From: Parietaria judaica
Lineage: Eukaryota; Streptophyta; Magnoliopsida; Rosales; Urticaceae
Length of the DNA: 64,000 nucleotides
Assembly (NCBI GenBank): GCA_954871525.1
Contig: OX940867.1
Span: 16,469,343 to 16,533,342, forward strand
Reading direction: 5' to 3'
Positions 1 through 64,000 of the stretch are shown here, piece by piece. Position numbers and translations under genes: made by a program. Position 1 is the first letter of the stretch; every line of letters begins with the position of its first letter. The notes under the pieces are model-generated. The model was not told the origin of the DNA and did no database searches. It was given only the letters and a program-made list of their open reading frames with translations.

Positions 1-1794
1 CCCGTCAATGGTCATTCGGCTCTGCAAACCTCGTCGCTGGTGTTTTCATCGAGTGAGTAGGTCGGCTTCATTAAATGAACATCTCATCAATGGTCATTCG
101 GCCTTGCACAATCATCATGACGAAACTCCTCGTCGGGTGCGATGGGACGCTTCATCGCAGCTTGCTTTTATGTGGCTGCGTCTCCTCATGGATGAGCCTC
201 CTCGGGGGTATTCTTCCTCGGGGATGTACCTCCTCGGGGGTAATCCCCCTCGGGTGATGAACTTCCTCGCCTCCCCTCATGTCGTTTATGGACAAAACGA
301 CACGAGTTGTGTTGAGGATAGATTTGACCAAATCCGACCTTAACAACGACGATTTTTCACGCGCCGCCGTCGTGACAGCGGAATTTTGGGCGACGACTCC
401 CTAATGGAATCAGTCAAAGTTAGCGCAAAACCTAGGGTTCCTAATCACAACCATGGGCTGGGCCGAGCTTAAACTCGGGCCCGATTGGATGGATTTGATC
501 TAGCCTAAACCCAAAGACGCGGACCAGTCCACGTGAAGCCCACGGGCTGGGCTGATTGGTTCAGCCCAACTGGGCCAACCCGATCTAGTTGGCCCATGGG
601 TCGAGTTCGGGTACCCAACCCGGGTAGTTGACCCGGGTTGTACCTGACCCAATGACCCGACCCACAGTGGGGCCCAAAAACCCGACCCATATTTACAAAA
701 AAGAGTCGCGGGTTCGGCCTAAATGCTGGGCCCTACCCGCGACCCAAGGCCCAAAGTGTTAGGCGGGATTGGTTTTAAACCAAGCCCAAGCCGAGGCCCA
801 CCCCTTTTGGTGGGCCTCGGCTAAAATACCTAAAGTTTCTAAGCCCGCTAGTTATTTAATTACACGCGGACATTTAATTGTGAAACTCGGATTAAAACCC
901 GAGATTTACAATTTAATTATTTGGTACCAATTTATTTCAAAAATTAATTTAATTATTATCTCCAATAAAAGGAAATCATGTTATTTAATTCTCTATTTTT
1001 TCATTTGAATTAATTAGTTAATCATTGAATATTTGTAAGAGAAATAGAAATCAAATAAACATGTCGCATTATAAGCTAAAGGGTTTAGCAAGGGATAATG
1101 TTAGAATAAATGTAACATTTTGTTTTAATCAATATTACGATGTTACAATTATTATTATTCTTTTAATTAGATTAATTGAATGATTAAAGTTTACTAGATA
1201 AGTCTTTATAATAGTTAATTGGTCAAAAGAGTCAAATCATTAGCTAAAGATGTTAAAGGAATTGTAACAAATTAAATTGTTTAGTTAAACCCCTCAATTA
1301 AGAATATCAAGTGTATAATCTTCCTATTCTAACCCTCTTCAAGCTCTCGATCGTTCTGACTAGACCTACCTGGGTAGGATGGATTTCAGTTCGATTTTGA
1401 GAAGGCGCGAAGGACGCTTACCCAGTCCGCCAGTTAAGAATAGGGTGGTGCTTGACCAGTAAACCCTAATAGGATTAGGTAACTGGAGATGTTGAGATCT
1501 ATTTCGAATCGCAGTTAACCCTAATAGGATTAGGTAACCAAGAACTTCGTAGATCTTTAAAGGGAGTTAGGATTAAAAGAGTTGTCTTACTCCATAACTA
1601 AACAAAGATTATATGAGATATAAGTATAATTATTATTTAACTTAGGGTCATTAATTATAGTTTCAGATGAGGGTTACTGTTTCTATAAATTGTGACAAAT
1701 AATGTTACTAATTCCTTGATGTTATTGAAATTTATAATATGCCCACTAATAATAATCTTGTTTAATCATGATAGTTATAATCACTATGATCGGA
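1..1794 (+). other. 5' leader of copia element C, no gene recognised
   Basis: No credible coding region. The motif TCAATGGTCATTCGGC occurs twice (5-20 and 87-102), so the first 120 bases hold an imperfect direct repeat. Bases 430-860 are GC-rich and built from GGCCC/GGGTT-like words, as in the leaders of elements A (14740-15070) and B (18840-19275). Bases 860-1320 are AT-rich. Bases 1330-1560 hold a leader segment analogous to the one before the coding region of B, and AACCCTAATAGGATTAGGTA occurs twice (about 1464 and 1517). I read this as the untranslated leader of the copia element whose gag starts at 1795. Its 5' LTR is not visible. Confidence 0.5.
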
Positions 1795-2726
1795 ATGGCG
1801 ATGAGATCGATCATTGAGAAGGAAAATGTGCTGAATGTGAAGAATTTCCCAGAATGGCAGAGGCGTCTGAAAATTGTTATCAGAGCTAAAAAGAAGGAGC
1901 ACATCATTACTGATGAGCCCCTTAAGGAGCCGCCTACTTATGCTGAGCAAGAGTTCAAAGATGCGTACAAGAAGTACGTTGATGACTCTGCTGAGGTTGA
2001 ATCCCTCATGCTGGCCACTATGACTTCAAATCTAATGGAGCAAGATGAGAACATGTCAGCGTGAGATATGATACAACATCTCAAGAAGCTTTATGAGAAG
2101 CAGACTAGGCACAAACGATTTAAGATCTTCAAGAATCTACTCAGAACCAGAATGTCTGAAGGGACTTCATTTGGAGAACACATGCTAAACATGATAGAAC
2201 TCATGGAAAGTCTCACTCGTCTGGAAGTCAAAATTCCTAACGAACTCTGTGTATACATCATGTTGAACTCCCTTCCAGAATCCTACAACCAGTTCGTGAT
2301 GAATTACAACATGAACGAGGTTGAGAAGAGTCTTCATCAACTCCAAAACATGCTAGAGATTGTAGAGGAAAATGTTCCCAAGAACAAAACAAGGAATGTC
2401 ATGGTTATGCAGAAGGGTCAAATAGACAAACGAAATGGAAAGAAAGCTCCAAGCGTTAAAGGCAAAAGAGGCTTCAAGTTGAAGGTTGTTGCTAAGGAAA
2501 TGAAAGTCAAGGCTGGAGCCACAAGCAATTAGAAGTGCTTTCACTGTAAAAAGACCGGGCACTGGAAAAGGAACTGCCCGATGCATCTCAAAGAGATGAA
2601 GGAATAAAAGAAGAGTAAGGACTCAACTTCAGGTATAAATGTTATAGAAGTCAATAATGACTGGGTATTAGATACAACTTGCGGTACTCATATTTGTACT
2701 AAATTGCAGGGTCTGCAGGATTAAAG
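1795..2726 (+). pseudogene. gag of copia element C, broken
   Basis: Encodes a Ty1/copia capsid-type Gag. The preferred start is ATG at 1795 (MAMRSIIEKENVL), followed by the typical NFPEWQRRLK stretch and a region ending in the nucleocapsid zinc knuckle CFHCKKTGHWKRNC (CX2CX4HX4C) near 2535-2576. Gag packages the element RNA into virus-like particles. The reading frame stays open across the whole region except for three in-frame stops (about 2062, 2530 and 2605), so it cannot make one protein. It then reads into a protease-like stretch with DNDWVLDTTCGTHICT-like residues, where the active-site DSG has become DTT. It is cut at 2726 by solo LTR F and resumes at 5334. Confidence 0.85.
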
Positions 2727-5333
2727 TGTTGGAAAAATTATCTAGGCTATTATGCCAATTTTTCTTAGAATAACAGAATAGCTTTGATTGCAAATTTGTT
2801 GAAAAAATATGTTTAACGTCTCGTCCAATTTACCTCGAATATTCCGCTTTCATCAGTCCGTCCGTGTAACTTTTAAAAATAATTTTAAGTCGGAATAGTT
2901 ACTTCGTAACAACGCACTGACATTGAGTAATTTGGAAAAAGCGATCGGATAAATAATTGGTAATTTAATTATCACAATTAATTTCATAACAACATTATTA
3001 AATATAATGTCTATGGAAAATAAATAAATACAATAACTTTTTTTGCATTTATTGACCCAATGCATAAGGCCGTACCTCTTGACGACTTCCGGCTGCACGT
3101 TTTGACTTTGGCAGGGCTCCGACGGTGCTAGGGAAACTCCCGTGATCTTTCGGGATATTCTACTAGACTCCTCGTACCGAAGCGTGGGTTTCGATGACAT
3201 GACTTTGACAAATATTTAACTGGTGGTTCTTTTGAAGCTACCGGAGAAAAGATCTCACAAAGCCAAACCGAGGGGAGAGAGAAGAGTCAATTTTTCGTAT
3301 CCCCTAAGGAGGGGCCACAAAATTTAGAGCCCTGAAGGTGTGAAGAAAAGTGTGGAATGAGCTCCCTATTTATAGAGTTCAGTTCCAACCACCTGCGAGA
3401 AATTCCTTCCATCCGGATCATCCGATTGGTCGAAAACCAATGGCTCAGATTAATCCTGGGAATAATTTTGAATTTAAATAATGAATAAAACTAATCCAAC
3501 AGTCCAGATTAAATCTAGATTGATCCAATGACTTAGATTGACACAGAGATTTTCTTAACCACCAAACTTGGTCACCAAGTTTATTATTATATGTTAATTT
3601 TGAAATTTCCTTTTAAATAAATAAAATATTAATTTCCAATCCAACAGTTAAGATTGAATCTTAGACCGATCCAATGAATTAAATTAATAGAAAAATATTC
3701 AAACACCAAGACTTGGTAAACAAGTCTAAATTCGATCTAATGGATTAAATTAATTTTAGGGTTTTTCTCAAATACCTAAACATTACATACATATGCTGCA
3801 ATTATGCAAAACTTGCATAACCCATTCGCGCACAATTTATGGCACGAACTCCCATGCAGAATGGCTTCTTCTTTTTTATATTTAATATATAATATTTACA
3901 AGAATCTGATTATTTTTCGAAACAATCATCATGCAAATTTTAGGTCACGCCAAAACGTTGCGTGCGACCTTATATATTAATATACATATAATATAAAACC
4001 TTTAATTATTAATAATCCGGAATAAATCCTATTAATAATTAAATTTTATTATAATTTCTCCTCTCTCATGTCACACATTAAAATGTCATGGGACCAACCC
4101 ATCATTTTATTTCCGACACGTGATTTAATTAATGTAACCTAAAATTATAGGGTAAATCATTAAATCTATAAATCACTAACTGTAAGTGGGATTGACTCGG
4201 TTCCGAAAGATAAATTGCACAGAAGTAAATTTTCTACAACTTTTCAGTTGATGACAAAATTCAATTCCTTCATATCTGAAATCTGACAGAGACTTTAGTT
4301 TTATAAATCCTGTCAAATGATTAAATAAACGTATATTTAATCACGTATTTATCATCCGTTCCGGAGCTATCCTGGGGACCATGGACCCATATCACTTAAG
4401 ATCCAACGAACTGCTAGAAGTTCGTTAACCTCGGTGTAATTCCACTATAAACCCGAGGCTGCACTCTTTCGTGATACAGTATATATTATTTTCTTTATAG
4501 CAAGGTGTCCATTGATACAATCAAATTCGGGTTATTGATCTTTCACTTGATGATCCACACACGACCAAGTAGTTTTTACCGTATTGCCCCTCACTGCATT
4601 TTCGTCCTTAACTCATTCGGTAATATTGTAAGCGACCCACTTAATATTGTAAGCCATAAATCTATCTCACTTCTCACCATCGACAACTAAGGGAATCATC
4701 TTGACTCTGAATAGAGCTGTGTGATGCCCATATCTATGATCAAGCTACCTTCACTGTTGACTATCATGTTCCCAAAATAAAAGTGTTGGGAACAAGAGTA
4801 AATTGTGTTCTTTAACGGTTAAATTAATGAACAATCAAGTCAACAAATCATACTCAAGATCACCAAGGACTTAGATCGAATATCCATTTGATCATCTACT
4901 AGTGACTCAACTCCAAGTTATCAGTGACGGTCTTATATGATAACTTCCGCAATTTAAGTCAGGTCCAGTCCAGTATGAAGATGCTTCATACTTAATGCAC
5001 TTCTAGTGAGTATGACACACACTTAATCCAGAATAAGATTATATCACTTATTCACATTAATGACCTTATCCGATTAATGGGCTCCCACCCAGTTAATCAG
5101 GTCACGAACATTTTAAGTTCATTTATTATGATTATCAATTCTTCCTCACATTAACTCGGGTGTGATGATAATAATATAATTGCATTCCATGATGAACTAT
5201 TGATCAAACATTCTATTTTACTCTACCAGAAACTATAATAAGATTAACATAATAAGCATTATCTTTATTCAACGACAATCATAATATTTTACAAATGGGT
5301 TAAATCAGCTTGTTTAAGGACACATGTCCAACA
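2727..5333 (-). mobile_element. solo LTR F, same family as A and B, inverted
   Basis: Read on the minus strand it starts TGTTGGACATGTGTCC and ends ...CCAACA, matching the LTRs of A and B along its length. It includes the minus-strand TATA region near 3366, the CGAAACCCACGCTTCGGTAC-like segment around 3170-3195 and the conserved hairpin at 4429-4458. No internal region is present, so it is a solo LTR left by recombination between two LTRs. It interrupts the gag/protease of element C. The flanks are TAAAG on the left and AAGAG on the right, so the 5-bp target duplication is imperfect (only AAG is clearly shared). Confidence 0.8.
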
Positions 5334-5526
5334 AAGAGACTGTTGGCAAAGGGCGAAGCCGATTTGCGAGTAGCTAGTGGAGCACTTGTTGCGGTGGCTG
5401 TTGGAAAGATCGACTTGAAGACGCCAACCAAGTTAATCTTAGAGTTGAATGATTGTAATTACGTATCTTAATTTCTATTCCAGATTTTGATGTTTTATGT
5501 TTTAACTTCACTACTGGAGACAAGCG
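5334..5526 (+). pseudogene. protease remnant of copia element C
   Basis: Continues the frame of the gag/protease broken at 2726: RLLAKGEADLRVASGALVAV is the stretch found downstream of the DSG site in copia proteases, followed by LILELNDCNYVS and a stop (5469-5471). It is bounded by solo LTR F on the left and solo LTR E on the right. Joining 2726 to 5334 and 5526 to 7665 restores the copia order, which is the main reason to assign it to C. Confidence 0.65.
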
Positions 5527-7659
5527 TGTTGGACATACCTGATTAGTATGCCCTATAATTTAGATGCAATTGCCACTTGTATAGATCACGACGTTGACTT
5601 CTTTAAAGATTAGGTTTATAACTTATCAATGACAATCTTGTTTCTGTTATTCTTATCAATATAATGAATGTTTTGATTCCATAGTTGTTATATTTTACAA
5701 TTGTGTATTTTGTATCACACTGGGTCTGAGTGAGGAGGTTTAACATACAGAATATAATAACTAAAAATGTTTCCATAGTTCAGATTGTTAATGGGAATTA
5801 ATATTCGCGAAAAATTATTGATAAACTCAATCACATTTTGGTGATGATCTATTACTGGATCATGGTGCTAGTCCGCACCGTTGAGATAAAGTCAAGTATG
5901 AAGTTTCTTTATATTGGACGGACGAGACTTACTATGAACGCATTAATCCGTCAATGATAGTTAGTAATAAAGTCAAAACGATGGTCAGATAAAATCAGTT
6001 GAAGTCTTGAAGTAGTGTGAGTCTGTACGGTTTAACTTAAACGATCTTTGATTTAATCGTTTCAGTTTACAATCAAGTATCCCTAATACTTTTATTTTAG
6101 GATCGGAAGGCTGACCGTAGCAAACTACATGACTACAGATATGGATAATATCTTTATGATTTCCTTGTTGTGATTTGTGGGAATAAAAACGAGAATATAT
6201 CCGGAGACTAACAACTATATAAACCGTTAGGTGAGTAACTTTTGCAATAATCATGAAACAACGGTAGTTTCGTCTAACGGGTATACGAAGATCAACCCTA
6301 TTAAGACGAGAATCATAATAATACGAAAACTTGGATTCTGATAATCTGATTGTATCAATGGACTCCTGAGTCAGGAAGATATAATTAACGCGTACTTAAG
6401 AGTTCAGCTTCGGGCTATAGTGGAATGTAACCGAAGTTGGTGAAAACACTTCACTTTCACCGAAGCTTAAGTACGTGTGTCCATTTATCCTCTTTGTAGC
6501 TCCATAAGTTCGAAACCGCAAAATTATTATGTTATACAATATAGAATGGAACATAGAATATAACTTATCAGATATGATTTGTAACTTGGTTACATAAAAT
6601 TCATGATCATCCTAAAGTGGCAAAAGTACCAAACTTTTAGTTAATATAGAGACTGATAAAAGATAATGAATTTATTCCTTGAACAACTTCAGGGTTGTAG
6701 GAAATTAAATTCTAGTACAAATATCTTTTTGAATCGTGTCATTATGACGAACGGTTTGTGATTTATGATAATAACAGTTTTCAACTTCGGGTTGAATTTG
6801 ACACTGTTATTTAAATAAAAAATTAGAGAAATTAAATACTGGTATTTATACCTAAAAGATTTAATAAAGAGAGTTGAAAAATAAAATTCAATATATATAT
6901 ATATTATATGCGAATTTTGTATATTAAATCTTGAATATATATAAAGATTTGATTTATCAAATCTTTAGGTTATTTTCTGAAAAAGATTTGATTTGGATTT
7001 ATTCTTTATTTTATTTAATTATTAAATCAAATCTTAGAGTGAATATCTCCAAGTGGCTGAGATATTATCTGAAAGTGGTTGGGCCAGTTTCCTATAAATA
7101 GGAGAGCCCTGAAACCCGAATTCACAACTCACACTTCTCTTAGATTTTGAAATTCTCTCTCTTCTCTCCAGGGTTTCTGTGTTTTTCTCTGGGGTATTTT
7201 CCAGAGAAATTTGAGTTTGGGGTTCTATTCAGTGGTAGCCCACACATCCCGGCGGTCAAGATCCGGTGTATAGATCAGAAGACTCGTGGGAGCTATCTTC
7301 GAGATTCAATCAAGAAAATTCGCAGGAGCTCAAGAACGCGAAGAACGAAGATCGAGATCAAGATCAGAATTGCGCTACATAATCGTGAATAAAAGGTACG
7401 CAATTAATTTTATTGATTAGATAATTATTTATTAATACTCAATGGCTCAATCAATTCGTGTGTTAACGACTATGGAATTCGAAAATTAAATATCAACGAT
7501 GATGATGATTAATTTTGAATCTTATGAGTCGGATAGAGTAACGGGAATTATTTGTATGGGATTCTAATTCCTATGAAATATTTTTCGAGGTTACCCTATG
7601 CACCATATAGGTGATAGTTAATTAATCAGGGGTGATTCTTAGGAATCTGACGCCCAACA
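5527..7659 (+). mobile_element. solo LTR E, 2133 bp
   Basis: Starts TGTTGGACATACC and ends GCCCAACA. It is flanked by a perfect 5-bp target duplication AAGCG at 5522-5526 and 7660-7664. A CCTATAAATA promoter box lies at 7091-7100, followed by a CT-rich leader. The stem-loop CTTCGG...CCGAAG is at 6408-6436. It is related to solo LTR D (similar ends and internal blocks) and more distantly to the A/B LTR family. No internal coding region remains. Confidence 0.88.
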
Positions 7660-7664
7660 AAGCG

Positions 7665-9537
7665 TTGTTCAATTGTTTTAAGATGGTGTATATTATGGGG
7701 TTGCTTGTATTGTTGGTAGGCTTTATACTCTTGATACTCGTGACTATCCTGTGTTTAACATTATACATAAATGGTTAAGACCGGACCGACTCAACCAGAC
7801 ATATCTCTGGCATTGTCGTCTTGGCCAAATCAATGAGAAACGCGTCACCAAGTTCCATAGAGATGGACATCTTGATTCTTTCGATTATGAATCTTACGAA
7901 ACATGCGAATCTTGTCTGAGAGGCAAAATAACAAAGAGCCCATTCAAAGGGACAAGCGAGAGATCGAATGAGGCATTGACCCTTATACATTCAGATGTAT
8001 GTGGGTAAATACCCATTAAGGCTGTGGGAGGCTTTAGGTGCTTCATTACCTTTACCGACTATTACAGTCGACACAACTATGTCTATTTAATGAGACACAA
8101 GTTGGAATCACTTGAGAAGTTCAAGTAATTCAAGAATGAAGAAGAGAAACAATTGAACAAGACAATCAAAGCCATTCGATCTGATCAAGGAGGCGAGTAT
8201 TTGAGTGACGAGTTTGAAGCCTATTTGAGAGACGAAGGTGTCGTCACATCATTGATCCCTCCTGGTACTCCCCAATTAAACAGAGTATCCAAGAGGAGAA
8301 ACTGGACATTGTTAGACATGGTTCGATCAATGAAGAACGGAACAGACTTACCAGAATCTCTATGGGGATATGCACTTGAAATAGTTGCGACCACACTTAA
8401 CCGTGTTCTGTCAAGAACTGTTCCTACGACACTATATGAAATGTGGCATTGGAAGAAGCCCAACTTGTTATACATGAAAGTATGGGGTTGCGATGTCTAC
8501 GTCATAAGGTTGATGACTAATAAACTAGGCCCCAAATCAGACAAGTGTCAGTTCGTTGGTTACCCTAAGGAAGCAAAAGGGTATTACTTCTACAACCAAA
8601 GTCTCCAAAAAGTGTTTGTTGCGAGAACCGAGGCATTTATGGAAGAATAATTTCTTGTCATAATTGCTAGTGGGAGAAACATTGTACTTGATAAAGTACA
8701 TGACTCATTGGACGAAGAGGAAGAAATGATGGAAACGGAGGTAGCCCTTCCTGTTATTGCCGGACCTCCTCAAGTGGTTGAGGAAGCTCCGTTAATATTG
8801 GAATATGCACTTCATAATGTAGAATACATGAGGATCCCCAAATGGTTGAGGAAGAGCCTCCAATTTCGGAAGGCACACTTTATGATGTAGAAATACAAGA
8901 AGACCCTCAATTGGTTGAGGAATAAATACAGGCCAACCTTGATGGTCTGCATGAAGTGGAAGTGCAAGAGCTACTAGATACAACGATCCCCTTGCGTAGA
9001 TCAGACAGAAGTCGTCAAGCTCCCGAGAAATTGAACCTGCTCATATCTTCGGAAGAGCATAATGTCGATGACTTGGATGATGATGAACCGAGGTCTTATA
9101 AAGAAGTAGTGGGAGGGGTAAACTCAGAGAAATGGCTCAAGGCCATGAAATCCGAGATGGAATCCACGTATACAAATCAAGTATTGGACTTAGTTGATAC
9201 ACCCAAAAGGGTCAAACCCATTGGATGTAAATGGGTCTTCAAGAAGAAGAAGAACGTGAATGGCATTGTACAAACGTACAAAGGGAGAATGGTCGCGAAA
9301 GGGTTTCGATAGATCTATGGAATAGATTTTCAAGAAACATTCGCTCCCGTCATCATGTTAAAATCCATAAGGATTATGCTTGCTGTTGCCGCCTTTCATG
9401 ATTATAAAATTTGGCAAATGGATGTTAAAACTTCCTTCCTCAATGGGATTTTGGAAGAGGACGTGTACATGATACAACCTGAAGGGTTTATAGATCCGGC
9501 TCACGCTCAAAAGGTGTGCAAGCTGAAAAGGACAATA
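7665..9537 (+). pseudogene. integrase and RT start of copia element C, broken
   Basis: Carries the pre-integrase HHCC region (LWHCRLGQIN ... CESCLRGKI, about 7800-7930). The integrase core follows with HSDVCG (about 7988) and RSDQGGEYL (about 8170); the usual NGVAERRN appears as NRVSKRRN near 8280-8300, so the catalytic glutamate is lost. Next come the linker and the start of RT (EKWLKAMKSEMEST, IGCKWVFKKKKNVNG, MVAKGF, IWQMDVKTSFLNG). Stops fall near 8006, 8127, 8648, 8888, 8923 and 9310. It ends at KLKRTI, exactly where solo LTR D is inserted. Dead relic; the order of domains (INT before RT) identifies Ty1/copia. Confidence 0.88.
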
Positions 9538-11834
9538 TGTTGGACATATTATTTTAATATGCCCTCTAATCATATGTTAATCCAATTTCACTGAGATTAT
9601 GGTTGTCTTTCCTTTTAAAGATATACAACTTATTAATGACAGTCGTATATAGTCTTATCATGAGATACTGTAAAATGAATGTTTTATCCCAAAGCTCTAT
9701 AAACGTTTTACAATTATGCAACGTCATCGCACAGAGTCTATTGTGTGAGGAGGTTTGACCTGCATAAGTTAAGAACTTAAAGGTAATCCGTGGTAATATT
9801 AGAATGTGGGAATTTCTAATTGGTAAAAGTCATTAGTGAACTCGAATAACTATAGGTGATGATCTTTTACCGGATCAGGTGCTGGTCCTGCACCTTTGAG
9901 AGTCACTAGGTATTGGAGTGTCTCCATACTGAATGGACAGACTTAGCACCCGAAATCATCAAGAAAGACTGTCACTGATGAAAGTAAGATTATGTCACAA
10001 AGATGATCAGATGTAATCGGTTGATGTCATGAGCATCATGAACTTATACGGTTTAACTCATATGATCTTTGATTTGATCGTTACGGAATACATCAGTATT
10101 CTTAATCACTTTCGTTTTGGGATCAAAAGGTTAACCGAGATAAGTTGCATGGATATAGATATGGATAACAAGTTTATGATTTTCTTTATTATATTTCAAG
10201 AGAAACAAACAAGTACTCATGTACAGCTCATTGACTTAATAAACCAGTGAGTGAGTAGTTTGTAAGATTCATAGAATAAAGATGGTGTCATAAAAAAAGG
10301 GCAGTACGGCAGCTAGTACCCTTTGATGAGAATCATAATAAATACGAAAACCGAGAAAACCATAATCTGATTGTATCGATGGACTCCTGTGTCAGGATTA
10401 TATTAATATTATTATTCAAGAGTGTATTCAACTTCGGGCTATAGTGGAATGTAACCGAAGTTTGGTGAAATATCTTCGTTTCACCTAAGCTTGAATAATA
10501 TGTCCATTAGTCCCCTTTGTAACTCCACAAGAGTGAAACCGCATTAAATACTCACATACTGAATATGGGGTGGATCCAATTAGACTAGATTCAAGACTTA
10601 GGTCACGGAATGTCTATTTATCCTAAGTGGCAAAAGTACCTAAGTTTTGGTACAGTCCGGGAAGTGAAAATTGATAAATTGGAATTTGACCCCTGTAAAA
10701 TCATAGTATTGTGGGAAATCAAATTCTAAGAATTTATCATTTTGAATCACATCATTCTGATGTACAGAGAGAAAGTTATGGCCAAAACGGTAATCCGAGA
10801 AAACCCGGATTAAAGTACGTTTAAGGGCTGCGAATTTGATAATAAATTAAATATTGGATTTATATCCAGAGTATTTAATTAATATATATAATTTTAATTA
10901 TTAGATTTAATTATTAATATTTATTAATAATTCATTATAATTAAAAATATTTAAATTTGATTTTGGTTTAACCTTAAATTCAATTTTTGAAGTTATCATT
11001 ATTTTCGAATTTAAGATAATATATATTTATATATATTAATTCGAAATTTAAGCAGATATAAATCTTGGAAGATTTGATTCTAGAAAAGAATTGTTATCTT
11101 ATCTTTAGTTTTAAATCTTTCTTGAAAGATTTAATAAGATTTGATATTATTTATTATCTTTTAAGATAATGAGTAAATATCTCCAGGTTGTTAAGATTTA
11201 GTTTACACCTATAAATAGGCTAGACCTGAATACAGAAAACACACTCTCATAATTTCAGAAAACCAGAAATTCGAATTCTCCCTTCTCTTTCTCTGCGATT
11301 TTGTGATCAGTGCTAGAGAGAGAATTCGATCCCGGTCAGGCCTAAGGTATTCGTGATCATCCCTGGAGCCCACACATCCCGACGGTCGAACGCATACATC
11401 GGAAGACTATTTGGAGAAATTCAGCACACAGAAAATCGCAGAAGCTTCTCAGAATCAGAAGACGCAACGATGACAACGGAATTAAGGTACATGTTTATTT
11501 ATTGATTAGATAATTATCTATTTGCTCAAACCCAATATCGAAATCATATTAAGATTGAATTAATTATTTGTTTGATAAAATCGAAAAATAAGATCAGGAC
11601 CAGTTAATTAATCATTAGATTTCGTAAATCGGATAGAATAATAGGAATTGTGGTATGGGACACAATTTCAGGTTCAACCCGTAATGAATAAAGTTTATTC
11701 TACGCGTTCACTTAATTAGATAGTGTTAATTATTCCGCAGTAAATTTTTTGTTATACGGTCTCTATCGGTTTAGACCGGTTAGCTGGAATTGTACAACCA
11801 AGAATCGGCGTCAACGCGATACCGATACCCAACA
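9538..11834 (+). mobile_element. solo LTR D, 2297 bp
   Basis: Starts TGTTGGACATATTATTTTAA and ends TACCCAACA, with a perfect 5-bp duplication CAATA at 9533-9537 and 11835-11839. Removing the LTR and one CAATA copy rejoins the RT coding sequence as KLKRTI-YGLK. A CTATAAATAG promoter box is at 11209-11218. The conserved stem-loop CTTCGG...CCGAAG is at about 10431-10461. Same subfamily as solo LTR E. Confidence 0.9.
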
Positions 11835-11839
11835 CAATA

Positions 11840-12100
11840 TACGGTCTTAAGTAAGCTTCTCGAGGTTGGAATCAGCGATTTAACGAGACCATAACAGAAT
11901 TTGGTTTCATTAAGATCCCAGAGGACCGATGCGTGTATATGAAGAACAGTGGGAGCAAAGTGCTCTTCCTCATTCTATATGTAGATAACATACTAATTAT
12001 AGGACCCGACATACCGGAACTCCAAAAGGCTAAGGAGTGGTTGGGAAAGTGTTTCTCCATGAAAGACTTAGGCGATGCTTCCTATATACTAAGAGTCAAG
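11840..12100 (+). pseudogene. RT middle segment of copia element C
   Basis: Continues RT after solo LTR D: YGLK-stop-ASRGWNQRF, then LFLILYVDNILIIG and SMKDLGDASYILRVK. The catalytic YVDD box reads YVDN, so the second catalytic aspartate is lost, and a stop replaces the usual Gln of YGLKQ. The segment stops at 12100 where element A is inserted. The frame resumes at 32641 with IYRDRAKRTLALSQ. Confidence 0.85.
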
Positions 12101-14724
12101 TGTTGGACATGTGTGCTTAAACAAGTTGTCTTTTCCTTAATTGTAAAAGATTTTGACCAAAGTCGTTGAATAAAAGATGTTACTTATTATGTTAATCTTA
12201 TTATAATATTTGGTAGAGTAAAATAGAATGTTTGTTCCATAGTTCATAAAGGATGCAATTATGTTATTATTATCACAACCGAGTCAATGTGAGGAAGAAT
12301 TAATAATCATAACAAATGAACTTAAAATGTTCGTGACTTGATTAACTGGGTGAGAGCCCATTAATCGTGTAAGGTCATTAATGTGACTAAGTGATAATCC
12401 TATTCTGGATTAAGTGTGTGTGTCACACTCACTAGAAGTGCATTAAGTATGAAGCGGCTTCATACTGGACTAGACCTGACTTAAACTCCGGAAGTTGTTA
12501 TATAAGACCGTCACTGACAACTTGAAGTTGAGTCACTAGTAGATGATCAAATGGATATTCAATCTAAGTCCTGAGTGACCTCGAGCCTGGACTGTTGACT
12601 TGATTGTTCTTTGATTTAACTGTTAAAGAACACATTTTACTGTCGTTCCCAATGCTGCTAATTGGGGAACATGATAGTCAACAGATAAGGGTAGCTTGGT
12701 TATAGACACGGACATCACATAGCTCTCTTCAGAGTCAAGATGATTCCCTTGATTGTTAGTGGTGAGAAGTGAGAGGTACCCGTGCGCAACTTATGAATCG
12801 AAACCATGAGTGGGTTACTCACAATATTACTAACTGAGTTGAGGATGAAAATGCATTGAGAGGCAAAACGGTAAAAACCGCCTGCTTATGTGTGGATCAT
12901 CAAGTGAAAGATCAATAACCCGAATTTGATTGTATCAATGGACACCTTGCTATAAATGGAATAATATATATTGTATCACTAAAGAGTGCAGCCTCGGGTT
13001 TATAGTGGAATAACACCGAGGTTTGACGAACCACTAGCAATTCGTTGGAGCTTCAGTGATACGGGTCCATGGTCCCCAGAATAGCTCCGGAACGGATGAT
13101 ATGTACGTGATTTAAACATTCCGTATGTTTTATCATTTGTCAGGATTCATAAAACTAGAGTCCGTGTTAGACTTTGGAAGTTTTATTTTTGACGTGGCAA
13201 AAGTACCAAAATTTGGTGCTGGAAATTTAACTGATAAAAGAAAGTTGAATTTAGATTTTTCATCAACTGAATTTTTTTGGAAATTAAATTCTAAGAGACT
13301 TTGCTTTTGGAACTGAGTCATTTCGACGTACGGTTTGTGATTTAGAGAATTTCCAAATTTACGATCGTTTTCGTAAATATGTGAAATTTTATCACATGTC
13401 ACAAATTTAAATGGTGGTGTTGCACCTTGACATTTAATGTGTGATATTGAGATCGGAGGTCAATAAAATAATTTAATTATTAATATTCTTATTAATAATT
13501 ACTTAATAATTAATAGATTTATGTTATTTGATTAAATTGTGTATTTGGTATATACATATGACATTGTAGAAATAATGCGGCCCAAGTAAATGTGTGAGAT
13601 GGGCTTACACGAATTTGCTTGGATTTGGAATTTCCAAATATGCGGCATAAGTACCCATGTTTAGGTATTAATGGAACAACTTGAAATTAATTTAGTTCAT
13701 TAGATCGGTCAAGTTTGATCTTAACCGTTGGATCATGATAATTAATTTAGAAATATAAATTCGAAAATGACTTGGTGACCAAACATGGATTTCGAAAATG
13801 ATTAGTTTAAGATTTAATCTTGACCATTGGATTGGAAATTAATTAACATGTAAATATGGAATGCAAAATTTGAATTTATTATAAAGGGAAGTCGAATTCT
13901 ATTACTTGGTAATCAAGTTTGGAGAATTGACTGTGTCTTAAATCAATATGGTCCATTAGATTGGTTATGGAATTAATTCCATCCATTGGATCAAGCTTAT
14001 TGATTTCGAATTTACCATATGGGTACATAGGGAATTCGAATTCTCTTATATAAGGAAGTGATTGGATAATTGATTTATTCATTACTTTGAGTAATTAATT
14101 ATATTTACCTATCATAGAATTCGAAATTCAAGGACGGAAACTTCCCTTATTGGTTTTTCCATGAGCCTATAAATACAAGGCTCATTCTACACATTTCACA
14201 CACCTTCCCTAGAGCAAAAATTCGATATCTCTCTCTCTAGAGTCTGCGAATTTCTTAGCCTCTGATCTCTATTTTCTGGTTCGGCTTAGTGAGACGTTGT
14301 TCTCCGAAGGCTTTAAAAGAACCATAAGTTAAAGTTTTTGCGACGGAGTCCTGCCGGCGAAGCCCACGCCTCGGTACAAGGAGTCCAGAAGAATATCCCG
14401 GAAGATCACGGGAGTTTCCCTCAGCATCGGTGAAGCCCTGTCCAGTTCAGAACACGCAGCCGGAATCGTCATCACCTGAGGTACGGCCTTATGCATTGGG
14501 TCAATAAATGCAAACCTTTATTTACAGTTTATTTATTTCCTATAGACTAGATTATTAATAATGAATTTATGAAAAGTTAAATTAGTAATAATTTATCAGA
14601 TCTTGATTTTGGTTATTATACGATGTGCAAATCGTTGAACGGGTAACAAGTTTTTTTCGCTTTAAATATTTTTTTAAATGATACCCGGACTGTTTGACGG
14701 CATAAATCGTGATAATATTTTTTT
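12101..14724 (+). repeat. 5' LTR of element A (3' end eroded)
   Basis: Starts TGTTGGACATGTGTGCTTAA and matches the 3' LTR of A. The promoter box CCTATAAATA is near 14166-14175. The conserved hairpin CCTCGG...CCGAGG is at 12992-13021. The block CCCACGCCTCGGTACAAGGA follows near 14360. The last bases that in other copies end CCAACA, and the primer-binding site, are missing; sequence jumps into the GC-rich leader near 14725, which implies a deletion. Confidence 0.8.
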
Positions 14725-15954
14725 AAATGTTACCCGAATCGGGTATTGGGCCGGGCTGCACTAGGCACCCCAACCCGTGGGGCCACGAAGTGGGGCTACA
14801 CTGCAGCCTCGGGTACTTCGGCCAGGCCTAGGGCACAGGCAAGCCCGAACCAAGGCCATTCGGCCAACGCACGAGCGATCGCCCAGGGCACGTTGCCAAG
14901 GCCCAGCGGACGGGCAGCCCGCGTAAACCGTGGCCCAGCCCAGCGCGCTGTCCCTAGCAGCGACGTTGGCCTGCGGGCCCGTGCCAAGGGCACGCTGCCC
15001 TGGCAGCCCCGTGGGCCTTCGTGGCCCAGCCCGTGGGGAATCCGCGGGCATGTGGGCCCGGGCTTAAGCCCGATTAGCCCACGTGCTTAATTTTATGTTA
15101 TAGGTAGAATTTCTAAACCCGACCCAAATATCCATGGATTAATTAATTTTATTTTTGAATTAATTTTTATGAATTAAATTAATTATGTTTGATTAATTAA
15201 TTAATTAAAATATGGATGTTATTTTTGGTAAATAACATTGTCTTATTTTAAATAAAATATGGATGTTATTTTTGGTAAATAACATTGTCTTATTTTTCGA
15301 GTTCATAATTTAAAAATATGGTTGATAATTCTTTCAAGAAAAATATCATTGTCTTATTTTTAATTTTCATAAATAATTATTAATGGGCTAATTATGTGAA
15401 TAATAATTCTTAGAGAATAAGTATCATTGACATATAATTATAAATTCATCATAGATATAATTTTTTAAACCTATTTTCATATTTCTTGAAACATAGTGTC
15501 TATGTTAAGGTCATTATTAATATGTCGGTATAGAATAGATATAAATAATGAACTATAAATAAGATTTATTTGTTATTAGTCGGAAAAATTTCAAACGTAC
15601 AATCTTGCATAAGGAAGAATGAATCAAAAGTGGGGCCGGTTCACCATCCACTTCTGGGTGACCGGTTAGGACCTCTCCTATCGACCTGGAGAGCGTACGA
15701 TTTGATCAATCATTACCGACGAAGTAATAAATAAATGACTAGGCTTATTAGATATTACCCCGGTAATTATAACGCCTTAAGATAAACGTTTCTAATTTGT
15801 GTCGTTAAATGGAGTTTATAATAAGTTTTTATAACTTAAGAAATTAAAAACGTTATTTTCTAAAACAATGGCAAGTATAGAATATCTTGAAATGGTCTCC
15901 ATTATTACTGTCATATGGTCTGCTGACCACACTGCCTCGAGTCACCTTAGTGTG
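14725..15954 (+). other. leader of element A, first part
   Basis: GC-rich low-complexity stretch at 14740-15075, then AT-rich DNA including a repeated block TATGGATGTTATTTTTGGTA (15212 and 15258). The same leader blocks as in B follow: GGGGCCGGTTCACCATCCAC at 15634 and TCTGCTGACCACACTGCCTC at 15919. The open frames in the GC-rich part are compositional artefacts on both strands. The leader stops at GTGTG, the target duplication of element B, and resumes at 26467. Confidence 0.75.
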
Positions 15955-18692
15955 TGTTGGACATGTGTGTCCTTAAACAAGATATTTTATCCCTTTGTAA
16001 AAGATTATGACAAGTCGTTGAATAAAGATGATGCTTATTATGATAATCTTATTATAGTTTCCGGTAGAGTAAAATAGAATGTTTGATTCCTTAGTTCATG
16101 AAGGATGCAATTATGTTATTATTATCACAACAGAGTCAATGTGAGGAAGAATTAATAATCATAATAAATGAACTTAAAACGTCCGTGACCTGATCAACTG
16201 GGTGGGAGCCCATTAATCGTATAAGGTCATTAATGTGACTAAGTGATAATCCTATTCTGGATTTTGTGTGTGTCACACTCACTAGAAGTGCATTAAGTAT
16301 GAAGTGTCTTCATACTAGACTGGACCTGACTTAAACTCCGGAAGTCATCATATAAGACCGTCACTGATAACTTGGAGTTGAGTCACTAGTAGATGATCAA
16401 ATGGATATTCGATCTAAGTCCTGAGTGATCTTGAGTCCAAGCTGCTGACTTGATTGTTCTTTGATTTAACCGTTAAAGAACACGAAATATTACAGCTGTT
16501 CCCAACACTATTATTTTGGGAACATGAGAGTCAGCAGTAAGGGTAGCTTGGTCATAGACATGGGCATCACACAGCTCTCCTTAGAGTGATGATGATTCCC
16601 TTGATTGTCGGTGGTGAGAAGTGAGAGATACCCATGCGCAACTTATGAATCGAAACCATAAGTGGGTTACTCATGATATTGCTGACTGAGTCAAGGAAGT
16701 AAATACAATGAGGGGCATAACGGTAAAAACCGCCTGCTCATTTATGAATCATCAAGTGAAAGATCAATAACCCGAATTTGATTGTATCAATGGACACCCT
16801 GCTATTATAAAGGGAATAATATATACCGTATCACTAAAGAGTGCAGCCTCGGGTCTATAGTGGAATCACTTCGAGGTTTGACGAACAACTAGCAGTTCGT
16901 TGGAGCTTAAGTGATACGGGTCCATGGTCCCCAGGATAGCTCCGTAACGGATGATACGTACGTGATTAAAATACATTCTGGATAATGTTTAATCATTTGG
17001 CTTGACTTATAAAACTGAAAGGTCTGTGTCAGACATCAGATAGTTTTATCGTTGGCGTGGCAAAAGTATCATATTTTGGTACACGAAATTAACTGACAAA
17101 AAGAAAGTTAGAATTTAGATTTTCTATCAGCATCATCTTGTTGGAACTTAAATTCTAAGCAACTTTGCTTTTTGAACCAAGTCATTTCGACTTACGGTTA
17201 GTGATTTATGGATTTTCTAAGTTTGTGATCGGTTCGATAAACTTTGAAATTAAATCACATGTCACGAATTTAAATGATGGTGTGGCACCATGACATTTTT
17301 ATGTGTGATAGTGAGATCAGGATTTATTAATATAATTTAATTATTTGGATTTAATTATTAATATCTTATTAATAATTAATTAATAATTAATAGATTTATA
17401 TTAATAAATGAATATATATAATTATATATATTAATATGTGTAAATTCGAATTAGGGTTTGTCATATGAAACCCTAGTTAAATTCGAATAGCTTGATTTGG
17501 TATTTCTATATTTGCGGCATAAGTACCAAATGTTTTGGTACTTTGGCAAATCCCTAAAATCAATATTATCCATTGGATCGGTTATGATTTAGTATCAACC
17601 GTTGGATTAGGATATTGATGAATTCGAAATTAATAACTTGGTGACCAAGTTTTATTTTTCGAATTTGATTAATCAATTATATCCGTTGGATCGGTCTAAG
17701 ATTTAATCTATACCGTCGGATTAAGAATTGATTAATTATATATATATATATATATCTATATATATTCGAATTAGGTTTATGTATAAATTCGAAAAAATTG
17801 TTTTAATAAATTAATTTATCCTAAACTTATTTGATCCATTAGATCGGTTTTAAGAATCATCTCAACCGTTGGATCTAGATAATAATGATTCGAATTATAT
17901 ATATATATATATCATAATTCGAATTTTATGATGATAAGAAGATAAGATTGGATTTTTGATTTATCTAAATCTTTCTTATTTAATTAAATCCCTAATTAAT
18001 TATATCCATTGGATTTAGATGAGATTAAATCTGGACCATTGGATTGAGATAATTAATTATATTTAATTAATGAAATTCGAATTTAGGGAGGGAATATCTC
18101 CAAATCGGTTACAGTCTTGAGCCTATAAATAGGGAGCTCATTCTACACATTTTCACACCTTTCCCCAGAGAAAAATTCGAACTCTCCCTCTCCTTCAGGG
18201 TCTGCGAATTTTCTCTCTGATCTCTTCTTCTGGTTCGGCTTAGGAGACTATTTCTCCGGAAGCTTAAAAAGAACCATCAGTTAAAGTTTTGCGACGGAGT
18301 CCTGCCGGCGAAGCCCACGCTTCGGTACGAGGATTCCAGGAGAATATCCCGGAATATCACGGGAGATTCCCTCAGCAACGGCGGAGCCCTGCCCGACTCA
18401 GAGTGCGCAGCCGAAATCGCCAAACGAGGTACGGCCTTATGCATTGGGTTAATAAATGCAAACATTTACTGCTTTCTATTTATTTCCTATTATGACTAGT
18501 TTATTAATAATGAGTTATGAATTTAAATTGCATAATATTTATCAGATCTTGGGATATGGTTATTATCCGATATTCGGACCGTTGTTTGGATAACAAGTTT
18601 TCCTCTTTAAAATAATTTTTTAAATGTTACCCTGACGGTTCGGACGTATAAATCGTGATAATTATACGGAATCCGAGACGTGATTTCCAACA
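15955..18692 (+). repeat. 5' LTR of element B, 2738 bp
   Basis: TG...CA ended (TGTTGGACATGTGTGTCC ... GATTTCCAACA). It contains the stem-loop CCTCGG...TCGAGG at 16847-16876, several (TA)n tracts (about 17410, 17735, 17900), and repeated ATCCATTGGATCGGT / CAACCGTTGGAT modules between 17565 and 18050. A TATA box is at 18122-18132, followed by a CT-rich transcribed leader. It is much longer than usual copia LTRs (a few hundred bp). Confidence 0.93.
18122..18132 (+). promoter_or_regulatory. LTR promoter TATA box of element B
   Basis: CCTATAAATAG sits in the 5' LTR about 570 bp before its end, followed 30-40 bp downstream by CATTCTACACATTTTCACAC, a plausible transcription start region. The same box occurs in the other family LTRs (about 14166, 25894 and 32069) and, diverged, in E and D. 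Confidence 0.7.
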
Positions 18693-18694
18693 AT

Positions 18695-18707
18695 TGGTAT
18701 CAGAGCC
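18695..18707 (+). other. primer-binding site (tRNA-iMet type) of element B
   Basis: TGGTATCAGAGCC follows the 5' LTR end after two bases (AT). This is the standard plant copia primer-binding site, complementary to the 3' end of initiator methionine tRNA, and it primes minus-strand DNA synthesis. It sets the LTR boundary at 18692. Confidence 0.92.
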
Positions 18708-20344
18708 ATTGTTCAAGGATAAATAATTACGTAATTTAATTGAAGGGTTTAAAGAACAAATTATTTGATGAATAAATTAATAATTAAAATTGAAATTTAT
18801 TTCTGGAAATTTTAATATTAATTTAATTAATTCCCGACCCGAAAAATCGGACCGGTAAAATGGCCGGGCTGCTAGGCGCAGCCCAGCCCGTGGCAAGGGC
18901 TAACCAGGGGCTGCCGCAGCAGCCCCAGGGTCAGAACCCTAATCGCCACGGGCCAGGCCCGTAGCGAAGCCTACGCCAGGGCGAGGCCCAGGGCGAGACC
19001 CTTGCGGGTTGCCCTGGCGCGCAGCGCCTGGGCCTCGCGCCCTGGCTGCGGCCTACGCTGTCTGGCAGCGGAATGGGCCTCGCGCCCTGGGTGCGGCCCA
19101 CGCTGCCTGGCAGCGGAATGGGCCTCGCGCCCTGGCAGCAGCCCACGCTGCTTGGCAGCGGAATGGGCCTGCTGGCCCAGCGCGAGGTGGGCGCTGCCCT
19201 GGCCCTCTTCGGCTGGTTGGGCGTGGCCTCTCCTAGGGATGTGGGCCCGGGCTTAGGCCCGGAGGGCCCACGTACATAATTTTTAATTATGGGTCGGAAT
19301 TTATTCCGACCCGGATCCCTAGAAATAATTAATTATATTCATCATAGATATAATTTATTATAACCTATTTTCATAACCCTTAAACATAGAGTCTATGTTT
19401 GGATCATTATTAATATGTCATATTTAGGATAGATATAAATAATAAAGAGTAAATGTAAATGTGTTTTATTATGAGTCGGAAAAATTTCAATCGTACAATC
19501 TTGCCTAAGGAAGAGGGAATCAAAAGTGGGGCCGGTTCACCATCCACTTCTGGGTGACCGGTTAGGACCCCTCCCATCAACCTGGAGAGCGTACGAATTG
19601 ATCTATCACTACCGACAAAATAATAAACACAATAAAATGGGATTATTTAATTACGTGACGTAATAAATAAATCCGAAATAAACCATTAATGTGTCATTAA
19701 TAGTTTATATATTAAGTTTTTATAACTTAGTATAAGAAATAAAAAATGTTATCTCCCAAAAACAATGGCAAGTATAGAATACATTAAAGGTCTCCATTAT
19801 TACTAACACAAGGTCTGCTGACCACACCGCCTCGAGTCACCCTAGTGTGTCCATTCCCTAAGGAAGGTGTGCTTGTGGGAGGTTTGACAACGTGATAGCT
19901 CCAAAAGAATATGGGGACGGAGGAATCTTGGAAATGGACCGCGAGTCACCCTAGTGTGACCATTCCCTAAGGACGACTTTTCCAAGAGGATCCCGAGAAC
20001 CAAAAATAATGGGTTAAGCTTGCACGGAAGTTGGTGCTTCCTGACCGTCTATGGTGATAGTTAATAATCATAGAGAACTTGGTGGTTCTTGTTATGAATA
20101 TTAATTAAGTTTATGACTAAAACTTAGTTTAACCAAACTACACGGTTGACACCGCGAGTCACCCTAGAGTGACCATGCCACTAAGGACGGCAACGACGTG
20201 TACAGTCAGTTAAATTATCACGAAATAGTTAAAGGGTTTATTTAACGTTTTACCCAGAACATGTTTGCATCATGTAACTATTTCAAATAAAATATTTTTC
20301 TAAAACATTCTACCTATAATAAAGTTTAATAAGTTTCTTTTTCA
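18708..20344 (+). other. untranslated leader of element B
   Basis: About 1.6 kb between the primer-binding site and the first ATG used. GC-rich part 18840-19275, then blocks shared with A (GGGGCCGGTTCACCATCCAC at 19530; TCTGCTGACCACACCGCCTC at 19813) and several copies of a GAGTCACCCTAG(T/A)GTGACCAT word near 19834, 19942 and 20157. The capsid part of gag expected in this area is absent. Confidence 0.7.
19030..19170 (+). repeat. 45-bp tandem repeat in the leader of element B
   Basis: Three copies of a 45-bp unit begin at 19030, 19075 and 19120 with GGGCCTCGCGCCCTGG, and a partial fourth starts at 19165. The unit length is a multiple of three, so it yields a spurious repetitive peptide (WASRPGCGLRCLAAE-like). 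The GC-rich setting in untranslated leader argues against coding. Confidence 0.85.
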
Positions 20345-23300
20345 ATGCCAGTTAAGATGTCTTTCGACAAACAAGAAATGGAAAAGTCTACTCTGACGCT
20401 GATGTCTCAAAATCAAAGCAATCTGGTAAAAGTCACAAAATCCCTTAGCAAGCTGGCCATGAGTGGATCTTTGGAAAAACTTGGAATGGCAGATCAGAAT
20501 GCTATAAACTCTTTGAACAAGAGGAAGAGAATCATTGGAAACCAGGAAGAATTCTTCCAGATTGGGAGTACAAGTAATGTTGATCGTTCAACATTAGAAA
20601 TATGTTTCGTGGACAGCTCATCCTTCAACTGGATCTTAGATTCAGGAGCAAACGATCATGCGTGCAATTCTCTTCAGTCTCTTGACAAATTGGAAGAGAT
20701 AAATGATGGGCCAACTTTGAAAGTGGGAAACGGGGAATTTCTACAAGCAAAGGCGGTAGGAAATTTGCGACTGACATTTGGAAATAAGTATTTATTTGTT
20801 GATAATGTGTACTATTATCCAAATGTCTGCAGAAATATACTTTCTGCTTATCTGTTGTACAAACAAGGTTATACTCTAAACTTTCGTGGATCCCATTGGG
20901 TCATCACAAAGGATGGAGTATATATTTGTACTGCTAAAGCAGAAAACGGATTATACATCCTAAGACCAGATTATGGTAGCTGTATGAATACTGAGATGTT
21001 TAAACTGGCAGTGCCGAAGTCAATTAAGAAACCCTAAATTGACAATGATGTTCAAACGTACCTGTGGCATTTAAGATTGGGTCATATTAATCTAGAAAGG
21101 ATAAACAGGCTGGTAAAGGATGGACCCCTTAAAGAAGTAACAATCGGTTCTTTGCCTGTTTGTGAATCCTGTATAGAGGCTAAAATGACCAAAAGACCTT
21201 TCTCGATGAAAGGTCAAAGAGCCACTAAACCATTAGAACTCGTCCATTATGATGCATGTGGTCCCATGAACATACAAGGAAGGGGAGGAATTGAATACTT
21301 TGTCACCTTTATTGACGATTATTCAAGATATGGTTACGTTTATCTCATGGCCAAGAAATCTGAAACCTTGGATAAGTTCAGAGAATTTCTGGCAGAATCT
21401 GAGAATCAACTAGGACTGTCATTAAAGTCTCTTCGATCTGATCGAGGGAGAGAATACCTAGATCATGAGTTTTGCGACCTATTGATCGAGAAAGGTATAA
21501 CATCTCAACTAACTGCTCCTGGCACACCAGAACAAAATGGTGTTGCAGAAAGGAGAAATAGGACCTTATTGGAAATGGTAAGGTCGATGTTAAGTTATTC
21601 ATCGCTACCCAATTCATTCTGGGGATATGCTTTGTTGACGGCTACAAACATTCTGAATGTTGTGCCATCAAAGTCTGTTTCTAAAACACCCGTCGAATTA
21701 TGGAATGGCAGAATACCAAGTCTGCGACATTACAGAATTTGGGGATGTCCTGCACATGTGCGGACTGGAAACAAAAATAAATTGGAATCACGAACGGAAG
21801 TTTGTCTGTTCGTAGGATATTCCAAAGAGACTAAAGGAGGTTTGTTTTATAGTCCAGAAAGTAAGAAAGTATTTGTCTCGACAAATGCTACCTTTCTGGA
21901 ACAAGATTATATGACAAACTTCAAACCTCGAAGTAAAGTTATACTCGAGGAACTGTCAGGTGACAAGGTCACAATATCTCCAACAGTGACTGTTGTCGAA
22001 GATATAGTAGAAACCACGGTCCCAAATCAGAACCAAGGGGTACTCAGACGTAGTGGGAGGTTCAAAAGACCTGTTGAGCGCTACGAGCACACCCAGTTGG
22101 AATTTCACCTAGCTGTCACGGACACTAGTGTTGAAGATCCCATAGGCTACAAACAAGCTATGGAGGATCCTGATAAGGGAGAATGGCAGGAAGCCATGAA
22201 CCAAGAAATAAAATCTATGGATTCTAATGAAGTCTGGGAACTTGTAGACTTACCGGATGGTTTCAAAACCATTGGCTGTAAGTGGGTATACAAGCGAAAG
22301 AGAGGGGTGGACGGGAAGGTTGAAACCTTCAAGGCTAGACTAGTGGCAAAGGGTTTTACCCAGAGGGAAGGTATTGATTTCGATGAAACCTTCGCTCCAG
22401 TCGCTAAGTTCAAGTCCATACGGATTCTCATGGCCATAGCCTGTAGTCTCAATTATGAGATTTGGCAGATGGACGTCAAAACCGCATTCCTGAACGGGTA
22501 CATTGACGAAAACATCTATATGGACCAACCAGAGGGGTTCGTGCTACAGGGTCAAGAAGGGAAAGTTTGTAGATTACTTAAATCCATTTATGGATTAAAG
22601 CAAGCTTCCAGATCCTGGAATCTGAGGTTTGATGAAACCATCAAAACCTATGGATTCATTCAAAATGTCACTAAGGCCTGCATTTATAAACTCAATGACG
22701 AAACCGTGGAAATTTTTCTTGTTCTGTACGTCGACGATATTCTTCTCATTGGAAACAGTGTGAAGAAGCTATCAGACGTAAAAGCGTGGCTATCTACGCA
22801 ATTCCAAATGAAGGACATGGGAGAAGCCAGCTATGTTCTTGGGATCCGTATATTCAGGGATCGCAACAACAGGCTTCTAGCCTTATCGCAAGCAACTTAC
22901 ATTGATAAGGTGCTTGAACGTTTTGCAATGGCAAACTCCAAGGGAGGTAATTTACCAACCAGACATGGAGTATTCCTTAGTAGGAAACAATGCCCAACTT
23001 CTCCGGAAGAGCAAGACGTGATGAGAAGGATACCCTATGCTTCAGCAGTGGGAAGTCTGATGTACGCTATGCAGTGTACTAGGCCAGACATCTGTTACGC
23101 TGTGGGAATTGTTAGCAGATATCAATCCAACCCTTGTATGGCTCACTGGACTGCAGTGAAGAACATTCTCAAGTATCTTCGGAGAACGAGAAACTATATG
23201 TTAGTGATTTCAGGATCAGAACTGAATCCACTAGGATACACTAATTCAGACTTTACGTCTGATAGAGACGCGAGAAAATCGACGTCAGGAGCAGTGTACA

Positions 23301-23713
23301 CCCTTGCTGGTGGAGCGATATTCTGGAAAAGCATAAAGCAATCCTGTATCGCAGATTCCACCATGGAAGCTGAATACGTGGCAGCCTGTGAGGCAGCCAA
23401 AGAATCAGTTTGGCTCAAGAATTTCTACATAGAACTGGGAGTTGTTCCAGATGTAGATGGGCCCCAAACACTATACTGTGACAACAGTGGTGCGGTGGCA
23501 AATTCTAAAGAGCCCAGAGACCATAACAAGGCAAAACATATAGAACGCAAATACCATCTCATAAGAGAGATAGTGCGTCGTGGCGACGTAAGGGTTGTGA
23601 AAATAGCTTCGGAAGACAATCTGGCTGATCCATTCACCAAGACGTTGCCAGAGAAAATATTCAGGAGGCATCTGGAGAATATGGGTCTGAAAGACATGGG
23701 TCATCTTCTTTAA
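20345..23713 (+). CDS. copia Pol of element B: protease, integrase, RT, RNase H
   Basis: One frame of 1122 codons plus stop, with a single in-frame TAA at 21035-21037. It starts at ATGCCAGTTAAGATG. A short gag residue is followed by protease (WILDSGANDHACN, active-site D99-S-G). After the TAA come the HHCC zinc region (LWHLRLGHIN ... CESC), the integrase core with HYDACGP, RSDRGREY and NGVAERRN carrying the D,D,E triad, and the C-terminal GKNK-like region. RT has IGCKWVYKRKRG, DVKTAFLNG, YGLKQAS and an intact YVDD (LVLYVDDILLIG). RNase H has CDNSGAV and a tail ending KTLPEK. The capsid domain and zinc knuckle of Gag are absent. Apart from the one stop, which could be suppressed or be a late mutation, the enzymes look functional. 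Confidence 0.93.
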
Positions 23714-23715
23714 GT

Positions 23716-23728
23716 ACAAGTGGGAGAT
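23716..23728 (+). other. polypurine tract of element B
   Basis: ACAAGTGGGAGAT lies just after the pol stop and directly before the 3' LTR start TGTTGG at 23729. Purine-rich tracts at this place prime plus-strand DNA synthesis. The same word precedes the 3' LTRs of A (about 29857) and C (about 34579). Confidence 0.8.
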
Positions 23729-26466
23729 TGTTGGACATGTGTGTCCTTAAACAAGATATTTTATCCCTTTGTAAAAGATTATGACAAGTCGTTGAATAAA
23801 GATGATGCTTATTATGATAATCTTATTATAGTTTCCGGTAGAGTAAAATAGAATGTTTGATTCCTTAGTTCATGAAGGATGCAATTATGTTATTATTATC
23901 ACAACAGAGTCAATGTGAGGAAGAATTAATAATCATAATAAATGAACTTAAAACGTCCGTGACCTGATCAACTGGGTGGGAGCCCATTAATCGTATAAGG
24001 TCATTAATGTGACTAAGTGATAATCCTATTCTGGATTTTGTGTGTGTCACACTCACTAGAAGTGCATTAAGTATGAAGTGTCTTCGTACTGGACTGGACC
24101 TGACTTAAACTCCGGAAGTCATCATATAAGACCGTCACTGATAACTTGGAGTTGAGTCACTAGTAGATGATCAAATGGATATTCGATCTAAGTCCTGAGT
24201 GATCTTGAGTCCAAGCTGCTGACTTGATTGTTCTTTGATTTAACCGTTAAAGAACACGAAATATTACAGCTGTTCCCAACACTATTATTTTGGGAACATG
24301 AGAGTCAGCAGTAAGGGTAGCTTGGTCATAGACATGGGCATCACACAGCTCTCCTTAGAGTGATGATGATTCCCTTAATTGTCGGTGGTGAGAAGTGAGA
24401 GATACCCATGCGCAACTTATGAATCGAAACCATAAGTGGGTTACTCATGATATTGCTGACTGAGTCAAGGAAGTAAATACAATGAGGGGCATAACGGTAA
24501 AAACCGTCTGCTCATTTATGAATCATCAAGTGAAAGATCAATAACCCGAATTTGATTGTATCAATGGACACCCTGCTATTATAAAGGGAATAATATATAC
24601 CGTATCACTAAAGAGTTCAGCCTCGGGTCTATAGTGGAATCACTTCGAGGTTTGACGAACAACTAGCAGTTCGTTGGAGCTTAAGTGATACGGGTCCATG
24701 GTCCCCAGGATAGCTCCGTAACGGATGATACGTACGTGATTAAAATGCATTCTGGATAATGTTTAATCATTTGGCTTGACTTATAAAACTGAAAGGTCTG
24801 TGTCAGACATCAGATAGTTTTATCGTTGGCGTGGCAAAAGTATCATATTTTGGTACACGAAATTAACTGACAAAAAGAAACTTAGAATTTAGATTTTCTA
24901 TCAGCACCATGTTGTTAGAAATTAAATTCTAAGCAACTTTGCTTTTTGAACCAAGTCATTTCGACTTACGGTTAGTGATTTATGGATTTTCTAAGTTTGT
25001 GATCGGTTCGATAAACTTTGAAATTAAATCACATGTCACGAATTTAAATGATGGTGTGGCACCATGACATTTTTATGTGTGATATTGAGATTAGGATTTA
25101 TTAATATAATTTAATTATTTGGATTTAATTATTAATATCTTATTAATAATTAATTAATAATTAATAGATTTATATTAATAAATGAATATATATATAATTA
25201 TATATATTAATATGTGTAAATTCGAATTAGGGTTTGTCATATGAAACCCTAGTTAAATTCGAATAGCTTGATTTGGTATTTCTATATTTGCGGCATAAGT
25301 ACCAAATGTTTTGGTACTTTGGCAAATCCCTAAAATCAATATTATCCATTGGATCGGTTATGATTTAGTATCAACCGTTGGATTAGGATATTGATGAATT
25401 CGAAATTAATAACTTGGTGACCAAGTTTTATTTTTCGAATTTGATTAATCAATTATATCCGTTGGATCGGTCTAAGATTTAATCTATACCGTCGGATTAA
25501 GAATTGATTAATTATATATATATATATATATATATTCGAATTAGGTTTATGGATAAATTCGAAAAAATTGTTTTAATAAATTAATTTATCCTAAACTTAT
25601 TTGATCCATTAGATCGGTTTTAAGAATCATCTCAACCGTTGGATCTAGATAATAATGATTCGAATTTTATATATATATATATATCATAATTCGAATTTTA
25701 TGATGATAAGAAGATAAGATTGGATTTTTGATTTATCTAAATCTTTCTTATTTAATTAAATCCCTAATTAATTATATCCATTGGATTTAGATGAGATTAA
25801 ATCTGGACCATTGGATTGAGATAATTAATTATATTTAATTAATGAAATTCGAATTTAGGGAGGGAATATCTCCAAATTGGTTACAGTCTTGAGCCTATAA
25901 ATAGGGAGATCATTCTACACATTTTTCACACCTTTCCCCAGAGAAAAATTCGAACTCTCCCTCTCCTTCAGGGTCTGCGAATTTTCTCTCTGATCTCTTC
26001 TTCTGGTTCGGCTTAGGAGACTATTTCTCCGGAAGCTTAAAAAGAACCATCAGTTAAAGTTTTGCGACGGAGTCCTGCCGGCGAAGCCCACGCTTCGGTA
26101 CGAGGATTCCAGGAGAATATCCCGGAAGATCACAGGAGATTCCCTCAGCAACGGCGGAGCCCTGCCCGACTCAGAGTGCGCAGCCGAAATCGCCAAACGA
26201 GGTACGGCCTTATGCATTGGGTTAATAAATGCAAACATTTACTGCTTTCTATTTATTTCCTATTATGACTAGTTTATTAATAATGAGTTATGAATTTTAA
26301 ATTGCATAATATTTATCAGATCTTGGGATATGGTTATTATCCGATATTCGGACCGTTGTTTGGATAACAAGTTTTCCGCTTTAAAATAATTTTTTAAATG
26401 TTACCCTGACGGTTCGGACGTATAAATCGTGATAATTATACGGAATCCGAGACGTGATTTCCAACA
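23729..26466 (+). repeat. 3' LTR of element B, 2738 bp
   Basis: Same length and nearly the same sequence as the 5' LTR. Small differences occur at dinucleotide tracts (for example the TA tracts near 25185 and 25515) and scattered bases. Promoter box near 25894. Ends GATTTCCAACA, followed by target copy GTGTG (26467-26471). Confidence 0.93.
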
Positions 26467-26963
26467 GTGTGTCCATTCCCCAAGGAAGGTGTGCTTGTGG
26501 AAGGTTTGACACCGTGATAGTTCCAAAAGAATAAGGGGACGGAGGAATCTTGGAAATGGACCGCGAGTCACCCTAGTGTGACCATTCCCTAAGGACGACG
26601 TTTCCAAGACTAATCCGAGAACCGAAAATAATGGGTTAAGCTTGCACGAAAGTTGGTGCTTCACTACCGTCTATGGTGATAGTTAATAATCATAGGGAAC
26701 GTTGGTGGTTCTTGTTTTGAATATTAATTAAGTTTATGACTAAAACTTAGTTTAAGCAAACTACACGGTTGATCCTGCTAAGTCACCCTAGAGTAATCAT
26801 TCCCTAAGGACGCCAACGACGTGTACAGTTAGTTAAATTATGACGAAATAGTTAAAGGGTTTAATTAACGTTTTCCCAGAACATGTTTGCATCATGTAAC
26901 TATTTCAAACCTTTTTCCTAAAAACATTCTACCTATAATAAAGTTTAATAAGTTTCTTTTTCA
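26467..26963 (+). other. leader of element A, second part
   Basis: Resumes the A leader after B: GTGTGTCCATTCCCCAAGGA and the GAGTCACCCTAGTGTGACCAT word correspond base for base with 19846 onward in B. It ends at CAATGCCAGTCAATATGTCT, homologous to the start of the B coding region (CAATGCCAGTTAAGATGTCT). Homology with B is lost directly after this point. Confidence 0.8.
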
Positions 26964-27765
26964 ATGCCAGTCAATATGTCTGATCCTGTTTACATTTCGG
27001 ATGGGGAACAAGATTCCGTGAACTCTAATTCACCATTTGATGTTGAGCCGAAAGCAATTTTTGAAGATGACTCTGATTGGTTCAGGTATGACTCTGAGTA
27101 CAAGTTACTCAATCATTACGTTGAACAATATCCTGATAGAAGTCAGTCATTCAAAGACTCGCTGCTCAAGGCTTCAATGAGTGAGATAAAGAGGCTTATG
27201 GGCAAGGTGAATAAAGTAACAAGTCTTGTCACTGAGGCAATGGCTAAAGATAACAAAAGAAAAATTGAATCAATCGCTGAACCGGGAAGAAAGTAAAGAA
27301 AAGTTGGGTTATCGGCAATGTGTTTCAAATATGGAACAAGGAAGAGAGTGCATGGTCAGCTACTTTGTGACAGGCACATCAGTTCAGCAAAGGGTAAAAC
27401 CTTACATGAACTTGTTTTTAGATTTTATTGAAGAGATTTAATCTCAGATCCATAGATTAAAATTCTAATCATTGCAAAATGTTTTTCTCTTTCATAAGTG
27501 GCTTCTGCGAAGGAGAAAAACGGACATGAAGCCTTGTGCATTCAGTGCTGGCTTAAACCTAGGGCAAACATGCATAGAATGTGCCGAGAACATCTGAGGG
27601 CTTGGAGAGGTAAAAACTCTTCTGATAAACCCTATTAGTTTTTATTGGAGAGATAACATCTCAGATCCATAGATTAAAAACACTAATGTTTGTCCACTAT
27701 TTTTCCTTTCAGGTGGCAGCGGGAGCTCTATATATGGGAGCTCAGTAGAGAACGACAGTGACTAG
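26964..27765 (+). CDS. foreign gene-like segment in element A: acidic ORF plus Cys/His repeat exons
   Basis: Occupies the place of gag-protease-integrase in element A. An open frame from ATG 26964 gives an acidic 110-residue N-terminus (MPVNMSDPVYISDGEQDSV...) up to a TAA at 27294-27296. The same frame continues as MCFKYGTRKRVHGQLLCDRH to AAG-G at 27393. A phase-1 intron 27394-27498 (GTAAAA...TAAG), exon 27499-27609 with CIQCWLKPRANMHRMCREH, another phase-1 intron 27610-27712 (GTAAAA...TTTCAG) and exon 27713-27765 then join in frame to a TAG at 27763-27765. The two exon modules have identical spacing, C-x2-C/Y-x11-C-x2-H, and the introns share a 22-bp identical block (27441, 27658). I do not recognise the family. 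I infer a captured cellular gene fragment, now with one in-frame stop. The splice pattern is predicted, not observed. Confidence 0.6.
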
Positions 27766-28113
27766 TACTCGAGCGTCTCCAAAAGAAGGAGTCATTTTTA
27801 TTTAGTCTGTTTTCGATTCTGTTATTGTTAAGTTTGTTTAAGCTATGAATAAACCTCAATTTATTTTTGGATATATTAATTGCATGGAATAATCCTGATA
27901 TCAATAAAGTGTTATCTTTGTTTTGGGTTATGTGCAATATCCAGATAAAAATAATAAGTGACATGTTGTCTTTACCTATAATCTCTGCCTACTCTAAATT
28001 TTGACATGTCAAAAACGTCATTTTTGGTCTTCAAATATTAAAACATAATGATTTTTCTTAGAGTTTGCCATTATTTCACTGCTAAAGAATTATGTGACTT
28101 AGTCACCTAGTCA
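27766..28113 (+). other. putative 3' UTR and flank of the captured segment in element A
   Basis: AT/T-rich sequence after the TAG, with AATAAA at 27848-27853 and 27903-27908, as expected of a plant 3' UTR. No similarity to copia integrase. The junction back into copia sequence is near 28114, where CCAACAGTGCCTGTTGTCGA matches CCAACAGTGACTGTTGTCGA of B (about 21980). Confidence 0.5.
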
Positions 28114-29854
28114 CAGCTTCGCCAACAGTGCCTGTTGTCGAAGAGAGTGCGGAAACCATGGTCCCAAGTCAGAACTCAAGGGTACTCAAACATAGTGGGA
28201 GGTTCAAAAGACCAGTTGAACGCTACGAGCACACCCAGTTAGAGTTTCACCTAGCTGTTACTAACACTAGTGTTGAAGATCCCATAGGCTTTAAGAAAGC
28301 TATGGTTGATACTGATAAAAGGGAATGGCAGGAAGCCATGAACCAAGAAATAGAATCTATGGATTCTAACCAATTTTGGGAACTTGTAGACTTACCGGAT
28401 GGGTTCAAAACCATTGGCTGTAAGTGGATCTACAAGAGAAAGAGAGGAGTGGACGGGAGGGTTGAAACCTTCAAGGCTAGACTAGTGGCAAAGGATTTTA
28501 CCCAAAGAGAAGGTATTGATTTCGATGAGACCTTCGCTATAGTCACTAAGTACAAGTCCATCCGGATTCTCAGGGCCATAGCCTGTAGTCTCAATTATGA
28601 GATTTGGAAGATGGACGTCAAAACCGCCTTCCTAAACGGGTACATTGACGAAAACATCTATATGGACCAACTTGAAGGGTTTGTGCAAAAGGTTCAAGAA
28701 GAGAAAGTTTGCAGATTACTCAAGTCCATTAATGGATTGAAGCAAGCTTCCAAATCTTGGAATCTAAGGTTTGATGAGACTATTAACACCTATGGATTCG
28801 TGCAAAACATCACTGAGGCCTGCATTTATAAGCTCAATGATGATACTGTGGAAATTTTCCTTATTCTATACGTCAATGATATTCTTCTCATTGGTAATAA
28901 TGTGAAAAAGTTATCGGGCGTGAAAGCATGGTTAGCTACACAATTCCAAATGAAGGATATGAGAGAAGCCAACTATGTTCTTGGGATCCGTATCTTTAGG
29001 GATCGCAACAACAGGCTTCTGGCCTTATCACAACCAGCCTACATAGATAAGGTGCTTGATCGTTTTGCAATGGAAAACACCAAGGGAGGTAATTTACCGA
29101 CCAGGCATGGAGTATTCCTCGATAGGAAACAATGCCAACTTCTCCAGAAGAGCAAGACGGGATGAGGCGCATACCCTATGCTTCATTAGTGGGAAGTCTG
29201 ATGTACGCTATGCAGTGTACTAAGCCAGACATCTGTTACGCTGTGGGAATTGTTAGCAGGTACCAATCCAACCTTGGTATGGATCACTGGACAACAGTAA
29301 AGAACATTCTCAAGTATCTTCAGAGAACGAGAGACTATATGTTAGTGTTTTCAGGATCAGAACTGAATCCACTAGGATACACTGACTCGGAATTTACGTC
29401 TAACAGAGACGCGAGAAAATCGACGTCAGGAACAGTGTTCACCCTTGTTGGTGGAGCGATATTCTGGAGAAGCGTTAAGCAATCATGTATCGCAAATTCC
29501 ATAATGGAAGCTGAATATGTGGCAGCCTGTGAGGCAGCCAAAGAATCAGTTTGGCTAAAAAAATTCTAAATAGAGCTGGGAGTAGTTCCAGATGTAGATG
29601 GGCCCCTAACGATGTACTGTGACAACAAGGGCGCGGTGGAAAATTCTAAAGAGCCCAGAGACCATAACAAGGCAAAACATATAGAACGCAAATACCATCT
29701 CATCAGAGAGATAGTACGTCGTGGCGACGTAAGGGTTGTGAAAATAGCTTCGGGAGACAATCTGGCTGATATATTCACCAAGACGTTGCCAGAGAAAATA
29801 TTCAGGAGGCATCTGGAGAGTATGGGTCTGAAAGACATGGGTTATCTTCTTTAA
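28114..29854 (+). pseudogene. Pol remnant of element A: RT and RNase H, broken
   Basis: Closely related to B pol from the post-integrase linker (RFKRPVERYEHTQLEFHLA) through RT to RNase H. Three lesions are visible against B. The RT active site reads YVND rather than YVDD. One C is missing near 29142 (CAATGCCAACTT against CAATGCCCAACTT), shifting the frame. A TAC to TAA change near 29567 stops the frame inside RNase H (KKF-stop-IELG). It ends KTLPEK...GLKDMGYLL like B. Integrase, protease and gag are absent upstream. Non-functional. Confidence 0.9.
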
Positions 29855-29869
29855 GTACAAGTGGGAGAT

Positions 29870-32635
29870 TGTTGGACATGTGTCCTTAAACAAGCTATCA
29901 TTTCCCTAATTGTAAATTTTTTTGACCAAAGTCGTTGAATAAAAGATGTTACTTATTATGTTAATCTTATTATAGTTTCTGGTAAAGTAAAATAGAATGT
30001 TTGTTCCATAGTTCATAAAAGATGCAATTATGTTATTATTATCACAACCGAGTCAATGTGACAAAAAATTAATAATTATAATAAATTAACTTAAAATGTC
30101 CGTGACCAGATTAACTGGGTGGGAGCCCATTAATCGTATAAGGTCATTAATGTGACTAAGTTATAATCCTATATGGATTAAGTGTGTGTGTCACACTCAC
30201 TAGAAGTGCATTAAGTATGAAGCGGCTTCATACTGGACTAAACCTCACTTAAACTCCGGAAGTTGTTATATAAGACTGTCACTGACAACTTGGAGTTGAG
30301 TCACTAGTAGATGATCAAATTGATATTCGATCTAAGTCCTGAGTGACCTCGATAAGGGTAGCTTGGTCATAGACACGGACATCACATAGCTCTCTTCAGA
30401 GTCAAGATGATTCCCTTGATGGTTAGAGGTGAGAAGTGAGAGGTACCCGTGTGCAACTTATGAATCAAAACCATAAGTGGGTTACTCACAATATTACTAG
30501 CTGAGTTGAGGATGAAAATGCAATGAGAGACAAAACGGTAAAAACCGCCTGCTCATGTGTGGATCATCAAGTCAAGGATCAATAACCCGAATTTGATTGT
30601 ATAAATGGACACCTTTCGATAAAGGGAATAATATATACTGTATCAGGAAAGAGTGCAGCCTCGGGTTTATAGTGGAATAACACTGTCAATGGACACCTTT
30701 CTATAAAGGGAATAATATATACTGTATCAGGAAAGAGTGCAGCCTCGGGTTTATAGTGGAATAACACTGAGGTTTGACGAACCAGTAGCAATTCGTTGGA
30801 GCTTCAGTGATACGGGTCAATGGTCCCCAGGATAGCTCCGGAAGGGACGATACATACGTGATTTAAACATTCGTTATGTTTTATCATTTGTCAGGATTCA
30901 CGAAACTAGAGTCTGTGTCAGACTTTGGAAGTTTTATTTTTGACGTTGCAAAAGTACCAAAGTTTGGTGCTTGAAATTTAACTGATAAAAGAAAGTTGAA
31001 TTTAGATTTTTCATCAACTGAAAAGTTTTTGGAAATTAAATTCTAAGAGACTTTTATTTTGGAACCGAGTCATTTCGATGTACGGTTTGTGATTTAGAGA
31101 ATTTCCAAGTTTACGATCGTTTTCGTAAATATGTGAAATTTTATCACATGTCACGAATTTAAATGGTTGTGTTGCACCACGACATTTAATGTGTGATATT
31201 GAGATCGGAGGTCAATATTATAATTTAATTATTTGGATTTCATTATTAATATTCTTATTAATAATTAATTAATAATTAATAGATTTATGTTATTTGATTA
31301 AATTGTGTATTTGGTATATACATATGAATGTGTAGAAATAATGCGGCCCAAGTAAATGTGTTAGATGGGCTTACACGAATTTGCTTGGATTTGGAATTTC
31401 CAAATATGTGGCATAAGTACCTATGTTTAGGTATTAATGGAAAAATTTGAAATTAATTTGGTTCATTAGATCGGTCAAGTTTGATCTTAACCGTTAGATC
31501 ATGATAATTAATTTAGAAAGCTAAATTCGAAAATGACTTGGTGACCAAGCCTGGATTAGTTAATTGCTTAACCATTGGATTGCTTAATTAATTCGAAAAT
31601 TCGAAATTGCTTAATTAATTATATCCATTGGATTAGTTTAAGATTTAATGTTAACCATTGGATTGGAAATTAATTAACATGTAAATATGGAATGCAAAAT
31701 TCAAATTTATTATAAAGGGAGGTCGAATTCTATTACTTGGTAATCAAGTTTGTAGAGTTGACTTGAACTTAAATCAATATGGTCCATTAGATTGGTTATG
31801 GAATGAATTCCAACAATTGGATCAAGCTTATTGATTTCGAATTTACCATATGGGTACATAGGGAATTCGAATTCTCTTATATAAGGAAGTGATTGGATAA
31901 TTGATTTATTCATGGTTTCCCTATTTGGTTAAATCCTTAATTAATTAGAACCATTGGATCTTTGGTGATTCAATCTTGGCCATTGGTTTGAGTACTTAAT
32001 TATATTTACCTATCATAGAATTAGAAATTCAAGGAAGGAAACTTCCCTTATTGGTTTTTCCATGAGCCTATAAATACAAGGCTCATTCTACACATTTCAC
32101 ACACCTTCCCCATAGCAAGAATTCGATATCTCTCTCTCTCTAGAGTCTGCGAATTTCTTAGCCTCTGATCTCTCTTTTCTGGTTCGGCTTAGTGAGACGT
32201 TGTTCTCCGAAAGCTTTAAAAGAACCATAAGTTAAAGTTTTTGCGATGGAGTCTTGCCGGCGACGCCCACGCTTCGGTACGAGGAGTCCAGGAGAATATC
32301 CCGAAAGATCACGGGATTTTCCCTCAGCATCGGCGAAGCCCTGCCCAGTTCAGAACGCGCTGGCGGAATCGTTATCACCTGAGGTACGACCTTATGCATT
32401 GGGTCAATAAATGCAAACCTTTATTTACATTTTATTTATTTCCTATAGACTAGATTATTAATAATAAATTTATGAAAATTTAAATTATCAAATCTTGATT
32501 TTGGTTATTATACGATGTTCAAATCAACGGGTAACAAATTTTTTCTGCTTTAAATATTTTTTTAAATGTTACCCGGACGGTTTGACAGCATAAATCGTGA
32601 TAATATTATGGGGAAATGTAATGAACTTCCTAACA
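29870..32635 (+). repeat. 3' LTR of element A, 2766 bp
   Basis: Starts TGTTGGACATGTGTCC after the polypurine tract and ends ATGAACTTCCTAACA, then target copy TCAAG. Promoter box near 32069. Differs from the 5' LTR by scattered substitutions, lack of some segments (for example near 30350) and an internal 84-bp duplication. Confidence 0.88.
30604..30771 (+). repeat. 84-bp tandem duplication in the 3' LTR of A
   Basis: Two copies with period 84 start AATGGACACCTTTC at 30604 and 30688, each running through GAGTGCAGCCTCGGGTTTAT to ATAACACTG. All other family LTRs here carry one copy. It duplicates the left arm and loop of the conserved hairpin. Confidence 0.9.
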
Positions 32636-32640
32636 TCAAG

Positions 32641-33495
32641 ATCTATAGAGATAGAGCTAAAAGAACATTAGCCCTAAGTCAAAGTACTTACATCGAGAAG
32701 GTTGCAAAACGGTTCAACATGGACCAATCAAAGAATGGTTCCATACCGATGACACATAAGTTGCACCTTTCCCGATCCCAATGCCCAAATCTGGCAGAGG
32801 AAATAGAACACATGAGAAGGTCCCATATGCTTCTGCGATTGGCTCACTAATGTACGCCATGACTTGTACTCGACCGAATATATCATATGCCTTGACCGTA
32901 ACAAGCCGTTATCAAGCAAATCCTGGTGAATGTCATTAGACCGCCGTTAAGAACATTCTGAGGTATTTGAATAGATCCAAAAAAAAAGTGTTTAGTTTTC
33001 GGCGGTGCTGAGCAATTAAGAGTAAGTGGTTACACTGATGCTAGCTTCCAAACCGACCAGGACGATTTCAGGTATCAAATAGGATACGTATTCTGCTTAA
33101 ATGGTGGTGCGATCACTTGGTCTAGTACCAAGCAGTCTACAATAGCTGATTCGACCACTGAGGCCGAGTATATGGTTGTAAGTGAGGCAGCCAAGGGCGC
33201 ATTCTGGATCAAGAATTTCCTTTCTGATCTAGGTGTGATTCCGTGCATAGCTGAGCCAGTTCCACTCTATTGTGAAAAAAACGGAGCCATCACACATGCT
33301 AGAGAGCTCAGATCACCTAAGACGGCAAGACATATACTCAGGAAGTTCCACATCATCCGACAGTTCATCGAGAGAGAGGATGTGGACATCCAGAGGGTTG
33401 ATACAGATGATAACATAGCAGATCCGTTGACGAAAGCTTTGCCTCGCGACAAGAATATCTGTCACACAGAGTCTACATGCATTAGATACCTTTGA
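32641..33495 (+). pseudogene. RT end and RNase H of copia element C
   Basis: Resumes RT after element A: IYRDRAKRTLALSQSTYIEKVAKRFNMDQSKNGSIPM, homologous to the segment after YVDD in B, then a region with a frameshift near 32826-32950, then RNase H with TSTKQSTIADSTTEAEYM, SEAAKGAFWIKNFLSDLG, YCEKNGAI (usual D of CDN changed to E) and IADPLTKALPRDK. With 11840-12100 it completes the pol of C. Dead relic. Confidence 0.87.
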
Positions 33496-34591
33496 GATTT
33501 CTGTAATTGTGAACAAATTTTAAATTATTGAAATGATAATTTTTGAAATAACAGTTAGGGCATTTATAATATAGGCAAGTTTCATTGTTTGAGATCTATA
33601 TAAAATATTTTATCCATCTTAAACAACGTCCCTAAACTGTCATATTAGATGACTCTCTAAAAACCGTCCCTGGTCGAGTGTCATAATGAGAAATAAGGGG
33701 CACACATGACACGTTTGAGACTAGTATGAAATAGACAGACAAGATGAGTTCTAGACTTGGAGAAGTCGTGTCTTCTATTACATTGACAAGAGCTATAAGA
33801 ACTCTAGTCGGACAGACCCGCGTTCTGGGAGATACACATGGTAAATATCAAACCTTGAGAAGGTGGCACTGATGTCTCCAGAACAGACAACACATGTAAT
33901 AGATTAATTAAGCCTGAGCAAAGTCACGTTGCATTACCTAGCGAATGACACTCCTCGAAGACAGTTCAACGCTATCCGTAATTGGTAGTTATAAAAGCTG
34001 TCTTTGGGTCTGTCATGTACTTTGTAGAATGGATTGATTAAGCAAGAATGCAATCGTCTCTCCTCATTGGAGTTATACAACTCAGAGCCTCCTGTATGGA
34101 ATGGATCATAAAAAGCATGGCCATGCTCAAGTTGGTAAAAGGTTACACTTGATTAATTTAATGATACCAATCAAAGAAAACTAGGAAATTGAAAACTGAC
34201 TATACAGAAGTACCAAATCCATGGTTTGTCACTTTTCGAGATGTATAGATGAGAAGGAATGTAGTTGCATAAAAGACTTAAAGGTTGTTAAACTTTGTTG
34301 TCGTCCTGAACAGGATTAAATTCGGATCACCGAAATATTGTAGATTGGGGGCAACAATGTCTTACTAGAGACATCTTATTGCTTATGGATTAAACACCCA
34401 TGGCCGACAATGCATAATCCTACAGGGTCACACCGAACTCGCAACGGAAGCGGAGTAAGGAATGGAGTTTCATTTACACAAGATGTTATGAAAAAGAGAA
34501 AGACGTATCCAATGTCCATAACTGGCAAGAGGCACTAAAGAAGATATTAACTGGGAATTCAAATCCCGGCATCTTCGTGCAAGTGGGAGAT
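33496..34591 (+). other. 3' untranslated region of element C
   Basis: About 1.1 kb without credible ORFs between RNase H and the polypurine tract AAGTGGGAGAT (about 34581). No sequence similarity to A or B noticed. Such long 3' regions occur in some plant copia lineages. Confidence 0.5.
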
Positions 34592-35153
34592 TGTAGGAAA
34601 TATATATGTGGCAAAAATACCCAAAGATTGGGGATTGGGTAAATAGTCCACATGATAATATGAGAAATGTGCTTGATTTAATAAGATTAATAAAGTCCAT
34701 TAACCATAACCCTAAGTCTATAAATATAACATGTGTGGTCATGTAAAACCCTAAGCATTCTAATTAGGTTTTTCACTCCTACAAAGAGAGATAAGTCGCC
34801 ACCTCCCTAGACCAAGAGAGAGTGCGATTTTCTCATAAGCCGTCGGGTTTTTTGTCCGTCTTCTAATCACCTAGAAGGATCTAGTATTCCTACGAGGTGG
34901 TTTCCGACCAAGAAAGGTATTCTGTGAGCGATGTGGTGTACGAAGTAGAGGCCGTACGTTTGAAAGGCTTGTGGTCGAATTGGCGTGGAGGAGCTAGGCT
35001 CGCTAGGCGATGGGAATCGTCAAGATCCTATCCAAGGCTAAGGAAATATTCTCACAAGTAAGTTTTGATTATTTCACATTATCTAGATCTAAGTTTCGAG
35101 GATTCGCGGAATTTCCGCTTCTGCGATGAGATTAAATCTTCGAAAACCCAACA
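34592..35153 (+). repeat. 3' LTR of element C (right end tentative)
   Basis: Starts TGTAGGAAATATATATGTGG directly after the polypurine tract. TATA box TCTATAAATATAAC near 34717-34730. The right end is set at AAAACCCAACA (35153), a CA terminus, but neither the 5' LTR nor the 5' target copy is in view, so the end could differ (another CA lies near 35056). The sequence is unrelated to the long LTRs of A, B, D, E and F. Confidence 0.55.
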
Positions 35154-35643
35154 GTACAAGGATTGGAAACTGGGAAAAAGCTTTGGTTTTTACTTTTTAC
35201 TATCCGTCAATGCAGTTTTTGTTATTAACTTTTTGCTCTGTTTCTTCAAAGTCTCCAATATTAATAATCCCCAAATGCATTACTTCATACATGCTACACT
35301 GCAGTGGCCTTTTTCTGGAAAGGCATGGAGAAACTAATTAAAATCTAAAGAAAGACGCTTGATCAGGTATTTGGCTCACGCTCGTGTGAAGTTTTGATGC
35401 AGTGGATGATTCCCATTTCTACAATTAGACAATATCACCTTCATTTTTTTATTTTGATTTGTTTATTTACTGCTCATTGCTTTATTGATTTCATTGACAA
35501 TTTCAACGCATTTAAGTTCCTTTATTTTTGTTTGAATCTGAGTAGTTCTAGGCATTAGTAAGGGTTTAGATTTTACTCATATATATTGTAATCGTAGCAT
35601 GTATGAGACATTCTAACATACCCCGTTTTTTAGAATAATGATA
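35154..35643. other. unassigned AT-rich sequence
   Basis: No gene, repeat or element end recognised. Two short overlapping ORFs at 35065-35341 have no recognisable domain. Confidence 0.4.
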
Positions 35644-35889
35644 TAGTAGAACCTCTATAAATTAATACTCGATGAATTAATAGTCGCGATATAATAATAT
35701 TTTTGTCCGGTCCCGACTCGGGCCTAACTAATTAAATTAATAATTTGCTAAATTTATAAGATAATATTTTTTTTTAGAAAATATATAGGTCCCAAGTGAT
35801 ATATAAATTAATAATTCAATATAAAAAATTATAAAAATCACTATAAATAAAATATAACATAAATAACTATAAAATCACATTAAATAAAA

Positions 35890-37304
35890 GGGTAAACTGC
35901 GGCTAATGTACCCAATGTTTGTTTTTGTGCGGATTACGTACACATTGTTTTATTTCGACGGCTAATGTACCCAATGTTTATTCCGTTAGATTTTTTCTTA
36001 TTTTTCATCAATTCTCTGTTAAGTTCCACGTCACTTCCACGTCACCTCGCTCTTCAATGTTCGCACTTTTGGTTTGAGACTCTGTAGAAGGGTTTTTTTT
36101 AAAGGGATTGACTGTAAGGTTTCAGGGAAAAGTTCCACTTTTGAGGATTGTGTTTTCCGAGGAAGCTTCCCGGTCAGAGTAGCCTGAGCAGGTTCTCCAC
36201 CGTTCGCCGTTGACCGGAGAAAGCCCGTCGAAAGCGCACGCCGGAGCTTGCTAAAAAAAAAAGAAAAAAAGGGGATGAGAAGAAGCAGGTCACCGCAACA
36301 CGATCGATTAAGCTTTCCTCGTCTCCACGCCGGAAAACTCACCGCAAAAGTCGGCAAGGCCGCTCAGCGCTCCGGCTCCACGGCTTCATGACTGAAGCCT
36401 CTGCCAAAGGCTCCTCAGCGACGGAGCCCCCTCGCCGGGCGACACCCAGTCGCCGCTGTCCCTACTGGACCACCAAGGAGCGTCGCCGGACCCACCTCAA
36501 CGCACAAGCCTCTCTGCGAGAAATCCCTGGCGCAGAGGATGCTCCGGCATCACGAGGCTTAGACGCGCCCAAACCGGCAACGGAATTGCTGCCACCCAGC
36601 TCCAGCGCGAACGCCGACGACCCCGAGGCGACCCCCCGGCGCGTTTCTCCGCCACCGCGAACCGGAGTTAGGACGCAGCCCATCACCGCCACGGCGACGA
36701 ACTCCGGCGCCATCGATGGGCTCGCTGCACCCCTCGCTGTCATCGCCCCGCCCGAGGTCGGGAGCTCGGGCCCACGAGTTTCCGCTGCCCACCGTCGCAC
36801 ACGAAGGAGATCCTCCACCGGAGCACTCGCCCGGAAACACCGTTGCCACGGCGACCGACGGCGAAGCTTCGGCGTTCTTATGGCGACGGCAAGTGCGAGG
36901 AAGCCGGAGACGGTTTCCTTTTGCTGGAAGAAAGAATAAAAAAAAAGGCCTCCTGATTGTCGAAAGAGAGAGGAGAAGAAGAAATAGGAAAGAGAAAGGA
37001 GGAAAGAAGAAAAGAAAAAAGAAAAAAGAAAAAAGAAAAAAGAAAAAAAAGGAAGGAGAAAACTTCCTCATCGAAGAAAGAGAAGATAAGGAAAGAGGAG
37101 AGAAAAAGAAAAAGAAAGAAAAAAGAGGAAAGCTGACATGGAGTCACACGTGGAAAGCTGACATGGCGACTGTAACAGAGAATGGATGGAAAATCGGAAA
37201 AAACCTAACGAAATAAACATATTGTACATTAGCCGTCGAAATAAAACATTGTGTACATAATCCGCACAAAAACAAACATTGGGTACATTAGCCGCAGTTT
37301 ACCC
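35890..37304. mobile_element. Mutator-like element with GC-rich cargo, 1415 bp
   Basis: Starts GGGTAAACTGCGGCTAATGT and ends with its reverse complement; the inverted repeats run about 80 bp with only a few differences. A perfect 9-bp duplication TAAATAAAA flanks it (35881-35889 and 37305-37313), as expected for Mutator-like transposition. The interior is GC-rich from 36040 to 36950 (unlike its surroundings), followed by a purine tract (36955-37135). No transposase is seen, so it is non-autonomous. Long ORFs in the GC-rich part occur on both strands and are probably compositional. The cargo may be a captured gene fragment, which I cannot identify. Confidence 0.85.
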
Positions 37305-37354
37305 TAAATAAAAAGATAACATTATATTACTAATCATGCAGTCTTCTTAAAATA

Positions 37355-37501
37355 TTATTCTATAGTAATTTGTTTATTCTTGAAATTGATGTCTTCTTGA
37401 ACTTCATCTATAAGCTTATGAAGAGCATTAAGAAGGTCGGGTGTCGTATTCTCATGTTGAAGCAAAAAATTATTGAGAGTGATCGCCGCTACAATTGCAT
37501 A
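37355..37501 (-). pseudogene. pogo-like transposase C-terminal remnant
   Basis: Minus-strand frame of 48 codons ending in TAA at 37355-37357: YAIVAAITLNNFLLQHEN, then a PDLLNALHKLIDEVQE stretch. The leucine-rich tail resembles the C-terminus of plant pogo/Jerky-like transposases by my recollection. Its position inside the Emigrant-like inverted repeats supports this. Too short to be active. Confidence 0.5.
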
Positions 37502-38585
37502 CTTTAATATTCTCGATATAATAATTTGAAATATTTTTTTGTTAGTAAAGATGTTTATATAATTATAGCCGATTAATAAATTTTTTCTTCATTATTTTAT
37601 AAATTAATAAATTATTAATTTATATGTCAATTAATAATCCGATAAGATAATATTTTTTGCCGGTCCTAACAATATTAATTTATAGAGGTTCTACTGTAAT
37701 AAGAAATGAATTTTTGTTCAAGAGAGTGTTTTCTGTTTTTCGTATAAACCGAGTCTACATCAAGTTTCTACTTAAATTCTAAAGAGAAACTAAGTTAATT
37801 AAATGGACAAAGTTCTACTATTCGGGTCTCTTAGATAAGAGCGAACATTACGACTTAGTGAGCTGTGATTAGACCCATATTAATCTATATATATATATAT
37901 ATATATATAAAAGGAGAATCTCAAGTAGTATACATGGCTTCATGAGATTCAAAGGATTGTGAAATCCTATTTTTTTAGATTTTACAATTTTTTTTCTTAA
38001 AAAAGTTACATATATGTTAGCGGGAGTTAAATATAATTCACATATAATTGATTACATATTTTTATTGCTTTTGATAAATTTCCCACTCTTTTGTTTTATG
38101 TTACTTTTTTCTCATTTCATACACAATTAGTGCAACGTCAATTTCTCTTCTCATTGGAGTTGTTATTCCCATTTAAGTGAAATGTTAATAATGTCTTTTA
38201 GTATCAACTTGAATACATGATGTATATGTATTGTTAATGCCTAAAATTTGATTAACTTGAATGCGGCCCAGGTCTTGATTTTGGGCAGGGCCCAACGCCC
38301 GCTTGACGGTCGGAATGGGCTTTGAAGCTTGATCTTCGGTCTTGATAGGCCGGAAATCTTCCCTGTATAACCTGCCTCCGTTCCTGTAAAAAGAGTAGAA
38401 AAACGTGAACTCCGAAGGGGAACAGAGGGGGGGTCCTCTGTCGCCCGCTCCGATGCTCAACATTAGTCGAGTATTTGAGTCGGAATTTATGAATAAACGG
38501 GAAACAGAGGTTTTTTGGCTTCGGGAGTGCTTGCCGACTGTGGCGGGGGTGCCCTCGTATTTATAGAGGGTCGGAAGTTCGATTT

Positions 38586-38783
38586 CATGCCTTCGGGGCG
38601 CGCAGCGCGCCTCGAAGGCATGTTTTTGCCTTCGGGGCGCGCGGCGCGCCCCGAAGGCATGTTTTGGCCTTCGGGGCGCGCGGCGCGCCCCGAAGGCATG
38701 TTTTGGCCTTCAGGGCGCGCCGCGCGCCCCGAAGGCATGACATGTTTTGGCCTTCAGGGCGCGCCGCGCGCCGCGAAGGCATG
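38586..38783. repeat. array of five GC-rich palindromes in a solo LTR
   Basis: Five tandem units of about 38-45 bp, each a near-perfect palindrome of the form GCCTTCGGGGCGCGC plus its complement, joined by ATGTTTT. Minor changes between units (for example GGGGCGCG to AGGGCGCG) are partly compensated on the other arm. Every unit could form a hairpin in DNA or RNA. Not a CRISPR array: the units touch and spacers are constant short words. Confidence 0.9.
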
Positions 38784-38825
38784 TTTTTAGACCGGGCCGA
38801 GTCGACATTTCCCGAGTGAGTTCGG

Positions 38826-39020
38826 GTTGACTTTTTGTTGACTTTTCGGTTGACCTCTAGGATCGGGCCTGTTGACTTTTTTGGTTGACCATCCGGGTCG
38901 GGCCCGTTGACTTTTTGGGTTGACTTTCCGGGTCGGTCCCGTTGACTTTTTGTTGACTTTTCCGGGCCGGGCCCTTTGACTTTTTGTTGACTTTTTTAGG
39001 CCGGTTTGGTTTTGACTTTT
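38826..39020 (+). repeat. TTGAC-rich degenerate tandem repeat
   Basis: About ten copies of (G)TTGACTTTT/TTGACC with spacers of GGGTCGGGCCC type. TTGAC is the core of the W-box bound by WRKY factors, so the stretch may act as an enhancer of the LTR. That role is inference; the repeat itself is visible. Confidence 0.8.
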
Positions 39021-39106
39021 CCTGAGCGGGTCAAAGTCGATTTAGTGAGCCCTAATATGTCTTGGGCCTTAATTTTTCTAGGCTCCAGAAAATACGCATA
39101 ACATGT

Positions 39107-39112
39107 ATTATT

Positions 39113-39172
<60 letters not shown>
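39107..39172. repeat. (ATT)n microsatellite
   Basis: About 22 ATT repeats with one interruption (TTAGTATTA). Confidence 0.95.
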
Positions 39173-39174
<2 letters not shown>

Positions 39175-39514
39175 TGTATGAACCTATTTAGTAATGGAAA
39201 CTGTTATTCTATCATGCAATTATTACCATCAAAATCGTAATAGTTTTTTTTTTTTTCTTTTTTCTTTGAGACTTTTGATTTCCAACTTCTTAAACTCATT
39301 TTATGTTTGTTATCCTATTAATAAGATTTTTATTAGATGAAACACATAAACAAAAATGCATCTCTAATCTCTACTAATCCGTTCTTCGATTATTGTAAGT
39401 TCTTTTTTATTTGTATTATAAATAAGATTATTGTTGCATGAAACACACAAAAAACAATGCAGTCTCGATTACTTCGTTTTTCAACTATTGTAAGTTCTTT
39501 TTATTTATTTATTT

Positions 39515-39519
<5 letters not shown>

Positions 39520-39576
<57 letters not shown>
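39520..39576. repeat. (TA)n microsatellite
   Basis: About 28 uninterrupted TA units. Confidence 0.95.
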
Positions 39577-39577
<1 letters not shown>

Positions 39578-41481
39578 CATAAATTTATATTTTGCAGGGA
39601 ATTTTTAGGAGTAGCAACGAGCGCTATGGCCATTTTGGGGAAACATGAGCAGCTATGTACAAAGATCGTTGCTCTAGCTTTCATATCTAACTCAAGTTGT
39701 AGTATTCGATCCATCATATCAATGCATTTGCGGGAAGATTTTGTCAAGCATTTTTTTAGTTATTTTGAGTTTATTTTTCGTTTATGCAGGAATTATTAAC
39801 AAAATATTTTTTTTATGACTTATTTTCTATTTGCTTCTTCAAGGTTTAGCCCGTCAAAATTAAAAGTCATGCGAATCAATCAACACAAACAAAAACGCTG
39901 AATTAATAAGTTTGGAGTTGGTTCTAATCGATGAGAAAGTATGATTTCTAACCAACGCTATTACTCTAATATCATGTGTGGTTCATGTGTGATGTATTTT
40001 TTCTTAATTTTTTATTTTCTATTTTTATTTCATGTTTTTGTTAATGTACATTCATTAATATATAAAATTCCCATTTAAAACCAATGAAATTGATATTTCT
40101 CTACATCAAAGAAACAATTTATTTTAACCAAAGAAAATATATATAATTATTAGTTACCTTTTATTATTTATCTTTGTATCATTTAGTTAAAAATTAACAA
40201 GAAAAATCAAGTTGAATGCATTATAATTAATATATATATATTATATTTATATATATGAAAGATAAGTTTTTTAGGATGTCGTGGCAAAATAAAAAATATA
40301 AAAGAGATTCCTTATTGTACAATCCAACATACAAAAATCGATTATTTTCACAAGACAGTGGTAAATTACTCAGTAGTATAATGTTGAAACTAATTAAGCA
40401 TGCTACAGAACTAAATAAAATCTTATAGATAGTTGTTTTTCGTCTCTTTTGGTATCACACTATCATTTACATATTTTTTTAGGGAGAATTCTTCGATAGC
40501 TGTTTCACATTATTGCCAATGGGTATATTATTTAAACAAGATTTTTTAGAATAAAATATGAAGATGTTTGCTATGAGTCCAAGAAGGTAAGAAGAATACG
40601 AAGAGGAAATTGTAGCATGTTAACAGATTAGCGTTGTATGGTAATGTGTATGTATGAATAAGTTAGTATTATTTTTATAATATCAAAACATATAAATATA
40701 TATATGTAATCCATGATATCTACTTATATTTATCGTTACGTACCACGCGAGGCGCAGTGTTGTACACTAAATAAGTCAAAAACACTCATTTTAATATTTG
40801 CATGATAAATATATGGTGTCAAAACTCTCATTTTTTTAAGGTGATGCTCAATTTGGATGAGACAAACATGTAAGATATTTACGTTAATGAACTACGAGGG
40901 AAAGGCACAAATATGTACAAAATATTAACTTTTATGACCTTTAATATCATATATTATAGTTAATACGGTTTTCTGAATATTGCACGATTTTTGGTTTTAC
41001 ATTGTTAATGCATTTATTTTACGTTGATTAAAATTATGTATTTTCATGTCTCCAACAAGGAAAATCTATCTCTATATATCTATTTTGTTTAAGTGAAAGA
41101 ATAAGTGGTGACAAAATTAAAATTACAAAAAGTATTTCTATCTCTATCTCTTTATTTCAGTGAAAGATTATAAGCAGGGGGATGCTTTGGTGTCATGCAT
41201 CCCTTCTAAAAGCTATTTCGCAATGCACATAAAAGAGCGAGACAATAAACAATTTGTGGTAATTATGTTGGTTTTAAACTAATTCTTTCCTTTCGAGACA
41301 TGTAAACGATCAAGAATTCTGGAAGCTACATAATAGTAGAAAAATTCTGAAAATATGTTCAATTATCATTGAGACATCGTAATTTATTGAAAACGTAAAA
41401 ATAGGTAGCTAACAAAAATGTTAAATTTATTGAAATTTCAATTTTCACAAAAAGTAAAACAAATTATTATTATTAGATTAA

Positions 41482-42472
41482 GGGTAAACTGCGGCTAATG
41501 TACTCAATGTTTAATCTTCTGTGGATTATGTACCCAATGTTTATTTTCGGCGGCTAATGTACCCAATGTTTGATCTGTTAGATATTTTCGTGATTTCCGT
41601 CACTTGACCGTTAGAGAGTTATCCTCCTCTATATGCACACTTTTCGTATTTTTGACATAACTCACTCATTTTTTGTCCAAATTTTATGCACGACCTATGG
41701 TTGGAAAGATAAGAGATAGATCTACAACTTTAGTGTTTTAAGTTTTGTAAAACCAGTTTTTAAAAAATACGAAATTTCAAATACAACGTAAAACTAGACA
41801 TTAGTTTAATGCAAAATATTTGTTTCGAGCAAATTTTAATATACTTAATGACTTTTTATGATGAAACGTAAAACTAAAAAGTTGTAGATAAATATTTTAT
41901 CTTTCTAATGGGTGTTTATTTATAAATTTTAGACAAAAAATGAGTGAGTTATGCCAAAAATATGAAAGATGTGATGCGAAATAATCTTTCATATTTTTGG
42001 CATAACTCACTCGTTTTTTGTCCAAAATTTATAAATAAACACCCGTTGGAAAGATAAAAAGTTTATCTACAACTTTTTAGTTTTACGTTTCAGCATAAAA
42101 AGTCATTAAGTATATTAAAATTTTCTCGAAACAAATATTTTGCATTAAACTAATGTCTAGTTTTACGTTGTATTTGAAATTTCGTATTTTTCTAAAACTG
42201 ATTTTACAAAACTTAAAACACCAAAGTTGTAGATCTATCTCTTATCTTTCCAACCATAGGTCGTGCATAAAATTTGGACAAAAAATGAGTGAGTTATGTC
42301 AAAAATACGAAAAGTGTATATATAAAGGAGGATAACTCTCTAACGGTCAAGTGACGGAAAACACAAAAATATCTAACGGATCAAACATTGGGTACATTAG
42401 CCGCCGAAAATAAACATTGGGTACATAATCCGCAGAAAATCAAACATTGGGTACATTAGCCGCAGTTTACCC
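41482..42472. mobile_element. foldback Mutator-like element, 991 bp
   Basis: Same terminal sequence as the element at 35890 (GGGTAAACTGCGGCTAATGT) and a perfect 9-bp duplication TTAGATTAA (41473-41481 and 42473-42481). Unlike its relative, the whole element is one near-perfect inverted repeat: both arms are about 485 bp and meet at a loop near 41968-41985 (GTGATGCGAAATAAT). No coding capacity. Transcription across it would give a long hairpin RNA. Confidence 0.9.
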
Positions 42473-42481
42473 TTAGATTAA

Positions 42482-43020
42482 AGCATTTTCATTTAACAAT
42501 GAATTTTTGAGCAACTTTTATTTTTATACTGTCACTTATTTTCTTTATAATAATGTTACTGATTAATTTATAAATATATATAATATTATTTATAAATATT
42601 TTTATTTTTATTTTTAATTATTTAAATATTATTACACGATCTTAATAGTTTAACAATTCATTTATTATAGAATATTTGTGGATTCTTCTATTCTTATAAA
42701 CATATATACATTATCATATTTACTTCAATAAAACATTAATGATATTATGTAAACAATAAAATTGAGAACTTCCTGAGTTCGATTTTGATTTATTTCGTTT
42801 TACTATTTGTTCAAGCTAATCAATTTATTTAACATTTCAATTGAAATCTATAAGTAATACTATGTTGTTGAAGTTTAAAATTGAGCAATTAATGAGTTCT
42901 GTTTTAATATATTTATTCCTCATAAAATATTACAATAAAATTAATTAACTTATTAAAAAAATTTATTAATTTAAAAATAATATAATTTTTTAACATTTTT
43001 ATTAAAATTTATAAATAATA
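42482..43020. other. AT-rich sequence, nothing recognised
   Basis: Right part of the proposed Helitron, very AT-rich, without genes or repeats that I can define. Confidence 0.5.
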
Positions 43021-43092
43021 TCACGTCACCGCGCGAACCGCGGCGCTGTCCACTAGTATGTCATAATATTGCATTTCCTTTTATTAGGGGTA

Positions 43093-43130
43093 CTAGTGGA
43101 TTGCCCAGGCAAAAGCGCGGCTATAAAAAA
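43093..43130 (-). mobile_element. isolated Helitron 3' end on the minus strand
   Basis: On the minus strand the sequence reads GCCGCGCTTTTGCCTGGGCA ATCCACTAG followed by T. The last part matches the 3' end of the Helitron at 49318 (GGGCAATTCACTAG). The hairpin is weaker. No matching 5' end was found to the right, so the extent of this copy is unknown. Confidence 0.5.
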
Positions 43131-43512
43131 TACTTAATAATTTATATTAATTATTAAACAAATTGATCATTGATATTTTTCAATTAACATAAAGTTGTAC
43201 TATAGAATAATAAGAATGCTTTTTTTTTTTTATCCCAATAACGGAACATTGATAACATATTTTAGAGTTATTCATGCAAAATACGTTTAGAACTCGTCAA
43301 CTTGTGTGTAAATGTTCCCTGAACTCAAAATAATTGCACAGATACCCCTTAAATTCATTTTAGAATAAAAAATATACTATGTGTACAAAATCAGTATCCG
43401 ATTTTTGTAAATGTTAATATACATATGTATTATAAATAGATATAAAATCATGTAAAACACGTTATTACGTAATGTATATGAGGTGGGTGGTGTTGACATT
43501 CATTATTTTAAT

Positions 43513-44047
43513 CATGGTTCTAAATGTCGATATCGATGTCGTTTTGCACTCTCTATTTTACGGGTATATCGCTTGCCGACGGGCATGCCGGCAGATAAAT
43601 TTGAAGAAATGGATATATCGCTTGCCAATAATACCGCATAAATTTCACAAATATATCACTTGCTGATCGAAATATCGATGGATATTCCGGAAAATATTTT
43701 TAGTATTTCAATCATATTTTTATATAGTTTCTAAATTACCTATTCAATAAATATGAAACATAGTTATAGCCTGAAAAACACACTCATAAATCATAACATA
43801 ACACAAACATATAACATAAAAGTCATAACTCATAACATAATGTTTACATAACACAAAATACGAAGCATGGTTCTAAATGCCGATCTCGATGTTGTTTCGC
43901 ATTTTCCATTTTACGGATATATCGCTTGCCGACGGATAAATGGGAAGAAATAGATATATCGATTTCCTGCGAATATCGTATCGCATTTCTCATTTTCTGG
44001 GCATGTCGTTGATATATCGACGACATATCCGGATATTTAAAACTATG
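43513..44047. repeat. two related copies of a CATGGTTCTAAAT-ended repeat
   Basis: CATGGTTCTAAATG starts at 43513 and again at 43866. Both are followed by similar sequence with TATATCGCTTGCCGACGG. The second copy ends ATTTAAAACTATG (44047), an imperfect inverted version of its start, giving a 182-bp element. Possibly a MITE. No target duplication established. Confidence 0.4.
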
Positions 44048-44894
44048 ATTTTAATGTGTATAGATTCATGTGTTTTACAAAACTCAGTGTGATGAGAGGA
44101 AGATATGAGAAGATTTGGGTGAGATCGAGAGATAATGAGAGCATAGAAAGGATCGAGAGAGAAGATGAGAAGCCATAGGTCCAGTAATTCAAAGCGTCGA
44201 TCCACCATGCTGGAAAAGTCTTTTTTCATGACACTATATCTAGAAATCTAATAAAAAAAAAAAAAACCAAGCATGTTCAATGGTCAATGAACACAAATAG
44301 AAAATATCAAATAGAACTTCCACTGAATCTATACTTAGATAGATAGAGAGAGAGAGAAATGAATGAATATATATTATATTAATGTGTGCATGGACATATA
44401 ATCATGGGTAGTTTTCATATTGAAAACATATGAAGATGGATGGACAAAACATGAAAATAGTAACACACAAAAAAAAAAATGTAACACATTAAATGTGTTT
44501 ATAGAGAATATGTACTAAAGTGAAACTTCAGGTAAACTAAAGAGTTATTAGAAATAGAATCTGTTTTACCATGGTTTAATTTCTTTAACGTTTGTTATAT
44601 CTATATTTATATTTATATTTATACTCAGTGCTTTGATCCTACTATGCTAAATTCTCAAGTATTTTTATGGTTAATCATTTTTTTAATATTTTAAATTTGT
44701 CATGGATCCTATTATGCTAAATTCTCAAGTATCTTTGTGGTTAATCATTTTTTTTAATATTTTGAATTTATCATGCTTTGACAAAAAATATTACTTAAAA
44801 ATTTAGATGAATATATTAAAAAACTCATTTCGGAATGTGTACTGTAATAGAAAATTGTACATTCTTTTAACCAAACAACTTCTTATTTTTTGGT

Positions 44895-44939
<45 letters not shown>

Positions 44940-45489
44940 ATTATTTTTGGTATTTACAAAAAGAACCTTAATACCATATTCATTATTTATAGTTTTCGTC
45001 TCATGGCATATGTAATATGATTATCATGATCATATATAGAATTAGTGAGTGAAGTGGACAATGCAAAAAAAACAGAAGTAATTTATAATTAAAAACTGAA
45101 CACGTAATCTCGTCATGCCGTAATTAAAAATGAAGACAAACACAAACACAGCAATCTAATTATTAAACAAACACATGGGGAAAAACTGAGATAAAAATGA
45201 TGTCAAAAATTGAAAGGTTTTATCATACATATTGGAGAATTAAACTTACTTCACAACTTCCTCACGATATATGGCTTTTTTTCCAACCCGTTCTGGCCTG
45301 GAGCAGACAGCATCCGGTCGTTTAGATCATTATTTTTTTCTGCAAATTTTTAAGATATATTAGATTGAGAAACAATACAACCACTCTAAAATTCTCATGC
45401 ATGAATTGTGAAAACAATTCAAATATGGTCGGTCTCCATCATTGGACACTCGACCACCACTTTTGACAACTCCATCGTTGTCTCCCGCT
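44048..45489. other. AT-rich intergenic sequence
   Basis: No gene found. TATGCTAAATTCTCAAGTAT occurs twice (about 44643 and 44712), so there is a roughly 70-bp direct duplication. A 40-base poly(A) run sits at 44899-44938. Confidence 0.5.
44899..44938 (+). repeat. poly(A) run of about 40
   Basis: Uninterrupted A tract. It could be the tail of an old retroposed sequence on the plus strand, but no LINE/SINE or processed gene was recognised upstream. Confidence 0.9.
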
Positions 45490-48005
45490 ACTGCCCGAAG
45501 CTCTTTCCCATTGCCGCATCTCTCCAATATGGTCGGTCTCGCCGAAATGTCAGACATTCTAGTGCACTCTCCCATCGATGCGCACACGAGCTCTCTCGAA
45601 AGCTCTCAATAAAATTTCCATGCACCATCGCTGTCTCCGGCTGCAAATATTCATTCAATGACGTCGAGATTCAAAAATAACATCCTCAAACCGAACCCCA
45701 AGTACGGTCTCTTTGTTACCGTTACGTCAAATATTGAACCGACCTAAGTGTCTGTTGCAATGGAACATCCCCATTGGCTTTGTGCCATGAACGCAGAGTA
45801 TGATGCTCTCGTCCGCAATAAAACGTGGTCTCTCGTCCCACCAGACCCTCGTCAGAATCTCGTTGGAAACAAATGGGTCTTTCGTGTGAAACGATACCCC
45901 GATGGATCTGTTGAACGCTACACGGCTCGTCTTGTTGCTAAAGGCTTTCACCAACGCCCTGGGATCGACTACCACGAGACATTTAGCCCAGTCGTCAATC
46001 ATGTCACGGTACGCAGAGTTCTTAGTATTGCACTACACCAAAACTGGGATATTCTTCAATTGGATGTAAATGATGCTTTTCTAAATGGTCGGCTTTCCGA
46101 AGAAGTTTATATCGCTCAACCACAAGGCATGCGCGATCCTCAGTTTCCACTGTTAGGTATATTTCTATAAAATAATGATAATGAAAAACAAAAATAAAGC
46201 AAGACAGTAGCGAGTAAGTTTGATGATATTGTTGTGTTCTTGAATTTGATGAGCATCGGCTTCTCGGTTTGATCCAAAAAGTGTTCTTTATATCCTGTAA
46301 AATAGAAAATGTTAGCGATTCCCGAGACGCGTTGGACACTCTCATTAACATTTGATTCGCCTCCTCTACGTGCTTGAGGTTCGTTAGGCGATAGCTTCCT
46401 AGGATTTAACGGGACGACCGAGAACTCCGTAGCACTTCGAAGTTCACCGGCGAATTGAAACTTCTTGAACTCCGTTACCGAAAGACTCACGACATGAAAA
46501 CATTGTGAAGCATATAAGATCGAATTTGTGGATTGAAAAATCGGGAAGCAGATTCTACGTATCTAGAGAGTTTTTTAAAGACGGTTTTGCAATCGGTGTG
46601 TCGAATAGGTCGAGGTCACCGCCAATTTATAGTAGCAGGATGGAAACATTGAATTGATTTCTAATCAATTCTATAACGGCTAAAAATAAATTGCAATTAA
46701 TCCGAAACATAATAAATTGAATTCAATATTCATAATGGTCATAATCAATACAACCGTTTTACGTAACGTTTTAACGTTGGAACAAATCCTGGTAATTGGA
46801 TAGAGCGTTCGTCTCGAGTGTTTGACATTTCGACCTGCTCAATGCTATCTAAATTTTAATTTAACTACAATATTTTTCAACAATATCCACATTATGTATG
46901 TCGTCTTCATAAAGCGTTGTACGGACTCAAACAAGCACCACGTGCTTGGTATGAAGCATTACGCCGCTTTCTTATCACCATTGGCTTTACGATATCTCGT
47001 GCCGACTCATCTTTATTCGTTCTTAGCTCCGGCAATACCATTATCTATTTTCTTGTATATGTGGATGATTTGATAGTCACTGACAACGACCGGCGCATCG
47101 TTACTTTGATCATTGCTCGGCTAAATGCGGAATTCTCCACCAAGGACTTAGGTATGCTTTCTTTCTTTTGTGGTGTTGAAGTAATCCCTACATTTGATGT
47201 TGTTTTTCTCTCTCAACATAAGTATATTATAGAGATGCTCCAAAAACACAACATGGCTGATGCTAAATCTGTGCATACGCCTCTTGCGGTCGGCACGCCG
47301 TTATCTCTCTGTGATGGTTAGGCCCCAGTAGATGCGACGATGTATCGACAAGTAGTTGGTGGTCTTCAGCACCTCCGCATGACGCGACCCAATATTTTGT
47401 TTGCCGTAAACAAGCTATCTCAATTTATGCATGCTCCATCTTAAGCTCATTGGGGGGCTGTCAAACGACTCTTACGGTATCTAAATGGTACTCGCTCCCT
47501 CGGTGTTCGCCTTAGTGCTCCTACTCTTTTGACTCTTCATTGCTACACTCACGCCGATTGGGGAGGTGATCTGGATGACCGCACGTCGACCGGAACTTAT
47601 ATCATGCTCTTGGGCGCCAACCCGATCTCTTGGAAATCTACCAGACAGCGTACTGTAGCTCGTTCCTCCACTGAAGCCGAGTATCGGGCTATTGCTTCGG
47701 CGGCTGCTGAATTGAAATGGATCAAGTCAATTCTTATTGAGCTTCATATTCCGGTTACCTCGACTCTAACGCTCTACTCGGATAACCTTGGTGCCACATA
47801 CTTATCTGTGAATCTCGTCTTTCACCCCCGCATGAAGCACTTGGCCATTGACTACCATTTTGTGAGCGAGCTTGTTCAAAGTGATGAACTTCTTCATGTT
47901 CCAACCACTCGTCAACTTGCGGATTCTTTGACGAAGTCGCTCCTTAGTCCTCGTCTTTTGGATATTTGTGACAAGATTGGTGTTACGTCTCGTACATCAT
48001 CTTAA
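45490..48005 (+). pseudogene. Ale-like copia Pol remnant (element G): RT and RNase H
   Basis: Begins in the linker between integrase and RT (HSMTSRFKNNILKPNPKYGL near 45650), then RT: MEHPHWLCAMNAEYDALVRN, LVGNKWVFRVKR, ARLVAKGFHQRPGIDY, LDVNDAFLNG. It is cut by an insertion (46151-46885) between PQFP and HYVCRLHKALYGLKQAPRAW. It continues with an intact YVDD (LVYVDDLIV), a stop at about 47320 ([16 protein letters not shown]), another at 47442, and RNase H (HADWGGDLDDRTSTG, SSTEAEYRAIASAAAELKW). It ends at TAA 48003-48005. Integrase, protease and gag are missing upstream, so the element is 5'-truncated. Confidence 0.88.
46151..46885 (-). mobile_element. LTR-like insertion in element G, 735 bp
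   Basis: Splits the RT of G. Removing it and one TCCAC copy (46146-46150 or 46886-46890) restores PQFPHYVC exactly. On the minus strand it reads TGTTGAAAAATATTG ... CCTAACA (TG...CA) with a CTATAAATTGG promoter box near 46627-46637, so it looks like a solo LTR on the minus strand. Three bases (ATA) lie between the LTR end at 46882 and the right TCCAC copy, which is irregular. Confidence 0.65.
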
Positions 48006-48013
48006 GGGGGGTA

Positions 48014-48143
48014 TATTAAGCTAGTATATGATTTATGATAATCATTTATGTATATTTACTATTATAACTCTGTAAGGTATTATAAATACCCAAATTATTT
48101 ATTATTATTATTATAATTAATCTTCTTCCCGTATTACTGTACA
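48014..48143 (+). repeat. short 3' LTR of element G (tentative)
   Basis: A polypurine tract AAGGGGGG follows the pol stop. Sequence from TATTAAGCTAGTATATGATT, with TATTATAAATACCC inside and ATTACTGTACA at the end, resembles the short LTRs of Ale-type copia elements, with the first TG mutated to TA. Confidence 0.4.
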
Positions 48144-49316
48144 ACTATTGGTGAAGTGACTATAAAGTTAATAATAAAGACCCTAATCTGTATTTCTCAA
48201 AAACTTTAGTTGTAAAATATTGTTTATTGCACAACCTAACCGGTTTTCATCATTACATAGCTCTAGCAACTACAACATAGCTTTTGCATGTTCATTTACT
48301 TTGATATTGCATTAACTATGGAATATTTTATGAACATGTGAGATTATCTATCAATGATGAATTCATTAATTCTGATGATTATAATCTTAATGATGAAGAG
48401 TCATCATTAAGACTCTGACTTGTATCTTACAATTAAATTGTTGATATATTATAAATGAACTATATATCAAATATCTTTCAAAAGTAAAAAATAAAATAAA
48501 ATAATAACTAACAAACAATGTTCTCATCAATTTAATTTTTTGTTTTTTTATAGATTATGAACTAAAGTAAAATGTTCTTTTATTCACTTAAATAGATTCT
48601 TTTGTTCAAATAGTAATTTGATCCCTCTAAAACAAATAATTAAGTATTATAAATGATAATTGATTGTAAAATTTTATTCTTTTCTTATCTCTCAATGTTA
48701 TTCCGTCAATGTTTTAATTTCTTTTTCTTGTTTAGTCTTTTTTATTGTTCTCGGTTTTTTTAGTTTCTTTTTTTCTTTTCTTTTTTAAGATATTTTTTTC
48801 TCTTGTAATTTTTTTCAATATTTTTAATTCGAACCCGGGCCAATGTGACTGAGTAAAAGTTTAAGTGTGGCCACAACAACCACTACGCCAAGGTGAGATT
48901 CTAAAGCTGTATGAAATTAGTGTGCGAGTTATCGTGATAATTGCTGGAAATGGCTTTCTTGGTAAAAATTCTTGGTAAAAATTCGATAATCGAGGGACTT
49001 TTCGTTCAATTATTATGGATAGATTCACATTAACATTATAATCAGGGTATAGATTTAATTCCATACATTACTCGCCTTGCCTGATACGTTCTGCTCGAGC
49101 CGAGAATAAAGAGGACACGTGTACGGAACATATAATCAGGGTATGGATTATTCAAAACTGATTCAATTTTAATGCAGCATCTCAGGGGTTATGTTTATAC
49201 TATGATTGGCATGGGCTATCAATGGACTCATTACTGTTTGGCCAGGATTATGAATTTATTGCAAAGGTGTTATGGATGAGTGAATTAGTTTGACTTATTT
49301 TTCTAAAATTAAAAAC
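48144..49316. other. AT-rich intergenic sequence, nothing recognised
   Basis: No ORF with a known domain and no element ends found up to the Helitron at 49318. Confidence 0.5.
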
Positions 49317-49317
49317 A

Positions 49318-50506
49318 CTAGTGAATTGCCCGCGCTTTGCGCGGTGGTAGAAGACATAGAAGTTAATTAACGTATTCATGGTTGTGAAAAATAGTACAAT
49401 AAATATTGTTTAATGGTGAATAGAAAAAGACAAACAAATAGAAAGTGTAACAATAGGCCATATACAATAGGAAACTAATTGTGAATTTATTTTCTATGGC
49501 CATTGCTAAAACAATAAAGTTAAAAGGTTTTCAATATTAGTAGTGCTTGATTTACACGTCTTTGAAAAGGCAACTTTATCTCCTCAAATCACATTTTAAA
49601 TGACAATCGTGTTCAATACAGTATTTTTTTTACTATACTACAAAGCTTTGATTATCTGAGTAAGTATAACACTACGGCCGTCTTAAGAATCTTAAGTGTC
49701 AATAATAAGCCCTATTACTTTTGTACATGAAATGGTTCATATCCATAATTAATTGAACAACCTTCAACCTTATATTTATAACCAATAAAGTGTATATTAA
49801 TATAAACAAACAACCTCACATTCTATAAAACTGATTATAATCGATAGTTAAGTTTTGATCCAACTCCTTGAAAAGCTCATTACATGCTGCAACAAAGAAT
49901 AACGATGAAGAAAATATTAAAATAATATTAACATTATTTTTAAAAGTAAATAAAATTGAAGAATAAGATTCTCAATATCAGTGAATACATTGAAATCAAT
50001 CGAAAAGAAAAGAAAATAGTTTAAGCGCATTATAAGTATTTATGGCTAACTCATATAAATCATATAATTATTCTTTAAAAAAGGGGATATCCTTAAAAAA
50101 CTTAAATCTATATTTGAAGCAATGGAAATGAAAGAAAGGGTATAAAAAAATGAACTTAATTGTTGTAGAACTATAACGTGTAATGTATAAAAAAGAGCCT
50201 TTTATTGTGCGTTACATATGATGGTCGCATTTTTTTTTTTTGTTAATCAATCACTCAATACATATTGTATTAATTGTAGAGCTTATTAACGATCTTGTGG
50301 TTTTATGATATAATGTTTATGCGTAAAACCTTTAAAAAAATAATTCAACTAAATGAGACATTAAATGATTAAATTGTTATACTTAGTTACAAACTCTCTA
50401 TAAAAAAAAATCATCGATTCTTCAGTACTACGTGCAATTTAAAAGTTAAAAAAAATCTTAATTTTTGTTATTGTATTTTGTCACACCATCTCCTGTTCTT
50501 TTATTC

Positions 50507-50571
<65 letters not shown>

Positions 50572-51531
50572 GCGTGTGAATTTTCTAGTGTACTAAACTA
50601 CTAATATATTCATCTTGAAAGTTTTTAGTTTTTACCATCCATTAAGCGTGGCAAATATGTTGAGGTAATATAAGTATCCAAACAAACGGATGTATGTTTA
50701 TATGTATGAGAAAGAGAAACTGTAAAGTAAAATCATATTAATGTAAGTATAACGACATACCATGTATATGTAGCCCCGATCATTTTGAGTTTTTGACCAT
50801 ACCAGAGCAATAGTTGCAAGAGTCCTGATTGCAACAAAATAGAAGGATTAAAAAATATGACTCAAAATTATGATAAGAATCTCCTATTTTTAGTAATCCA
50901 TAACATGTGGAACAAAATGACTCATTCTCTCGCTTCAAAAACAACATTGGAATTGCTTTTTAAGACAGAGAGCAACACGAAGATTCAATAGCAGAAGCTA
51001 ATTGCCAAGTAATACAAATTCCAAAAGGATAATAAAGAAAGCACATGTTACATGGGTTTTTATCCTCGCAAACCTCGCAGGCAAATTGCAGAAGTGATCC
51101 AAAACACCTTTTAAATTTGAAATGAAACCTAAACGTGTTATCACCAAAATATATATATTGTATTATGCTTTAAATGAGGGGGATATTGAAGGGTAAAGCA
51201 AGTTAAGAGACTCCAACGGAAAAGACACTAATTTACTTTTATTGTTTGCTTTAAATACCTTTTAACAGTTCTAATATTAGCTAGACTTAAAAATGTAACA
51301 TACAATTAATTAAACCTTGCAACTTTTACATCTATTAATTGATTCGTATTTGAACTACTGAGACAAATAAATGTTAATTAGAAAAATATAAATTCTAGAA
51401 AATAAAAAATCCCAATGCTTTCTTCACAATGTGCCACATCACTCATGGTGGTTTGAAAAAATTGGAAATCTCTATAGATGAATTCTATGGTGCCATGTCA
51501 CTTGTGAGTTCCTCCTTTTATAATATATAGA
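49318..51531 (-). mobile_element. Helitron, 2214 bp, non-autonomous, minus strand
   Basis: On the minus strand it starts TCTATATATTATAAAAGGAG after A and ends with hairpin CCGCGC-AAA-GCGCGG, then GCAATTCACTAG, followed by T. All four Helitron criteria are met (A|TC, hairpin about 10 bases before the end, CTAG|T, no target duplication). The interior is AT-rich with a (TTA)n microsatellite at 50508-50570 and no helicase. It is a relative of the element at 37884. Confidence 0.82.
50508..50570. repeat. (ATT)n microsatellite
   Basis: About 20 uninterrupted ATT units inside the Helitron. Confidence 0.95.
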
Positions 51532-51643
51532 TTGATTTTTCTATGGTCAGTGCGAAGATGTTGTAAGGTTCAAAGTTACGTGTTTAGGGTAAGAAATAAT
51601 CTTTTTTGAGTTTTGGGTTCGCAAGGTGAGTTTTGAGTTAAAT

Positions 51644-52578
51644 GGCCGTTTGGTTATGTTTTTTTTTTGTATTTTATTTTTGAATTCTAAAAATAAAATT
51701 AGAATTATGTTTTTAGAATATTTTAAATACTGTTTGGTTATGTTTTATGTTTAACTGTATTAAAATAAATAAAAACTATCATTTTAAAAAAATACGTCAA
51801 AACTACTGCTTCCCACCTATCATTGAATTCGTCTCGGCGTAAGCTTTCCAAAAGTATATATTATTAGTCCATCCGAGGTTCGTAGAAAAAGAAAAATAAT
51901 AATATATATATTAAAATAGTTGTACAGGAGAAAGAAAAAAATTAATCATGTGTAATAAAATAAAAAACACCTTTTATGTGTTTTCTATTTTCTTTGTAAA
52001 TTTCAAAGCCACAAAAAACATATTCTAAATTCTTTTTCTAAATACATAACCAAACATGTTTTCTAACATTGTTTTTTATAATTTAGATTTAAAAAATAGG
52101 GTTAATGATGGTAAAAATACCCAAAGTTTTGTCAAAGAACCCCTCATGTACCCAAAGTTTAAAAGTGATGGCAAAAGTATCCAAAGTCACATTTGAGGAG
52201 TTGACCAATCCATTCTCTTAACGCAGTTAACTTACTCGTTAACTCTGGTCATGTAAACAAGCGTGGGTTGCTGACATGACAATGTTTTGCCACGTGGACG
52301 AGCCCAATTAAGGGTTTAATTCGTTGTTTTGTCATAAACGAGGCTAATGTGGGCTCATCCACGTGACAAAAAAATTCTATGTCAGCAACCCTCGTTTGTC
52401 CATGTCGCCAGAGTTAACGGATAAGTTAACTGCGTTACGAGAATTGAGTGGTCAACTCCCTAAATGTGACTTTGGGTACTTTTGCCACCACTTTTAAACT
52501 TTGAGTACACAAGGGGTTCTTTGACCAAACTTTGGGTATTTTTACCGTTATTACCCTAAAAAATATAACCAAACGCCC
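51644..52578. mobile_element. CGTTTGGTTAT-ended inverted-repeat element with a nested MITE
   Basis: Left end GGCCGTTTGGTTATGTTTTT and right end ATATAACCAAACGCCC are inverted repeats of about 20 bp. Without the nested element it is about 470 bp. Candidate 8-bp flanks do not match well, so the superfamily (hAT-type suspected) and exact ends are unsure. Confidence 0.5.
52099..52556. mobile_element. Mutator-type MITE, 458 bp, nested
   Basis: Perfect 9-bp duplication TAAAAAATA at 52090-52098 and 52557-52565. Inverted repeats of about 95 bp start GGGTTAATGATGGTAAAAAT and contain TACCCAAAG words. No coding capacity. Its interior (52200-52470) continues the inverted arrangement, so the element is a foldback. 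The ends differ from the GGGTAAACTGCGG family at 35890 and 41482. Confidence 0.85.
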
Positions 52579-52637
52579 GTAAAAATATTTCAATGTGGAT
52601 ACCCATGAAGAGTTGAATTCTGATAAAAAAAAAAAAA

Positions 52638-53462
52638 GAGATATTGCATGGGATAGCCAAATTGAAATGTTTGATTAGCCAAATAGCCAACCTTTCCTTT
52701 TTCTTTGCAAAATAGCCAAATGGTTAATTAATAACATATTTTATACCTATAATACCCTTTTTAACATATTAACGTGTATTAACGTGGTTAATTTGTTTAA
52801 AAAAAAATTATTATTTTTTTGAAAAAAAAAATTAATTTTTTTGTTAAAATTTTAATCACGATTTTTTATTTTTAAACAAATTAACTCCGTTAATACGTTT
52901 ATTAACGTGTATTAACGGAGTTAATTTGTTTAAAAATAAAAAATCATGATTAAAATTTTAACAAAAAATTTAATTTAATTTTTTTCAAAAAAAATTAATT
53001 TATTTTTAAACAAATTAACTTCGTTAATACGTTTATTAACGTGTATTAACGGAGTTAATTTGTTTAAAAATAAAAAATCGTGATTAAAATTTTAACAAAA
53101 AATTTAATTTTTTTTTCAAAAAAAAATTAATTTATTTTTTTTTATAAAAAAATTAATTTATTTTTAAACAAATTAACTTCGTTAATACGTTTATTAACGT
53201 GTATTAACGGAGTTAATTTGTTTAAAAATAAAAAATTGTGATTAAAATTTTAACAAAAAATTAATTTTTTTTTAATAATAATTTTTAAAAAAAAATTAAT
53301 TTTTTTTAAACAAATTAACCACGTTAATACACATTAATACAAGGGTATTCCGGTCTTTCGTGATTTATTAACGTGGTTAATTGGCTATTTGGCAATATTA
53401 ATTAAAACATTGGCTATTTGGCTAATTAAAGTTTGAAGTTTGGCTATTTTGCTATTTGCCCC
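52638..53462. mobile_element. foldback element with repeated TTAACGTGTATTAACG cores
   Basis: Left part GGATAGCCAAATTGAAATGT..TAGCCAAATAGCC and right part GGCTATTTGGC..TTGGCTATTTTGC form inverted ends about 55 bp long. The flanks are A runs (about 52626-52637 and 53464-53470), so a 9-bp A duplication is possible but unprovable. The interior has four imperfect copies of a 110-120 bp unit with CGTTAATACGTTTATTAACG and AAAATTTTAACAAAAAATTT, each itself palindromic. Confidence 0.6.
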
Positions 53463-53802
53463 TAAAAAAAATTATCATAAAACTTCATGAGCGAATCAGA
53501 AATCATTTTTTAGCGAGTCCTCTCGGGTGTGCGCGAATCCTCACCCCGTGGGCTCCTCAAACTCTAGCGCGCAATCTATCGCTCATTTGAACCTCGGTAT
53601 TTTCATACTAAATAAGTAATTGAACCTAAGAATAAATTATAATAAGTAATTTACACATTAATTATTTAGCATTTCATTTAAAACTTTGCCAATCAATAAA
53701 TTGACCCCCTCGCATTCCAATTCACTCTTCTGCCAATTTCTTCCTCTGCTATGTCGATGAAGTTCATGGCCATCATGACAGCATATAGATACATCGATTA
53801 TA

Positions 53803-56800
53803 TCATAACTCCTTTTTATCTATCATCGACGGGCATGGCCCAGATTCCGTACAAGCCGGATCAACATCATCGACCGACTCTGAGTCCGAAAGAAAGTGTC
53901 CGCTCTCCGGAGGGCGATAGTCGTTACCTCTCCAAACCACAATCTGGTCCTTATCGAATGTTACCAGAACACAAGGCACCAAATCCTGTACCAAAATAAA
54001 AATACACAAAGTGATCAGAAATACACTTTTGGCGAATAGTATATAATCTACTGCAAATTTGGATATAATATCGGATGCTTTATTCCATGATAAAGTGAAG
54101 TATATATGCACATAGAATACCTAAATATCTAAATTTTCTGAGACAAACCAAAAGTAATCAATATAAATTAGGAATTATCAATATTGTGGCGAAATAATTG
54201 GTTCCTAAGCCCCGTTTCAGCCAGGTCCCGGTCTGATTTGGCCCAACAAACTAGGTTTTTTTTGTGTGAAAAAATTAGGAACTGGGACCGATCACAGCCC
54301 AGTTCCCGGTATTTCAATAAATTATTATTGTTAATTAATGTATCATGATTTTGGTCATGAGAATTTTACTTGACCTTATTTCATGTACTATATTAAGTTG
54401 GAGTATGTTTTTGTTTACCTTTTCTTTACCTTATTTTCCCGGTGTTTTTTTTTTTTCTTTACCTTTTTTTTTATAATTTTAGAAGTTAGAGTTTATATAC
54501 CATACATGAATTTTTTGTTTCTTATTTTTCAAAATATCATTTACATTATTAGCTATAAAAATGACCAAGTAACGAATTTCCATCTGAGCTCCAATAATTC
54601 TACACTAAAACTAGAAGAAAAAGAAACATATTACTCAGACATTGAAACTTACCCTTAATTTCACCCCGATTTTCTTGAAATCGCTCTTCTCAAGACCCTG
54701 GCAATCGATCCGAATCAAGTCACAGACAAGAAAAGCGTCTCTGACCATCGGTACCAAATTACCGTAATACCCATTTTTGGCTGCAGTTTCAACAAGTGCG
54801 TTAGATAATTAAACAAATGATGTTGTATTGAATACAAGCGACTGATAGAAAGCGACGTACCGAGTTTTGTTAAACCCGGGGCAGCGAGTCCTCTCTTTCT
54901 CATTTCCTTTGTTTCCTCTATGCTTAACCCATCAATTGTCGTTTTTATGAGCTTCGGATATATCGGCTCGTGGGGTTTCCACAACATTATCGGAATAACA
55001 GGCCTTTTCTTGTGATTATAGTTCCTGCCCCTGTACAATATAAGCAGACCACTATGCTTGTGAATAACTTTTCCAAATGTTTTTTCCTGCAACAAACACA
55101 TGAATTTCAAGTCTTAATCGCCTCGAAGAGACAACGAAGATTTCAAGGAACATCGATGCAAATGTATTTAATTCCGAGTATGTCGTTCGACTATTTTGGT
55201 TAGTGTGAGAATTTCTTAATTATTCATTGAGATATTGGCAGAAATGCCTCCCGATCTTTGACCATTGGTTCACTTTGCCCCAATAACTTTACTTTTAGAT
55301 ATCAATTCCCCTGAACTTCTAGTTGTTGGCAGAAATGCCCCCCTATTCTTTCAAAAAGTTGCACATTTCCCCTATCCTTTTAGTTTAGAGGGTGTTTTTC
55401 AGTAATTTTATTATTTATCTTAAGCTTTGTGGAACTTTCATCGAAATAATTCTTCGAGAATTTAACCTCTGATTACTTCGTAATAGTCATGTAATCTAGT
55501 ATATCAATCTTGTTCGATAATTTATCGAGAAAAATATCATTGAACAAGTCATTTTTCCGCCCAAAAATATCATTTTTCAACACGTAAGGGGGCAACACTA
55601 ATTTTAGAAGGAATAGGGGATATTGACTTAAAGCAACGTGATACCTCGAGGTGGGAGCAAACGTTTTCCATGTCAACGGTCGGAATACCGAGACATTTTA
55701 TCCGCACAGCTTCAGCGTGTTTCCAGTGATTCTGGATTTCATTCAACATATTGTGAGTCAACCCATCTCTCCCTACACCACAACAACCAAGAATATGAAA
55801 TAAAACCCGGGAATTTCGTAGAAAACATATTTTTTCGACTTAAACTCTCGTTTAAAACTTTTAGCATCATTATTTTAGATCAAAAGTGCCTTATCCTCCG
55901 AATTCTAATACAATGCCTGATTCAATCTCTGTTTCAACATCATTAAATCCAGAAACAATCTGATTTCTCAATTATTCTATTCGCCATTGCAATTAAACAT
56001 GTTCCGATCACCAATTTCATAAAAAAAAAAAAAAAATTAACCAAACAAAGAAGACAAAACCCTCAAAAAATACCGAGATTGATCTGACGTTTGGTCCTCC
56101 CCTTCCGGCAACTCTCCACCAAGCTCGTCCTCTCCGCAGCCGTCAGCGGCTCCCCCTGAACCCTCTCCCTCCTAATCCGCCTCTTCTCCGCCATCTCTGC
56201 CTCCGACACCTGTCCCGAAACATTCAATTGCAGATGTTATTCATTGAGCAATTCCGATGAGCTTCTGTGATTCAGATTATACGCGTCCCGGTTTGAAGGA
56301 ATCCCTAAGAACCGCTCGTGATTCGGGCGAGTTTTTCCTCTAAGAATCGGTATTCTAACCTAACTGTAAGCTTGTGATTTTGCATTCTGCTATATTTCAA
56401 TAGGCAGTAGCATACCTTTGCTGGAGCCTCCGATCCCTCCACAGACCTCACCGTGGGGTCCACCGCTGGAGCACAAACCCCGGTCCATTCCCGGTCCACC
56501 CTTCCCGGCCCGAACGGAGAGTACTTCGGCTCTCGCAGCCCGATCGGCCTCACCGCCGTGCTGCTCTCTGTGTAGCTGAACCGAAAATCGAACGGCAGAT
56601 CCGACGAAAGCGGTGGTTTCCTCGCCATTGCATCGAGAGACGAGGGAGGTCGGATGCGAGGCCGATCTCGCCTGCTCTTCTTCTTCTTTGGGTCTGAATT
56701 CGGGTTCGGAATTTGGGGGTTTTGGTCGGAGGAGGAGAGAGGAGGCGGGGGTTGGAAGGAGTACCGGTCGCGGAGGTCGGAGAGGAGGCGGCGCGTGGGG

Positions 56801-56850
56801 AAGAGGGCGCGTGAGAGCGTGGAGAGAGTTTTTTGGCGGGAGAGGAACAT
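53803..56850 (-). CDS. mitochondrial CRM-domain group II intron splicing factor (CAF-like, mCSF type)
   Basis: Six exons, all with GT..AG junctions in phase: 56850-56416, 56209-56074, 55772-55645, 55086-54861, 54780-54653, 53985-53803 (TGA at 53803-53805); 411 residues. The N-terminus MFLSRQKTLSTLSRALFPTR is a Ser/Arg-rich mitochondrial presequence. Residues 80-115 carry the conserved DLPFDFRFSYTES and PKYSPFGPGRVDREW stretches. Two CRM RNA-binding domains follow, about 165-256 (ending LLILYRGRNY) and about 285-374 (ending IVVWRGNDY), linked by RPVIPIMLWKPHEPIYP. CAF-type proteins help splice group II introns; this subgroup acts in mitochondria (Arabidopsis mCSF1/mCSF2 are the closest I recall). 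The first ATG is chosen because the presequence follows. Coding exons look intact. Confidence 0.92.
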
Positions 56851-57102
56851 TTGAAGAGTCGTTAGGGTTTAAGGCTTCGAATTCGGACTGTCATTGGTTT
56901 CAGGGTTTAAGAATTAAGAGAAGTGTCGAACTCGATTGCTCTTGTACGAGGAAAAAGGTTGGTGCATTTTGGGGATTTTCTTTGAAAAAATGTAGGGTTT
57001 GAATTCACGGCAAAATATGTGTCGTATCAATTTTGTCCAACACCCGCGATACGCCGATGGCGTAGTTAGGATTTTGATTCAGCCGGAGCACAAAACTGTT
57101 AA
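56851..57102. other. 5' region of the CRM gene
   Basis: Upstream of the start codon on the minus strand; contains the likely 5' UTR and proximal promoter. No clear TATA box seen. It ends at the solo LTR's target duplication, so the LTR lies about 250 bp upstream of the ATG. Confidence 0.5.
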
Positions 57103-57107
57103 CTAAT

Positions 57108-58653
57108 TGTTAATGCGTAAAAATGGCTTTATCTTAGAGTCAGATCCAAGGTTTGGGTCCCGAGATTGACCCGCTGAACACAAGGACGATTGGATACACA
57201 AGGACGATTGGATGCTGAGTCAACGCGGGTTGACTGTTGATCGTCAAAGCTGGAGGCGATTTTGTCGTCTTGGATGAGTCTCCGGGCTGTCGTTGACGGT
57301 CCTCGGCGAACTTCCTTGGTGGTGGCGAAGTCCGATTCACGGCGAAGCTCCTCGTCCGGGCGGAGTCCTTGTCTTGGCGATGTCCTCTTCTAGGCGAACT
57401 CCGGTCTTGATGAAGCTCCGTGCTAATCTTGATGATTCTTCGTGCTTTTCCTTCCTTGGCAAGCTCCTATGGCGAGGGAGGACCTGCAAAAAAAGGGTAG
57501 AATGGGCCCGTGCCCCGTCGATTATGGTTGGGCGAGGCTGCCTACGTATCTCAGTTTAAGAGAATCAGGTCCCACGTAGTTCGGGGTTAGTGATAAACGG
57601 CGGGTGAATGACGATGTGGTTTGACTCGTCGGAAGTGCCGTTGTTGGCGGTGCGGGGGTGACCCTTGACCTGATGGCTGGGTATTACCGGCGTGATGTGT
57701 TCTGCGTCGACCTCGTTGGTGCTGGCGAGCTCACTGTCGAACTTCCCTCATGTTGGCGAAGTACAGCGAGAGCCTTGACCTGACGAGGTGTGCTCCTTTG
57801 TCGACCTTGCCGGGGTAGGTGGCCTCGTATGACGAGAGGCCTTATCCTGACGAAGGAACGGTCCTTCCTCTGTCGACCTCGCAGGTGGTGGCGTGGTTAC
57901 CCGCCTAGCGAGGGACGCCTTAGCTGACCCGTCGAACAACCTTTCTTCTCAGGCCTAAGACTCTGCTTCTAGATCGATCTCAGCTCTTAACTCAAGTCCT
58001 TTCCTCCTTAAGAGTATGCGAGTTTTCTAGAGTGAGAAACCTAGAGAGAGAAGCTGTGGAGAAAGCTGTGAGTGAGTGTGGAAATGAGGGGGAGAAGGCT
58101 CCTATTTATAAGAAAACCAACTCCCTGAAATTGCACCTCCTAGGGGCCTGCGAACTCCCTGGTAATTGCACCTCCAGGGGTCTGCGAATTCCCTGAATAT
58201 TGCACCTCCAGGGGCTTGCGAGTTTCTCCTTTGCAAAAGGGGTCGTCGGTGCTTCTTGATTCGTCTTTGATGTCTTCGGGTTGTCCGCGAGTCCGTTTGT
58301 TGTGTTCGGGATTTCCCGGAGATCTTCGTGGCCTCGGATCTCCTCGTCGTGTGGAATGATTACAAGTTACGCCCTCGTTAGGTTATGACAAGGGGGTTTG
58401 TCGCCTCGTCGCCTCACCGCTTCGTCGGCTTGTCGCCTCGTCGCCTTGTCGGCTTGTCACTTCGTCGCTTCGTCGCCTTATCGCCTCGTTGCTTCGTCGC
58501 CTCGTCGCCTTTTTGATCCCGGGCCTTGCCAATGTCTTAGTTCGTCGGCCCTGGGTCTTTGCCTTTGGTGATGGGCCTTGACTTTTCTTAATGGGCTTTG
58601 ACTTTTGCCAAAGGGGGCCCAATTTTTATATGTTACGAAAAATGCACATAACA
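57108..58653 (-). mobile_element. solo LTR, 1546 bp, TSD CTAAT
   Basis: Plus-strand ends TGTTAATGCG and CATAACA; perfect duplication CTAAT at 57103-57107 and 58654-58658. On the minus strand a TTATAAATAGGAGCC promoter box (about 58100-58114) is followed by a CT-rich leader with CTCACTCACAGCTTTCTCCA, giving orientation. The GAGGCTGCCTACGTATCT word at 57533-57550 is inside. It shares its termini with the solo LTR at 38232. It sits in the upstream region of the CRM gene, with its promoter pointing toward that gene. Confidence 0.88.
58399..58513 (-). repeat. TCGTCGCCT degenerate tandem repeat in the solo LTR
   Basis: About 13 copies of a 7-9 bp unit (G)CCTCGTC / GCTTCGTC. Low-complexity expansion. 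The minus-strand ORF through it (RRSNEAIRRRSDE...) is an artefact of the repeat. Confidence 0.85.
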
Positions 58654-58744
58654 CTAATATTTTCAAAGACATAAACAACGACAATCACATTATAATCTTG
58701 TAATATCTAACCAACAAAAAAAAAGCATAAATAGATAGCGTCGC

Positions 58745-59095
58745 TTAATACAAAATATGACGTCGCGATTTCATTTTTTGGAAATATTGCATGATGGACT
58801 CTTCGTCGATAGAAGCAGCAATCTCTCTCTCGATGTATACAAGCATAGTATCGTTCATCCACTGATCGCCCATTCGATTTCGTAATCGAGTGTTGATGAT
58901 GTTCATAGCATAAAAAACTCTCTCCACGGTTGCAGTAGCCACACACAAGATCAATATCAAAGTAATCAGCTGATACACATAGAATACGTAACACTTTTTT
59001 TCGTCTGAACCATTTTACTAGCAAGAGCCCCGATGCCTTTCAAACCTTGAAACTTGTCAGACGAGGTTACGACTCGTACCACGTGACATTTAACA
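58745..59095 (-). pseudogene. hAT transposase dimerisation-domain fossil
   Basis: Minus-strand frames give FQGLKGIGALASKMVQTKKS, then after a frameshift near 58980 LITLILILCVATATVERVFY, NTRLRNRMGDQWMNDTMLVYIERE, and a terminal YFQKMKSRRHILY stop. This is the C-terminal dimerisation domain of hAT transposases of the TTF-type zinc-finger kind common in plants (ATVERVF...LRNRM...D..L..YIE). The catalytic domain is absent in the window and the frame is broken, so it is a relic. Confidence 0.82.
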
Positions 59096-59640
59096 AATGT
59101 TTGTAATTAAATTGACGAAAATATACGGGTTTTTTTTTCATATTTATTGACTTTGGATGATTTTACTGTTATTTTTCAGTTTAAACTCGAACTGGTCTCA
59201 CTAGATAAAAATTTGAGTATTTATGTCTTCAATGACTATTTAACAATGTCATATGATATATGATAAATATTCATTCATTTAATTATTAGTTTGTTCATTG
59301 TTGGATCAGTTTATAATCTATTACGAAAGATACAAAGTAGCCTACTATTTACTACCTTCACCGGTTAAACTCCTGCTTTTGTTTTATTCCGTTAAAGTTG
59401 CGCACACTCTAAAACAATTGTCTCTCCGACGAAAAAAATTGTGCCGGCGGTTAGATATTAAAGTGTCTCGAGTTGTAGAACTTAGGTATTTTCACCGCTG
59501 ATTTTTTGTTTTTTTTTTGTTTTTTTTTTTATAATCAATTGACAATGGTTTTATTCAATATTATAATAGAAGTGTCACGACATAAATTTAGGTACATAAA
59601 ATGAGCCAAATGAGTAGAGTTGAGAGAATTTGCTCTCAGG
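59096..59640. other. intergenic sequence and likely APX 3' UTR
   Basis: AT-rich. The part just below 59640 is the expected 3' UTR of the minus-strand peroxidase gene; an antisense TTTATT (59551-59556) could be its poly(A) signal. T runs near 59508-59530. No other feature. Confidence 0.45.
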
Positions 59641-62600
59641 TTACTCTTCGGCTAAGTATGATGGTCCTTTAAGAATTACAGTCACAAGCATAGCAACACC
59701 GACAATGAAAACGGCTACTTCAACCGCAATTTTTGTCATTCTACCGAGCCTCTTTCCCGAGCAAGGTGAACTCAGGAACCCGAGCTCCGAGAGCTTCTTA
59801 TGGGACACTGCGTAGTCCGCAAAGAACAAATCCTGATCCTGCGAAAAAGAAAGTACAAAATAGCTAAAAGTTGAAGAAAATGAGGGGTGAATATAGTTTC
59901 TCCTAAGTCCAAAGTCGGCTCGTTTCCGGCCCACTTTATGTTCCGAAAACAAGGGTTTTTTGTCATGAAACCGAGAACCACATCTGGACCAAAGGAAAAA
60001 AAAAAACAACAACAACAACTCGGCCTGGTTCTCCATTTTAGAATTATTTATTTAGTTTAATTAAGCTACTGTAATATTAGCTTCTATAGTTGTATTTTTT
60101 TTTTATATCTAATGTAATTTTAAACTAAGAAATATCTCTATAATTTGATTTGAATATATACTTTTTCAAATTTTTGATAACTTTTAAGATCGATACATGA
60201 TCAAGTTATTTACCTTTGATTAACTAATTAATAAAATTATTTCTAAAAACCGGGCCGCTTGCCGGTGTTGGCCCATTCCCGCCCATGCCTGATTTATTAT
60301 AAGATCGGGAGCGATAACATGCCTCATTGGGACCAGTCCCGCTTTCTCCCCCTAAAATAGAGCAATGAGTTATTTGTTATAATTAGCTACCTCTGCATAG
60401 ATTTTGACATAGCGACGGAATTCAGGATCTTCGACCAAGGCCCGGTCTGTCGGAAGTTTCAATAGCCCTTTCGAATCCGCGTTCAAGAGCTCCCTGACAA
60501 CACAAGAGCAGAGAGTGTTTATGATGAACAAGAATGATTGATTCACATAATCAAACTGATGATCTTACAGGAAGTATGAGTTGTCAAACTTGAGAGGATC
60601 TTTGGTCCATGCCCCATCAAACCCTGATCTCTCTGGATGTGCTCTTCCCTAATTTGTTTCAATAATATTTACAGTGTTATAATATAGATAATAAGCCAAC
60701 TCGAAAGACATAAGAGAATAGAAAAATTCTCAATTTTGGATCTCTAAATAGTAAAACTTCCTTCAATTAATATTTGATAAGTTGATAGTTTCGATTAAAT
60801 TATATTTTTCTTCAGCTTTGACTTTATAAGATAATAAGTTCTAAAAAACTTTAACTTGATATATAAATTAATAATTCAATATAAACAACAAAAAAAATAT
60901 CATTATTCAATTAATAATGAAATCATTGTAAATAAAAGATAACCAATTATGAAAGTCTATTATAAATAAATAATTACATAAAATATGTGGTAATAAATTA
61001 ATATTGAATATTTATACATAAGTAGAAAGTTTCAATTAGAGTTTTTGCTTTCTACGCACTAAATAAAATTGTATATGTTATCTAGCTTTACTAGACTTTA
61101 CTAGACTTGTATATGTTATATAGTAGTGTAATAGACATGTCTTCATTACTTCTAAAGTGAAACTATTATTCTTCTTTTATTTAATTTAATAAGTATCTAG
61201 ATGATCTATTTATTTATATATATATATATATATGTATCTTTGGATTTCACTTCTACCCTCACGGTGACTCAAACTCAAGACCTCTAATGCCTTAAGTGAT
61301 GTACTTGTTACCACCAGATTTGTCATTTTCCTTTAAATTCGCTTTCCTCGTAGATACAACTCCATCTTATTTTCTTCTTCTTTTTTCACGCACAACCGCT
61401 TAGTGAAAGCACATTTTGAGTGTGATTAAGAGGCATGAAAATATACCAATGTATGACCACCAGAAAGCGCTACAATGTCTCGATCAGATAGTCCCATGCG
61501 ATAAAATGTGTCCCTTAAATGTGATGCACCTAAAATCATTAATAAGAAAAAAAAAACAATTATCAAATCTATTTTTCTATCTGAATTAAATAAGTGACAA
61601 TCTAAACGACGAGTCATTTTTACGGAGAAGAACGACAAAGTCATATACCGAATTAAGCACGGCTTCCAGGCTATATTAATATACCTTGTCTGGCATCTGG
61701 AAGTCGTCCTTCCTCCGGAGATTTGTCAGAATCCTGATCGAGCGAAATTAAAACTAAATTAATTAGTAATGATAAAAAAAAATATACTAACATAATATAA
61801 TTTACAAGCTGATTTTTTATGTCACCTTTCTACCAGCAACAAAGTTTATTGAAGGACCTCCACTTACTTCAACAGCAACAAACCCCGCAAGCTGTAAAAA
61901 AAAAAAAAAACAATGTCTTATCAAATCGTCAATCAACTAGACGATGAACACAAGAATTTACATCTTAAATAGAGAAAATGATTTATTCTTCAAAATAATT
62001 TGGATTTCAGTAACACACTTCTTCCATTAAATTTTAGAATAATGCCTCACTCCTCCATTTCCACAGACAATGACATGCAAGACCAACCCAACCAATGGGC
62101 GAGTTAGGCGGTTGCCCAAGGCCCTGGTTTAAAATAAGGTCTCTTTTAGAGTAGTCTATTAATACATATATATATATAATTAAACTATTGATTGTAAAAC
62201 GTTACTTAATAATACATATCTAATCTATCAAGTCTTTAATTGTAAAATGTAGTTTATTGTATGAGTTATTCGGTCTTTCTCATAGCATAGCTTTTGCAAT
62301 CACGTATAGCTCGTGCAATACCGTATTGTAGACCCCGAAAAAGATTGGGACGGCCCTGATAGCATGACAATTATATATAGCTATATGTATACATATATAT
62401 AGACCTGATATAGGTCTGCGTATGTAATCATCGGATGTTTGGCCTTGACTTGCTCTGAAAATCAAAACATCAACATAGAACAATGTAAAAGAAGATCCAA
62501 AGTTGCATTAGAGTATATTAATATGATCAAAATCGATTTCGAAGCAAATTTCTCTTCATTGAGACGAATTAATTAAAGTTTGTGAATGATCATTGACTAA

Positions 62601-63498
62601 CTCGTTCATTACTTTGAACTCTTCTAAATGAGCAAGGATTATAATCTGATTATATAGCTCGAACCCGGCTAAAATTTTAAAACCTAATTAATTATCTAAG
62701 TTGGACATAACAAAATAATCCTTTTAAAGATAAAAAAAAAATAGAAGCATTGGACGACTCAAATTTAATATTGGAAAATAGGAATTTGGCATAAATTTGA
62801 CTAAAAAAATCAATTAACCCGAGTAGAATAAAAAAAATTAAATGCCATAATCAAATGATAAAAGTGTATAACTATAAAAACAAATGATAAAAGTATTAAA
62901 TTAAATAACTTAAATTACTTAATTAAATACGATAATGAATCCCAAAAGTTATGTATGTAACATAAATATATTATATTCTATGTAAGAAAGTTACCGCAAA
63001 GATCAACAGCAATTTTGAGGCCATTGTTGGCACTATGGCTCAGCTCTTGGCGTCTTCTGATAGAGCCGTCAGGACCTCCGGTCTTTGTTTTGGCATCGTA
63101 CGTCCCCGCGTCGTGCCACCTGCCACCATAATTTTCCGACGTGTTTATAAAACGACAACAAATTGATGGTCGTCTAGAACCCTTAAACAAGACATAAAAT
63201 TTGTACAGGACATCGCTTTTATAAAGATACATGCCATAAGAGTTCATGAGAGAAAATCACACGTAAATAAATATGCAAAGAAATAGCACCTACGGTTACA
63301 TCTTCAAATGCGATTAACAAAATGGGTGAGTCTCGATATATATAAAATTAGTAAACAAGAATAAGATCGGGATGATTACGCCAAACGAAGCATGATTGGA
63401 GCACAATTTTTGGAGGAGATTAGAGCCCTAAGATCCCTCCGAGCTCTCTCAATTTCCTTGGCATATTCTGCATCAACCATGGGAGTTGCCATTGCCAT
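59641..63498 (-). CDS. ascorbate peroxidase, membrane-anchored (peroxisomal APX3/APX5 type)
   Basis: Nine exons with GT..AG junctions in phase: 63498-63380, 63119-62995, 62454-62405, 61891-61826, 61733-61685, 61529-61447, 60648-60569, 60493-60391, 59838-59641; 290 residues. It reduces H2O2 with ascorbate. Distal heme site LRLAWHDAG gives R38, W41 and H42; proximal SGGHTL gives H162; SGFDGAWT gives W178; D207 lies in LPTD. C32 and R171 match the ascorbate site. Residues 262-281 ([20 protein letters not shown]) form a C-terminal membrane anchor, the mark of the peroxisomal/ER class. Two oddities: [14 protein letters not shown] replaces the usual SIRNEEE segment, and the tail after the anchor ends KGPSYLAEE instead of a basic cluster. 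The start [17 protein letters not shown] fits the family. The gene looks complete. Confidence 0.93.
62078..62358. mobile_element. small hAT-type element in an APX intron, 281 bp
   Basis: Right end on the minus strand is CAGGGCCGTCCCAATCTTTT, a familiar hAT terminal motif. The left end CAAGACCAACCCAACCA is an imperfect inverted match. Flanks ATGACATG (62070-62077) and ATAGCATG (62359-62366) agree at 6 of 8 positions, fitting an old 8-bp duplication. It lies in the intron between exons 3 and 4. Confidence 0.6.
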
Positions 63499-63550
63499 GA
63501 ATAACTAACGACAATGATCAAGTTATGGATTACAAATGTGCTGTTTGTTT

Positions 63551-63588
63551 TTATATATATATATACACATATTATATATTTATATATG
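63551..63588 (-). promoter_or_regulatory. possible TATA region of the APX gene
   Basis: On the minus strand, TATATATATA and ATATATAAATATATAAT stretches lie 50-90 bp upstream of the ATG. AT richness makes this weak. A start about 30 bp downstream would leave a very short 5' UTR for the nearer box and a usual short one for the farther. Confidence 0.25.
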
Positions 63589-64000
63589 AATTAAGGATAT
63601 AGCTAATGAGTTCCAAGAAGAAAGGGATTTTTGTTGCTTGCAATTGGAGAAGTAAAGGAATGTAGAAAAAGAACTTGTTTTGCTTGTTCTTTTTTCTCTC
63701 CTCTTCTCAACACAAACATGGAATTACTTTGATACAAAATGATTTTTATTATTTTGTAATTCTCGGTAAATAATACGTGAATTTATCGCTTTGTATCAGT
63801 TTTCACTTTTCCCTGTGATATTTTCATCAGTATATTTTTTAGTTTACACTTTGTGTACATTTTCCCCTACGGACTACTTGTATCATTTTAACCCGTGAAT
63901 TATTAATTTGGATCAAAATGCTCAATTTTTTTTATTTAATGTTTATCTTATTTAATGTTTATCACTTCGGTTAGAATTTAAGGATATACTTTTCTTTCCT

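What the first reader, a model, noticed from the sequence alone, without database searches (positions are those of the whole stretch)
26980..28113. Captured, intron-bearing gene fragment replaces gag-protease-integrase in copia element A
Homology to sibling B stops just after ATGCCAGTNANNATGTCT and resumes at 28114. Between them lie three putative exons joined by two phase-1 introns (27394-27498 and 27610-27712) that stay in frame to a TAG, followed by two AATAAA signals. Both introns start GTAAAA and share the 22-bp block that begins ATCTCAGATCCATAGATTAA (27441 and 27658). Retained introns point to capture from genomic DNA or unspliced RNA, not from a mature mRNA. Gene capture is known for some plant LTR elements (for example Bs1 in maize), but this cargo is unrecognised.
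Basis: partly seen in the sequence, partly recalled or inferred. Interest (0 to 1): 0.88.

Follow-up and report, generated by a model that had tools for sequence, protein, structure and literature searches.

The report
Retrotransposon split into three complementary parts
The odd insert is not a one-off stolen gene scrap but, it seems, the selected, intron-bearing third gene of a large jumping-gene family whose capsid, enzyme and zinc-finger genes sit on separate elements with the same ends.

Summary
In detail: in copia element A, homology to sibling B stops after ATGTCT (26981) and resumes near 28110; between them lies a three-exon gene with two phase-1 introns. Two corrections. This copy has an in-frame TAA (27294), seen in 2 of 34 copies. 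And the cargo is not unique: in the window's own genome exon 1 has 150 scored matches (cap reached), and 57 of 57 copies read have both introns. Exon dN/dS between subfamilies is 0.16-0.30, so it is a selected element gene: helical N-terminus plus two C-x2-C-x11-C-x2-H fingers, no known family. A leader-plus-ATG pattern occurs 831 times; the first 100 listed places are 53 A-type (zinc-finger gene + RT-RH), 40 B-type (PR-IN-RT-RH, no gag), 6 G-type (gag with its own intron + RT-RH, no PR-IN) and 1 other. All three share LTR, leader, start codon and RT-RH. Best reading: a tripartite LTR retrotransposon with cassettes split over three element types, translated from spliced, early-polyadenylated RNA and replicated from unspliced RNA. 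Not shown: splicing, a host parent gene, absence of a full-length copy (that search did not complete).

The parts
12101..14719 (+). 5' LTR of A, its 3' end and the primer-binding site deleted; TSD TCAAG just before (12096-12100)
   Evidence: 94.2% identical to the 3' LTR
14720..15954 (+). first part of A's leader, up to the insertion of B
15955..26466 (+). element B nested in A: B-type, PR-IN-RT-RH without a gag domain, LTRs 99.3% identical, TSD GTGTG (15950-15954 and 26467-26471)
20345..23713 (+). B-type coding frame (99-aa N-terminus, PR, IN, RT, RH), broken here by one stop at 21035; frames of 1126-1161 aa at 18 of 150 listed matches elsewhere
26467..26963 (+). rest of A's leader; its end is shared by A-, B- and G-type elements
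26964..27393 (+). exon 1: shared start (MPVNMS), acidic then helical N-terminus, finger 1; in-frame TAA at 27294-27296 in this copy
27394..27498 (+). intron 1 (phase 1), stem GAGAT..ATCTC at 27433-27445
27499..27609 (+). exon 2: finger 2 (C-x2-C-x11-C-x2-H)
27610..27712 (+). intron 2 (phase 1), homologous to intron 1, stem at 27650-27662
27713..27765 (+). exon 3 and TAG stop
27766..28109 (+). 3' untranslated part with AATAAA at 27848-27853 and 27903-27908
28110..29869 (+). RT-RNase H region shared by all three types; in this copy the RT active-site box reads YVND and the frame shifts near 29126-29165
29870..32635 (+). 3' LTR of A, followed by TSD TCAAG (32636-32640)

Best explanation
The insert is the third gene of a split copia-type retrotransposon. 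Three element types share LTRs, a long leader, the start codon context (MPVxMS) and the RT-RNase H region, but carry different cassettes in between: G-type gag (with one intron), B-type protease-integrase joined to RT-RH in one frame, A-type a zinc-finger protein (two introns). Each type lacks what another supplies, so they most likely complement each other in trans, and template switching between co-packaged RNAs keeps their shared parts alike. Proteins of the A and G cassettes are probably made from RNA that is spliced and polyadenylated at the cassette's own signals, which cannot be copied because it lacks the 3' LTR. Unspliced full-length RNA is the replication template, so introns persist. 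Shown: shared parts, types, intron retention, selection on the A gene. Inferred: splicing, trans-complementation, and the role of the zinc-finger protein (most likely an RNA-binding helper for export or packaging of unspliced RNA).
For: Both introns in 57 of 57 copies. dN/dS 0.16-0.30 between four subfamilies of intact copies, 0.24 between two groups when all 34 copies of the first set are used, broken ones included; bootstrap upper bounds 0.24-0.57 in six tested pairs. Exon 2, in frame only after splicing, gives 0.18 in the pair L004/L013. 18 of 23 copies keep a complete ORF across both introns (picked set, see Tried and rejected). 831 leader-ATG places against 0 for the reversed pattern; of the first 100, 53 A, 40 B, 6 G, 1 other. 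G-type: Retrotran_gag_2 E 1.5e-18, zinc knuckle, RVT_2 (L091); no PR-IN in 6 of 6; gag intron in 6 of 6. RT of window B lies about 1.3% from that of A-type L057; LTR and RT of the two G-type elements read through are 97-99% identical to B's. Splicing coupled to early polyadenylation is reported for Arabidopsis copia elements (PMC8892269, passages read).
Against: No RNA data. A full-length gag-PR-IN-RT copy was not excluded: the gag search of the genome did not complete, and only 6 G-type copies were examined, 4 of them by their ends only. The 100 classified places are the first listed of 831, from four contigs and with exact matches only. RT-RH in A- and G-type has no obvious start codon and is open over the part read in only 5 of 10 young A-type copies, so part of what they carry may be passive. 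The 3' junction is not the same in one A subfamily (6 of 23 copies) nor in 2 of 6 G-type copies. Gag could also come from an unrelated copia family.
Confidence: 0.62

Rival explanations
1. Ordinary parasitism: a full-length autonomous element exists, and A, B and G are deletion or capture derivatives that it mobilises, as BARE1 is reported to mobilise BARE2. The zinc-finger gene is an added accessory ORF.
For: BARE2 precedent (PMC3735527, abstract). The gag survey did not complete, so a full-length copy is not excluded. One of the 100 places (L105) is of unknown kind.
Against: Of the 100 leader places only 6 begin with gag, and all 6 lack PR-IN. B-type frames of 1126-1161 aa stand at 18 of 150 listed matches and the A-type gene is selected, so both look like working parts.
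Confidence: 0.3
2. On origin, and compatible with the best explanation: host gene capture, then amplification. An ancestral element took a complete host zinc-finger gene, with introns and 3' untranslated region, at its start codon by template switching with unspliced RNA, and the family kept it because it helps the element.
For: Non-gag protein with its own 3' UTR and AATAAA signals; 6-bp overlap ATGTCT at the 5' junction; LTR element gene capture is common (PMC2774510: 425 intact maize elements with gene fragments, passages read).
Against: No parent locus identified outside the elements; one search scored 150 of 450 candidates and cannot reach a more distant parent, so this was not a fair test. 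No accepted Pfam, NCBIfam or PDB relative.
Confidence: 0.5
3. On origin, the alternative: the gene is home-made. It descends from the zinc-knuckle end of the element's own gag, whose finger exon and phase-1 intron were duplicated and diverged.
For: Gag also has a phase-1 intron of 100-103 bases just after its zinc knuckle. Gag intron against intron 1 beats most shuffles (0-15 of 300 reach the score in 12 comparisons) and folds into a stem-loop. One A subfamily and 4 of 6 G-type copies have a like 3' junction.
Against: Profile comparison finds no similarity between the proteins (probability 0.16%); the local alignment is weak (43 to 618 of 2000 shuffles reach it in six copies); gag intron against intron 2 is weaker (6-97 of 300 shuffles).
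Confidence: 0.3
4. Passive cargo: a captured pseudogene carried along without function.
For: The window copy and most copies of the first set of 34 have stops, frameshifts or lost splice sites.
Against: dN/dS well below 1 between all subfamilies; complete frames in 18 of 23 picked copies; both finger motifs complete in 18 of 22 intact proteins.
Confidence: 0.04

Closest known systems
BARE1/BARE2 of barley (PMC3735527, abstract read)
   Same: BARE2 cannot make Gag and is packaged in BARE1 particles; translated and replicated RNA are separate pools
   Different: there one partner is complete; here gag, PR-IN and a third gene lie on three types, none seen complete, and introns split the third gene
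EVADE and other Arabidopsis copia elements with spliced, prematurely terminated shGAG RNA (PMC8892269, passages read)
   Same: intron and early polyadenylation signal next to gag; unspliced RNA is the full-length form
   Different: there gag and pol are on one element; here the arrangement is seen on separate gag and zinc-finger elements
Complementary non-autonomous pararetroviruses of rice, ePVCVL and ePVCVL2 (PMC5491270, passages read), and florendoviruses (PMC4241990, search listing only; bipartite genomes from recall)
   Same: reverse-transcribing elements with complementary defects, kept alike by recombination of shared regulatory sequence
   Different: those are virus-derived and two-part; this is an LTR retrotransposon in three parts
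Additional ORFs of plant LTR retrotransposons (PMC7264820, first of three parts of the text read)
   Same: an extra gene conserved in most copies of a family
   Different: most often between pol and 3' LTR; here it takes the place of gag-PR-IN and has two introns
CERV of Cer1, C. elegans (PMC10309623, abstract read)
   Same: a novel protein from a spliced element RNA, there required for export of unspliced genomic RNA
   Different: no sequence comparison made; function here only inferred
Bs1 of maize and other gene-capturing LTR elements (PMC13317346, PMC2774510, passages read)
   Same: non-element coding sequence between LTRs
   Different: those captures were found as fragments of known host genes; here a complete selected gene with at least 150 matches in one genome, parent unknown

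Membership tests
Ty1/copia LTR retrotransposon | LTRs, 5-bp target duplication, integrase upstream of RT, RVT_2-type RT | tested here: met
   (B has all; A lacks the integrase)
Host-gene-capturing element (Bs1 kind) | parent gene identified outside the element | tested here: inconclusive
   one search is swamped by element copies; protein database switched off
Host-gene-capturing element (Bs1 kind) | capture confined to one or a few copies, without selection | tested here: not met
   150 scored matches; dN/dS 0.16-0.30 between subfamilies
Element with conserved additional ORF | same extra ORF in most copies of the family | tested here: met
   53 of the first 100 of 831 leader places are A-type
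Element with conserved additional ORF | added to an otherwise complete gag-pol element | tested here: not met
   no PR-IN match in L001-L022 or L035-L037 and the cargo stands where gag would start
BARE2-like gag-less parasite (for B-type) | no gag, remaining pol intact | tested here: met
   no gag domain in window B; frames of the same length at 18 of 150 matches
BARE2-like gag-less parasite (for B-type) | complete autonomous partner with the same LTR exists | tested here: inconclusive
   none seen among 100 places; the genome-wide gag search did not complete
Multipartite reverse-transcribing element | complementary genes on separate units with common ends | tested here: met
Multipartite reverse-transcribing element | no unit is complete; units mobilised together | not testable with these tools
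   needs a full gag survey and particle or RNA data
Splicing-coupled early polyadenylation (shGAG kind) | intron and nearby polyadenylation signal, spliced and unspliced RNA both made | tested here: inconclusive
   introns and signals present; RNA not available

The most novel reading that the evidence does not exclude
An obligate tripartite (segmented) LTR retrotransposon: gag, protease-integrase-polymerase and a spliced zinc-finger gene live on three separate element types with common ends, none autonomous, kept together by co-packaging and recombination. The zinc-finger protein may read the stem-loop that its own two introns share, sorting unspliced RNA into replication.
Probability: 0.4. 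Interest if true: 0.95.

Novelty: new variant of a known kind. Interest (0 to 1): 0.86.

Why it matters
Multipartite genomes are known from viruses, and complementary pairs have been proposed for plant pararetroviruses. My two literature searches on the point (1 paper, 8 listed of 410) listed no LTR retrotransposon split into complementary parts; that is a narrow search. If true, plant retrotransposons can evolve division of labour. It would also offer a natural case in which spliceosomal introns survive many rounds of reverse transcription inside a retroelement gene, so how an element sorts RNA for translation and for replication becomes testable.

Tried and rejected
Tried without result: Pfam, NCBIfam, PDB and Rfam for the cargo (Pfam's best were WRC E 0.083 for the window protein, and among six family members GATA 0.06 and a RING model 0.0055 in one member; WRC and GATA fall below Pfam's cut-offs, the RING cut-off was not shown); viral and prokaryote contigs with exon 1 (none); a single-sequence fold of exon 1 (pLDDT 73, pTM 0.31, helices only; no fold search made).

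Considered and rejected: a Helitron or other DNA transposon inserted in A (a weak CTAG|T-like end was noted by eye, but no terminal inverted repeats, and the insert recurs with the same 5' boundary in the family). An extra intron removing the TAA (candidates have exon-like composition or remove coding parts). Short mobile introns (introners) as the cause of the similar introns: the fingers align in the 216-base register, so tandem duplication of a finger exon plus intron is simpler; the introns' low divergence then needs constraint or conversion.

Against my own reading: intron divergence is below dS in 5 of 6 pairs, but in L035/L052 it is higher (ratio 1.68, interval 0.87-3.69). The 216-base register of the exon DNA is only tied best of 360 shifts. 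The 23 copies were all picked from matches without stops in exon 1, and the 3' splice site of intron 2 was chosen there as one that leaves the frame open, so 18 of 23 overstates intactness; in the first set only L004, L023, L012 and L013 of 34 were complete with GT..AG, 4 of the 34 being too partial to score. In that set the splice dinucleotides are not all kept: intron 1 GT is G in 30 and T in 32 of 34, AG is A in 33 and G in 31; intron 2 GT 34 of 34, AG A 33 and G 28. The five-pair stem, G-U pairs counted and the best left arm taken, forms in 51 of 57 first and 52 of 57 second introns by my count, with one clear compensatory change only (GAGAC..GTCTC, 5 copies); the alignment misregisters those rows, so no pair counts were made.

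Full report
Anatomy. Element A runs from 12101 to 32635. Its LTRs are 94.2% identical (K 0.060), it is flanked by TCAAG on both sides, and it interrupts the RT frame of an older copia element. A younger element B (15955-26466, LTRs 99.3% identical, flanked by GTGTG) sits inside A's leader. A's 5' LTR has lost its end and the primer site, presumably after insertion. To the right of B, A's leader continues to the ATG at 26964. Six codons later homology to B ends, to resume at about 28110 in front of RT.

The insert. Three exons (26964-27393, 27499-27609, 27713-27765) join in one frame. The two introns are homologous from GT to AG (79 of 99 bases), far beyond shuffles. Each follows a finger of the form C-x2-C-x11-C-x2-H (in the window copy the second cysteine of finger 1 is a tyrosine). 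The two fingers align without gaps over 31 residues (score 36, reached by none of 100000 shuffles in that register; 4 of 2000 shuffles reach the free local score). This points to tandem duplication of a finger exon with its intron.

It is a family gene. A search of the window's own genome (538.7 Mb in 87 contigs) with the insert gave 43 DNA matches (40 of 387 candidates scored), and with exon 1 protein 150 matches (150 of 450 candidates scored, all E below 1e-33, by my count 129 of 150 without stops inside). I read 57 copies including the window's: 34 from the DNA matches and 23 picked among protein matches without stops. All 57 have both introns, about 95-113 and 96-110 bases long. In the 22 loci of the first set with long flanks the leader lies upstream in 20 and RT downstream in 21; in three loci of the second set, 3 of 3. 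The TAA codon is in 2 of the 34.

Selection. Between four subfamilies of intact copies dN is 0.20-0.31 and dN/dS 0.156 to 0.301; with all 34 copies of the first set, broken ones included, 0.24 between and 0.31-0.38 within two groups. All six bootstrapped pairs lie below 0.6. In the pair L004/L013 exon 2 alone gives 0.18, exon 3 about 1.07 over 13 codons. Introns diverge less than synonymous sites in 5 of 6 pairs, so they too seem constrained or converted. Both introns carry a block like TTATTGGAGAGAT-loop-ATCTCAGATCCATAGATTAAAA; the 5-bp stem persists in most copies and in one subfamily has changed on both sides. A fold of the piece adds an outer stem. Rfam has no match at its cut-offs.

What the protein is. 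192-197 residues: acidic start, long helices (single sequence, low pTM), basic stretch, two fingers, both motifs complete in 18 of 22 intact proteins; in one subfamily the last histidine of finger 2 is cysteine. No family is recognised.

The other types. The leader end with its ATG (28 bases, up to 2 mismatches) occurs 831 times, the reversed control never. Of the 100 places listed (contigs C1, C3, C4, C5, all exact matches), I matched 61 by eye with the A matches and the B matches and read the remaining 39: 53 A, 40 B, 6 G, 1 unclear. B-type: 150 of 361 candidates scored, 18 of the 150 with an open frame of 1126-1161 aa (one of them also listed with a stop), the length of the window B frame, in which PR, IN, RT and RH but no gag domain were found. 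G-type: a 282-aa Gag (L091: Retrotran_gag_2 E 1.5e-18, zinc knuckle E 3.6e-6), a 100-103 base GT..AG intron right after the knuckle in 6 of 6 copies, a 3' untranslated stretch, then the RT-RH frame; no PR-IN in 6 of 6. In two of the six the whole stretch was read (L090, L091); in four only the gag end and the RT junction, whose spacing leaves no room for PR-IN. LTR and RT of L090 and L091 are 97-99% identical to window B's.

Modules mix. In the RT tree window B is nearest to the A-type copy L057 (path about 1.3%), while A-type subfamilies differ by up to 10% in RT and by dS near 1 or more in the cargo. RT between two A groups has dN/dS 0.27, and 10 of 10 young A-type RT pieces keep the YVDD box, 5 of 10 open over the part read. 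This is what recombination between co-packaged RNAs would give.

Mechanism. A and G cassettes are built alike: start codon of the leader, ORF with phase-1 intron(s) after a zinc-binding unit, 3' untranslated part (AATAAA signals in A-type), then RT-RH. Arabidopsis copia elements make a spliced, prematurely polyadenylated gag RNA and keep unspliced RNA mostly nuclear (PMC8892269, passages), and barley BARE has separate pools for translation and replication (PMC3735527, abstract). By analogy the spliced RNA here ends before the 3' LTR and cannot be copied, which would explain why introns survive. This is inference; no RNA was available.

Origin. Either a host gene caught at its ATG (6-bp overlap ATGTCT) or a descendant of the gag end. 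The intron similarity (intron 1 mainly) favours the second weakly; the proteins do not. The 3' junction GTGAC..GTCAC is shared by most A-type copies and 4 of 6 G-type copies, but is missing in A subfamily g3 (L035, L037, L045, L046, L049, L052) and in G-type L116 and L117. Open.

Limits. The gag survey needed to exclude a full-length partner did not complete. The interpretation of a three-part system therefore rests on 100 of 831 places.

Noticed in passing
27394-27498 and 27610-27712, and the same introns in other copies: Introns diverge more slowly than synonymous exon sites between subfamilies (K/dS 0.14-0.38 in 5 of 6 pairs), with a shared stem-loop; one close pair goes the other way.
   Followed up: partly
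L035 (G000:C21:9491700-9500900): Tandem A-type elements with a 7512-bp period; three matches at this spacing.
   Followed up: no
window 41479-42475: Near-perfect palindrome, two 492-base arms 96% complementary with 13 bases between.
   Followed up: no
window 2943-5334 (minus strand): Fragmented LTR-like stretches of the same family in reverse orientation, about 68-87% identical in their parts.
   Followed up: no
window 18860-19270 and 14740-15080: GC-rich, repetitive stretch in the otherwise AT-rich leaders of B and A.
   Followed up: no
window 11855-12100 and 32641-33500: Older copia RT and RNase H frame interrupted by A at its TCAAG target; triple nesting of copia elements.
   Followed up: partly
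L014 near the start of exon 1: An A-type copy with a duplication of about 90 bases over the first codons of the cargo.
   Followed up: no
L105 (G000:C4:46992302-46992480): Leader and ATG followed by sequence of none of the three types.
   Followed up: no
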